Of a stretch of 64,000 nt of DNA, positions 1-64,000 are shown in pieces. This stretch comes from Tribonema minus (Eukaryota; Sar; Xanthophyceae; Tribonematales; Tribonemataceae): contig JAFCMP010000012.1 in the NCBI GenBank assembly GCA_017506865.1, positions 124,001 to 188,000 of the forward strand, in the 5' to 3' direction. The stretch's first letter is position 1. Every line of letters begins with the position of its first letter. The notes below the pieces were generated by a model. The model had not been told where the DNA came from, searched no databases, and saw only the letters and a list, made by a program, of their open reading frames with translations. The translations under genes and the position numbers were made by a program.

Positions 1-39
1 GCACACCAGGTATATATGCATGTAGACTAGAGAGATCGA

Positions 40-435
40 TGTCCAGCGGATTGTGTGTACGCATTGCGCAAGTGCGGCGCGGCGACAAGATCACCGACAT
101 GCACGTGACAGGTATGTATGTATGTAGACTAGAGATATTGATGCTCACCGGGTTGTGCATAACACAGTGCGCACATGCGGCGCGGCGACACAATCACCAA
201 CACGCACGAAAGGTATGTATTTAGACTACAGTAGAGAGATTGATGCCAACCGGGTTGTTGTGTACACAATGCGCACAACATGCATGTATGCAGGCTGGAC
301 GTGTTGATTGATGCTAACCGGGTTGTGCGTACACAATGCGCACGACAGGTATACATGTAGACCAGAGAGATTGACGCTAAGTGGGCTGTGCATACACATA
401 TGGGCAAGTGCGGCAGGGCGACAAGATCACCAAAT
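40..435 (+). repeat. Tandem copies of the R-R-G-D-K exon edge
   Basis: The exon end plus its donor (GCGGCGCGGCGACAAGATCA, then GTATGTATG) and the following TAGACTAGAGAGATTGATG stretch recur about every 90-100 bases, near 45, 140, 250, 310 and 375. The first copy keeps the open frame; later ones have mutated coding sequence. A further fragment lies at about 1590-1620, on the far side of an inserted element. Confidence 0.75.
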
Positions 436-1769
436 CTGGGACAGATAGAGTTCCGAGTCGATCGTCCAAACCGACTAAATGGCAGTCGGAACAGCCCCGT
501 GATCGACTAAAACCGACTAGTTGGTTTTTTGGGCGCCGTACCGACTTTGACCGACTTTGACCGACTTTAAGCGACTTTTGCTCAGCTTGGCCCTTCAGCA
601 GTGCACTACGCCATCTGCTGGTCTGTGTAGAGTCCTGAGCACTTCATATACACACATGCATTGCAATGACATGCACATGGTCAATGACTCAGCGCACACA
701 AGCTAAGCCTTCTGGCTGCCAGCAGCAACAAATACCTCGGCTAGCACTGGTGCTGCGGCAGTGTCTGCCTCGTCTGTGTCAGGGTCCAGCACACCTCAAT
801 ACGGTTACCGTAGATTACGGAGTATAACCCCCCCCCCTCTTAGCACGCTGCGAGGCCCGTGTTCGGAAGACGGGGGGTCTTATACGGGGTGGGTCTTATA
901 CAACGTACCCCCGTCTTGCACGCGCGTGTGTGGCTGCGGAAGCATGGCATCATGGTATCGCATGACAAATACAGCAGCACACACTTACTGCAAGCAGCAG
1001 GTCTAAATGAACGTTCTGCAGCTCCTATTCTAGCACGCCTGGTTCAAACACGCCCTTAACACTACAAACTCACGGCTGCAGAGGCATTGCGCAGCAACGT
1101 TAGTTCGTTCGCACCACCCCAGCGGTGCACCTCAACTCCGCTGAATTATGCCGAAACGACTTGAAGTTTGCGTAACTGCCATGTTCCATGTTCAGTGTAA
1201 CCCCGGTCTTATACAACAACAACAACAACAACCGTGCTTACAGCGTACCCCCGGTCTTGCGCACACACACACACCTCCACCTCCCTAGAGAAACGGGGGG
1301 TCTTACACTACAGTATACGATGGGGGTGGTCTTATACAAGGGTGGGGGTTATACTCCGTGATCTACGGTAGCCTCCCCATCGCCATTACTGCCCTCTACG
1401 GTATCCGCCATAGCACTACACTCACTGAACACCACCACAGCCCGTTCAAACAGTGTTTTAGCGCGTTTATGAGAAAGTCGGAAAAGTCGGTCATCTGAAA
1501 TCCCGACTTTTCGACTGCTCCGGATGTGTCGGAGTCGGTTCTTCAAAGTCGGAAGCGACTCGGAACTCTAGGGACAGACATGTACTAGTTTACAAGTATG
1601 TAGACTAGTAAAGAGATTGCCAGTGCTCGCTGCCTCGCCTCCACCGCAAACTGTAGCGCAACGCGCAGTGGCAGTGCTGAGCGTGTCTTCAAGGGGCAAG
1701 AACATCGTGCGCTTTGCAGCAGCAGCAGAGGCAGATGCGCATTTCACAGGTTGATCTGCTGCGACACCA

Positions 1770-1803
<34 letters not shown>

Positions 1804-2421
1804 CACAGCGCGCATGATGTGAGCAGTTCATGGTGCAGCGCCGCGTACGCTGCGCCGCATTTTGCTACCTACTCAGAGCATTCCTCCGATGCTGCATAAC
1901 TTCAAACATAACCGTAACGTGCATCCGAATTGCCCCTGAAACACCTCGCAAGAGCGACCCGCGCCCCGCGACGTATGCACTGGGCCGCGTCTGTGGTGGT
2001 GTTAACCGGACAGGAACGATCTCAGCGCACTCCCCCCCCCCCCCCCCCCCCCCCCCCCTCTCCCCCCCTTGCACAGGTACCCCAACCTGGACTATGAGTC
2101 ATCACCGGAGGGCATCGCTCAGCGCTTTTTTTGTTGCAGGCATAAACGCGCTCATCCTCCCCCCCCCCCCCCCCCTTCGCACAGATACCCCAACCTGGAC
2201 TATGAGACATCACCGGAGGGCATTGCGCAGCGCCTGTCGCCCCACGTGCCGGGCGGCGCGACCGTCTACATTGCCACAAACGAGCCCAACCCGCAGCAGT
2301 TCTTCGCGCCGCTGGCGCAGATGTACAGGGTGCTGACGATTCAGGACTTTCCTGACGCGTTGGACGTGGACAAGTTTTTGCCGTCGACTCTGGCGCTCAT
2401 CGAGTACACGATTCTGAGCAG
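40..2421 (+). CDS. O-fucosyltransferase-like protein, partial (exons only)
   Basis: Partial gene; its 5' part lies outside the window. One exon ends at 111 and reads V-R-R-G-D-K-I-T-D-M-H, matching the R-R-G-D-K nucleotide-sugar-binding signature of GDP-fucose O-fucosyltransferase-like proteins. A second exon, 2185 to about 2421, reads Y-P-N-L-D-Y-E-T-S-P-E-G-I, then Y-I-A-T-N-E-P, then F-L-P-S-T-L-A-L-I-E-Y, the usual C-terminal motifs of this fold. Such enzymes work in the secretory pathway; the substrate cannot be told. The phase between the two exons does not agree in my reading (phase 1 after 111, whereas 2185 seems to need phase 2), so an exon or splice site is missing. The second exon's acceptor follows a pure C tract, and its end would need a GC donor (GCGAGT) or a later GT. 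Decayed copies of both exons surround it. Confidence 0.55.
446..1570. mobile_element. hAT-like non-autonomous DNA transposon
   Basis: Perfect 15-base terminal inverted repeats TAGAGTTCCGAGTCG lie at 446-460 and 1556-1570. An 8-base direct repeat GGGACAGA sits immediately outside each end (438-445 and 1571-1578). Subterminal regions are rich in CCGACT/AGTCGG motifs. An 8-base target duplication with short TIRs is the hallmark of hAT elements. No transposase frame is visible, so it looks non-autonomous. It is inserted between decayed copies of a glycosyltransferase exon edge and carries another element inside it (808-1368). Confidence 0.85.
808..1368. mobile_element. TA-flanked TIR element nested in the hAT-like element
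   Basis: Ends are inverted copies of CCGTAGATnACGGAGTATAA, continuing into a C/G run, with one mismatch in about 25 bases. Each end is flanked by TA (806-807 and 1369-1370), as for Tc1/mariner-type insertions. Internal GTCTTATAC motifs recur. No convincing transposase is present. A relative with similar ends lies at 33969-34669. Confidence 0.75.
1770..2240 (+). repeat. Repeated poly-C acceptor and exon start
   Basis: Three copies of a long C run followed by a TGCACAG/CGCACAG acceptor occur at about 1770-1809, 2033-2076 and 2157-2184. The second and third are followed by nearly identical exon starts (TACCCCAACCTGGACTATGA). Only the third continues into the full exon; the second runs into a T-rich tract after about 50 bases. 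It is another exon-edge duplication. Confidence 0.7.
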
Positions 2422-2925
2422 GCGAGTGCGCTCGGTACATGTGGCAACGTAGAGAGCTGTTGCTCACTAGCGTCTTGCACCACACCGGCAGAGGCAGACA
2501 TCAAGGTGACCAATGCAACAGAAGACCGACGCCAGTCGTGTGCTGCTAGAAGTGAATGTGTTGTAGAGTGTCTAGTAGTACGTACCTAGGGCTAACCCTA
2601 ACCCTAGTAATGAGCGTGTAACTGCCATATGCTCCAACAGTACAGTATACCCACAGCGTACTAGGGTGCACTCGTCATGTGTACTCACTCTCAGCGTGGA
2701 CGAGTTTTTGCCATCGACGCTTGCGCTCATTGAGTACACGATTTTGAATAGGCGAGTGCGCGCCCCCGCTCGTGTGCATCCACTCCTCAGTACAGCGCAC
2801 CCGCAGCGTACTAGGGTGTACTGGTTATGTGTACTCACTTCTCAGCGTGGACGAGTTTTTGCCCTCAACCCTCGCGCTCATCGAGTACACGATGCTAAAC
2901 AGACGAGTGCGCGCCCCGCTTGCGT
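2369..2925 (+). repeat. Three copies of a glycosyltransferase exon segment
   Basis: The segment encoding F-L-P-S-T-L-A-L-I-E-Y-T occurs at about 2373-2421 in the presumed exon, and again near 2695-2755 and 2850-2910. The last two are each preceded by a CTCAG acceptor and are about 155 bases apart. Reading frame and most residues are kept in all three (V-D-K/E-F-L-P-S-T-L-A-L-I-E-Y-T-I/M-L). They could be alternative exons or recent duplicates not yet decayed. Confidence 0.7.
2592..2606. repeat. Interstitial telomere-like repeat
   Basis: Short CTAACCCTAACCCTA tract, the complement of TTAGGG. Similar tracts are at 11995-12015, 25773-25789, 31978-31992, 35664-35678, 43597-43616 and 57290-57306, in introns or spacers. 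None is at a chromosome end here. Confidence 0.7.
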
Positions 2926-3044
2926 GTACTTACTCCTCAGTACAGTGTACTTGTAGTGTACTGAAGGCGTACTGGTCTCGTGTGCTCACTCCTCAGCACA
3001 GCACACCCACAGTGCGCGCAGAAACACGTGACCACGATCTGTTT

Positions 3045-3597
3045 GTGCTAGCGCGCGGCGGGCATGTATGCAAGCAGGTGCGCCCGACGGCACTGCTAGA
3101 GGCAGTGCAATACTGGCTCAGCCTGGGGCATGACAGGTTCCAGAAAGACAAGACCTTCATGTACTTCGTAGCGCGCCTTATCTGCAAGGCGCGGCTTTTC
3201 GGCAGCGCCAAAGTCAAGCTGCGACGCCGGTACAGATCATCGCGCCGGCAAAAAGATGTGGTACGGAGCACGAACTAGCGTGCGGACCTGCGCTGTGCAT
3301 GCGAGCGCATGCTGCACCAGGTCGGCAGCGGCACGCCGCAGCTCTGTGGCAGCTGCATCGTTGAGCTCCTGCTGCCGGCACGCTGGTCAGCACGGTCCGG
3401 CGCCGCAGCTTGAATTTTGCAGTGCCAAACAGCCGCGCCTTGCAGATGAGGCGCGCTACGAAGTAGATGAACGTTTTGTCTCTCTGAATGTCATCCGCTA
3501 GGCTGAACCGGTGCTGCACGGTTTCCAGCAGCGCGGTCGGGCGCATCTGCTTGCGTTCATGCCCGCCGCGCGTCTGCACCAACAGATCCGGTCATGC
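3045..3597. repeat. Convergent inverted duplication of an unknown coding segment
   Basis: The left arm (3045-3260, +) and right arm (about 3597-3397, -) are inverted copies. Both encode R-P-T-A-L-L-E then D-K-T-F-x-Y-F-V-A-R-L-I-C-K-A-R-L-F-G with K-L-R-R-R after it. Many nucleotide differences fall at third codon positions. The + frame is open to a stop at 3276-3278. I do not recognise the family. Weak guesses are a Helitron replication-protein fragment, or a last exon of the fucosyltransferase-like gene just upstream. Confidence 0.6.
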
Positions 3598-3912
3598 ACT
3601 GCGGGCCACATCTGTTCGTTGCGGAAGTCGTTCTGCGGCTCAGTGCCATGCGGGATGATCGCTGGTGGCACGCTTTGTAACAGTTGCTTGCACGGGGTGT
3701 TGACTGGGTTGTGGTAACGACCACACTATGTAACTGTTGTCCGTACCGCTCCCTCTCCCCGCTGTACCGCCTCTGCACTCTTTGTGTACTCTCGTCACAC
3801 GTCAGCAGCCCTTCCTCAGCGTCCCACAAGCAGCGCAAGCTTCGATGTGCTTTCTTTGGCTGGCGTGGCGCGAAGAGTGGTCCAGAAGCATACGCATACT
3901 ACCAAGTGTCAT

Positions 3913-4027
3913 GTTTGACGCGTGGCCAATGGCTGCAGCAGCGGCGTCCACGGTCATTGATGGAAGGCATTTGCGGCTAACACACCTTGTCACCTGACAC
4001 TCTACGACCATTTGATTTGTTTCCATA
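3913..4027 (+). repeat. Dispersed repeat, copy 1
   Basis: Shared stretch GTGGCCAATGGCTGCAGCAG through TTTGCGGCTAACAC to GATTTGTTTCC. Copies are at 11085-11245 (reverse) and about 13515-13690 (forward), both inside cysteine synthase introns. No terminal repeats or coding capacity are obvious. Confidence 0.65.
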
Positions 4028-4199
4028 TGTGTAATCAGTTGCTGACGCCTATCAATGTGCGCAACTGCCCCCCCCCCTCAGATGCCCTAGGATGATCCCC
4101 ACGTTCACCACGGAGGAATCGCGCGGCTTCCCCACGCACATCAGCCTGTCCGCGTCCCCCAAGTGATGGCAGCGCTCCACCACACAATCAACTCTCTCT

Positions 4200-4440
4200 C
4201 TCAGTCAGCAGCGCTCAGACACAGCACCGCTCAGGCAGCAGTGCTCAGCACCGTGTGCTCAGGCAGCAGCGCTCAGACAGTGTGTTCGCAGGCAGCAGTG
4301 CTCAGCAATGTGTGCGCAGGCAGCAGCGCTCAGACAGCAGTGCATGTGCACATGCAGCAACAGTGCTCAGTAGTATATGCGTGCTCAGTCAGCAGCGCGC
4401 AGCCACAAGCAGCGGCGCTCAAGCACAGCTCCCCAGTGTG
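4200..4440. repeat. CAGCAGTGCTCAG tandem array
   Basis: About ten degenerate copies of a unit CAGCAGYGCTCAG, spaced 15-30 bases apart. Single copies are dispersed in the flanking 2 kb. Confidence 0.75.
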
Positions 4441-6573
4441 AGGTCCAAGCTGAGGCACACGTTTCACACCGGAAGTCGAATTCCATCGCCGCATCCGTTG
4501 CCGCGATGCGGTGAAGGTGGCTCGCGCGATGGCGACAGCAGCGCTCCGGCGCTGCCAGTGACTCGCGTTTGGTCAACACGCCAAGACACCGCCATCGCAG
4601 AGCGGTCTGCCGGCATGCGCACAGGGGCTGACTGGCAGCCATCAGATGGAGACAACCATATCCCTACCTACGACCACGCATTTCATTCACAACTCAGCAA
4701 GGCCAGAGGCCCCAGGGGCACCATCCACTGCACGAGACGGGCGCAGGGTCATTACTGGTGTGCAAGCAGCACGCGACTGGTTCTGGAGGGCACACAGTCA
4801 GCAGTGCTCAGCTGAGACGCCACACATGCCGCCACGGCACGGCGGCGGCGCCGCGGGGACTGCGCGCTGCACTCCGGCAAACACGGCGCGTTGAGACCAC
4901 CGCATGGTTGCTGGCATTTGCCGAGAGCTACACACCACTGCATGTAGCATGTAGGTGCATACTTGTACGCGGACGGAGGGCACGGGGTGCTCGCTGCCCC
5001 CGACGAAACCGCCGAACTGCCAGCGGCGGGGTCAGGTTGGGTGGTAAGTGTAAGTAGTTGAAGATCACACGGGAAATTCGCAGGCCGCATGGGCACGCCC
5101 ATTCCACTGCTCAGCTTTACTTGGGCCGCCACTCGCACAGGCACGGTGTGTAATAGCAGCAGTGCTCAGCAGCAGCAGTGCCGTTCCGGGCCGAGCGAAC
5201 TACACGCTTTTATTGCAGCGTTGTATTTGCCTTGAATTTCGACCAGTGGCGAACACTCGTCACTGTAACACTCAGTGTTCATGATCAAGGGGGGCTTGGT
5301 GCGAGGGCCAAAGGCCCCTCTGGCACGGTCCATACACTCATATGCCTACATCTATTCGTACGTGCACCCATGCCCGGGCCCCCGTACCGCCAACATAGGA
5401 CCTGGGAACACTCGCAGGCGCTGACACATGTGCACGCACTGCAATAATGTGATAAAGCTGTGGGAATGCATTTGGCGTCACCTTGCATTCTGCCACTGGT
5501 CATTTCATTTGCCTGGACAGCTTGTGTTCTGCCGGCTGCACCTGCAGTGCTTGGAAGTGGTGCACGCTGTGAGGCATTATTTGGGTTTTCAGGCCCGAGA
5601 TTTTTTTTTTTTTTCATAATGCAGAGACATGATCCCATCACAGGCAGCCATGTAGCGTCGGCACAGGCCCTTGCTCCTTGCGGTGTGATGATGACAGCAT
5701 TGATGTTGGGGAGACTCACAGACAGAGCACGCATGACACAATTGCATCTTACATGACAGTGACAGCCGCACTGTCATTGGCAGCATTCACTGTGCTGTGA
5801 AACAGTCTCACAAGAATAAGCACATTTCACAACAGCATATGATATCACCAGCACCCGTAGGACGCATCATACATGCTGATGGGCTGTGTCGTACATGCAT
5901 GCGTGGGGGAGGTGGAGAGGTGAGGGCTGGAAAGCCCACGTTCACATGCAGGCGGTGCTGAAGCAGCGGGCGCATTTAAAAGAACCCACCCCTTGCTGCA
6001 TGCAAGTTCAAGCACAAACGTACCACAGAAGTGCGTGCTGCTTCCATTGACCAAAGTAAACTGGCTATGGAACGTGGACTTGTGACCTACATGCACTGTC
6101 TCCTGTGCACGGCACAGCCGTTCCGCTCTGTGACAGAAGTGCCAAATCCTTCAAAGCACGCAGTCCGCAGGCGTGCAACTCGACACAGCGCACGACAACA
6201 ACAAACAACCTGCCACGAACACCTGCCCCTGCCGCTCAAAGCGCCATGTATTCAATCACACACAACAAAGGTCCTCAACTACAAGTAACGAAACCTGCTG
6301 GCAGTGCTCAGCAGCCGCGTCGCGCACCGTACACACCCTGTACAAACACCACACAAAGGCCGCGCAGCTACAAAGGCCGCGCAGCTAGCTGCGCTGCCGC
6401 CGACAACACACACAAGAAAATGACAAAAAGGCCCTGAGCCTTCTAAACGTCCGCCGAGGGGGTGACCGCCCCCCCCTGTGTAAGCAAAGGGGGGGCCTTT
6501 CCCTCTCTCTCTCTCTCAGGCGCAACCGACCCCCCTACTCCGCCCTCCCGCGCCGCTCCCAAAGCCTCGCGCT

Positions 6574-9264
6574 CTATACATGCGCGGGGACCGCGGACAC
6601 TGGAGCGCTGCTGCAGACTTCAACTTCCTCAGCGCTCAACCGCGCGCCGCGCGACATGTCGTCGTTGTCGCCCCGCTCGCTGCCGCCGCTGCTGCTGCTG
6701 CCGCCGCTGCTGGAGCCGTCGCTGGAGCTGCTGGCGAATGCCCGCGCGCCGCCGCCGTAGCTGCGGCTCAGCCGCGAGCCCCAGTTCGGCAGCCTGCCGC
6801 CGCTCGCTGCGCTGCTGCGCCCGTGCAGCGGGTGCCGCGCCCGTGGGCTGCAGCTGACAGGCCCCCTGCCACCGCCGCCGCCGCCAGCGCCCCTGCCGCC
6901 GCCGCCTCCCCCGCCAGGGATTTGCCTGCCGCGGCTGTCGCCATCACTGCCTCTGCTGCTGCTGCCCGCAATGCCACTGCCGCCGCCGCCCCCGCCGCCG
7001 CTGCCATCGCCGTGGCCCGCGCCGCTGCCGCCGCCGCGGCTGCCGCTGCTGGTGCGGCCGCGCGCAGCGCGCTTGGTGCGCCGCCCCAGTGGCCGCATCA
7101 TGAAGGTGCGCAGCCGCGCTATGGCGCGCGCCACGCGGCTGCCTGCGGGGCGCTGCGGCGGCGCAGCGGCGACGCCGGATGCCGCTGGCACGTGCGGCCG
7201 TTGCTGCTGCTGCTGCTGCTGCTGCTCAGTGCTGCTGCTGCCGCCACTGCTGCCGCCGCTGCTGCCGCTGCCGCCACCCTTGGCCTCGCCGCTGCGGCCG
7301 CCGGCGCAACTGCGCAAGCCGCCAACAGCGCCACCGCCGCTGCCGCCGCCGCCGCCGCCTCCGCCGCCAGCGTCCCCCGCTGCCGTCCCGCTCCAGACGG
7401 TGCCGCCGACGCTGCTGCCAAAGCTGCACTGCGTGCCGCTGGTCGCGCGGCTCAGCGGCGGCACCTTGCACGCCGCGGCGGCGGCGGCGGCGATGGCGGC
7501 GCTGCTGCGGCTGCTCCTGCGCAGCGCCGGCGGCGGCGTGAGCGCGCTCGTCCACGATGCCGGCGACCCCGGCTGCACGGACGACACCAATGCCTCGCTG
7601 GCCCTGTCTGCATCGGCGCCGCTTGGTGGCGGCTGCTCTGCCTCCGGAGGACTGCAGCTCGGCACCGCGTCCGCTGGCGCCGCCGCCGCCGCTGCGACGG
7701 CAGAAGCGCCGATGCTGCCGCTGATGCCGCGTTGCTGCGGGCTGTCTACTGCTGCGGCGGCGACTGTCCAGCGCGGCTGCTGCGGCAGCGCACTGGCGCG
7801 TTCGTCAGCGAACGAGCCTCCCGCATCTCCCCAGAGATCGGAGTCGCTGTCATGCCCTGTGCCGTGACCGGTGCCATCTGGCAAAGGCGCATCGCTGGCG
7901 CGCCCCCAGTTCCGCCGCACGGCGACCTCCCCCTGACCCCACTTGAAGTTGAAACCGCCCTGCGCGCCGCCGATTGCGAGCGGCGCCGGGTTTGGTGCCG
8001 ACGCTCCTCCTGCTGCTGCTGCTGCTGCAGCTGCGTGTGAGGCCGGTAGGTAGGCGTCTTCGTCCGCGTCCGCGCTGCCGCCGCTGTCGTCTACGAACCA
8101 CGCGAGCGAGTCCGACGTCTCCGGCGGCGACAGCTGCGGCACTACGTCTTCCAGCGGCGACATGAGCGGAACGACGCCCTCCGCTGCTGATTGCGGCATC
8201 AGGTGCTCGCCGCGCATCAGGTGCTGAACCGGCATTTGAAGCGGCTCAAGGTGCTCCAGCAGAGACAAGGGGGGGACGATGTCTCCCAGTGGTGATGGCG
8301 GCATCAGCGGCTCAACCGGCAGCGTCAGAGGCTTGCCAGTGTCCGGCGGCGACATGGCCGGAACGACGCCCTCTGAGCGCAGTGCCAGCGGCTCAGCTGG
8401 CAGCAACATCGGTGCAGTAATGCCTTCTTGAGGCTGTGATGCGACGCCTTCTGGTGGCAGCATCAGCTGTTCAACGGGCAGCAGCTGCGGCGGCGCGCGG
8501 CCCTCCGGCGGCACCAGTGGTGCCACCGCTGCTATGGCGGTTTCGGCAGTCACGACCGCGACTGAGCGCTGCCGCTGTCGTGGCGGCGACATCCCATCTG
8601 CCCCCTCGCACTCTCCTTCCTCCTCCAGGATGTGCAGCGGCGAGCGCGGGGGCGGCGACGACGCGCGCCGCGAGTGCTCGTCCGGCTCCGCCGCCGCCTC
8701 ACCGCCAGGCGAGGGAACAATGCCAGAACCGCTGCCGCTGACGACACTGCTGTCGCCGGCAGCCCCGTCCCCGTAGAGATACTGCGGTCGCGGCGACAGG
8801 AAAGGCATTGACCAGCTCCTGCCGGATGCCGACCGGCCGCCATCGCTGGCGGAGCGGCGCCGAGCTTTGCGGGGCCCGGGGACCGTGCCACGAGGGCGCG
8901 GCGATATGGATGTGGCGATGCCCGGTGATAGAGAATGGGAAGGGGTGGAGTTTGGGGAGGGGCGGCATGCGCGCCTGATGTCGGATAAGTCTGGTTCGTC
9001 CTTGTACTCCTGATCAGGCAGCAGGGAGTCGTGATCATCGCTCTCGGCTCCCAGGCTCTGCCTTCCTCCCTCAGTATTGTACGTGATGCCGCCAGTTTCG
9101 GAGTTGATGGAGCACCAGCTATCCTGCTTGGGGTGCTGGTTACGGCCGCTGGGCCTGTCTGTGATGAAGTTGGTGAAGCACTGCACCTTGTTCAGGTTGG
9201 CGTGCCTCCGCATTTCCTCGTCGAACACGCCGTGGTCCGCACGTCTCCTGCGGTTGGGGCTCAT
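6574..9264 (-). CDS. Large low-complexity protein of unknown function
   Basis: An open frame of 896 residues, starting at the first ATG (9264). An earlier in-frame TTG at 9354 is not a credible start. The N-terminus (about residues 1-130) is ordinary in composition, with an Arg-rich start (M-S-P-N-R-R-R-R). Then come basic Ser/Pro stretches, a Pro-rich region of degenerate repeats around E-G-V-V-P-x-M-S-P, acidic patches, Ala and Gly runs, a poly-Gln tract and a Gly/Ser-rich C-terminus. No enzyme motif, signal peptide or membrane segment was seen. Frame intactness over 2.7 kb of GC-rich repeat sequence supports coding. It is divergent from cysteine synthase, with 363 bases between the starts. 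It may be a disordered regulatory or RNA-binding protein, but that is a guess. Confidence 0.6.
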   Translation of the reverse strand: MSPNRRRRADHGVFDEEMRRHANLNKVQCFTNFITDRPSGRNQHPKQDSWCSINSETGGITYNTEGGRQSLGAESDDHDSLLPDQEYKDEPDLSDIRRACRPSPNSTPSHSLSPGIATSISPRPRGTVPGPRKARRRSASDGGRSASGRSWSMPFLSPRPQYLYGDGAAGDSSVVSGSGSGIVPSPGGEAAAEPDEHSRRASSPPPRSPLHILEEEGECEGADGMSPPRQRQRSVAVVTAETAIAAVAPLVPPEGRAPPQLLPVEQLMLPPEGVASQPQEGITAPMLLPAEPLALRSEGVVPAMSPPDTGKPLTLPVEPLMPPSPLGDIVPPLSLLEHLEPLQMPVQHLMRGEHLMPQSAAEGVVPLMSPLEDVVPQLSPPETSDSLAWFVDDSGGSADADEDAYLPASHAAAAAAAAGGASAPNPAPLAIGGAQGGFNFKWGQGEVAVRRNWGRASDAPLPDGTGHGTGHDSDSDLWGDAGGSFADERASALPQQPRWTVAAAAVDSPQQRGISGSIGASAVAAAAAAPADAVPSCSPPEAEQPPPSGADADRASEALVSSVQPGSPASWTSALTPPPALRRSSRSSAAIAAAAAAACKVPPLSRATSGTQCSFGSSVGGTVWSGTAAGDAGGGGGGGGGSGGGAVGGLRSCAGGRSGEAKGGGSGSSGGSSGGSSSTEQQQQQQQQRPHVPAASGVAAAPPQRPAGSRVARAIARLRTFMMRPLGRRTKRAARGRTSSGSRGGGSGAGHGDGSGGGGGGGSGIAGSSSRGSDGDSRGRQIPGGGGGGGRGAGGGGGGRGPVSCSPRARHPLHGRSSAASGGRLPNWGSRLSRSYGGGARAFASSSSDGSSSGGSSSSGGSERGDNDDMSRGARLSAEEVEVCSSAPVSAVPAHV

Positions 9265-9627
9265 GATGCTACGCTGCCTTGTCGCCGCTCTGCCTCCTGA
9301 CGTACTATAGTCTATTTCTCGCCCTGAGCCGGCATAAGGTGCGCAGCAAATCAACGCTCTAAGTAGAAAGTTTCAGCGCAGCTTTGCGTTTGGGAACGTA
9401 TGAGCTGATAACGCAGCTGCAGCATCGCCGGCGTGCCCTCTCTGCCCTGCCCTCTCTGCCCCACCTTCTGTGCAGCTGTACGCGATGCGAGGACCCTGTA
9501 CACACGTTTCGGGAGGAGCGAGTCTTGGAGTTTGACTCGGGATCTCAGCTGCGTGAGTTGTGACAGCTTTTTTTTTTTCAAGTACCTGCAAAGCGCTGAG
9601 GCTGCCCCTATCATTCGCCGAGCTACC
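9265..9627. promoter_or_regulatory. Shared divergent promoter region
   Basis: 363 bases between the start codons of two divergent genes: the 896-residue protein (-) and cysteine synthase (+). No clear TATA box was found; a T-rich run lies at about 9570-9580. The function is inferred from position only. Confidence 0.5.
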
Positions 9628-12600
9628 ATGAGTCCGCTGCGAGCTGTGGCGTTCGTTGCGGCGCTGAGCGCATGTAAGTCTGCTCCGCCGCATTGTTGAC
9701 TCAGGTTGGTCCCCATGTTGTGCTTCGGCTGAACGATCCTTGTCATATTTCTCGGCTGCCTGCCTCTCGCATGCACAGCGAGCGCCTTTGTGCCGTCATC
9801 GTTCGTCGGATCGAAGGCTTCCTTGGCAGCTGCTCGCACCGGCGTTGCCGCGGGGCTGCATATGGTCACAGGGGAGAAGCAGGCAGAGATGGTGCACCCA
9901 AAGGTTAGTGGTTGTTGCTTGTGGTGAGTTGGAGGCAACACGCGGCCGTGGGAGTCCAGCAGGTGTGGCAATGTCTGCCGCTCTCTCACGCCTGGAACAC
10001 CGCAATTTCGCTGCACCACACCTGGTGGTTCGCGCTTTCTCCCACCGCTGTCAAGTTGAAGCTGCAAACACATGAACATTTTTTCATCTGAGGACGTGAT
10101 CGCAGCCCGTTGATGCGCACGCTTCTACTGCGCCCTGTCCTGCAACACCTGCGATGAGTGGTTTTGGCCATCTTGCAATTTCTCCCTTCAGCAAAGGCCC
10201 CTTAAAAGGCCCTGTACCTGCGCGTATCTTCTCACGATCGCCTGGTCTGTCATCCTGCCAGATCGCCAACGACATCACGGAGCTGATTGGCAGGACGCCT
10301 CTGGTGAAGCTGAACCGAGTGCTGGGCCCTAACTGCAAAGCCACGATCCTCGCTAAGCTGGAGTCTATGGAGCCCTGTAACTCAGTGAAGGACAGGATCG
10401 GACGCAGCATGATTGCGGAAGCTGAGAAGCGTGGAGTGATCACGGTGAGCATCGCTGCAAGCACTAAAACATTGCCCGGCAGTTGCTTTTTTTGCATCCA
10501 GCGACTACACCGGAGCAAGGGGGGGGTACACGTGGACTTTTGCTGATGATAGTGTGTGCAATTGGAAGCTGTCGCCCACTTTGTATCATTCCTGCCTGCG
10601 TCATCCGTTTGATTGCAGGCTTTATTTGATGTCACCATTGGCATACAAACGTTCATCAGTTGAGCAGCCTGAGCAGGGAATTCGTGCTACTACACCCCAC
10701 AGAATGGGAAGCTCCAACTCACTTCTGATTGCAGCGGCCGCCGCGCTATCCCGCGCGAGCGACAGATAGCTCGTCGATACCATAGTCTGGCTCAAGTAAC
10801 CACCCATAGGGCACGTAACCACCCATAGTGCTTGATACTCATCATTGAGTGTTAACCACACTTGAAAATTACTGCTGATCAACTGACGCCATGCGCTCCC
10901 GACAGGCCGGCAAAACCATTCTGGTGGAGCCCACTTCCGGCAACACTGGCATTGCACTGGCGATGGTGGCGGCGGCGCGTGGGTACGAGCTGATCCTCAC
11001 CATGCCCGACTCCATGTCGCTGGAGCGGCGCGTTCTGCTCAGGGCCTTTGGCGCCAAGGTATGCATGTATGAAAACAGTCCAAAAAATCGTAGAGCTCTG
11101 GGTGATAACGGATGGTTAGCCGCAAGTGCCTTGCACCAATAACCGCGGTCGCCGCTGCTGCAGCAATTGGCCACGGGTCAACAGTACCACCATATCCACA
11201 GTAGTAAAAAAGACTTCGGAGTGCGACCTTTTTAGCGTTCGAGTCATGTATGCCAGGACAGTATGCGTGTGTGCACTTTTGAATTGCTCGAGGATGCTCG
11301 TCACAGTGCTCGTGAAGGCCGCGCATTCGTACACACTGCGTGTATGCCGGGCGTGTGGCGCTGCGGTATATTTGTATTCCAGGATCGTACCCGCTTTTAC
11401 CTTCCAAAGGTTCAAGATGCGATTTGAAGTACTGCGAATGCTACACATTTTTACCGTGTCTTAATTTGAGTGTGGCAGGATGTTGTTTGTATGCCCTCTT
11501 CACGTAGGGCATTGCGCTTTCTGCAGTGCTCTCACTCCGTCCCTGTCGCTGCACATGAAGGTCAGGCCGGGACGTTTGTGGCAAGGTGTAGGATGAACAC
11601 TTCCACTTCTACTCAGTTGCATAGCTCAAGGCATAACTGCGCACACGCTTGGAGGCGTTCGTGAACCTTGTGGCGCGCATGGCGGCAGCTGCTGCCTGCG
11701 CGTTTGCAGCGCCGTGGTGTCTGAGACGAACGAGGAATGCACACAGCCACTCTACCCGGCTCACACATGCTTCACTTAAACCATTGTCAGCGTCTTAACC
11801 TCCCTCATCTGCATCATGCAGGGCATGTAACACACAGTCAGTACTGCTTCTATTGTTGCTTGAAGTGACGAACATGCTGGGCCTGAACCTGACTGCCTTG
11901 GGTCAACTCTATCTCCGCTCGCTGTTGCAGCTGGTACTGACGCCTGCGGCAAAGGGCATGGCTGGCGCGGTTAAGAAGGTGAGTTGGCGCAGTCTTAGGT
12001 TAGGGTTAGGGTTAGCCGCAGCCTGTACGCATGAGCCGGCCTCGTTCCATCACAGCAAGGGCAACGGTGTGCGCCGACTTGTCTCAACTTCTCAACGTGA
12101 CCTCAGAGTTTGCTGGCCAACTCTACCGTTCGCTCTTGGGCTCAGCACAGCATCTGTCGAAGAAATGTCGTTGTTCATTCGTCGGTGTGCGCTTGGTTTT
12201 CAAAAGTGTGGTGTTCACTTGTCATGTGCTGTCGCATTTTCTGCTTGCGCTGCGACAGGCGCCAGTGCACATTCAATTTTCTGTCAAGCGACTCATCAAC
12301 ACAGCACGTCACCTACTCCGGCGCTGCATAAACTTCTGCAACTATTCGACTCACTTATGCAGGCGGAGCTCATTGTTAGCGAGCTGGGCGGCAACGGCTA
12401 CATGCTGCAGCAGTTCAACAACCCCGACAACCCGAAGGTATGTGTCGTGTCGTCAAGTGAGCGTTTTTGTTGAAGTTGATTCGCAAAACTTGCAGTTGGG
12501 CCGACCTTGCACCTTCATCAACAGCGATGCCGGCTGCTGTAGCCAGCGTGTCACTGTTGCGTCACCAAGTGCGACTCCTGTGATTCATGGCAAAGCTCAG

Positions 12601-15600
12601 CAGCACTACTTTACAAGTCGAGATCACGCGCTGCCGTCTGCTTTTGCGCATGTGGCGCTCTGCTAGCATCTTGCCACCACTAACATTGGTGTCATTGCTG
12701 TTGGCTCCCATGTTTTAAAAAGCGGAATTGTGCTAGCTTTAGAACCTAAGCGTCGACACCAGGAAAATTTGGTGGTGAAATGATCCACAGGTTGCCTTTT
12801 TGGTGCTCTCTTTGTAACCGCCTGATTGTAACTGCCGCACTCCACAGGTGCACAGGGAGACCACTGGGCCTGAGCTGTGGTACCAGACGGACGGAAAGAT
12901 TGATGCTCTGGTCGGAGGCGTGGGAACGGGGGGTACCCTTACTGGCTGCGCACAGTTCCTGAAGCCCCAGAAGCCCAGCATGAAGGTGCGTCAACTTCAA
13001 GTTTGTTTTTTTGCCTCGCAGGGGGACGCACAGCCCCCGATCTGGTGCCCATGTGTGTACCAATCGTATGCGTGTTCATGTGTATGCGCGTATGACGATT
13101 GCAAACACGGCTTGAGAGTCATAGACAGCAAGGCTGCAGTCATGATCGCGGCTGCAGAGGCTGTAGAGTGCCCAGTGGCGCTGAGCAATGCCAATGAGTC
13201 ACTACAGGTTTGGCATGACGTATCCATAGCGTAGTTTGTGATATTGAAGATAGTTTCAATAGGTATCCGGTGCGCTGGAGTCGAAGGAGCATTGTCTATC
13301 CGTGTGGTGGGCACAACTGTGTGTCAGACCACCAGTGCTCAAATGTGTCACACCATGTCGTGTTCGCAAGGCACACTGAAGAGACCTTCAACTTGATGTA
13401 CATCGCATCTGGCAATGCTCCAGTGAACTGATCACTGAATGGCATCCGCGGGCAAATACACCAGCTGGAGCTGGCCTACCGAACACGTGAGACCTTTCCA
13501 TACTGAACCCATGCCCTCGAACGCTAAAAAGCTCGCACACAGAAGTCTTTTGACCTTTGGTCATGAGGGCACTGTTTGACTCGTGGCCAATGACTGCAGC
13601 AGCGGCGACCACGGTTATTGGTGGAAGGCACTTGCGGCTAACCATCCTTTGTCAACTAGAGCTCTAAGATCTTTTTGATTCGTTTCCATACACTCTACGA
13701 TCTTTTGCTTTGTTTTCATGCACAATCACCTTGTACTTTTGCGTTACTTCAAGTGGTAAGTTTATCACCGCTACGCAGCGCTAAAGAGGGACATCTCAGT
13801 CTTGGCCAAAGGCCGTACTGTAGCCTGCAGCATCACAGCTGCCGCAGGTGTAGAACCGAGTCCGTCAGGACCCCCTGTGCCACAGACTACTGGTTTGCAT
13901 CGGCACACTAAGTACTCCTTCTTCATCACAAGTGCCATGTGCAGAGCCCACATTCAAAAGACAGTTTGCGGCTTTCGCAGGCGTCACCAGTGCTGAGTTG
14001 AGTAGCGGCCAGGCTCAACAACTGCTAGCACTCTCATACATACACTGTATCCACCGTGGCTGTTGTGGAAATCTGAAGAGCAGCGAACTCTTACATCCCC
14101 TGGACCAACCCCAGTCTCCGGACTTCTGCTGGTCTGACTGCGTGGTAATTGTGAAGTTTTACTCGCATCTCCTGCACCAATTCCAGTCTCCAGACTTCTG
14201 CTGGTCTGACAGCGCCGTATTTGGAGTTTCACCTGAAGTTGAAGTTTTACTGATGTGGGTTGCTTGTAATGGTGGTCTCAGGTGATCGCCGTGGAGCCCA
14301 CGGAGTCAGTGCTCAGCTGTGGCAAGCCGTAATGTTGAAGTTTCACTTGAAGTTTGAGTATTGTGAGTTTGCCTGTCATGCTGGTGGTCACAGGTGGTCG
14401 CTGTGGAGCCCACGGAGTCCGCAGTACTCAGCGGAGGCAAGCCCGGCCCCCACAAGATCCAGGGCATCGGCGCGGGCTTTATCCCGGGCAACTGCGACAC
14501 CTCGCTCATCGACGAGGTCATCCAGGTGAATAGAAATTCAAGTGATACTTCAACCTAGGGGGTTTCTTTGGTCATGCTGTGCCTACTTGGATGGTGGCAA
14601 GCGCGCTTTTCACCACACGATGGCCACCTCCGGCTAGCGCATGCCTGCTTTGGTCTCAAGAACGGTGCCGTCGCCGCACTAGTCAGTGTAAGGTTCGGAT
14701 AATGATGATGCTCCGGGGGTTGCTGCTGCATGTACTTGGTTGGTTAGTGTCTGTCGCTTGACGTTTGCATGTTGGCAGTCGTGCAGGTGTCTCAGTTTGT
14801 TGTGGTGCTGTGCAGGTGACCCAGGTGAGTGGTCATTCTGTGTTGCACAGCGCAGCGGGTAACACAGGAGTTTCGCGCGTCGTTCCCCGCATGTACTTTG
14901 TGCAGTCCCGTCGGCACGCAACACTTGCGAGCTCACACACGCAGCACGCGCAACGCCGATGCGCCGCGGCCCACCGCTCACCCATTCACATGAGCACCTG
15001 ACTCCCGCAACCTCCTCACAAGCAGCACGCGCGCAATGCCGATGCTTCGACCTCCCCACTCAGGTGAGCTCGGATGACTCCATGGCGATGGCGCGGCGGC
15101 TGGCCCAGGAGGAGGGGCTGCTGGTGGGCATTTCTTCCGGCGCGGCGGTGCAGGCCGCCGTCACTGTCGGTGAGCGCTGCTGCGAATCGCATACCTACCT
15201 ACGCTATGACATTTTGCGGCCAATGAAGTTACTTTGAAGCATATGGGTTGTCTCTGCTTGGCTGCAGCGCGCAGATTGTACACGTGTTGCAGTCGCAGCT
15301 GTGAGACTCGTGTTGAGGTGCACACAGTGGCGCCTTTCGGTCTTCACCTTCGGCTCGCTGGTGGCATTGGCGGGGATGACGTGCAAACCAACAAGGCGAC
15401 TGTCCACAGGGTTGCGGTTTGGGACAGGAGACTGTGAGGCTGTGCACCGCGCGGCTCCTGCGTGTGTGTTGTCAACTGTTTGCAGTACTGCAATACAGCA
15501 AGTGTTGGCGGCTGCCACACAGCAGGTCAAGGGTTCAAGTTGATGTGAGGCTGTGCACTGTGCTCCTGCGTGTGTTGGCGGCCCCCACACTTCAACAGCG

Positions 15601-16026
15601 ATGCAAGGGTTGATGTTAAGTGTTCTAGCATTCTGCAGATCGCGAGGCAGGCGTTGTGTACCATCACAGCCAATTGACTTTCAGCACAGCAAGTGTCACT
15701 AGTCAGGGTCCAAGTTGAATGTTGTTGCCAACCCAGTTGGCCCCTGTGCTCTTGGTAGCGCTGTGGGGAGACGATGACAATGCCTAAGATGACAAGGGCG
15801 CTGAATGCCATGCACTGCGTGATGACGCCGTTCGCACAACCCTTCACAAAGCTGAGCGCTGCCGCACCGTATCATCGTGCGCACGTTCCGCGCAGGCTCG
15901 CGGCCCGAGATGGCGGGGAAGACCATCTGCGTGGTCATCCCGTCCTTCGGCGAGCGGTACCTCAGCACCCTGCTCTTCCAGAACATTCTCGATGAGGCCA
16001 AGGACATGAAGGCGGAGGACATTTGA
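9628..16026 (+). CDS. Cysteine synthase (O-acetylserine thiol-lyase), plastid-type
   Basis: Makes cysteine from O-acetylserine and sulfide, using pyridoxal phosphate. Exons: 9628-9673, 9779-9903, 10262-10444, 10906-11058, 11931-11978, 12363-12437, 12848-12985, 14394-14525, 15064-15169, 15896-16026. All have GT-AG borders and agreeing phases, giving 378 residues. Residues 1-15 are a signal peptide and S-S-A-F-V-P follows, so plastid import through the secretory route is expected. Family marks: N-S-V-K-D-R with the cofactor lysine at about residue 100, T-S-G-N-T-G near 128, G-T-G-G-T in exon 7, [10 protein letters not shown] in exon 8, I-S-S-G-A-A in exon 9, P-S-F-G-E-R-Y in exon 10. Length fits a core of about 320 residues plus a transit region. 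Introns contain repeats and one decoy copy of exon 8. Confidence 0.95.
11085..11245 (-). repeat. Dispersed repeat, copy 2
   Basis: Reverse-oriented copy of the repeat at 3913-4027, in cysteine synthase intron 4. It shares CGAACGCTAAAAA at one end with copy 3, then the GTGGCCAATTGCTGCAGCAG and CTTGCGGCTAACCATCC segments. Confidence 0.65.
11995..12015. repeat. Interstitial telomere-like repeat
   Basis: About three and a half TTAGGG units just inside cysteine synthase intron 5, 17 bases after the exon 5 end. Confidence 0.75.
13500..13690 (+). repeat. Dispersed repeat, copy 3
   Basis: Forward copy in cysteine synthase intron 7, with the CGAACGCTAAAAA end and the CTTGCGGCTAACCATCC segment. Identity to copy 2 runs over roughly 170 bases. 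Confidence 0.65.
14101..14215 (+). repeat. Two-copy tandem repeat in intron 7
   Basis: Two copies of a unit of about 66 bases containing CAGTCTCCRGACTTCTGCTG then GTCTGAC. Confidence 0.65.
14282..14332 (+). repeat. Decoy copy of cysteine synthase exon 8 start
   Basis: Preceded by an AG acceptor, this segment encodes [12 protein letters not shown], nearly the start of exon 8 (14394), then meets an in-frame TAA. The copy lies 112 bases upstream of the true acceptor. Confidence 0.8.
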
Positions 16027-17661
16027 TTTGCAGTTTCATAGGCGCGCTTGACCCGGCCCGCAGCACATACATCGAAGCCCTGTTGTTGACCCTGCACGGC
16101 GGAAGCGACGCCGGTTGGTACCCTAACACAGACACATGGCAAGCTCTGTCAGGCACGGGGGGCGGCAGCGGTTCTGCCCTCCCCCCGCCCTGCGCGTGCT
16201 TTGCTGGCATGTCCTCGTTGCCGAGCAGCTCTCGCTCCGCCCGGCGATGGTCACCATTGCCAGTAGCGCGGCGTTTTGGACTGCGTCTGTGATGATTGAA
16301 GTTGTCTTTGCTCAAACACTCTCCGTATTTCTCCCTCTTTTCGTGGTGCTGTTGTGCTATCCTATATGTTCACTTGCCAATGTTGTGCTATCCTATATGT
16401 TCACTTGCAGAAATACTGTGCTCGGTGGCTTAGGCGCTACATACATGCACTATGCGCTCGTTGGCGCCAGTTACCCCGTGTGCATTGGAAATTGAGGCTG
16501 CCACACTGTGCCAGTTAACTCATAAGCCTTCCAACGCTTGACGTTTCATCGTGCAGCAGTCAATACTGAATTGCTGGCGGTCGTGGTGAGGATATTGATG
16601 TGTGCCTTATGTATGAGCATCATGTCTGCCGCCGCCTCGAAGCACTTCGTGCAGCATCGAGATGTTGTTGCTGCACCAAGCTGGAGTCAGACAATACAGC
16701 TGCAGTGCATCCTGGAATTGGTGCTTGGAACTTGATTCATTTTTAAAAAATAACGTCATGCGCGGCAGGCATGCTCATCATCATCGCAAATCGAAATTGA
16801 ACGAAGTCAGCTTCCCAGCAAAGAGGTGCATTGCCACTCATGCCAAGGTTGCGATCATATTACCGAGGGCAAAGCGCAGCAGAAGTTCGTGCCTTAGTGG
16901 TCGCTCAACGCTGCCGCCGCTTGTTGCTATCCGCATAGGGTGTTTCACGCTGATTTTTGTGCAACCTGCGATCGAGGTACATCGTGGATCAAATAAACGC
17001 GTGCACCGCGGTGAACCCGCGCGTATGCTCAGAGAGGAACTGCAGGCACTGGGGGTTTCAGGCAACTGCCTCGAGCTGCGGTGAAGAGCACATTGAGAAC
17101 TTCAAATCAAAGTTGAAGTCCTGCGTCTAAAGGAAAATTCAGCTCAACGCGCATAAACCGGAGCGGCGAGACATCTCTGCTGTAAGTGCTTATAGCCTAT
17201 AAGAAACATCAGCATCACGTGCGTCGTGAACCCCGTAAGCAAGTCGGACGCTGGCATGACCTCGCGAAAACAACTCGCTGACAAACAGTGAACGAGCAGA
17301 GAGATGTTGCAAGCAAGCTAGAACACTGTGGTTGAGGACGCGGTATTTCCGAATACAGAAACTATCGTGCTGTTTCCGTGTGTATATTCAGTGCATCACA
17401 ATCACTTGAGCGTACAATGAGTCGCTGACACCCCGTTCTGTTGGTCAACACATGTTAGTCAACGTGATTGGAGCTTATCGACCCACCGGTGCCAAGTACA
17501 GCTGACAGCACACATTGAAAGCACGCAATATTTCTCTGCACTCATTGTCATAGCACTTGCACCCGCGTGCTGCAGCTGTGCAGGTTTTCAGGCGCCACTG
17601 CAGCGTACAGGCACAGCTCGGACAGCGACAGCGCTGCACTACTCAGCAGATTCTAGACCCC
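16027..17661. other. Intergenic spacer
   Basis: No coding region could be supported. The one clear structure is a tandem pair of about 30 bases (TGCTATCCTATATGTTCACT) at about 16355-16408. Confidence 0.5.
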
Positions 17662-18789
17662 ATGGAAGCCTTTGCTGATCCGCTGTTTGTGGTGCCGTGG
17701 GCGATCCCCGATGACCAAGACCCCGCCATCGGAGGCGATGACAGCACCGTCACAGGTGCACTGCCACCAAGGGCAGTGCCTTCCGCATACGGTAGCCACA
17801 CCGCTGGCACCCCAGTGCCTCTGACTACAGTCAGTACACAGGCCGCCACGACTGCTGCTGCAGCTGGTGCTGCAGCTGGCACAGCTGCTGACAACTGTGA
17901 TGCAGGGGACGCTTGCGAGATTCTGGAGCGCACAGAGGAGGGCACGCCGCCAGTGCAGCCTCCGCTTCGAAAACAGCTCCGATCGCGGGACATATGCGAG
18001 CACGGTCGACAACACTACTTCTGCAAGCCGTGTGGCGGCCCAGGCATCTGCGAACATGGGCGGCGTCGGCCGGAGTGCCGCGCGTGCAGCGGCCCATCAG
18101 GGAGCAGGTCTTATTGCGAGCACAGCCGGCGGCGGGATGAGTGCAAGGATTGCGGGGGTAAGAAGATCTGCGAGCACGGGCGGCAGCGCTACCACTGCAA
18201 GGAGTGCGGCGGCGCGGGGCTGTGCGAGCACGGGCGGCGCCGCTGCCGCTGCAAGGACTGCGGCGGCAGCAGCAGGTGCGGCCACGGGCGCCTGAAGGTC
18301 TCGTGCAAGGAGTGCGGCGGCAGCAGCATCTGCGCGCACAACCGGCAGAGGAGCTCCTGCAAGGAGTGCGGCGGGGCGTCCATTTGCTTGCACGGCAAGC
18401 TTAGAAGCTTTTGCAGGGATTGCGGAGGGCGTGGCATCTGCGAGCATCGGCGCGCCAGGCACTGGTGCCCGATCTGCAGACCGGCGCTTGCGATGGTGTG
18501 CGAGCACGGGCGGAAGCACCAGTGCCAGGCATGCGGCGGGAAGCCCATCAAGGCCGGTGCTGCTGCGAAGCAGAGCGGCGGCAGTCCAGTAGTGGAGGCG
18601 GTAGAGATCGCTAACATAACACTGGCAGTAGCTGAAGATGTTGCGACTGTCACGGCTGTAGGGCCTAGTAGCTCACAGCGGATAGTAGTTGATGCGACAG
18701 ACCTGGCTAGCAGACCGCTGTCAGTAGCTGGGGATGGTGCAACTGTCGCGGCAGAAGGGCCCAGCTCACAGCGGATAGTCGAAGTGTAG
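17662..18789 (+). CDS. Cys/His CGG-repeat protein (putative zinc binder)
   Basis: Single-exon frame of 375 residues from the ATG at 17662; the longer frame only has a TTG start. Residues 1-110 are Ala/Thr-rich and acidic. From about residue 112 to 293 there are ten units of about 18 residues with the pattern C-x-H-x-R, four to six residues, C-x-x-C-G-G (for example I-C-E-H-G-R-Q-R-Y-H-C-K-E-C-G-G). The regular Cys and His spacing suggests one zinc ion per unit. I believe such repeats occur in other algal and protist proteins, without known function. The C-terminal 70 residues contain a twofold repeat ending in S-S-Q-R-I-V. No membrane segment or signal peptide. Nucleic acid or protein binding is a guess. 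Confidence 0.8.
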   Translation: MEAFADPLFVVPWAIPDDQDPAIGGDDSTVTGALPPRAVPSAYGSHTAGTPVPLTTVSTQAATTAAAAGAAAGTAADNCDAGDACEILERTEEGTPPVQPPLRKQLRSRDICEHGRQHYFCKPCGGPGICEHGRRRPECRACSGPSGSRSYCEHSRRRDECKDCGGKKICEHGRQRYHCKECGGAGLCEHGRRRCRCKDCGGSSRCGHGRLKVSCKECGGSSICAHNRQRSSCKECGGASICLHGKLRSFCRDCGGRGICEHRRARHWCPICRPALAMVCEHGRKHQCQACGGKPIKAGAAAKQSGGSPVVEAVEIANITLAVAEDVATVTAVGPSSSQRIVVDATDLASRPLSVAGDGATVAAEGPSSQRIVEV

Positions 18790-19738
18790 CAGCTCCATGT
18801 TCATCGCCCCCTGAAGTAGTGACTGGTGACTCTAGGTGTGTTCTGCTCTGAGGAGCAATGCCCACAAACCTGTCGTGTCATGGCAGGATCAGTCGTCCAC
18901 TCTAGCCTTCATGGGCAATACACAAAGCATAAGCCTGTCAAGCACGGGGATGGCACATATGCCAGTGGTGATTCCATGTTCACTTGGTATCATTCGGGTC
19001 TTTTATTGTGCTGTTGGCTCTGCGGAGTGATTATGATGTTGCTGCAAGAGCACACTGCTGTGATGAGGGAATTTCCGCTTGCATGTACCTACCTGGTGTA
19101 CAGCGCCGGTTCTTAATGTGGCTTGCAACTTGATGTGGCTTGCAAGCTGATGCATGCAACAGCTTTATCGCTTTAGCCCAGGATTGGAGCATGGTTTCTG
19201 TGTCAAATTGGACATGTCAGCCCCATGCATATATGGATGGATGCCGAATTGAACTCTACATAGTCACCAGGCCGTGGTAAACGTGAGCACAAAAAGAGGG
19301 AGACTAGAATGCCGAATTGAGCTCTACATGCTCGGCTTGTCTTGCTGACTCACTTCCAGATCTCTGCATGCACCAGTCGCCCAGCTGCTTTGACTTTCTT
19401 CCCAGCGCTGAATGACTACTGCAGGATGAACTCACCGATCCTCTCGTTGAAGTTGAAGTAGTGTTCATTTAACTTCAAAAGTGTTTTGAGCCCGCTTTTC
19501 AGAATAATAAAGTACGTTTGGAGGCTTCGAAAGGTTCGCAGGCAGCTTGCCTTGCATTCAGGAGCGAGACAAGCGACGACGGAACAAGCAAAGGCGGCTG
19601 TGGAGTAGCAGGCGATCACAGCAGGGACAGCGACACCGTCCGCCACTAATTGCGCAAAGATCAGATCAGGCTCCAACACATTCCACAAGAGCCGAAGTAC
19701 GCATTGCCAGCTGCCCTCAGCTAGAGGCAAGCTTGGCG
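18790..19738. other. Intergenic spacer
   Basis: No gene seen. It holds small direct repeats: TGTGGCTTGCAA twice at about 19118-19145, and ATGCCGAATTGARCTCTACA twice at about 19241 and 19308. Confidence 0.5.
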
Positions 19739-20533
19739 ATGGAGCAAAGGCTTGGTTCGCGGAGTAGGGACATGAGGACATGCGCTGAGTGCTGCATGGA
19801 CCAGCAGCAGGTATGCGGCGCCAGCGACAGCAGCGGTAGGGTGCACAGCAGAGGAGAGGGCGCAGGCACATCGCCAAGGCGACAGAGGCGCAGCTTGAAT
19901 GCAGCAACAGCACTGTCGCCTCTACCTTTGGCCGTACCTCCGCCGTGGAGCATGGCGGCAGGGAGTGTGATGGTGGGGCCTGCTTTTGGTGCCTGTTCCT
20001 CAGCAAGCCTCGGGTCAGCTGCAGCATCAGGCCAGCGACCACAGCTTGCCTACAGAAGGCCTCGCAGCCCCACCATCAGCGCACCATCAACAGCGGCATA
20101 TGTCAATCTGCCTTGCTGTCAGCAGCCGAGTCAGGAAGCGCCGCAACAGCAGCAGCAGTGCACGGGCCCAGACTACAAAGCCCTGTACGAGGCAGCTCTC
20201 GCCGACTCAACGACCATGCGACTCAGGCTGTCTTACATCACCAGCGAGGTTCGGAGGCTGCTGGCCGGGGACGTTGACGAGAGCAGAGTCTCGGAGCTGC
20301 GTGCAGCGTGCGACAGAGCATGCGGAGACACGCCTCCGTGGTCCGGCGACAGCGGCGCGCTAGGCATGGACTTGGACAGCAGCGACGACGATTCTGTTTC
20401 GGACGGGAGATCGGAATACGGAGAGGAAAGCTTTATGGGGGAAGCAAACGAGGCACCTGCCGAGACAGAGGACGACGGCGGTGCCACAGACACATCTTGG
20501 GCGTCGGATGGTATGCATCCAAACAAACCGTAG
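19739..20533 (+). CDS. Uncharacterised protein with acidic C-terminus
   Basis: Single-exon frame of 264 residues from the ATG at 19739. An in-frame TTG further upstream is not used. The N-terminal half is basic, Ser- and Pro-rich, with an R-R-Q-R-R-S stretch. A Gln tract precedes Y-K-A-L-Y-E-A-A-L-A-D-S, which begins a helical segment of about 50 residues likely to form a coiled coil. The last 70 residues are Asp/Glu/Ser-rich. The mix of basic N-terminus, short helix and acidic tail resembles a nuclear regulatory protein, but no family is recognised. Confidence 0.5.
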   Translation: MEQRLGSRSRDMRTCAECCMDQQQVCGASDSSGRVHSRGEGAGTSPRRQRRSLNAATALSPLPLAVPPPWSMAAGSVMVGPAFGACSSASLGSAAASGQRPQLAYRRPRSPTISAPSTAAYVNLPCCQQPSQEAPQQQQQCTGPDYKALYEAALADSTTMRLRLSYITSEVRRLLAGDVDESRVSELRAACDRACGDTPPWSGDSGALGMDLDSSDDDSVSDGRSEYGEESFMGEANEAPAETEDDGGATDTSWASDGMHPNKP

Positions 20534-23438
20534 GGGCACTGGCCCAGGGGGTGAGTTCCGTAGTTTTGTGGACCAAGGGAGAGTCGTGGTCCCGGCGCCC
20601 GCACGCACTTGTATGCATTGATATGGTGTACAGCTTGATAAAGGATAGAGCAGACTGTAGCACATTTCCGCCCCACAGGGGGCCCCCACAGCAGGTGCCA
20701 AGGTACTTGCCCGCTGGTCACCTCATATATGAATGGACCGATTTTGGACCACAACACTGCCGCTTAAACCTGTCCTGTGCTTGTACTATATATTGCACCT
20801 GAGCATTGCAGTCATTGCAACTGCGCAACGCCATGCATTGGGGACCCAGCTGCACTGTCCGTTCATGACGACAGGGCGCAAACCTGTCTGTTGCCACCAG
20901 CAAGCCCTACAAGTTTGCAACACGGGCAGTTGTCGGCTCTCTGTGTACATTGCTTCACGCGGTGAGTGCATTTCGCGATGCCCATGCATGGCGGCTGCCG
21001 TCTGGTCGTATGTGTTCGAGCAGGTCTTGCGGCATTAGTGGCATGTTGCAGCGCAATGGAGCTGCTCACCACCCTTTCGATTGGCAACATGTTTTGCATC
21101 ATTTGCTGCGTAGTACACAGCAAAGACGCCACAAAGCTCTAGCCAGCACAATACCTGAGTACGTGCTGCCACTGATTTGTGATTTGTTGCCCTGGTTCAG
21201 GCATACTTCAACATTGAAGTATCTCATGTTCAAGCCCGAGCGGGCCTTTCTTTCTACCCACGCTTGTGCTCCAATAATTAGCATGGACTTGTTCTGTTTA
21301 TACCCTGTACACACGGGCACCTGTGAGCCAGTAGCTGTGCACTGTCTCAGGCCGATTGCTGAAGATTTATGTGCAGCACTTTGCACACAGGTGATCAGCC
21401 TGCGTGCAAGATTGGTGCAGATTATGGCATGCAGCAAAAGCAGCGCAGAACGATCGGTGTTTTTAGACAAGTAGAAAAATGCCCTGTCTTGGTCCCAAGA
21501 GAGTGTCAGTGCCCAGCAGCCGCCGCAGCAGCAGCGATTGAGTAGGAATCGGTGTAGCCAGTCATCGTCTCTGTCGGCAAGTAAGCCAAAAGAGCATACA
21601 TATCTTGACCACATGAGCGGCCCTTGTGCCTTTGTGTTCTCTTGTGTGCTGGCGATGAACTGCACTGGATGTTTCGGCCTTGAACAAACGCACTCAAAAG
21701 TGGTGGTAACTTAAACAGCAGTGCTTGCTCAGGGCTCATAGTTGAATATATGCACGTGCAGATGGTTATTGCAATGGTGGTCCACTTGGGGCCTTGGACC
21801 TGAAGTATGACGGCACCAGACGCATCAGACCGACTTGAGTAGTCACCTACAGTTGTTGCAGTTGTGGTCAAACATGCAGCCAGAGACATTGACCAACGGG
21901 ACATCCTTGTGCAGTCCATGAGACTGATGACTTGTCGCTCATCAAGGCAATGGGAAGGACGCCACCCAGTAAACGCAGGCAATGCAGACGTCGCTAAACA
22001 GCGTAATGAGGCATGCGCTTACAACAGGTTAGACCAGACATGCGTGGCAGTCACCGTTTCTTGGCACCAAACGAAGGATACCTGACCAAGACATCATCCA
22101 CATTTGGTTGGGTCGTCTGCGAACAAATTTGAAATTGGTGGGCACGCCCCGAAAGCATCTACACCATGTGCTCATCATACTGTAGCAACACAGAGAGTCG
22201 GCAATGCGCAACACGCACACATTCTGATGACTGTGACACTTCGCGCCTGGCATGCAGCCACAATGCTCAGCATCAGCACAAGCACAGAGTGCGCGTACGC
22301 CCCACGTCGCTGCAAATCATTGCCCCAATGTAGTTGTGAATAGCTGATGTGCTTGCGCGCAAGTCAGATGCACCAATTCTCATGGTGCAAGGCGGTCAAC
22401 TGGCAGCATACGGCAAAAAAACGCGGTACATGGAGGCAGCAGAGCTCAGCAGACAGCGCAAGCAGTGAGCACGGGGCGAATGTATTGAGACGCCATGCCT
22501 GACAATCGTCGATGCAGCACCAATACCGCCGGCTCTACATGAGGCGTATCAACATGAAGTACACCACTGACATCTATCAAAACACATGGTCCGCCTGATG
22601 GCCGTACTCGGAGGGACGCATTTCATGTGAGGAATAAGAAGCTCAACACACTGGCCACGGGGAACGGACTCACTTGAATCCATGCCAGTCATGGTGGGGA
22701 GGTGGGAAATCAATGAGTGGGGCTCTGCTCGGGGAGGGGGGGGGGTCTTCCGACGCACCTCATGCACACCCAGCCTTCCTCTCCCCTCAACTATCTGAAT
22801 GAGTGCTGAAAATGGCTGGGCGCAGCACGTCACAGTGATTCCGCGGTGCTAGCCTGCCATGCGCATAGTTACCGAGCAAAGCGCTGCTCTGACAGGCGTG
22901 CATCCTCCCGGGCGCGCAGCCATCCCTGCTGCCGCAGCCGCCGCTGCCGCGGCAGTGCCGCCGCTGCGGCTGCCGCCACCGCGGCCTACCACCCCGAGCC
23001 ACGCTGCGCAGTCATCACAAAGCCTGATCCGGCAACGCAGCCCCGCAGCACGCGCAAGCTTGGTGAGCATCGGCGGCGCAAGCACCAGTGGTGCTGCTGC
23101 TGCGGCGGCGACTGCCAGCACACGCCCCTGCCCCCCCCCCCCCCCCCCTCCCCCCCTCTCCCGCTTCCTTTGGTAGGGTCTGCACCGAGGGGTAAGCCCC
23201 GCGCGTGCACTACATGAGCAACGGCGCCATCATGAGCGCCTGCGTTGCTGAGCGCTGCCCCTGCGAATCCCCGCACCCCCGCCCTTCGTGCCGGTTCAGA
23301 AGCACCGCAGGCACCCCAGCTCTGCCACGTCCATATCGATACTGGTATAAACCAAGAATGTAGGGGGTGTGCGCGGTCGCTGCCGTCGCCGCAGCAGTGC
23401 GCTCCGTGCACGGTCCATGCATCAGACGCGCGCTGCTG
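20534..23438. other. Gene-poor spacer
   Basis: No gene could be supported. An Ala/Pro-rich open frame with an ATG at 22859 (to 23176) ends in a poly-C/poly-Pro tract and has no recognisable content. Confidence 0.45.
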
Positions 23439-23629
23439 CTATAGCTCCTCGATGGTTACTGACGGCGACGGTGGCGGTTGGTGCCCCTCGTCTCCCTGTG
23501 GCAGTGCTGATGATTGAAACTGCTGCTCTTGCTGATGATCCGCATCATCATCCTGCGCCGCAACTGGCGACGCCACCCGCTGCTGCTGCTGCTGTTGCAG
23601 AGCACTGCCGTCGTCCTCATACTCGTCGC

Positions 23630-23660
<31 letters not shown>

Positions 23661-26600
23661 ATCATCAGCATCCTCGTACTCACTGCCGCCTTCGCCACCG
23701 CTGCCGCCCATACTCTGCTCGTAGTTGCCTGCGTCTCCTGGCTCCTCCTCCTGCTGCTGCTCCTGATACATCAGGCCGCCCAAGTCCGCATCGCCGCCGC
23801 CGCCGCCGCCGCCCATCCCCCCCTCCGCCCCCTGCGCCATGAGCTGCTGCTGCTGCAGCTGCTGCTGCATGTGGTACGCGTGCATCATGGCCTGCTGCTG
23901 CTGCTGCAACATGTGGTACGCCGCGGGATCGTGCGACAGCGGCGGCATGTAGTGCATCGGTGGCGGGTAGCCGCCCGGCATGCCGCCGCCACCGCCGCCG
24001 CCGCTGCCGCCCCCGCCGCCGCCCACACCCTGCGGCTGCGGCAGATACGGAGGGTACCCGCCCCCCATACCCCCCATGGGGGGTGCCATCGGCATCCACC
24101 CGGGGGAGCCCCCATAGGACTGCGGCGGCATCCCCTGCTGCAGCCCCCCCATGCCCCCCTGCGGCATGGGGCCCCCCATCCCCCCCTGCGCCATGGGCAT
24201 GCCGCCCGACTGCATCCACGCGAGCCGCGCCGCGTGCTGCTGCTCCAGCATGCGCTGCTGCATCATCTGCCCGTACGCGGCGACGTCGTACTGCTGCTGC
24301 TGCTGCTGCGGGTCGCCGCCGCTGCCCGCCGCGTCGTGCAGCGGCGACGGCGCGCCGCCCATCATCCCCATGTGCTGCTGCTGCTGCTGCTGCTGATCGA
24401 CGTGCTGAGCCATGCCGCCGTAGCCCGCCTGGTGCTGCGGCGTCGGCGCGCCGCGCTGGTGCAGCAGCTGCGCCGCTCTCAGCGTGTCCTCGTCGTACGC
24501 CTCCTGCGCATCGCTGCCGCCGCCGCCGCCGCCCATGCCCGCGCCGTCGAGCATCTGCCGCTGCTGCAGCAGCTGCTGCTTGAGCTCCGCGGCAGCGGCG
24601 GCGGCGGCGCGGCCCTCACCGCCGCCGGCGCGGCCGCGCAGCGGCGGCGGCGACGCCGCGCCGCGCGCCGGCGACTGCCGCGCGCTGTCGCCGCTGCCGC
24701 TGCTGCCGCCGCCGCCACCGCCGACGCTGCTGTCGCGCACCTGAAACGCGGGAATGACGCCGCTGGAGAAGAGCTGATCCGCGTCGAGCTCCCCCGGGCG
24801 CGCCATGAAGATGGCGCTGCGCAGCGACGCGTTGAGCCCGCAGGACGCCGTCTTGACGACGATCGCGCGCTTCTTCTGCAGCAGCGCGATGCGCTCGTCG
24901 CACGCCGCGATGTCCACGGCGCTGGTCGCCTGCGCGCGCGCCTGGCGCGTGGGGGGGTGGGGGGTGGGGGGGGGGGGGAGGGGGACACACAGGGGCATAT
25001 GCAGTATTGGAGTCTGGGGAGTTTAGCTGCTGAAGTTAGGCCAGGATTGCTTTCGAAAGTGGAGTCAGGTGTTGAAGTTGGTTTCAGGAGTTGAAGTTAA
25101 TGTTAGCACAAAGGAGCATCCAAGCTTACCGTAACTCTGTTCACGCGATGGCAGTGCGCACCATGGGCGCACACGCGGCGGCGGCGGCGGCTTGCGTCAA
25201 GCAAATTGGGTCAGCCTCAGAGTTGCAGATGGGATCGAGGTCAGTACTCCGCGCACACACTCAACCTGCAGCAACTTGCTAAAGTTCAGTTGTCGAACGA
25301 GCTGCAGCATCCACGATGCTCAGCACGCATGCCACCGGCATTCACCCCGCGCTCGCGCAGCCGTTGGGCGGTCAGTGGGAATTTGGGGCAGGCTCAGCCA
25401 ACGAAGCCTGGGAGGGCGCCAAAGGGCTGACTAGCTGGGTGGGCGTGCTGCGCTTAGATGAACGTGTCATGCCCTAAGTGCTCAGCCTGCGGTGCCTGCA
25501 GGCAGGGGGGGTATGTAATGAAAGTAGTCTCGCGCTCGGTGAGACTACGTTATGTGGCCTGAGAGTGATCGCCAGGCGCCTTTGCCGCGAACGCAGCGGC
25601 GGAACCATTGGAGATTGATGTCAGAGCAAGGGGAATGCGCCTAGGCATGTCAGAAAGGCGTCAAGCGCGTGACAACACCACCTGCTTCGTGATGGAGTGA
25701 ACCTGGCAACGAGGGTAGCACTGCTGTAGCGGTAGATTTTCCATGGTGAAAACCAGCACTGAGCAGCCTTGCACTAACCCTAACCCTAAGCACCTGCACC
25801 ACGACCCCTTGCAAGCATACCTACCTACCTGCATGTGCTTCTGCACCTCCTTCTCGATGGAGCGTATCTGGCGGTGAGGCCAGCGCTGTATGCCGTAGCG
25901 GCGGCACAGCTTCTTCAGCATCGTGTTGGAGACCCCCAGGCGTCGGGCCGCCGCCGTCAGCGGTTCCCCGTAACACGCCTCGAGAACGCTCAGTGTTATT
26001 CGCTGGCCGACTTCGCGCGAGTTCTGCGCCAGGTGAGCGTTACAAGTTGAAGTAAGATGATGATGTTGATTGAAGTTGGGAAGGTGTCAAACGGCCGCTT
26101 GCATGGTACATTTTGTGGCCGTTGTTTGAGCATCCATGACGAGGATGTACAGAGTGAGATCACACAAACCTGTGAGTACATGTGGCAGACATCTGAACTC
26201 CCAGCAGACTCATGTACTTTGAGCTCTCCATGCAACGCGCATTTGGAGCAGAAGAAGTGCTGCATAAACAGTACGGATGCGCGGTGGAGCAACATTGCGT
26301 GGTGACACGAGCTTGACGACATACTGGCAGTCCATGAACGTGAACACCATGATGTGCTTGCTCGTCAACTGCAAGAAGTACGTCAAGAGTAACCTCACAC
26401 GGAGCAGAACGGCACACCAAAACTTCGAAAAGCTTCAAGAGCTTCATGCTCAACTCGTGCGGTTTGTCCGTGACAATAACATCTGAACTCTGCCAACGCG
26501 GCCTGCTGCCTTTCTGCAACCACTCTAAAAGCGAGATAAGCGTTCTGCTGTGCTTCAATTCAAGTGCATGGCACCAAGCTCGCTCGCTGATATTGGTCTC

Positions 26601-27440
26601 AGGAATTGCGGGAAATGTCCTGCTTTTGGAATGCAGCGGCTCACTGAGTATCCTGCGCAGTCAACATGCTCTCTTGTGATGACCTGAGGTGGGCCACCCC
26701 CAACCCACTGCTCCCCTAGTCCACCAACTGTGCAACAGGCGCCAAACGGCATCGTTATCTTTTGCAAAGTTTCCCTAATGCGCAGATGTGTCCAAGGGCG
26801 TCAGTAACACTGCACACTGCCAGGTGGTACAGGGCACGTTTCCAAATGCACAAATCACCCAATTGTCAAACTTTGGATTTATTGTGTTTTGACCAGGCAG
26901 GGTGAAGAATGTCCGTTGTTGTTATATACAGTTCCAATATAATACGTGGACCTGCAATGGAGTGCAGACGAAGCTTTCTCACACGCTGCACGGAGTCATA
27001 CATCAACATCGCTGGAGGAAGCCATCGCCAACTTCACAAGAACATTTGTGTTGCCGGCTTGTCAGCGCATTTGACGGCACAATCACGACACGCACCTGGC
27101 GGATCTTGACGCCATGCTCGTCGACGTCGTCGCCACTGGCTGCGTCATCGGATCCCATACCCTCGCCACCATGCCCCTCGCCTTCTGTCTCCTGGTAACG
27201 CCCCCTCTTATTGACGTTGGGAGGTCCCCGTGCAGCGGCAAAACCTCCATTACCATGGACATCGCCCTCATCTCCGCCGCCGTAGTGCTGTGGCTGCTGC
27301 AGATGGTATGGTGTGGCTGCTGCAGATTGCTCGGGGGGGAAGCCGTAGTGCTGCATCTGTTGGGCCATCGCGTGTTGCTGGTGCAAAGCTGCAACCAGTC
27401 TGGCCTGCAGCAGGTGTTCCTCCTCCTGGCTTTCGCTCAT
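23439..27440 (-). CDS. RWP-RK domain transcription factor
   Basis: Three exons read leftward: 27440-27096, 26023-25829 and 24941-23439, all phase 0, giving 680 residues from the ATG at 27440. Exon 1 is Gln- and His-rich. Exon 2 (residues 116-180) is the RWP-RK DNA-binding domain: I-T-L-S-V-L-E-A-C-Y, then A-A-R-R-L-G-V-S-N-T-M-L-K-K-L-C-R-R-Y-G-I, then R-W-P-H-R-Q at 162-167, then I-E-K-E-V. The usual final Lys is Gln. Exon 3 begins with a helical stretch (D-E-R-I-A-L-L-Q-K-K-R) and continues as Gln-, Gly- and Met-rich low-complexity sequence with acidic patches, a typical activation-domain composition. RWP-RK proteins control nitrogen response and sexual or embryonic programmes in plants and algae; which applies here is unknown. 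Confidence 0.88.
25773..25789. repeat. Interstitial telomere-like repeat
   Basis: CTAACCCTAACCCTAA in the RWP-RK gene's second intron, about 40 bases beyond the exon 2 donor. Confidence 0.7.
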
Positions 27441-29432
27441 GCAGGCCGCCCGATGGCCGCTCTCGCTGGGGGGGGCGTGCGCCGCACTGCTTGCCTTGTT
27501 TGTGCGAGCCAGCGTCTCGGAGCGAGAGGGCCACCCCTTTCACTGTCGGACGAACGCCGCCGTGAAGAGGTGTTCACAAACTATATTATTTAGGAGAGGA
27601 GATGATTTCAAGACAAATGATTTCACAACACAGCAGAGCCCACACTACTATCCATTGTGCACAGTCCGCTCATCGTCTACTGAGTGGTATGACGACTCTC
27701 GCTTGTTGTCAGTGGGGCTTCAACTACAGGACGCAAAACATGGAGATGCTTGATTTTTTAGCGGCAAGCACCTGCACGGCAACTGCACATATGGGAATGT
27801 GCCAACACAATCAGCTCTCAGTGTACTTTTATTATATTCCACTTGTGGCTGTGGAAATGCCATGTTGTAGGTGTGTCGCCTTGTTCTCACTCTTAAATGT
27901 AGCATGCAAAGCTTGCACGCCACACCCCGCCCCCCACATCACCCCCAACAAAGCACCCGCAAGCGACTGTCCCCCACATACTAGCAGGGATACCAAACAA
28001 AGCTACAAGACTCTCCCCCCACAGACAGACCCGTCTTAGGGCCACCCAGCTCCACGCAGACTCCATCTCAAAGTTTTCATGCAGGCTAAGGTCACCATAA
28101 TGGGCCCTGAACTGGAGATTGTGGCTATCTACGTGAACCCCGATATCATAAAGATAAGCAGAGGGAGTCACTGGGCGCCAGGCGCTGACGCTAGAAAGAA
28201 AGGCTATATAACTAAGCAAAGCATCGCCTCCTTGATGAGCGGGACGGTGGTTCACCGGGCCTCCCATATCACCCCCAACAAAGCATCCGCAAGCGACTGT
28301 CCCCCACACACTAGCAGGGATACCAAACAAAGCTGCAAGACTCTCCCCCCACAGACAGACCCTTCTAAGGGCCACCCAGCTCCACGCAGACTCCATCTCA
28401 AAGTTTTCATGCAGGCCAAGGTCACCATGATGGGCCCTGAACTGGAGATTGTGGCTATCTACGTGAACCCCGATATCATAGAGATAAGCAGAGGGAGTCA
28501 CTGGGCGCCAGGCGCTGACGCTAGAGAGAAAGGCTATATAACTAAGTAAAGCATCGCCTCCTTGATGAGCGAGGTCACGGCTCACCGCAGGCTGCAAGCC
28601 TGACAAGATATTGCCATTTACCGCTGCGAGTAACTTGTGGTTGGTGCCGTGGCGTGCAGCCGATTGCTCTCCAAGCACGCCAAGCCGCTGCCTGGCCCTC
28701 CTCCGCACGCCAGCCAGGGCTTCCGAGACACCACCACACGTTTGAAGTCCTCTCGAAGGGGCTACGCACGCTGGCATCACCTGAGGGCCGCTGGTGCTAG
28801 CTCCTGCAAGCCCTGCAGCCCAGCCCACCCACCAAACCAGCCGCATTCGCTGCCACGCCTTTCGGCGTTAACGAGCTTGGGACGCTGCAGGTGTACTTAT
28901 ACCTCTCATTGTTTTTGCTTTTGAGCACACAAGAATAATTATTGTAGCCTGCGCGCTTGCAGATGTATCGACAGCCAAGCCTTAGTAGACGAATTTCAGC
29001 ACACCGATGGCCTGTTTACATTGTGTCAGTGGTCCAGGGGCCTCAAAGCGCATAATCTGTACGCCACTTCTTTAATTCAAGTATGTGGTGATGCCCTGTC
29101 AAAAGCTGAGGTCAATATCTTGTTTGTGTCGTGCAACCCACACACAACGCAAACTAGTACCTACCTTCAAACTTGCTCCTCGCGCTCAAGCTGTTGTCAC
29201 CCAGCTCCACCCAAGCAGACAATCCATACATTGTATGCGCAACAAGTGCAGCGCCACCGCCAATAGGCGTGCGTACAGAGGCCTTACGCAAGCCCATTGA
29301 CACGGTTTAACCGAGCCAATAAGCTCGCGCGGAAGTTTGCCGCCTTGGCTTTTCAAACCAGTTCCGCCGAGAGTTGAGGTTGGTGGGCTGTGCACAGAAC
29401 CATGCGGTCGCCTGCTCAGCAGCAGCAGCAGC
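27441..29432. other. Intergenic spacer with a 330-base duplication
   Basis: Lies between divergent starts of the RWP-RK gene and the USP-like gene. The main structure is a tandem duplication at about 27935-28590. No gene is firmly supported. Confidence 0.5.
27935..28590. repeat. Recent tandem duplication, 330-base unit
   Basis: Two nearly identical units offset by exactly 330 bases (ACCCCCAACA at 27941 and 28271). Because 330 is a multiple of three, frames stay open on both strands. The minus strand has a 317-codon frame with an ATG start (28846-27893) crossing both units; the plus strand has shorter ones. Substitutions between the units do not clearly favour either frame. No family recognised. 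Confidence 0.8.
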
Positions 29433-29453
29433 ATGAGTGATGAGGACCAGCAC

Positions 29454-29494
<41 letters not shown>

Positions 29495-32400
29495 GCGGCA
29501 GCAGCAGGAGCAGCAACAGCAGCTCGATCTGCTTGACACGGCCATATCTGCTGCAATTCTCTCCTCGCCCTTCATACTGTCTAGAGCTGATGCTGCCACC
29601 AGTGCGCACGATGAGCAGTCCTCGCATTTTGATTTAGACTCCGAGCCCAGATATTCTGTGGGCGGCATGCGTTTTAACGCACGCCGTGCCTGTGACGACC
29701 CTCGGACAGCTATGTTCAACAAGGTTAAGCCCAGCCTCCGGCGTCCCCGGGACGAATCTGACGACTCGGAGGTGAGTATTGCCCTGTTTCGGTTTTTCAG
29801 CATTTTGCGCCCGCGTCAACATCGATTCACGCAGCCAGCAAATCCCAGCAGCGCCATCCCGTGTATTGATTGATGTTGTGGTCGGTCTTTACATGTCAAT
29901 GTTTTTTTTTAACTCCACACTCTGCCCCACTGATGCTTGATGGCCATTAAGCACACCGACGGCTTCGTTGCTCGCAAGCACCCTTGTTGATGAATGCTTC
30001 GTCAGTCTTACATCATTTGCAGCCTAGAGGATCCGATTGCTAGGCCCACGTCTTAATTAGACAGCTCTTCTTTGTCACACCACCATGCAGCACCGCGGCG
30101 AGGGGCAGTTGCACTGTGTGACAGCATCATCTCCTCCTCCAGCGCACGTCCGCTGCAGCCCTGTGGTCCATCACAATTCGCTTGCTGTTGTTGATGCTTC
30201 CTGCTTAGTGTCAGCCTAAGTCCACGCTCTGCCCTGAGGCTCCCTGATGAAACAAATACTCAGATATTGAGGCATGATGACATCCACTCGTCACGTTAAT
30301 TGATCTCGGTGAGGCATCCAGGTGCGGTCATGGAGTGCCTGCTGTATCAAAAATCATACCAACGACATCAAGCACACTATGTTCTTATTTTCATGAGCGT
30401 GCATTCATGTGCCGTCATATCCATCGTTCTCTGAAGGACGGCGGCAGCAGCCGCGATTGTGCGCCCATGGAGGGCCCGACGCCGATGGACGTGGATGGGG
30501 AGGAAGGAGCATCAGGACCCCAAGCAAGCCTGCACCAGGTCACCGCACACCGACCTTCGGTGAGTCTGACGTTATTACCCTGTCAGCATGAGTGCCCAAC
30601 CAGACTGAGTGTCACAGTGTCCTCAGGCTGGCGCTGTGCATTCTTTTGTAATACAGTGCGTAATGCGTCGCATCTCTTCGTGTGCTGCAAATATCGCTCG
30701 ACTCATTGCACAATCCGATGTCGTTCCTGAGCTTGTGAGTCAACACCGTGGGAATTGCCTCCCCGTGTATGCAGGGCGTTGGGAGCCTGTGCAAACTGGG
30801 CCTCACGTGCCATGCCAACTGTGCCCTCCAACTCGTGACCACCATTCGGCCGCTGCGCGACGCGGTGTTGCGTATGAAACCCACGTCTTTCCGAGGGGAC
30901 CAGGTGCCTGTGAGGCGTGCGCTGTGGAAGGTCTTCCAAGGGTGAGTGTGGGTGCATGATGCCTCTCTTTTGAGCCCACCACGATGGGCCCCACACCATG
31001 AGCATGCCATGAGCATGCCTGCATATGCGGTATCCTATTCGCCACGACAGTCAGAGGTGTTTGGCACATGCGCCTGTCTGCACAGACATATGTGTGGCTG
31101 CAGCAGTTACTGCCGCTGTAGCCCCTTGTCACGCACATCATGCTTTTTTGTTGTTGCTGCGCCACGCCTCAGAGGGCAGAGCATCTGCAAGACCCACACT
31201 CTGCCTTGTACCTGGCTTACTGATCCGTGCCACAAATCAGAAGCAGTGCATGTCCCACATACCGATAGCTATTGCCACGCCTTGATGTTCTGTCAGGTGC
31301 GCTCACTCTCCACCACCTCCTGCTGCTGCTGCTGTCGCTGCTGTTGCCGCTGCTGTCACCTACACTATTCTGCCGGAGCAGCCTGGAGAAAGCCTCCATG
31401 CCAGTCTCCACGGCGCCGCTGATCCGCGCGCTCCAAATAGATGCCGGCACACAGCAGGACGCTATGGAGACCCTCAGAGTAAGTCACCTTTGTCATTGTG
31501 TAGTTGTTGAATGCACCCATCATGTGTGCACGATGCACCTTGCGTATGCATCTCGAGTACAATAGCTCAACACGCACATATGCCACCGGCCCGCGTCTGA
31601 CGCCGGAACCTTGTGACTTGCACCTCTTCCCTGCCCAGCGGCTCAGGTGCAAGGTGCAAGAGATGCTGCATGGCTCCAGCGAACCTGCCATGGCCCATCA
31701 GCTGTTCGAGGGCACTGTCCGCACGCTCACCACCTGTGTGGGCAAGCCCCATCTCGACAGCCCCAAGGATGACACAATCGAAGCGCTCCAACTCGCCATG
31801 CAGGGCCGCGACACCCTACAGGAGAGGTGCGTGCGTGTCACGTTGTTGGTCCCATCATCCTCCTTGTTTCAGAACTTCTCGCCCTTTTATTTGTCCGTGC
31901 TGCGCACAAAGAAGTTGCTGATGCGCGGCACGATGTCGTTGGAGAGGTCGCCGTACGCGACATCGGTGGAGGCATGGATTAGGGTTAGGGTTGAGTTTGG
32001 CTACAGCCACAATGGGGTAGAGGGCAGCAAGTGTGAGAGTGCGGGGGGCTGAGAATGGAGCGACAACGAGAGAGTGTCAAAATAGTGGGAGTAGGGCAGG
32101 CGTTATGACATGCAGTGTGACACTTGTGCATCATTGTAATGGGCAGTAGGATACAAATTTGGCCGTTGTGTGAGCGGCCGAGCAATGCAATGATTGTATT
32201 AGCCCGTGCAATCATCAGTGCGTTGCGCATCAAACCTGCTGACAAGCAATGTGACATGGCTCAATGGGCTGGTGCCTTCAGGAAGGTTTTCACCATATAA
32301 ACTTGAAGTTGAGCTTAAAAAGTTGAAGATGACTGCTGTAGGGCGGAGGTGTGGTGAGCCCCGGCTCAGCATACAGAAGGATGCTCGTGGCGTTGAATGT

Positions 32401-35400
32401 GCTCTGAGACATGTACGAGTTGCTGAGCAAGGTAACACTACCATCTGGTGTACAGTATGTAAGCCTTATGTCGAGAAATCTCAGTGAGCGTTCCTGTTGA
32501 AGTGGTGGGGCGTGGAATTGTCACGATGCGTGGAACTGTCGCGATGCGATGCTGTGGTGTGCCTGAGTGGTTGTGCCTCACTGCACGTCAGAACCTGATG
32601 ACGCATGCGCAAGACATAGCCCCATTTTCCCCCCATTGACCCCCCCTCCCCCCCACCCCCCTCTCCGATCCCCAATGCCCCTTCGGCCTGGCAGCTCACT
32701 TTCGAACATATGACCTACCAGGCGGCCACAAATTCGACGCCGAGGCCGAGCTTGGCAAGCAGACGGCACAGCAGGTAATCCGCCGCATGCGCACACGCTC
32801 AGCTGGTGTACAGACTTGCGCCACGTTTTTGGTGATTTCTTTTTCCCAGGATTTGTGTCGCACGCTCCCACCACTCCGCGACAATCATCTCGTGTATGCA
32901 TGGTTCATTGCATTTCTGATGCTGCGCTTCTGCGGCACATGATGTGCCGCATATGTTGTTGGTGCTGTTTTTGCACAAACCGGAAGCACCTTCAGGTCGT
33001 AGTTGAGCGTTTTGTGTTCTGCAGCAAGTCAAGGCCTGTGTGCTGTGCTGATCACCAGCTGCGCATGTAGACATGCCCACTTCCTCCACAAATGCACATC
33101 CCACCCGTGAGTGCTACCCACCCCCCCGCGCAGATCCTGGCACATGGCACCGCCCACACAGCTTTGTTTTTGCTGCTCTGCCAACACTCACTCATCACCT
33201 TCTATGCTTGCGTGTGCGCCTCAGCCACACTGCAAAGCGGATGTCTTCACGATTACCCGCATGGTGCTTCGAATGCGAGCTTGCCATCCATGCCCTAAGT
33301 GGAGTATTGCTGTGTTCAACTCTCTCCGTGCTCAATGTTTGTGGCGCCGAAATGTGCACGGCTGTTTGACAATTTTCCCTACATCATCGGCATATCATCA
33401 GTGCAGCATCTGCTGTCAGCGCAGCTCATTGTGGTGTTGAATTTATTTTATTTTGCGCCGTTGTATCTGTGGCTACCAGCGAGTGGACCTCATCCAGTGC
33501 CCGCCCATACTGGTTATCCATGCTCAAACGCTTCGAGTATGATGAGGATTGTCAAGAGTCCCTCAAGGTGAGCCGACGGTTGTCAAGGTTACTTGAGCAG
33601 TGCAAATTGCAGTGACGCCATATCGAACATGGCGTGTGCAGCCATTACTGCACCGCCCGCGCTCCGTGCGAGAAGATCTGCAACAAATGGGTGTAAGACC
33701 TTTTCAGAAGCGGTAGCCGTGGCTACTCGTACAAGATCCACTGGTGCTTTGCGCCAGCCGGTACACGTATGCTTGGAAAAATCGTTATTACAGTACTGGT
33801 TCATCACGTTATCACCAGCTGCACCAATTATGTGGAAGGAAACCCAGTTGTCTCTCTTGCACTGTATGCTCATGTTGTGAGCACGGGCGTGTGAATATCT
33901 TTCTAACTTGCACCGCAATTTGAATCAACGACGTGTGACACCAGATGCACCCGGAGCACCGAAGCGTACCGTAAATCATGGGGTATAAGACACCCGTTCC
34001 TCAACAGCGCCAGCTTTTAGGCCCTCTGACATACGGGTTTCTTATACGGCGTATAAGAAAGGGAGTATCTTATGCAGGGAACCTAGTATCTTACAAACAT
34101 GGCTCTCAAAGTGCTATAAGAAACTGGTACTTCGAAGTATATTATACGGCGTATATGCGCGCATGCATGCGTATGCATGCGTATGCGTCACCAACGGTGT
34201 TAGGGTTTTGAATTTGAGAGCGGAAGAGGCAGTGAGAAAGGTAGCACCACAAAACAATGAATGCCGCCGGTGGTAGTGCAGCTGGTTTAGCCTGTTTAGC
34301 AGCAGCAGCAGCAGCAGCAGCGCCACCAGCGATGGTGAATGGGATGACCGCTGCCAGCACCAGAGCCTGCTGCTAAGAGCCCGCAAGGGCCTGCCAAGCT
34401 CATGTACTGCCTGCTGCATGCCTGTCGTTGGTGCTTTGCTACATTTTGCAAAGTTGCCTTGTTTATCGCGTAAGGAACCCCCTTTCTTACACGCGGAGGT
34501 TTCTTATACCGTATGTAAAAAAGGGGGTTTCCAATGCAGCAAACCTAGTACTTCTGAAGTATCTCACTTACTTGCTTGTCAGAATGCCATTAGAAACGGG
34601 TATCATATACGCCATATAAGATACCCGTTTCTTATACAGAGTTACTATCTTATACCCCGTGATTTACGGTTCCTACTAACGGCATGTGCGCCTTGGCACC
34701 CCGGGCCGCAGATCAACGACCGGCTGGAGTTCCCACAGGTTCTTGACGTCAACCCATACACAGGCGCCCACTCTGTCCAAGACGCATGTGAGTGGACCAC
34801 CTATCAGTATCCTCCTGCCCGGCAGCCGGAGGAACTGTTTCGAGCCAATACGCGTATTATTTGATGGCACCAGCAGCCACAGGCTTGTGGACACGCACTC
34901 AGAAACGCCCACAGGCTCTAAGAGATTTTCACACCTTTGTCTGCTCTGTCTGAAAAAACTCAATTCCGCAATCTGGCAAAATTTGATGACAAATTTAAGG
35001 TGAAGCTGAAGTTGAAGTCAAATTTGATTGAAGTTCCCGAACCTTCAAAGATGTCCACTGTGTACTTGCCTTTGTGAATGCTGAACAGGCTGACTGGACC
35101 CCCATCAGTACAGTTTCAGCATATTTAGCGATGTCTGTTGACAGTGTGCAGTAACCAAAGGCACAATGCATCTGATAGTGTGTACATTTACATCTTCCGA
35201 TGTTGTTCCAATGCCGCTGTTGCCATCATGTTTGTAGTGCTCGTGTACCACCAGCATCACCGTCGCACCTTCTAACTATCTCATGAACGGTGCCGCACTA
35301 TGCTCTCGCTTCGATGGTGCTGCACAACATGCAATTTGTTGAGGACCTGACAGTACGTGCACGATGATCCATGTGCCTTTTCACTGCACCATGATGTGCG

Positions 35401-37985
35401 TGTGCACGCCACTGATGTCATCGTGTGTGTGTGCAGCTGGGCTATCGCCTAAACCAAACTTATGCGCCAAACACGTTGCGCCAGTGAGTTGCGCCTGTTG
35501 CGCCAGCTGCCGGCTCAAGTGACTCGTGGTGCCACTGGCGATACTCGCAAATTTACTCAAGAATATTACTCCTTACTCGCGAGTTTACTCGCGAGTCTTT
35601 TCTAGAGTTAGTTTTTCAACCAGGGTCAGTCATGACTGTAACAACCAGGGTTGGTCATGACCGTAACCCTAACCCTAGCCCTTATGTAAGCTCTATGGGC
35701 CTTAATAGTGACTGTAGAAGCACTAAAAGCCTTCATAACAGTTGCGCCATTTGCAGCATGGCTAAACTACTTAGTTTAGCCAGGGCTCGAAACCTAAAGT
35801 CTGTTGCGCCAAGGCCGTCCGAGTCTAGACGTCTAGACGCTAGCCCTAGCCCTGGTGTGCAGCAGCCTACAACACAGCAGTGGCATCAAGTGTGTGACGC
35901 CGGGTGTCCTTGTTCCACGCTGCTTTGTCCACATCCGTCGCTGCAGCCCCCCCAAACATGTACGCGCTGCAGGGAGTAGGTGTGCATAGCGGCAGCGGCC
36001 CGAATGTTGGTCATTACTACACGTTTGTGCGGTTTGGCACGGAAGACGTGCGCCACCCTTTCAATGGGTACGCCTCGACGACGAAGACGTCACACTGGTG
36101 AACTTTGACCAGGTACGACAGCCCGGCACGCGGAATTTAGCCTTAACACGGCAGCTGTTGTCGTGTGCGTGCGGCTTCGCGATCACACCCTTGATGCTAT
36201 GTGGCGCCTCTGGCAACATTGCCGCACCTGTCAACGCTGTGCGAAAAAATTTGTGTGTGAGTTTGTGACAACAATCATCATGTCTCTAGGCCTGTCTCAG
36301 AAGTCCGAGGTCTGACTTTTCCATAGTGAGAAAGCTTTTGTTGCATGCCATACATCGCTGGGGGCAGGGAGCCCCCCTCTAGTTGTGAGGTAAGGTCTGC
36401 TTGTCAGCTGACAGGGTACACTCGTGTTGTACGGTGCACCCCTCTTACATGCACTTGACAAATTGTGGCGGAGTGTTGTGCGGGCTCAGACCACACGCGC
36501 ACCCCCCCCCCGCACTAGTCGGTTGAGGAGCCGCAACAGCTTGCCACTGTGCACCATACACCCTCTGCACCGCAAGCAGGCACTTGCGCAGCAAACCATT
36601 CAACAATTTGCCGTCTTGATCTTCTTCCATCTATCAAGACGTTACAGCAAACATGTGAAGAACCAGTCCCACCTCCTGTGGTTCTGCAGCAGCAGCCTGT
36701 TGGGGCAGGTTAATTACGTCTGGTCCCAACAGGCTGTTGCCGAGCTATGCTGACACTCCAAGCAGCAAAAGCAGAAGGCAAAGCTTGTCTTCAATGTCTA
36801 AACACTCCATCCATTCATCTGGTGCTCCCAGCACCCCAAGACTAACTCAAATCCAACTGCAAAAACCTACTTAAGGGCCTTCTGGAAGCAAGAAGAATCT
36901 CCCCACCATTTCTTACAGCCAACAAACACTAAGCAGTTGCTGCTGACAACTGTGCAACTGCCAAGCACCCTGCAAGACAGCTACACTAACTCATAGAATG
37001 ACAAGGAGCATTACAAGCAAAATGCACACTCCCCACACATGAGATCCGTTGTCCACAGGTTTGCGCTCCTTACATCCCTCTCTTACATAGTATGCCTTTG
37101 TGCCAAACTGCGCTCCTTACATCCCTCTCTTATATAGTATGCCTTTGTGCCAAACTGTATTCTGCGTGCTCAACTCTTATGCATTTGTGCTGAATGGCAT
37201 TGTGGGACTCTGCCGCGCAACATTTGCAGGTCGCAACCGACTCGTTTGGTGGGTCCCCATCTCATGAGCCGAACTCGCCACCGGGCAGGTAACCAAACTC
37301 ATGTAGTGATGGCAGCGTTGTGTTCTCTGCAACTTGAACATGTCATTATAGTTTCACAACTGCTGCAGCAGGGAAAAATTTTTTGTCGCTCAAACTTCCT
37401 CAATTCAACACATTACATTGTGCAGGCATTCACGTGCAGTGGGCGCCATCGCTCTTGTAAATGATTCACACGCACGAAATTCAACCTGACTTAAAGGCCT
37501 CTGCTTCGAGCGAAAGGGTCTGTGCTTGAATAATTGTAACAATTGCTGTTGACGCATTTTTGGCAGCTCAGACTTAGTTAAATCACACCCATCATCCAGA
37601 ACCATCCCGCCAAGAGCTGGTTTAGAACTCGATAGCCTCTTTGTGCATCATGCGCATTCGCGCCGGCAGTCGGTTAATGACTCATTATTGGATGTCTGTA
37701 ATACGTGCGCGGCGGCGCGGCATTATTAGCGCCGAGCCTCCCATACAGTAGCTGTGAATTGGGACTGCACTAGTCCACCTTGCTGCCTCCAGACCTCCTA
37801 GTCCCTCACCCCCTGCTGAACTAATTTCCGTGTCAACTGCCCCCCTCAGCTGCGCGTACATACTGTTGTACGTGCGCCAGCGCGACGAGGCCGATTTTGC
37901 GCCTCTCCTGGCCGCCCGGGAGCGGCCGGAGGCACCAAGACATGGGGGCACCGCGGCACCTACAGCTGCTGTCAGCCCCGCGCAG
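29433..37985 (+). CDS. USP-family ubiquitin hydrolase, frame-broken
   Basis: Cysteine protease that removes ubiquitin. Likely exons: 29433-29771 (poly-Gln), 30437-30559, 30775-30941, 31382-31478, 31639-31826, 32695-32774, 33480-33567, 34712-34787, 35947-36112 and 37850-37985. Cys box: L-G-L-T-C-H-A-N-C-A-L-Q, catalytic Cys present. Then G-T-Q-Q-D-A-M-E-T-L, L-F-E-G-T, C-P-P-I-L-V-I-H, L-K-R-F-E-Y-D, I-N-D-R-L-E-F-P, the His box V-H-S-G then G-H-Y-Y-T-F, and A-Y-I-L-L-Y-V-R. Early phases agree, but the frame breaks by +1 in 32695-32774, +1 at about 33522, and -1 between about 36030 and 36058. An exon before 37850 seems to be missing and the 3' end was not found. Whether the first exon belongs here is inferred from phase only. 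Pseudogene or assembly indels are both possible. Confidence 0.7.
31978..31992. repeat. Interstitial telomere-like repeat
   Basis: ATTAGGGTTAGGGTT in an intron of the USP-like gene. Confidence 0.65.
33969..34669. mobile_element. TIR element related to the one at 808-1368
   Basis: Ends are inverted copies of CCGTAAATCAyGGGGTATAA with one mismatch. The left flank is TA, the right TT, so a TA target duplication is not intact. The interior is rich in CTTATAC/GTATAAG motifs, as in the nested element near the window start. No transposase seen. It sits in an intron of the USP-like gene. Confidence 0.75.
35619..35678. repeat. Tandem pair ending in telomere-like repeat
   Basis: CAACCAGGGTyrGTCATGAC occurs twice in tandem and is followed by TAACCCTAACCCTAG. 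Confidence 0.65.
36670..37035 (+). repeat. Dispersed 366-base repeat with hairpin, copy 1
   Basis: Shared with 39694-40055 over its full length (for example CAGCAAAAGCAGAAGGCAAA and GGAAGCAAGAAGAATCT). It contains a perfect 12-base stem, CAGCCTGTTGGG and CCCAACAGGCTG, at about 36689-36732. No open frame. Confidence 0.8.
37063..37158 (+). repeat. 47-base tandem duplication
   Basis: Two copies of a unit starting GCGCTCCTTACATCCCTCTC and ending GCCTTTGTGCCAAACT, differing at one base. Confidence 0.85.
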
Positions 37986-39367
37986 GTGAGTGTGTACTGT
38001 GGGACCGCCGATTCGGAAGTGGCTTACCCTCGTCGGAACAGTGGGCACCCCATTTTGGCGACTTTGGTGCTGCACGCGTGCATCACTGGTGCACTTGGAT
38101 GGTGCGTTGGTGGTGCGCTGCCGTGCGGGCCTGGGGCAGTTGCTTGGCTCCAATTCCGCACGGTGCAGTGCTCTATTCGTGTGGTATGCGTGCAGTCTCT
38201 GTGCGCTAGCGGAGCGGTTGCGTGCCGTTACACGAGCGCACATGGACGATATGGTCGCAACCACTGCTCAGCAAGCGCAGTACAACAGCAGCAGCACACA
38301 ACACACAAGCCGTGACGTGCCAAGTGCTGGTTATGGTGCGTCTGTCCCGCGCTGGCAATGCAGTGTACCTGCACGTGTGTGTGCCGTGGTGGCAGACATC
38401 ACACACCACACCACACCACGAAAGCTACATCAACTTGCCACCCTCTCGCACAGCTGAGCCAAGCTGTTCTCCATGCTCTAGATTGCGTTCTTTCAGCAAA
38501 ACGTCGCGTTCAACAATGATTATCGGCATGCCAGTCCAAGCATCACCTGCCACACACGACACGGCAAACATATGAGGGAGTTAGACACTGAAGGCGAACA
38601 GCGGCAATTTATTATATTTGCAGTGAGTAGATGCAATGCTTGGAGTGAGTCAATTAGATGCAACACTGCAATCAGCAGGATAAAAACATTGCAGCAGTCT
38701 GCAGTCGCCCATACAGATCATTAATGTATGACCTGCAACAGGAGGATTGCCCAAGCTGCAGGAGCCAGGCCGCCTGAGGCCATCAATAGTGATGGCTGCA
38801 GCTAATGTTGATTGCAGTGGAAGGCAATATTGTGCAACAATAATGAATGGCACCTGAAAGCAACGCTGAGCATATGTAAGGGCTGCAAGGTGCTGTAGCT
38901 ACAGAAACATTGCAGGAGTTGAAGAAAAGTCATTGTTCTTGTTGATGTCTGATGAAAACATAGTAGCTCTGTCACCTACAGTACATTCACGACTTATAGT
39001 TGCAGGAGGCCTGCAGTGACGGCTCATCTTGTTAGAACTAAAAGGGAGTTAGACAAGTAAATTCAGCTGAGCAGTAATACCAGTGATGTGGCGTCAATTC
39101 CTGAAACAAGGGTTATCACATACTCCGAGTAATCTACTAGTAGTATGTTTTAAATTAGTAGCTACTTGTAAAGCTGATGCACAACACGATACAGTGCCCA
39201 CCGCCAACTGCACTCATCGCACTCACTCCACTTCCCCTGTATGAGATCCACTCGAACAGCACTGGGCAGTGATAGGTTGAAGTGATCGAGATATCATCAG
39301 TCACCTGCTGACAGCGCATGGTGTGTCGCCGCCCCCGCCGCCCCCCCCCCAGCCCCCCCAACGGCAG
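37986..39367. other. Spacer between USP-like and Myb-like exons
   Basis: No exon could be supported. It could be an intron if the two sets of exons belong to one gene. GGGAGTTAGACA occurs at about 38577 and 39046. Confidence 0.45.
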
Positions 39368-42300
39368 AAAACGCCTCGCCACCAGTGGACGCCTGAGCAG
39401 GACAAGGTCCTCGTCGCCCGCGGCAATGCACCATACAGCCAGCAATGGCTCAAGCAGCAGCAGCTGCTCAAGGGCCTCAATGTGGGCCAGTGCCGCGACC
39501 GCCGCAAGTACCACCACAAAACTGGCGACATCCCGCCGCCTGAGGTGAGGCTCTGCGCACCGAGGGCCGAATTCACGGCACATGCGCCTCAGGGTCTGCC
39601 GCCGCTGTGGCGGCCCCTGCGTCTCATGGACAGTGAGTAGGTGGCGCCACCTTGCACAGAACTTGCCGCTGCGGCATGAAGAGCTAGCCCTATCTCCTGT
39701 GATTCTGCAGCAGCAGCAGTTGAGCCAGGTTGATCAATCCTGACACCAACTAACTACTGCTGAGCTATGCTGACACCCCAGACAGCAAAAGCAGAAGGCA
39801 AAGCTTGTCTTCAATCCCTAAAACTGTATCTATTCCCCAGGTGCCCCCTAGCACCACCACAGAACTCTATTTCAACTGCAAGAAGACTACTTAAGGGTCT
39901 TCTGGAAGCAAGAAGAATCTTCCCACAAATTCCTGCTCCCAACAGTCACTAGGCAGTTACTGCTGACAATTGTGTAACTGCCAAGCACCCTGCAAGGCAG
40001 CTAGACTTCTCATAAAATGGCAGGGAACATTGCAAGCAAAATGCACACTCCCTACAGGCAGTCGCTGCGGGCACTATCCGCAGCTGCAGCAGTGCTGGCG
40101 TTGCCCTTGCCCATGGCCACCCGGTCTACAGTAAACGCAGCAGCCCGCTGACAGTGCGTGGTGTGTCGCCACCAGGCCCGCTCACGGCAGAAAGGCTCAG
40201 CGCCTCCCCACCAGTGGACGCCTGAGGAGCACAAGGTCCTCGCTGCCCGCGGCAATGCACGATACGACCAGCAGTGGCTGAGGCAGCAGGAGCTGCTCGA
40301 CGGCCTCAATGTGCGCCAGTGCCGCGACCGACGCAAGTACCTCCACAAAACTGGCGTTATCCCGCAGCCTTAGGCTGAGGTGAGGCCCGGTGCCCTGAGG
40401 GCCGAACTCGAGGCACATGCGTCGGGTTGTTGCAACCGTGATTTTTCGAAAAAAATTAGTAGTGTACAAAACATAATTGTAGCGTAACATACCGTAATCA
40501 TAAGCACGTGTTTTTTTCACTGTGCTTTCTCTAGGAAGCGCAAAGTTGTCTAGGGTTGGCATGAGGGTCGGGGGCAGAAGCCAGGTCTACAGTGACCACG
40601 TGGGGGTACGTCCAGCATGTGAGGAGTGCTCAGCGGCATCACCGTGTGTGGGCGGCATGTTTGCTGTCACACGAGTGTATTTGAACACTTGCATCTGCCC
40701 CCTCAGTCATTGGCATGTGCGGATACGCATCTGTGCAACCCTAGTAAGTTAACACCTGCTGACACACCCCATGACCTTGTGATCTTGGCTGTTGCTCTGC
40801 TGTGGTGGCAGCATGCGTTGCACTCGCAATGGACCCGCGCGGAGGAGGAAGCGCTTCTGGCTGCACGTCACGCGAACCTCGCCTTCGAGGCCATACCGTT
40901 GGCCACGGGCAGCCTGCTGTCTGCCCGCTCCGCGGGCGCCTGCCGACATCACTACAACATACTCATCGCTCCGGAACGCCGCAAGTTCCAGGACCAGGTC
41001 AGGACCCGAAGCAACTGCGTTGAGATAGGTTGAGCGATGCCTGTTGGTGTGTGGGTCACCTGACATACTGCGTTCTCCGTGCACAGTTCAAGGATCTTGT
41101 GAAATGCCTGGCCAGCACGTCGTCAACTGCTCTGAGCGCACAGGCAGCTTCCAGCCAATACAGTTGCCAACCGCGCACAATGAGATGTTATATGTTTCTT
41201 GGTTTGTACACCCCAACCGTAACGGTTGCAGAAAAGTAACGCCACAAATACTACTGGGGTTTCAACCGTTGCATGCAACTCCCACTCTCGGTGTTCCTGA
41301 GGAATGTGGGGTGGCTCGGCGCTCGTCATACTGGTGGTGTATGCTGACACAGGCTTGCTGACTCGCCGACGGGCCAAGACGTCCTGCACTGTCCTGCAGA
41401 AGAAGTCAGCTGACATTACACGTTCTCATTTGATGCCATCGCCATCAAGTGCCATGCTGCACGCCATACATAGAACCTCGTATACGCATGTCGCCAACCT
41501 TGTGTCTCAACGATGCTTTGCCGCAGCAATGCTTGCAATAACGCCCTCTCCCCTCTTGCCTCGGTTTCAGGTGCAGAAGCAGTTGCGGGAGAACCCGCCG
41601 TCGCGCACACAGCACACCATCGAGATCAGCGGCCCTCGCCTGACAGACATGTTTTGGACACGCGCCGAGCTCAGCGCGCCTCCAAGCATGGCTTCACTTG
41701 TAGACAGGGCTGAGCTGTGGTGAGTGCGTCCTGCTGTGGTCACAGTGATGATCCCCCTATGTACCTACACGTATCACAAATGTTGAGCGGTGTGCACAAT
41801 GTCAGCATGACTTCCTTCGCTCACCACAGGCAGGACGAGTAGAGTAACTAGAGTACGATTGCTACTCTACTCTTTCAACGTGAGTAGTCGAGTAGTACTC
41901 TCTTGAGATTTGCATTTTGTGTAGAGTGGTCGAGTACTACTTGAGAAGCACTCTGCTTAGCAGGCACTTTTGAGTTGAATACAAGTGATTACTCCTTGTG
42001 AGCTGCCTTTTTTGTATAGGGTTCGAGTACTTTACTCTTAGACTAGTGTTCACTCTAGTACTCTAGTACACTAGAGTGTACTCTATATATTAGAGTACAC
42101 ACTCTACATAATAGAGTAGATTATGCATATTTGAGTATATTCTTGCGCACATTGTCCACTATGCAGACAAAAAGGAGTCCTGGAAGTAATCTACCACAGT
42201 TGTGTGGAAGGGTGTGCAAGGACTTAACTCAAATTTGTCACCCTGATCTCAGCAAATGGTGAAAACATGCATACGTGCAGCTGCTACATGGACAGTCACT

Positions 42301-45300
42301 GCTGTGAACGCCATTAGGTGATGGCAAGCCAGCCGCCGCCCGGCAAGAGTGTTGCTGCCCTTTGGACTAGTCAGTCACGATGCCGTATATACCAAGGCAA
42401 GATATGGTTTGCAGAGGGGGCTTGGGCACAGCGACGAGAGTGGAGTTTCACCGGACTCCTTCTCTAGCTGCTCCAGCTTCTTGAAGTTCGCAACCTCCAC
42501 TCTGACAGCACCTACAGCAACCGGCTTGACGATGCTGCCAATGGGCGGCGCACTGCGCTGACGCGTGCTCTGGTCACTGCACATGCATAGACAGGTCCAC
42601 CACGATCGATGCCGCCTGCGGCTCAGCCAAAGGCCCTGGGTCCCAGTGCAGGAGCCTGCTTAGCGTCCAGGTTGTTAGTACTTGCGCTAGGTTCTCTACT
42701 GCCACCCTTGCTCTCCTCAGCCCTGTACTGTGCCAACCTTTGCACGCCAACTTGAAGTCTGCGACAATTGCAGTTGCAGTTAGAGTGTGTGTGGAGTGTG
42801 ACGTAATGTGACTGGTACTCTAGATGATGGAGTGACAGAGTGGACTACTCCAATTGCATACTCAATGAGTAACAATCACTCTTTCTTACTCTAACTCGAC
42901 GTCAAAGTGTGATTTTGTGATAGAGTACTGGCCACTCTAGTCGCTGCTGGATTTCTGAGGGATTAACAAGTGCGCACTCGTCCAGGCTCGGCAAATTTGT
43001 GTCAAGTACGAGTGATCCACTCCTTGACGGTTACTCACTCTACTACTCTACTCTAATAACTCTTCCTCACTCGTACTCGTCCCGCCTGTGGTGCTCACCC
43101 CTGCGTCTGTGTATGTATCTGGTCTGTGCAGGGAGACCTGCATCCCGGGCCAGACCCTGGAGGCCACGCAAGACAATGCGATGTGGACCACGAACCCCCC
43201 CAGCCTCATGCGACCAGGCAGCTGGCCGATGAGGCTGTCGCAAGCGGGTACTGGTCACATGACGTCCTCAGGCCGCTGGCGCTTGAGGCACTCGCTGCCG
43301 CCCGGTCAGGTGAGTTGGCAGCAAGCTCTGGTGGTCCCTTGCCGATGAAGGAGGCTGCGAGCTTATTCTGGCGCTGGCTCCCGAGCTTGCGAGGTGTTGC
43401 TGCACGGGCGGCGCTGACCGCATGCAGCGCTTGGCACTTGGCATGTATCGCAATACAGTCTCAAGTCTGCGGCCACGCTTCGCGGCCTGCAGAGCTCTCA
43501 AGGGCTCACGAGTCACTACTTTCATGTTCGCCATCCTCCACTTCAAAGCCGTTGAGCGCAACTTCACTTCCTGAGGCGGGAGGGTTAGGTCTGCCCCTAA
43601 CCCTAACTTAGGGTTCGGGCTACTTAGGGTGAGGGCCAGAAACCCTTTCTGGCGCTGATCGCGTGGTGGTGTTGATGTGCTAAGCGTGACACGGCTTAAT
43701 GGCAATGCAGATGTAATCCCGCAGCAGGCCGCACAAGATGATCTCAATGCAACAGAAAACATGAGGTGATGCATATGTTTTAGATTCAAGCAAATGTTGA
43801 GATGGTGGTCTCTGACTTGCTTTAAGCGCAACTTAAAGAGGCTGCCTGCTCCGGCTCGCTCGCCCCCCATTCCTTCAGGAGGGGGGTGTTTTCTTGTATA
43901 TGCTCTATGCAGCATATATGCCAGATGCGCATTTTCGAGCCTCACGTGTGGACCCGCTGCAGTGATGGCTGTTCCACAGTGCGCTTCATGTGCAATGAAA
44001 ACCACAGCAGAACGCACGCACGTTGCTGCTGCCAGGTCGTGTTGGAGCGTCCGCGTGTTACCTCGCCGCTAATTGAATCTCCTCCTCCTCTGTGGCACAC
44101 ATCTTGTGTTCTGCAGTCCCCTCGCAGGAAGTCTGCGCCAAGCTGTGCAAGGAGGGCACGGCTGCGATGCAGAACAGCCACGCGTCTGTGGACCTCGTGT
44201 ACTTCGAGGTCTCCGTGGACGGCCAGATCAAAGCGGACGGCGGCCCGCAGGCCAGCGAGGTACCTCATGTGAGTCATGCGAAAGGGTTAGCGTCGTCGAC
44301 TTTCGAACTCCTGCGTGTGTGTACCAACGCATCTTCACCGCGCATGCAACTGAACATGTCCACACTCATGTACTATCTATGACGCTGCTGGGTCTGGACA
44401 CTCCGTGTAGCAGATGATCGAGCATCAGTCCACACTGGATATGCTGCATTCCCACACTCCGCTTGTTGTTCAGAATTAGTCAGACAGCCTAGGCTCAAAG
44501 CTGTGCAGGCTGTAGCACAATGAGAGCATGAATAGTTCAACACTGCGAGCTCAGCAACGCATATGTAATTGTCAAGCTGCAGGTGCTGCCTCACAGCACA
44601 CCAGGCATACATTGATGCAATGTTTCTTCAGTGCTTAGACCATGGTGACAGACCTCAATGTCAAAATTTAATGCATCATGTTCAAGTGCGCACCGAGTGC
44701 AAACTGGACATGTCCTCGCGTTTCAGCGCCATATGGCACAGATGTGCGATCCTGTCGGGGGTGATGTGCAGTTGAGAACATGTGATGTGTCCGCTCTTGC
44801 AGGCGCTAGTCCAGCAGCACACGCGCAAGACACCTGACGGCGTACCCTACATACGGGAGGTGGGGGGGCGCCGGGGCGAAGCGGGGGTGCCCTCCGTCAG
44901 GGTGCTGACCACGCAACAGGCGCTTGACCGTCGCCAACCCGATGCGGCGCGCAAGGTTCTCTGCAAGGGCGTTTTGAACGTCAACGACATCGTCGCGTTG
45001 GCGTGCCGGGAGTAAGTACATCATTCATTCCGTACTGCTGTGATCCCCACTGTATAATGGAATCTGGGCTTCCGCATCCAGCATCATGCCTCTGAGAGAG
45101 TCACCTCACATTGGCATTGGTGTGTGATGTTGTGTGCATGCACACCGAGACGAGACTCTGTGTTGCAATAGGGTTTGTGGTACTGCACCGATGAGTGTCT
45201 GCTGCGAGTCGGAGGTTTGGGAGTGTGTGACAGAGTCATGATGCTGCGTGATGCAATGTCATGTTTGCCGGCATACATCGCCCGCGACACACCGAGCAGG

Positions 45301-46100
45301 CAACCTGACTCAAAGACTAACCTTTGTTCGCGTGTTGCAAGCTTGTTGCAAGCTTACGGCTTTGGGCTGTGTTTCATGACCCTCCCCCCCCCCCCCACAT
45401 GTTGTTTTAGTCTTGCTCAGCGAGCGATCGATGACTGTGCAAGGTTTGGTGACGCGCGCTGACCTACATGCCCTCGCGCCATCCAACTACATGGGACTGT
45501 GCTCGTCACTAACCTGTTGTTGCCAGCTTTCCACCCGGCACGCCTGTCGGCTTTGTATACTTTGTTCAAAGTGCTAAACATCGAGGCCTTCTCTCTGTGC
45601 ACCCGCCGCACCAGTTCGCAATGGTCACTAACCTGCGTGCACATGACGCTTTCACGCATCGCAGCACCCCTCTCTACAGCCACGACTCATGGCGCAACGG
45701 TCTAGTCGTGGGCGCCGACGACCAGGGCCGCCCCATCGCCATCGAGACAGTGTCGGCACTCGACATACGGGAAGTCAACGGATGGATATGGGTCGTCGTG
45801 CCGACACCAACAGGCACAACCCGCATCCGGGTCTGCATCATTATCCTTATCCCTGCACTGTTGGTCGGGGAGACCCATCAAGGGAACAGGACTGGACTGC
45901 GATATGCACCGTTCACGTGCCTGTCGATCGGGAGGGGGCTGCTTCTGTCGGGCCCGGCGGACAACTGTAAGTGTACACAGCAGGCGCCACAGCAGTCAAT
46001 TGTGTTCAGGTGCAATGAGCATGTGAGAGAGGTGGCAGCCGACCCCAGAGTACTCATGTCAACAGCCGCTCTTGACACGGAGAAGCTGACGGCGCGGTAA
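39368..46100 (+). CDS. Myb/SANT-like domain gene, 5' end not found
   Basis: Exons with agreeing phases: 39368-39544, 40812-40997, 41571-41719, 43132-43309, 44128-44259, 44803-45011 and 45527 onward, open to a stop at 46098-46100. A GTAAGT donor at 45968 offers an alternative end. The first exon reads H-Q-W-T-P-E-Q-D-K-V-L-V-A-R-G then Q-Q-W then Q-C-R-D-R-R-K-Y, a Myb/SANT-like helix set. The third has Q-W-T-R-A-E-E-E-A-L-L-A-A-R then A-C-R-H-H-Y, a divergent repeat lacking the second Trp. Later exons have no motif I recognise. A second copy of the first exon (40191-40379) carries a stop before its donor. Exon 43132-43309 also has a long second frame. DNA or chromatin binding is inferred from the first exons only. 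Confidence 0.5.
39694..40055 (+). repeat. Dispersed 366-base repeat, copy 2
   Basis: Second copy, between the two Myb-like exon copies. The hairpin arms have changed, but CAGCAGTTG still pairs with CAACTAACTACTGCTG in part. Confidence 0.8.
40191..40379 (+). repeat. Duplicate Myb-like exon with in-frame stop
   Basis: Keeps the ACGGCAG acceptor, the reading frame (H-Q-W-T-P-E-E-H-K-V-L-A-A-R-G) and the GAG|GTGAGG donor, but has TAG two codons before the donor. The upstream flank CTGACAGyGCrTGGTGTGTC is duplicated as well. Confidence 0.75.
41823..43092. mobile_element. TIR element with GAGTA-rich ends
   Basis: Inverted ends ACCACAGGCrGGACGAGTA (19 bases, one mismatch), each flanked by GCTC (41819-41822 and 43093-43096). 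Both subterminal regions, about 250-300 bases, are dense in GAGTA/TACTC motifs. The middle has no supported gene. It lies in an intron of the Myb-like gene. Confidence 0.65.
43597..43616. repeat. Interstitial telomere-like repeat
   Basis: CTAACCCTAAC facing TTAGGGTT, a small inverted telomere-like tract in an intron. Confidence 0.55.
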
Positions 46101-46844
46101 CACACAAAACGTCGAAACTGGCGGCAGATCAGGAAAATCAGGAAATGTGTGTTGCGAAGCCTAAAACGACCATAGAACCACTCAGCAAGTTGCATGCATA
46201 CATCCTGTGCCATCAAGCCTTCATTTACGCAAGAATAATGTGTTCGTGGTGCTGACCTCCAGAGGTTGTGTCAGACCCTTTCGAACTTCAAGAAAGAAGT
46301 TTAAGCAACCTCAACCCTAGCCCTCCTAAGCTACCTAAGCTACCTGACGCAGCACCAACTACTTGAAACACTTTCTGTACACAACACGGTGAAACTACAT
46401 TCATATACATTGACTAGAGGTCAACTGAAGTAAACAACACATTTGCAGCGTATTGTGGCGCTCTCAGTGTCGATACAGCGCACTGTCAGCTTTGAGCCTA
46501 GAACACATCAGGAAAATGAGGATAAAAAACAGGAAATGGGGCGTTTTTAACAGGAAAAAAACTAGCGTATTGTGCCAGGGCCTAACAGTTGCTCTGTATT
46601 TACCCCGTGATACTCAAGTCCAGGGGTGCTTCTGGGGGTCGTGAGCATCACACAGCAGTCTCAGAGTAAAAAAATTATGCATCAGGTCACCAGCGGAGCT
46701 GTGCTGGTGTTGAATTTGACGGTGTTTGCGCAACGAGCACGTGAAATGCTTACACGTGAAATGGTGTCTGACCGCAACACCAACACATTATCCCTTCACG
46801 TCCATGATGCATCCACAGGTCATGGCCATGCTGCTGAGTGGCAG

Positions 46845-47789
46845 GTAGAACGCCTACTCGTCAAGTTGCGTGAGATTCGACAGGCCGTGAAGGACGACTT
46901 GATCGATGCGGAACACGGGGCCAAGCTGGAGAGCCGCAATGCTGGGGATTGCCAGGCGATCGCGCGCCGGTTTCCGGTCAAGGGCCGCCGCCGAACTCTG
47001 CGAAACCTCGCTGACAAGCAGCTGCTGTCAGTGGTGCCGGGCCTTGACGCCCTTCTGCGGAGCCCGGGTTCTGCAGCGGACACGACGCGCGGCGCGGAAC
47101 CAGAACCTGCAAACCAGCAGGCCGATCCCGACTGTGGCCCCGATTCTGACCAAAACGACGAGGACTTGGAGGTGCGTTACGGTACACATTGTTGCCATGT
47201 CGCCGAGGGCATAGTTCAACTCTCTTGTGATCACATTGCCTGTCATCTGCACCGCAAACCGTTGGTCTGCTCAAACCAATGAAGAACTGTCCACAACGCC
47301 ATGGCATGGCTGCACGATGAGTGTGCATGTTGCATCATGCACTCCAAACTGGCAGTCAACGGCAGGAGTCTTTCCTAACTTGTGGTGGTTCAACTTGGCA
47401 GATCGTCGGGTTCTTTTGAAGCGTCATTATGGCCTGCCCCGCTCAGAGGCGCTGGTCAAAATGCCCTGGCTGATGAAGCACGACTCCGTTGTTCAGTCAT
47501 GGCACACCAACTTTTTAACACGAAACGACATCGCGCTCTTGCTCCATGGCCGCCACTCTTGCAGCTCACGGGTTCCGACCCCGATGAATGGGACGCCGAG
47601 TCGCTGCCTGCTGAAGGGCAGCCCATGCAGCCCTGGGAAACCGAGGTGCTGCTCGCCACACTGCAGACCCAGGAGTTAGGGGGGGGGGGCGTGGAGGGGG
47701 CGGACCTGCAGGCGCTGTTCGGCGAGGCTCTGCAGGGCGTGACGGTCCAGGACTTGGAGGGGGGTGGACCCGGAGGCGGTTTTCTCTGA
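46845..47789 (+). CDS. Two unassigned exons, possibly 3' end of the preceding gene
   Basis: 46845-47171 (109 codons, CAG acceptor, GTGCGT donor) encodes a charged segment, V-E-R-L-L-V-K-L-R-E-I-R, ending in an acidic tail. 47402-47789 is a terminal exon (acceptor at 47401, TGA at 47787-47789) encoding an acidic, Gly-rich C-terminus. It would join in phase to a donor at 45968 in the preceding gene but not to 46845-47171. A second frame at 47402 onward contains Y-G-L-P-R-S-E-A-L-V, weakly like the start of a GRAM domain. I cannot choose between these readings. Confidence 0.35.
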
Positions 47790-50123
47790 GTCGCAGGGAC
47801 CAAGATGTGGGGGGCGGAGGTGGAAGCGATAATCCTGGAGGTGCTGCTGCCGGCCGTGTGAGTGGTGGCACCATGGGGCTACGAGGATGAGGCTCCGTTG
47901 TGCCACTGACTCACCTGGTGCCGACGCCCTGCCTGAGGCCCCGCCATTTGGCAAGATGTGTATAGTGCAGAGTGTGTCATGTTGCCATGCGTGTTTGGAC
48001 ATGTTGCCACAGCAGCATTGGCTGCAAGGTACATGATTGCGGTTTTATGTTGGGTGTTGCATAGACGTACACGAGTGTTTGCACAACCGATACAGATCAA
48101 AGACAGCAATAGTGCGATCCTCTGTGCGTTCGGAAAAAGCACATGACAAATTGTGTTCCATTGTATGTGCGCAAAAGGCAGCACACGCCAAAGCGTTGCA
48201 GGGTAAGTACGCGAACGGCAGCACACGCCAAAAAGTTGCAGTCTATGTATGTGAAAAGCAAGCACAACAGACGCAGAGTATGACTGCAACAGTGCCATTC
48301 AGTGTATACGAAAGCGAAGAGTTGGCGCATCCATTGCAGAGCACAATAGCAACCGTGCTACCAACCAACGGCGTGAGAGATGGTTATCCTGACTGCACTG
48401 GTGTGCTTGCACAATGCGTTTACAATGCAGCAATGTCTGTGCAACGTGACATGTCCTGGACCAGTACTGCGGTGCTGTTGCTGTGGCTGCTGTACAGATG
48501 CAATGCGAACTGCCAGCGTTGCACCACCACGGTGGCACCTGTATATACGTTTCACAACATTGCTTGCGGTTGAAAGAAAACCCACACGCATAGTAGAAGA
48601 CTTGAGATATGTCATCCAGCAAGATGCTCTCGCTGCAGTAAGCAGGGTCAGCATACCGCACAGCTGCAGCTTCTCATTGCTGCGCTCACCAACTCATTGT
48701 GCTGCACCACTTGCTGCTGTCCCATGATCATCCTCTGTAACAACATTTCATGCTTTGGAAATCTGATCTGCCTTGTTGCCCTGTGGGCTAGGTGGATTTG
48801 TGATTGTGATCATAGTTGACTGTGGAGTGTTGGCTGTACATGGTGTGAAGACGGCGATGCTCGTGGTGCACCTGCACGAATCCTCCAGGACTCCCAGGAC
48901 TCCCCCCCCTCCCGCGCCTGAGTCCTCCGCACGGCTGTTCGAGCTGGTGACACATGTAAAGAACGGTGACAGACGTAAAGAACACGGTGACCCACTCGCA
49001 CCAACGCAACTATACGACTTCTCGGCCCAATTGGCGATTTTACAGGCAACCAGGCGGCGGTGGGGGACACACACTTAAAGATCATCGCGGGAGCATGTGT
49101 GGCGTTGCACACCGTGTGTTTGCTCTAGCTGCTTCATCAAGTCTCTTCGGAGAGGTTAGGGCTAGCACTTGGGAAGGATCTAGATCTAGGGCTAGACACA
49201 TTACACTAGGCATTGAGATGATGATGAGCATCATGATGCTCAGGGGAATGATGCAATGCCGGCCCCTTGGCACTACGCCTGGCATTTGTGCACAGATGCA
49301 GCATATGTAGTACCCATGCTCGCAGTTTGAACTGCAGCTCCAGTGGCAAGTGCAATTAACCATATGCAATGAGGCATCATACAGTACCCACTGCAATGAA
49401 CATGAGCAGCTACCTGGGACAGTATAATGGCAGCATTTTGTTCTTGCTACCATGGCGTGTGCTGGACTAATGCAAAAGCTTGCTGCGTTCAAGGAGCAGA
49501 CTGAAGGCAGCAGGGCAGCAGAAACCATGCAGCTCAACTTGAAAGCACTTGACATTTACACATGCAGTCACATGTTAGGTGCGTGCTACAACGCAGCCAG
49601 CCGAATGTATGCAGTCGCACACTGCAGTCAAACACACCAACAAAATAGAACATGCAGTTACTTACGCTACTATGTGCGCCCCTCCCGCCCGCCCCCCTCC
49701 CCTCCCCTATATGCCCTGAGCACAGTGGCACACAACACAGTAGTGCTCAGTTTTGTAGAAGAATGTTGCAGCATCGCTTGCGCTGCAGAACGTCACACGA
49801 GGCGTGCAGCAGTGTGCAGCGGTGTGCAATGCGCTGCAGCACAGCCGTTGGGCGCACGACATGAAGCCACAGCGGCGCATGCGGACACCCTAGCATACCT
49901 ACTCCAGGCGCATGGGGTGCGCACAATAGCAAGGGGGGGGGGCGGGGGAGCAGGGGGGCTACCGGTAACAACGGGCGGGTCGGGAGAGGGCGGGGGCACC
50001 GATATCAGCGCCAAAAATGGCGGCGCTGCTATCACTCCTCTGCTGCGATACCAGCAGGCAAAGGCGTCATCGGCGGCGGCAGCACGCAGCAGCAGCCGCC
50101 GCTGCGGAGCAGCGCTGCCGCTG
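47790..50123. other. Spacer between convergent genes
   Basis: No gene could be supported. Around 48120-48280 a degenerate direct repeat containing GGCAGCACACGCCAAA appears twice. An open frame at 48037-48573 covers it but has no recognisable motif. Confidence 0.45.
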
Positions 50124-53100
50124 TCAGAAGAGCAGCAGGCACGCTACCACAAAAGTGCCCAGCGCCAGCAGTATTCTGCTGAGCATCGCCTGCTGCGCAG
50201 CGTCTTCCGAGTCCGCGGGGGCCTGAGCGCCCGCTGGCGCGCTCGTGAACCGTTGCTGCAGCAGGGGTAGGGGGGGGGGGGGGGGGTCACGTAATTTGAA
50301 TGCATCCACCATATAAATCCTTCGCAATTTTGCATGCATCCACTGTATATGTGCAATCAGGCTGCTGGTGCTGTGAACTGTCGCTGCAGCAAAGAGGGGC
50401 GGAAGAGCGGGCAGCGAGGGCGCAGTCGAGGCACAACTTCAAGAGGCAACTATTGAAGTGCGGAGGGCATTCATGAAGTCAAAGTGCGCGACACAGCGCG
50501 CGCTCCGGTGCGCGCGCCATCAGTGCGCATGCAGGCGAGGAGCGGCGAGAGCGAGAGCACGAGGCGCAGGCAGCTATGGATGTATGATGAGACAGGCTTT
50601 GCAGCCAATGCCTACGGTACTCGATGCCCTCATACATGCATGCCTTTGCCGTGCTTAATCGGCTGACCTGCGCCGAGCCGCTACACACGAGCGTGATCAG
50701 TGTGCACGTGCGAGCAGGCAGGCGCTCATGCGCTCAGGCGTGATGCTTGACAAGGGGAAAGGGAACCCCTCTCAGTCGAGAATCCATGGCAGTGTCCACA
50801 CTGGGGACGGGCTACAGCACTCACTCAAGCACTCGAGCACAACCGCGTAGCTACGCGTCAAAGCTCGCACGCCAGATGCAATGTCGAAAACGTGTGGCCA
50901 CTCAAACGCACCAGCCACTGCGCGCCAGCGCTCAGCAGCAGCCACTACCTGCACACCGGCACTCACAAATTGCAGCGCGAAGAGCGACGGGAAGAACCCG
51001 AACCCCGCCGTGATCGTCATCCCGCCCTGTGCGAACTCATTCGCGCCGCCGCCGCCACCACCACCAAACCCGAAACCCTCGCCGAAAACCCCTCGCGGAC
51101 GCTCCGCGCGCGGTCGCTCCGCAGTGGGCCTCTCAGGAATGTTCTCCGCAGAACGGTCCACGGTTTTCGTGCGCGGATCCACGGGATCCTGGCCGCGGCC
51201 GTAGAGCGGTATGACGTTGTCGCACGACACGCCCGCCTTGCATACGGGGCACTCCGTGTGGTTGGTGTTGAGCCAGCGGTACAGGCACGGCCAGCAGAAG
51301 AGGTGGCCGCAGCGCGTGACCACAGGCTCGTTCACGTGGTCGAGGCAGATGTTGCACTCGAAGCGGCTGTCGCGGCTGTCGGCGCCTGCGGTGTGCGGGG
51401 CCGCAGACAAGAGCGCGCGGCCGCCGGCGTTATGATGTGATGTGGGTCAGCATTTTAACAAGACAGTTTAGTTATGTTGTGGGCTACGGGCGGGGACGAG
51501 GGCGCATGGCCGCCCGCCGCGTTGGGGTGTGAGTCAGAAATTGGAGGCAGGTCGGTATTAGGTCATGGGCCTGCAGGCTGAGGCGAGAGCGCATGGCCGC
51601 CAGCGTTATCGTTCGGGTCAGACATTGGAGGCAGGTTAGGAGTATGTTGTGGGCTTGCAAGGCTATGACGCACGGCTGCCTGCGTTGTGAGTTGGATCAG
51701 GCTAGCCGAACTGATGATCAAAGCCTAACCGTAAGCCCAAACCCAAACCCTGGTCGCTGAAGAAGATTGTGTTTCGGTTACATGGACTCTGATCAGCTAT
51801 GAGCAGTGAGCTCAAGACTTCTTGTGAAGTCCGGTGGGGGGAGCCTGCTGCTTTGAACGGTCATTGATGCGGCCACAGAAGATGATGCAATTGAGGCGAA
51901 CGCTACGATGCCAGCAAAGCCTACAGATCTCGGTTTCTGTGTTCTGCATATTGGCCCAAGCTGACAGTGCAGGTCTCGATGAAGTGCGCATGTCGCCATG
52001 GATGTGTTGAACCGTGCAACGCAGATTACACACTCAGAGCGGAAAACACACTATTCGCAAGGCGTTTTTTGTAGGACTTGTTTGCCAAATGACTCACTTG
52101 AAGTGAGCACAGTTTCATCTCAAGCCGTTTTGGGCAGCAGACCTGCGAGACCCCCTGGGTCGTTGGCGTATCTGAGTCACATGATGCACTTGCAGCCGCT
52201 GCCCATGCCCATGCATGCGAAATTTCCGACATGAAGTTTTGAAATACAGTACACCCTCTCACGTGCGTGTGACACACTTGCGTGGTAGGTGTACCTGCAT
52301 CACACAAAAAAACCTGGTCAAAGCTCCGAATCAATGATTGAAGGAACATTATGTTGACTCATTACGACAGCGCGGGTCGCTGCCTTGTACTAACAGCAGG
52401 ATGCTCCATGCACTTGCTGGTACAAGCCGTTGATTGGAATTCCAACAGACCGCAGCGCAGTGAGCCTGATGCTGACCATGGACAGGACCAGCCGCAGTGT
52501 TGGCTGATCAAGAGGATTGCCTGCAGCATCCTGAGCGTCGGCCGTGCTACATAGCTCAGGAGAACTAGCTAATGTTGCGGCCGTGCGACTTCAGCAAAGT
52601 CATGTTGTGACAGCGTGGTGCTGCACGAGGGCACTTGATCCAATTGGACCTGCGAAGGGCAGCTGCATCGCAGTACATCCCGCATCACAGCCGCAGCTTG
52701 CTGCACAAGGCCGCGGGTATGCCATATTACACTCTGGATACTGTGCGATGTACATCTGCAAAAGCAGCAATTGGCTTGATGCTTGCATGGCACAGTTCTA
52801 TGAAACTGCAGGTGCAAAGCGAGATGCCTCAAATCGAATGTCATCGACGAGCCAAGCCAGCAATGAAATTAAGGCTCTCCCAGTGACACAGGCACATGCT
52901 GGTGTGGAGTGCTCTTAATTGTCTCAAAAGCAATCACTTTATTGAAGTGCATGGTAGGTATGGTACTTGAAGTAGTAGTAGAGCATACAGTATGAGGTTG
53001 GTGAGTGTAATAATTATGTCGCCAAAGATAAAGTGTGACTCGGTGAAGAGTGTGCAAAATGCGACACAGTCTACAGGGACAGACTGTAGGCCAAACCAAT

Positions 53101-53582
53101 CAGGGAAGTGGGTGAGAGGTACAGAGACTGGACAGACCAGAGACAAGTTCGCCTTGGCTCTGCATCCGAAATGCAATGGAACGGCGCGTTTCACCGCAAA
53201 AAGGTGGCCACATGCTCCTGCAATCAAGGATGTTCACCACAACTAGGCCGCCGGCCTGCAGCAAGGTCAACCTGACCTATGCCTCGTCATGTTTTGACAT
53301 TAAAAATATTTAAAATCAACATGCTCCCATGAGCAACAAAACAGACACATAGCGTGAATGAATCTACTTATTAGTACCTGGATGGTCTCTTGCCATAGAA
53401 GCAGCTGCGGCACCAGCCCTCCTGCGGGCATTCGCCTCGCTCTCATACGGGATGCCTGCTCCAGCTCCAGCGCTATTGCTCACTCCGCTTGGATCCACGT
53501 CCATCCCGCGCAGCAGTCCAGCGCCTGAGCTGCTTCTACCCCTCAGCAGCGGTCTGCGGTCATCATTAGAGCCATCTATCAT
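50124..53582 (-). CDS. ER-anchored RING E3 ubiquitin ligase, RNF5/RNF185 type
   Basis: Transfers ubiquitin to membrane proteins in ER quality control. Three exons read leftward: 53582-53378, 51385-50967 and 50255-50124, with matching phases (1, then 0), giving 251 residues. The start is the only ATG in the first exon's open frame. C3HC4 RING at residues 79-117: C-N-I-C-L-D, then [20 protein letters not shown], then C-P-V-C-K-A, followed by V-I-P-L-Y-G-R-G and D-P-R, all typical of this group. A Gly-rich linker and G-F-G-F-F-P-S-L-F follow. The last exon ends [20 protein letters not shown], a C-terminal membrane anchor. The N-terminal extension (68 residues, with R-R-P-L-L-R-G) is longer than usual. 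Confidence 0.92.
51412..51710. repeat. 85-base tandem repeat beside the RING exon
   Basis: About three and a half degenerate copies, marked by GCGCATGGCCGCC and GGGTCAGACATTGGAGGCAG. The array starts within 30 bases of the RING exon's acceptor. Confidence 0.75.
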
Positions 53583-53920
53583 CGGCAGCGCGAAGCCAGC
53601 CTCGCCCAACTTTCGTGCCGGAAAAGTCCCCCTGGTATGATCGACGACAGCAGGCACAGGTAGCTGCAGCCAGCGTAAGAGGCGCCACTATAGCTCTTGG
53701 TTCGAAGCTGCTACCCGCTTATCAGCAACAGCCCTCTCACGCTCTCACTTCGTCGTCCAGGTCCTCACCGCCTGTGCGAACACAGCCGAGCATAATAAAG
53801 AAGTTGAAGGTAGAACACTTTTGCACCACGGCGTAGCAGCACACACACAAGCCAGCTGAAAGTCAAGTTCGTGGGGGATACATAGTCATTTATAAGCTCG
53901 CATCTGCCCCCAGGGCACGA
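53583..53920. promoter_or_regulatory. Shared divergent promoter region
   Basis: 338 bases between the RING ligase start (-) and the phosphodiesterase start (+). A TTATAAG motif lies about 30 bases before the phosphodiesterase ATG. The role is inferred from position. Confidence 0.5.
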
Positions 53921-56900
53921 ATGGCACAGGAGCATAGCCCAAACGCAGCCGAAGTTGAGGTGCCTAAATCGCTATTGGAAAGGCTGTTGTCGCGACTGGG
54001 AGCTGCAGGCGACGATAGCGATGCAGAGACGCAGCAGCTCTCCCGGATACTCTCTCGCCATCTTCACCGGCGGCGCGGCTCATGCTCCCCTCCCAGAGAG
54101 GAGCCGCAACTCAACTTGAATGCAGTCAATGCTGCCGGGGATGCACTGCTTGATGCAGCGCCACTGGCAGGATTCGATGGTGCTCTCAGCCCTGCGAGCG
54201 CCAGGCGGCGCACCACCAGCCCCAGCCTTGGCAACAGCCCTTCGCTGTTGTGGGCACTGCACCTAGCGAGGTCAGGCAGTTCAAGCATATCGCCTCCACC
54301 AGGCGAGAGAGGCAGCAGAGCGGGGGCGCCGCCGACAAAAACAAGTCCGGCTGCAGCAGATGACGGCAGCGAGACGCTTTCCTCCAGGGCCAGCCTGAGA
54401 CTTCGGCACCCTCATGCGAGAAACAGCAGTGTCGGTGCCGCCTCCGCTGTTGCAGCGGAGGCCGCCTCCTTCAACTATCACAGGGCAGCGGCAGCTCCCG
54501 CAGAGCACGAGTTTCACGCGCTGCTGTCGGATTTGAAGAGCCTTGGGTGTAAGGCGCACGTCCACGCCTACTGCCGCAGGCTCATGGCCTTCACGCTGAG
54601 CTCCCTGGACGGCTGCGCCTGCGCCTCGGCATTTTTATTGGAGGACGGCGACGGGGGATGGAGGCGGGGCGCGGACGGCACCGACAGAGCACGCTTCATG
54701 CTCACACCTATTGCAGTGGAGACGGAGGACACGCTGGCGGCGGCGGCGGCGGCGGACGCACCAGCAGGGGGGCGGTACCGCAGGAGGTCGTCGGCGTACG
54801 GCGCCATGACGCCGGTGGAGGTGGACGAAGGGATGCTGCTTGGGCGGGCTGTTGCGCAGGCGCGGAGCTGTGCGGCACAGGTATGTTGGCATGTTCAGTG
54901 TCATGTGGTGCAAGTGGCGGGCAGCACGGCAGAGCAAGGCCTGCTGCTAGGTTTTATTGCAGTGAGGCAGGCAGTGTTGATTGCAGCTTTGTTATGCTGG
55001 TATCCTCAGGCATGTGTGCGGTGCAGTGAGGTTACGTCCCAAGAAGCGCAGAATGTGTTGATAGTGTCTTTGACACGCCGTAATGTGCACACTCAACTTC
55101 TTGCAAGAACTTCAACAGTGTTTACATCAACCATCCAAGGTGCACATTGATGAGTATATGAGTCCTGGCCATTGCAAGGGCACTTGCGCTCATTGGGTGT
55201 GGATGACTTGCCGCGCACCACCTCAGCAGATCCGTAACATATTCTGGCCGTGTCCAATTAGACATGTCGTATGGCAGTATTGTGTGCGTTTTATCTGCTG
55301 GTACCTATACCACAAACTGGGGTTTGATGCACTGACCATATACAAAATGGACATTGGCTGACTGCACATGTGAGTAGCTGAACTGACTGCTCCTGTGCGA
55401 GATCAGCACTGCAGGTGTTGCGGCAGTGTATGAAGTGCTAGGAGGCAGAGCAACTGACTCATTGCATTGACGATTGTGAAGCCAGCTGCTTGTGACAGCC
55501 GTCTCCTGTTCGTGACTATGCTGTGTACACTGCCTTGCAACCCAATTCTGGCAGCTGGTTCAAAGGCATCGCCCTGACACGGGCTACCGTCAGCAGCATG
55601 GAAACCTGCTCCAAAGCAGCGCACGCGGCACATGCTTGCAACGCACCTCACGATGACTGCTTCCTCTCTATCTTTTGCTTATGGTGACTCACCTGCTGTA
55701 TTCTCAATTGATGTATGTTCATTTAACAACAGGTGCATCTGCCGGGTGATAAGGCGCCTCGGTGGGGACTCACTGTCCCCGTAACGGCAGCAGACGGCTC
55801 CATTCTGGGAGTCATACAGGTGGTCAGGCGCGCAGAGGGGGGGGGCAAGGGGCCAGCCGGCACCCCCTCCCGGGACCCCCCCCCTTCCCCCTGCAGAGAC
55901 GCCAGTCGGGAGGCCCCTGGGGAGCATGCGCGGGGGGGATCCGTGAGCAGTGGCAGGGGGGTGCGCAGGAAGGGGGGCGCGGGGGGTGACTTTGTGGGGG
56001 AGGAGGAGGGGGTTGTGTGCCAGGCCGCGGAGCTGATGGCGGCAGCGCTGCACGTGCACGCGCTGGCGCAGCGTGCTGAGCAGGTGACGCTCCGTCTCTC
56101 TAATTCAACTGTTTCTCTACTTCAATTGTTTCAACTGTGCTGCATGCGGGCCGCAGGGGTCGAAGAGCTGTCGAACATGCTTGTACTTTTAAGCGATGGC
56201 TGGATTGCTGGTATAAAGTGACAGTATGTGCGTGGGCGGCTGTTGGAAGGCTGTCTGCAGAGGCTGTCACCAGCGCACTGCAGCAGGTGATAAGTGCTGC
56301 TTTTGTGCTACTTCACTCTGGAAGTAGGTCATGGAAGCTGCATTCGGGATGACGCCCTCCGCCTACACGACAGAAAAGCCCTCATGGCCACTGCGTGCGC
56401 ATGTTGCGGCGCGCTAGAGCTGAGCGGCTCCGCCTTACAACTGTGCAGTTGAAACGGCGACATGAGTCACTTGAGACTTGTCATGGCAGGGGACTGTACA
56501 GTGCGCAGTGCCGTGATCGCTGGTGCAGCTGCCGGCGCCCCCATCGGCTGCAGAGACAATGGGCGCAGTGCTGCAACTTCAAGTGCTCACTTCAAGTGCT
56601 CACGGCTGACACGGTGCACTCAGCAGCTGAGCATCTGCTGGTTTGGCCGTCCAGTTTAGGCAGCACCGTGATGTCATGTGGTGGCTGCGTTGAAAGTCTC
56701 AATTGTCAAGTTCTGAGGTTCGTAAATTCTCAACTGTGATCTGAAGTTCGCTTTGAACGTTGGCGTGCATCGGTCACCGCAGGGCAGCACGCCCAGCGCC
56801 TTTGTCCGCCGCGCGGACTGTGCTGTGTTGCCACGCCGCAGCACCCAACAGGCAGCAGCGCAGCAGCGCCAGCCAGCAGTGCTCCGGCTGGTGAGCGCTG

Positions 56901-59900
56901 TGTAACTTCAACCCTAATTCATGCTGCTTAGGGTTAGGTCAGGGTTTAGCGTTGGTGCTTCGGCTGCGGAGCGCTGAGTGCACTCGCCCAATGACCCCTC
57001 ATTCACATGAGTGGCGGCGGTTGCACTGATTGGTACGAGCGCCAACCCTAAGTCTAGGCCCAGAGTTGTCATGCCCGTTACAGGTTCAACTCATGTGCCA
57101 TGTTTCATCAGCACCGCCTTCATCATCAGGGATGTGATAGATGTGGGGGTCCAAACCGTGAAGAAACCCTAATCCTGACTCCATCTCCACGGCAACTGGC
57201 CCACAGTCTCTTGCAAGCGATGTACTTGCCAACAATGCAGCACCTCGTGTACACCATCCGTCCCCTGGGACCTGCGGCACTTCTTAAGATTAGGGTTAGG
57301 GTTGGGGTGCAACTCATTCACTTTTTGTGCACAGTGTAGCGGCATCTGTCGCGTCGTCTTTTCACGCCGTTCGCTGACAACATCGAGGAGATGTTGTTGG
57401 AAAACTCTGCGCAGCATACATCGCTGCAAGCAGGTTGTGATGCATGCCGCTACAAACCGCAGACGCTGGCAGACCGACGCGTTGTCAGGACCGACGTCTG
57501 TCATCACCCCCCATCATCACGCACAAAACTGCTGCTGCCACCGTGTGCCTACCGTCTGCTTTTGTTTTATCCTCTTCGTTGGTCGCGTTCTCACCAAACG
57601 TCAACTCTCCCCGCCCCCTTTTGCCCCCCCACACCCCACACCCCTCCCCCACACCCCCTGCGACGCAGGACGTCCCCTCCAAGCCCCCCCTCGGCAGCGG
57701 CAGCGCCGCGGACGCCGCCATGTGCGCCGTGCTGCAGAAGACCTTTGACGTGTGCCGTCAGCTGCTGGCAGCGACGGGCGTGACGCTGTTCAGGATGGAC
57801 GCATCTGGCCGCACGCTCACGGCGACGCACGCTGCGGATCCAGCAGTGCTCGGCGTGGCGCTGCCCGTGGTACGTTGTATGTAATGTATGTATGTATGTA
57901 TGCTCTTGGGCTGGAGGGCAGGATCGTCGCTGTGCAGGCTTTAGAGTTCCACGCTTCGGAATACGAGAGGTGTCGAGAGTAGGTAAGGAGAGGTTTGCTG
58001 AAATGCGCATGGTGGATACGGCAGTGCTCGACGTGGCGCTGCCCGTGGTACGTATGTATGTATGCATGTCGAAGTATGCATGTATGCAGGCTTTCACGCT
58101 GGAGGGCAGGGTAGACTAGCCGCTGTGCAGGCTTCAGAGTTCGAGAGGTGTTGAGAGTAAAGAGAGGTGTGCTGAATGTGCGCATGGTGGATACGGCAGT
58201 GCCCAGCATGTGGCGCTGCCCGTTGTGTGTATGGATGGACATTCTAGAGCTGGGCCGGGTAAGTATGTATGGCCATGCTAGGGCTGGGGCGTAGGTCGCC
58301 GCTTAGGGTTGGGTGGTTGAATGAACAGGGTGCGGATTGTGTTCTCGTGGCTGCAATGCTTGCAGTGGTGCTCGTCATAGCCCTGTGCGTGGAACGTACG
58401 TTAATGAGTCTTGAGCTGGAAGTGGGGTCGCATCATGCATGTATTTAGTCATGAGTGTATCTGTTCACCAGAGGGCTGGAGCCACCGCAGGGCTCTTGTT
58501 GTGCCCTCAGCGTTACCGCTCACGTTGGGATTGAGCAATGCTCGTCTGCCAGAGGCGGGCCTTCTAGTCCTGTTGCATGACGCCTGCGTTGGCAGCACGC
58601 CTGCGGCGCCAGGTCACGGTAACCCTAATACTTCGAAGTACTAACCCTGATCGTAGCCCTAAGGAGGTCACCATTCTCGCCAGACAATGTCGGAAGCGTC
58701 GAAGGCTCCTTTGCGTAGATCCTTCAAGTGTATGGTAGCGGGACTGCAGGTTTGCACGAGTGCAGCTGGCGAAGAGTGCCAATCCGCCTGAATGCAGCCA
58801 GGAGGGACGTTTGTGGCCAGATCCATTGTTTTCACATGAATATGCTTCCATGTATGTGAGTGAGTCTGTGTGTCTCTGTGTGTGTGTGTGGGGGGGTGGG
58901 TGTGAGAATATGTGCGTGTAGTAGGCGTAGGTGTAAGTGTATGTTCATGTATGCGCCACGCGGCAGCATGCCTCCGCAAAGGTGCGCGCCGCGCAACACG
59001 CTTCAACAGGGTCCGACGCGTCGCCGCCATCACATCTAACCCGCTGCACCGAATCCGGCATAGGATTGACCGCTCGTGCTGCTGTGTCAATTGCGTCTTG
59101 TGATGCTGCAGGGCAAGGGACTGGCAGGTACAGTGGCCAGGGACGGCGAGCCGCTGAACGTTCCAGACGCGTACCGTGACCCACGCTTCAACAGGTGACA
59201 CTGCACTCCTTTCTTCAGCAGCTCCAGGATCAACACAATTCAATCTCTAGCCAGGCGCTTTTGCAGAATGCCATTTTTATTCACCTGCGTCAGACTTGTA
59301 TGTCACACAGTTGAACTCGGCACACGACAAGTGCACAAGATGGCTGATTGCGCGCGTTCCACATTGAAGTTGAGTTGTGCACATACATACCTGCACTAAC
59401 CAATTTCACCGTCCGTCACACGTTTGAACTGCATTGTGCGCAGTTTGAGAGTAACGCCCGACCCGCGCGTGTTTGTGTTGAAGTTCAAGTTGCGCGGCGC
59501 GCACACATAGTCTGCGTCCATCGCAGGGAAGCGGATGCCAAGACGCTTTTTTAATACAGTTGAAGTAGCGTAAACACTTGAAGCAGGGTCCCAAATGTGC
59601 GTTGAAGGTGAAGCTGAGTGGCGTGCACATGGTTCGCATCAATTGCAAGGAGATGGACGCCAGAACGGTGTCCAAGTCGCTTTGCTTCAAAGTATGCTTT
59701 TGTTTTGAAAAGTGCAAGCTAACCAGGGCATGCCCGTCATCAATTGAAGTAGCCCCCCACTGCATGTCTCCGTATTGAAGTTGCAGCTCAAATGGCAATG
59801 CGCATGTCATCCATGTCTGTTGCAGGGAGGTGGACGCCAAGACGGGGTTCAAGACGCGCTGCGTGCTGTGCGTGCCCGTCAATGACTGCGACGGCAAGCT

Positions 59901-62900
59901 GCTGGCGGTGGTGCAGGCTGTAAATAAGCAGGTTTGTGCGCTTACATACTACTGCTACTATTAAAAATTCACGTTTTTGCTATTTGAGCGTGAGCTGCTG
60001 GCGGTGGTGCAGGCTGTACATAGCAGGTTCGCGCTCACTACTGCAGATGCGCTGTTTTTGCAACTTGTATGTGGCGTCAACAGGCAGGTTCGCGTGCTCA
60101 CTACTGCTCCTACTAGTTCCATGTTTTTGCTACATGGTTCAACGTCAGCTGCTGGCGTGGTGCAGGCTGTAAACAAGCAGTGTCGCGCACTTGCTGCTGC
60201 AGACCCACGTTTCTGCTAGTTCAATGTGAGCTGCTGGCGGTGGTGCGGGCTGTTGACCAGCAGGTCTGTGTGCTTACTACTGCTAGATGATCATGAGCTG
60301 CTGGCGATGGGTGCAGGCTGTAAACAAGGTTCGCGCAGTATTCTGCAGATCGCACAAGCATGAACGCAGACAGATGGCATCACAGTCACGCCTACCGCAC
60401 TTCATGTCGTTTTTCATCCGCCTGAAGTGCGTTGACTGCCTGGTGCCCGTGCCCTATTGAAGTCACAGCTGAAGTTGCAGCAGAACGGCCGCAACTTCGC
60501 AGTGTCAACTGTATGTCTACGTCACTCATATCATCGCTGCTGCGCCGCTCTGAACATGTTCTCGTCTGCCCTCCTGCTACGCACGCGCGCGCTCTGTTTC
60601 TGCGCGGCAGAACGGCAGCACTTTCACGGGCGAAGACGTTGCCGTGCTGCAGCACATTGCGCACCTGGCCGGCATTACGCTGCACAAGGCCTCGGTGCTC
60701 AGCCCCAGCACCAGCCCAAACAAGGTGAAGTTGCACAATGCCGTGTGGTAGTTGAAGATGTGTTGAAGCGAAGTAATGTTGACGTGGCTTTGGCGTCGCC
60801 CTCTGCACAAGGCCTCAGTGCTCAGCCCCAGCGCCAGCCCTACCAAGGTGTGATGTTGTGCACTGGCATTGGTTTTGAGTGCAGAAGCTGTGCTCTTTGC
60901 TTTGTCTGTATATCGACGGGCATGCGTGAATTGACTCAAAACTCCTACATTTTGTAGTTGTGGGCATGGCATCACTCTGCACAAGGCCTCAGTGCTCAGC
61001 CCCAGCACACCAGCCCTACCAAGGTGAACTTGCGCAATGGCGCATGTGGTAGTCGAAGATGAGTTGATGCGATGCAATGTTTACATGTCTTTGGCATCGT
61101 CCTCTGCCCAAGGTCTCAGTGCTCAGCCCCAGCACCCACTCAAAACGAGGTGAACTATGCGCACTGCCGTCTGTTTTTGGTGAAGGAGCTGCACTCTTTG
61201 TATGCTCTGTACTTCTATGTGGCAGCGGGCATGTGTTGGTTGAATTCAAGCTCTTGGTATTTTGTCATATTGTAGCGAGGGGCATTAGGAAAATGTGCAC
61301 AAGGCCTCAGTGCTCAGCCCCAGCGCCAGCCTTACCAAGGTGAATGACGCTCAGTGCCGTTCTGTTTTCGATGGACAAGCTGTGCTCCTATGTTTGTTCT
61401 GTATGTGGCGGCGGGCATGTGTTGGTTGATGTCAAACTTTTGGCATTTTAGTACATTGTAGCGGGGGGCATGGCTTAAACGCTCACAAGGCCTCAGTGCT
61501 CAGCCCCCGCACCAGCCCTACCAAGGTGAACAACGCACGCTGACGTCTGTTTTCTGTATGTGGCGGCGGGCTGTGTCGGTTGGATAAAAAACTTTGGTGT
61601 TTTTCATGGCATAAACATTCACAAGGCCTCAGTGCTCGGCCGCGGCACCAGCCCAAACAAAGATGAGTTGAAGGATCGCCTGCTGCACAAGGCCTCTGAA
61701 CTTGCGCACTGGCATCAGTCATTTTCAGTGAAGAGAAAGCCCACACGGTGAGCATGTGGTAGCTGATTCAAAGTCCTGGTACTTCATGCTGTAGCGGGGG
61801 GGAGTGACATGAGCCTTCACAAGGCCTCAAACCATCCTCCGTGCCCGTGCGAACCGTGCCATCGCAGGCCGACAAGCACAGTGCGCCGAGCGCTGCTGCA
61901 GGCTGTAGCTCGCCGTGCTGAGCAGCGCCACTTCCAACATCGCAGCGCTCAGCCATACACATATTGTACTTCAATGAGCACCTTACTTATACAACTGCTT
62001 CTGAGCCTTTGCCCGCAACAGGAGACAATCCTCGCAACTCAAAACCTGATCATGCACGCGCACACCACGCCATCGCAGGCTGACAAGCACAGTGCGCCGA
62101 GCGCTGCTGCGGGCGATGCGGCGGACCCCAACCCCGCGTCGCCGCCGCGCCTGCAGCCGCGGCAGCCGCCCCGCCACCGCAGCACGCAGTCCCTGTCGCC
62201 TCAGCAGCAGCAGCAGCAGTCGCCGCCGCACCAGCGCTCCCCCCGCCCCGGCGACAGCGGCGGCGGCGGCAGCGGCAGCATCGGCGGCAGCGGCAGCGGC
62301 GGCGGCCACCGCCGCAGCTCCACGCGCGGCCTCTTTGCCGCGTGTCGCCGCGCTACGGCGCTGTCGCAGAGCTTCATGCGGCGCGGCGGCGGCGGCGGCG
62401 GCGGCAGGCGCGGCAGCGAGGCGTCCACGTCGCGCGGCGCTGCAGCGGCAGCAGCGGCGGCGCCGGCGCCGGCGGCAGCAGGGCCGCACCCTGCGGCGCG
62501 CGACAGCATTGCGGCGCGGCGCGCATCGGAGCCGCTGTCGGGCACGCTCGCTGTGAGGTGGGGCGCGCTGGGGTTGGGGGGGTTGGGGGGAGGGAATGCT
62601 GCGGCGGCGGCGGCGGCGGCGCACAGGGACTTGTTTGTCTGGGACCTGGACGTGCTGTCCCTGAGCAGGTGAGTGCTTTGGGACAGCTGCGTGGCGGGGC
62701 TTGAAGTTGAACTGGGTAGCGTTCATGTGTGTGGCGTGGTGTTGTGGTGCGTGTGTTACTCAGCGGCACTGCGCCCGTTGGCCACATACTTTGTACACGC
62801 ACACACACGTAGTATCATACATCCCCACTGGCTCTTGCTGTGGGAGGCTTGTCCGAACTGGAGCCGGCGTGGAGTCGACCTGTTTGGATACTGTTGAGGT

Positions 62901-64000
62901 TACTAATTTGAAGTACGTCACCCGGCGCACAGCATGCATTAGACCTGCCGGTGCAAGTCGCGCAGCAGTGCACTTGGGCTATCCGCTTCCCCCCTCACCC
63001 CAACCGTCACCTCGACTCTCTGGTCCTGAGTCACCCGCCAAGTGTAACCGTCGACACAGCGATGCCCTACAGTTCACAGCTGAACTCTGCATGCACCGAG
63101 CGCTTCGACGATGCACTCTGCATTGTAGCCATGTACTGCAATGGAGCCTGCGCTTGTCGAAGGCGCCCTTTTCTGGTGGCGTGCAGCGACCGCAAGAGCG
63201 CTCGCGCCCAACCCTGACCCTAATGCCTAACCCTAATGCCTTGCCCTTGCACTTCCGACAGCCCACACCCGTGCTGTAACGCCACCGCTTTGTGCGACCT
63301 TCCCTAGAGTTCATTGCTGAACTCTGCGCGTACTGAGCACTGCCCCATATTGTGCACGCGCAGAGATGATATGGTGGCCCGCATTGTGGCAGCCTTCCGG
63401 TCGTTTGCCTCCCCTAGAGTTCACTGCTGAACTCTGCGTGTACTGAGCGCTGCTGCCCCCGTTTTGTGTGTCCGCAGAGACAACATGGTGCTTCGCATTG
63501 TGGCCGCCTTCCAGTCATTCGGCCTACTGAGCAGAGGCCTGGAGGAGGCTACCGTGCGCGCGTTTGCCATAGAGTCGGCGGCGCGCTACCGGCCCAACCC
63601 GTACCACAACTTCCACCACGCGTTCTGCGTGCTGCACGCGACGCAGTTCATGCTGCGCAGCAGCCACATCAAGGTGAGCTGCGACTCGTTTTTTTGTGAA
63701 TTCATGAGTTCATTGTGGTTTCATGAATATTCATGATGCTGCGCAGCAGCCGCATCAAGGTGAGCCGCGACTGGCTGCTTTTGTGAATTCATGAATTCAT
63801 GTACAATCATGAAGTCAGCACGCACGTCACGCATGCTGCGCAGCGGCCGCATCAGGGCGAAACGCGGCTGGCTGTATTGTGACTTCATGAATTCATGCAA
63901 AGTCAAGAAGTCGGCACGCAGGTCATGCTGCGCAGCAGCCGTTCTTAAAAGGTGAGACATGACTCGTCGTTTGCAACTGCATGAAGTTCATGTGAATTCA
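53921..64000 (+). CDS. Cyclic-nucleotide phosphodiesterase, GAF-GAF-PDE, 3' truncated by window
   Basis: Hydrolyses cAMP and/or cGMP. Exons: 53921-54880, 55733-56083, 56783-56890, 57669-57869, 59112-59194, 59826-59931, 60611-60724, 62079-62668, 63478-63673; 903 codons, all phases agreeing. Residues 1-190 are disordered. A first GAF domain spans about 190-430, ending [18 protein letters not shown] second spans about 473-641: [39 protein letters not shown]. Exon 8 is a low-complexity linker ending W-D-L-D-V-L. Exon 9 opens the catalytic domain, [13 protein letters not shown], with the catalytic His near residue 881; the metal-binding Asp residues lie beyond the window. GAF domains suggest allosteric control by cyclic nucleotide. 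Eight exon edges have tandem copies in adjacent introns. Confidence 0.93.
57290..57306. repeat. Interstitial telomere-like repeat
   Basis: TTAGGGTTAGGGTTGGG in phosphodiesterase intron 3. Confidence 0.65.
57838..58320 (+). repeat. Copies of phosphodiesterase exon 4 donor edge
   Basis: The exon end GTGGCGCTGCCCGTGGTACG recurs near 57850, 58033 and 58210, with a partial fourth unit near 58265. The period is about 180 bases and includes downstream intron sequence (TATGTATG tracts, CTGGAGGGCAGG). Confidence 0.85.
59500..59850 (+). repeat. Copies of phosphodiesterase exon 6 acceptor edge
   Basis: Acceptor plus exon start (GCAGGGAGGTGGACGCCAAG) is present at 59822 in the used exon, with older copies near 59523 and 59645. 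Each carries an upstream TTGAAGTT stretch. Confidence 0.75.
59890..60335 (+). repeat. Copies of phosphodiesterase exon 6 donor edge
   Basis: About six copies of GAGCTGCTGGCGGTGGTGCA then GGCTGTAAACAAGCAGGTT, roughly every 80-110 bases, near 59897, 59990, 60090 (partial), 60148, 60229 and 60295. The first is the real exon end. Confidence 0.85.
60470..60500 (+). repeat. Partial copy of phosphodiesterase exon 7 acceptor edge
   Basis: CAGCAGAACGGCCGCAACTTC resembles the exon 7 start at 60608-60626 (CGGCAGAACGGCAGCACTTT). Confidence 0.55.
60681..61840 (+). repeat. Nine copies of phosphodiesterase exon 7 donor edge
   Basis: The exon end CACAAGGCCTCAGTGCTCAG, then CCCCAGCACCAGCCCTACCAAG|GTGAA, recurs near 60684, 60806, 60980, 61106, 61298, 61484, 61620, 61686 and 61818. 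Most copies keep a potential GTGAA donor. The spacing is 65-190 bases, and intervening sequence is also shared (GTTGGTTGA, GGCGGCGGGC). Confidence 0.9.
61850..62105 (+). repeat. Copy of phosphodiesterase exon 8 acceptor edge
   Basis: CATCGCAGGCyGACAAGCAC then AGTGCGCCGAGCGCTGCTGC occurs at 61859 and at the used acceptor (62071). The upstream copy then diverges. Confidence 0.85.
63300..63520 (+). repeat. Copy of phosphodiesterase exon 9 acceptor edge
   Basis: A unit of about 110 bases runs from CCCTAGAGTTCAyTGCTGAA through the acceptor CGCAG into the exon (GGCATTGTGG-like CGCATTGTGGC). It occurs twice, at about 63303-63412 and 63413-63520. Confidence 0.85.
63645..63960 (+). repeat. Four copies of phosphodiesterase exon 9 donor edge
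   Basis: CATGCTGCGCAGCAGCCrCA then TCAAGGTGAGCyGCGACT at about 63648, 63735, 63828 and 63925, separated by TTCATGAATTCATG tracts. Confidence 0.9.

What the first reader, a model, noticed from the sequence alone, without database searches (positions are those of the whole stretch)
53921..64000. Exon-edge duplication pervades the introns of one gene
In the phosphodiesterase gene, eight exon edges (donor edges of exons 4, 6, 7, 9; acceptor edges of exons 6, 7, 8, 9) have decaying tandem copies in the neighbouring intron. Each copy spans the splice site. The same pattern appears in the fucosyltransferase-like, cysteine synthase and Myb-like genes. This looks like a genome-wide mechanism that lengthens introns, offers competing splice sites and may seed new exons. 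I know of no standard feature type for it.
Basis: partly seen in the sequence, partly recalled or inferred. Interest (0 to 1): 0.88.

Follow-up and report, generated by a model that had tools for sequence, protein, structure and literature searches.

The report
Tandem-duplicated introns carrying exon edges
In some genes of this alga the introns have grown by repeated local copying of their own DNA, and where the copying ran across an intron's end it left decaying spare copies of exon edges with their splice signals; the copies look like unselected leftovers, but there are unusually many of them.

Summary
The copies are real. Seven of the eight named exon edges of the phosphodiesterase (PDE) gene have local direct copies spanning the splice site; the acceptor of exon 7 did not pass. 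Other genes have them too: 33 of 70 edges in five affected genes on four contigs, 27 of 235 edges in the first survey.

The edge is not special. In affected genes 55-nt intron tiles have a local copy about equally often at the 5' end (16/39), 3' end (12/39) and interior (188/521), flat with distance from the splice site. Exon interiors are almost free of copies.

Copies are direct and local. They decay at all codon positions, take frameshifting indels, and keep GT/AG about as often as plain decay predicts (60/74 against 0.75). A close relative's HPPD protein contains none.

Best reading: local tandem duplication (nearest copy 73-374 nt away, median 126) expands introns in a subset of genes; edge copies are the tolerated overrun, because splicing keeps the outer site. 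Two cluster tests point to edges instead and are reported. Unusual: the frequency, the clustering by gene, and the overrun ending mostly within about 60 nt of the exon.

The parts
53921..63673 (+). PDE gene, exons 1-9: 53921-54880, 55733-56083, 56783-56890, 57669-57869, 59112-59194, 59826-59931, 60611-60724, 62079-62668, 63478-63673; the gene model continues to about C12:195322 outside the window
   Evidence: searches (frame and splice sites; gene finder), Pfam GAF and PDEase_I, homologue alignment
57836..58237 (+). Donor edge of exon 4 with two copies; copy junctions at 58048 and 58225 (both GT)
59527..59865 (+). Acceptor edge of exon 6 with two copies; copy exon starts near 59527 and 59649 (the second has lost AG)
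59897..60350 (+). Donor edge of exon 6 with five copies; junctions 60027, 60088, 60181 (GT lost), 60264, 60329
60671..61663 (+). Donor edge of exon 7 with six copies; junctions about 60848, 61024, 61150, 61340, 61526, 61662 (last GA, not GT); most copies share differences from the functional edge
61842..62114 (+). Acceptor edge of exon 8 (functional 62079) with one copy, exon start 61868
63065..63519 (+). Acceptor edge of exon 9 (functional 63478) with one copy, exon start 63364, and a weaker intronic relative at 63065-63104
63610..64000 (+). Donor edge of exon 9 (functional 63673) with copies at 63760, 63857 (GC, not GT), 63952 and at least one more beyond the window
14221..14443 (+). Acceptor edge in the cysteine synthase gene with one tandem copy (77% identity); a purely intronic pair lies at 14094-14223
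   Evidence: PALP domain

Best explanation
Local tandem duplication of short DNA stretches has expanded introns in a subset of genes of this alga. Nearest copies lie 73-374 nt from the functional edge (median 126, 32 edges). Breakpoints fall anywhere in an intron and sometimes run across a splice site. Such an overrun duplicates an exon edge, and it is harmless as long as splicing keeps using the outermost donor or acceptor, so it persists and decays as non-coding DNA. Shown: copies are direct and local, about as frequent inside introns as at their ends, rare in exon interiors, and frameshifted without regard to coding. Inferred: replication slippage, unequal exchange or tandem duplication at breaks as the cause; purifying selection as the filter that keeps duplications out of exons and limits the overrun.
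For: Flat profile: in PDE, PI4K, HPPD, L034 and L036, tiles with a copy are 16/39 at the 5' end, 12/39 at the 3' end, 188/521 inside; by 55-nt step from the splice site 0.36, 0.32, 0.31, 0.39, 0.36, 0.39, 0.31, 0.39, 0.43. Exon windows of 30 nt by distance from the edge: 32/70, 11/63, 1/48, 0/34, 0/22, 0/13. Direct only: reverse-complement probes 0/119 and 0/116 at z>4. Local: three of four edge sequences searched in the whole genome match only their own intron; the fourth has one further 78% match on C257 (that search scores only best candidates). Functional-to-copy mismatch 0.113, 0.123, 0.151 at codon positions 1, 2, 3, and 23 of 28 indels in the exon part not a multiple of three. GT/AG kept in 60 of 74 copies against 0.75 expected from exon-part identity. 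All five HPPD junctions contiguous in a 97% identical EukProt protein. Introns longer in affected genes, 803 against 454 nt.
Against: Placement of duplication clusters favoured edges: 27 of 41 clusters spanned an edge, 7.9 expected, 0 of 20,000 simulations; without PDE, HPPD and PI4K 8 of 20 against 3.8. With exons masked, clusters touching an intron end were 15 of 43 against 2.9 expected, 11 of 36 against 2.4, 7 of 32 against 1.7 and 5 of 25 against 1.4 at rising thresholds. I think both nulls were too strict, since they forbid or ignore deep runs into the exon, but they count against me. The first 30 nt of exon has a copy more often (32/70) than 30-nt windows at intron ends (18/66); I ascribe this to the exon partner being held by selection, which was not tested. 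Copies resemble each other more in the exon-derived part than in the intron-derived part (0.888 against 0.769; 17 of 22 pairs, 9 of 9 arrays), which plain neutral decay does not predict; probe choice may explain part. The overrun is shorter than uniform breakpoints give: at least 80 nt in 0.06 of 32 edges against 0.24 expected. Why some genes carry far more than others is unexplained (14 of 5000 permutations as extreme, 37 of 5000 without PDE).
Confidence: 0.75

Rival explanations
1. A process aimed at exon edges copies about 40-60 nt of exon together with the splice site into the neighbouring intron.
For: Cluster placement tests; best copies reach a median of 42.5 nt into the exon; exon-terminal windows have copies more often than intron-terminal ones (32/70 against 18/66); edge cores much better conserved than the rest of the unit in some arrays, for example PI4K intron 6.
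Against: Flat profile of duplicated tiles across introns; many arrays are full tandem units that include ordinary intron; purely intronic clusters exist (14 of 50 gene clusters).
Confidence: 0.12
2. The copies are kept by selection as alternative or decoy splice sites that regulate splicing of these genes.
For: 54 of 59 copies keep GT or AG in the first, gene-finder-based set, a local peak over neighbouring positions; exon-derived parts are conserved between copies.
Against: With corrected junctions retention is 60 of 74, close to the 0.75 expected; only a slight third-position excess and mostly frameshifting indels; the HPPD protein of a close relative contains no copy.
Confidence: 0.08
3. 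Mobile or dispersed elements (introners or transposons) happen to sit at exon edges.
For: Repeats lie inside introns near splice sites.
Against: Whole-genome searches with four edges find the copies only in their own intron, apart from one 78% match on C257; no inverted copies at z>4.
Confidence: 0.02
4. Assembly artefact.
For: Tandem repeats are error-prone in assemblies.
Against: Edge copies differ by roughly 3-30% from each other and from the edge, which stutter of one sequence would not give. No reads were available to check.
Confidence: 0.02

Closest known systems
Tandem genomic duplication spanning an intron-exon structure (potato RdRp gene, PMC4974935, passages read)
   Same: A tandem duplication that includes a splice site and flanking exon; the same paper mentions an 83-bp tandem duplication inside an intron of that gene.
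   Different: There the duplicated acceptor is used and a new intron is gained; here the copies appear to stay unused inside an existing intron and number up to seven per edge.
Intron gain by tandem duplication of an AGGT-containing exon segment (Rogers 1989 model as described in PMC4974935; Drosophila cases in PMC2891723; passages read)
   Same: Internal tandem duplication creates extra splice sites.
   Different: In that model the duplicated segment is exonic and becomes the intron; here the unit contains exon edge plus intron, and no new intron was seen.
Introner-like elements (PMC4457414, seen in search listing only)
   Same: Repeated sequences connected with introns.
   Different: Those multiply between genes; here the copies are local to one intron.
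Intronic minisatellite-like tandem arrays (recalled, no source consulted)
   Same: Direct tandem units, no function needed.
   Different: Here the units span splice sites and are mostly divergent, and they occur at many edges of one gene.

Membership tests
Local tandem (segmental) duplication | Direct orientation, nearby copies | tested here: met
   Reverse-complement probes 0/119 and 0/116 at z>4; nearest copy at 73-374 nt, median 126
Local tandem (segmental) duplication | Copies confined to the locus | tested here: met
   local only; local plus one 78% match elsewhere; the search scores only best candidates
Local tandem (segmental) duplication | Placement independent of splice sites | tested here: inconclusive
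   Flat profile meets it; cluster tests point the other way
Intron gain by tandem duplication (Rogers model) | Duplicated segment is exonic and encloses the new intron | tested here: not met
   Copies carry intron sequence beyond the junction and lie inside existing introns
Introner elements | Near-identical elements dispersed in many genes | tested here: not met
   (four edges)
Tandem exon duplication / mutually exclusive exons | Complete exon copies with both splice sites and open frame | tested here: not met
   Best copies reach a median of 42.5 nt into the exon, 23 of 28 indels shift the frame; 5 of 50 clusters contained a whole predicted exon, one of which (PI4K, C2 block 42496-43066) rested on a wrongly predicted exon
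Functional alternative splice sites | Use in transcripts | not testable with these tools
   Only one relative's translated transcript (HPPD) available; no copy used there

The most novel reading that the evidence does not exclude
In this lineage local tandem duplication, rather than transposon insertion, is a main route by which introns lengthen, with a burst-like concentration in certain genes; splicing tolerates up to seven spare copies of a splice site per intron by holding to the outermost one, and a limit of about 60-80 nt of copied exon marks where a copy begins to be recognised as an exon.
Probability: 0.3. Interest if true: 0.6.

Novelty: new variant of a known kind. Interest (0 to 1): 0.42.

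Why it matters
If the frequency holds genome-wide, these genes are natural experiments in splice-site choice: many near-identical donor and acceptor copies stand in tandem and the spliceosome must still pick one. They also give a visible route for intron growth. Gene predictors can be misled by the copies: mine called several copies as exons.

Tried and rejected
Edge-specific mechanism: first favoured by cluster placement and exon-masked clusters, set aside, not refuted, after the tile profile. In one search four of the 27 edge clusters have exon overlaps of 75-490 nt and one of 73 nt, outside the 10-65 nt range of the other 22 and outside the 70 nt allowed in its simulation; at least some of these look like coding repeats. 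Selection on copy splice sites: first suggested by 54 of 59 retained and the positional peak, set aside when corrected junctions gave 60 of 74. In PI4K intron 6/7 my gene finder had placed the junctions 20 and 28 nt off; sequence reading and homologue alignment corrected this, and one copy counted as AG-keeping had in fact lost it. The anchored alignment had a baseline of about 0.6 between unrelated sequences, and the MAFFT comparison (copy-copy identity 0.74 exon, 0.60 far intron) forces poorly alignable spacers; one search was used instead, and it keeps only alignable pairs. Four edges were dropped before the copy counts as not true edge copies. In one search codon positions of PI4K after exon 6 are out of frame through my shift; PDE alone gives 0.126, 0.121, 0.171, so its third positions are somewhat higher. 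One search (PDE homologues) gave no transcript of the same species. Rfam found nothing at its gathering thresholds. Searches for the phenomenon in print (listings) found single-gene tandem-duplication cases but no census of splice-edge copies; the library lacks most subscription papers.

Limits: about 340 kb of 158 Mb was read. Exon support differs: HPPD by a close relative's protein, PI4K and PDE largely by homologues (not PDE exons 1-3), L034 by tblastn with splice sites chosen by me, L036 for one of five exons only. L036 shows 3 of 10 edges, one of them weak, and 1 of 8. Other gene models come from a self-trained finder.
Full report
WHAT IS THERE. The window is C12:124001-188000 of a 158 Mb, 554-contig genome. 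Protein relatives point to a photosynthetic stramenopile: the best organism-named relatives of the PDE and of the phosphatidylinositol 4-kinase (PI4K) are from Chrysoparadoxa, with brown algae following for PI4K. The gene at 53921 encodes a GAF-domain phosphodiesterase. Its exons 1-9 lie in the window and it continues beyond. A self-comparison shows direct tandem pairs at its splice sites.

THE OBSERVATION. The exon 7 donor has six copies, the exon 6 donor five. A probe of 40 nt exon plus 15 nt intron finds a copy in its own intron (z>4) at 14 of 119 donor and 13 of 116 acceptor edges over 264 kb. The controls at the same cut-off: 0 of 119 and 0 of 116 for reverse-complement probes, 1 of 78 and 0 of 78 for exon-interior probes, and 16 of 106 for intron-interior probes. 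Hits were concentrated in 7 of 28 genes: PDE 9 of 27 edges (this model still held some copies as exons), the PI4K gene on C2 8 of 11, HPPD 3 of 10, two nitric oxide synthase genes 3 of 16 and 2 of 31, cysteine synthase 1 of 9, and one hit in one further gene. Three kinase loci chosen only by Pfam hit gave 6 of 10, 1 of 7 and 3 of 10 edges, and the 3' exons of PI4K 6 of 12. In five affected genes with corrected exons the total is 33 of 70: PDE 11/22, HPPD 3/10, PI4K 13/22, L034 5/8, L036 1/8.

ARE THE FUNCTIONAL EDGES RIGHT? HPPD was joined from six exons. A EukProt protein from a close relative (97% identical) runs through all five junctions with no insertion, and solved HPPD structures align over residues 2-401. 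Many PDE and PI4K junctions were checked against Chrysoparadoxa and another relative. This, with direct reading, corrected two PI4K junctions and exposed one predicted PI4K exon as a copy. PDE exons 1-3 and four of five L036 exons lack homologue support.

IS THE EDGE SPECIAL? This was the main question. Two tests said yes. Duplication clusters spanned edges in 27 of 41 cases against 7.9 expected, or 8 of 20 against 3.8 without PDE, HPPD and PI4K, and exon-masked clusters touched intron ends in 15 of 43 cases against 2.9 expected, falling to 5 of 25 against 1.4 at the highest threshold. Both nulls treat runs into the exon as nearly forbidden. A test without that assumption asks, for every 55-nt intron tile, whether it has a copy elsewhere in the same intron. 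In affected genes the answer is yes for 16/39 at the 5' end, 12/39 at the 3' end and 188/521 inside, with no trend in distance; in the remaining genes 4/117, 6/117 and 106/1422. About a third of the intron tiles of these genes have local copies, and intron ends are hit about as often as any other site. Inside the exon the signal falls off: 32/70 for the first 30 nt, 11/63 for the next, 1/48, then 0/34, 0/22, 0/13. The first value exceeds that of 30-nt windows at intron ends (18/66), which may reflect slower divergence of the constrained exon. Uniform breakpoints would let 24% of overruns pass 80 nt; 6% do (32 edges).

HOW DO THE COPIES EVOLVE? Mismatch to the functional edge is 0.113, 0.123 and 0.151 at codon positions 1-3 and 0.187 in the intron part, and 23 of 28 indels in the exon part break the frame. 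GT or AG is kept in 60 of 74 copies; the square of the exon-part identity predicts 0.75. A lower rate in the exon part against the functional edge is expected, because one partner is held by selection (0.871 against 0.778, 24 pairs). Less expected is that copies also resemble each other more in that part (0.888 against 0.769, 22 pairs). Choosing copies with exon-rich probes may explain some of this; short-tract conversion between copies or weak constraint is not excluded.

EXTENT AND CLUSTERING. Of 156 introns, 49 have at least two duplicated tiles; heterogeneity between 38 genes is matched by 14 of 5000 permutations, and by 37 of 5000 without PDE. Introns are longer in affected genes (803 against 454 nt), as growth by duplication predicts; length was not held fixed in that comparison. 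Copies do not spread: whole-genome searches with four edges return only the home intron, plus one 78% match on C257 for the HPPD edge.

MECHANISM. Most likely, short local tandem duplications arise anywhere in non-coding DNA. Those wholly inside exons are removed by selection on the protein. Those that cross a splice site survive if the outermost donor or acceptor stays in use. An exon copy long enough to look like an exon may be selected against, which would explain the short overrun; this last step is a guess.

KNOWN OR NEW. Tandem duplication across intron-exon boundaries is published in single cases: a potato RdRp gene where it created a new intron (PMC4974935, passages read). Drosophila introns gained by duplication of coding sequence are a related case (PMC2891723, passages read). 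A 2007 paper on human introns from tandem arrays was seen only as a reference entry. A paper on Chlamydomonas genomes discusses long introns and shows Ectocarpus as atypical, but in the passages I saw not this cause (PMC8226300). I found no census of unused splice-edge copies in the listings. The kind is known; the density and gene clustering here are the unusual part.

Noticed in passing
L024 (C3:113536-119979) and L026-L027 (C3:134802-149634): Two nitric oxide synthase genes on opposite strands share introns 4-6 at 98-99% identity while neighbouring introns differ in length and align only in part at 71-85%; this looks like a gene conversion tract between paralogues. Nitric oxide synthase oxygenase domain confirmed for one.
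   Followed up: partly
window 27923-28571: Tandem duplication of a 330-nt unit at 96% identity inside a predicted intron; on C1 (about 129631-130231) a 301-nt unit is duplicated at 100% identity.
   Followed up: no
window 57290-57309, 63210-63240; C12 about 191560-191600: Short runs of TTAGGG / CCCTAA-like repeats scattered in introns (seen by eye).
   Followed up: no
window 17662-19649: Predicted protein with many Cys/His-rich repeats of about 18 residues (CEHGR...CKECGG), an internal repeat in coding sequence.
   Followed up: no
window 36656-40421: Two blocks (384 and 253 nt) duplicated, one about 3 kb and one about 0.8 kb away, at 81-82% identity, around the start of a predicted gene.
   Followed up: no
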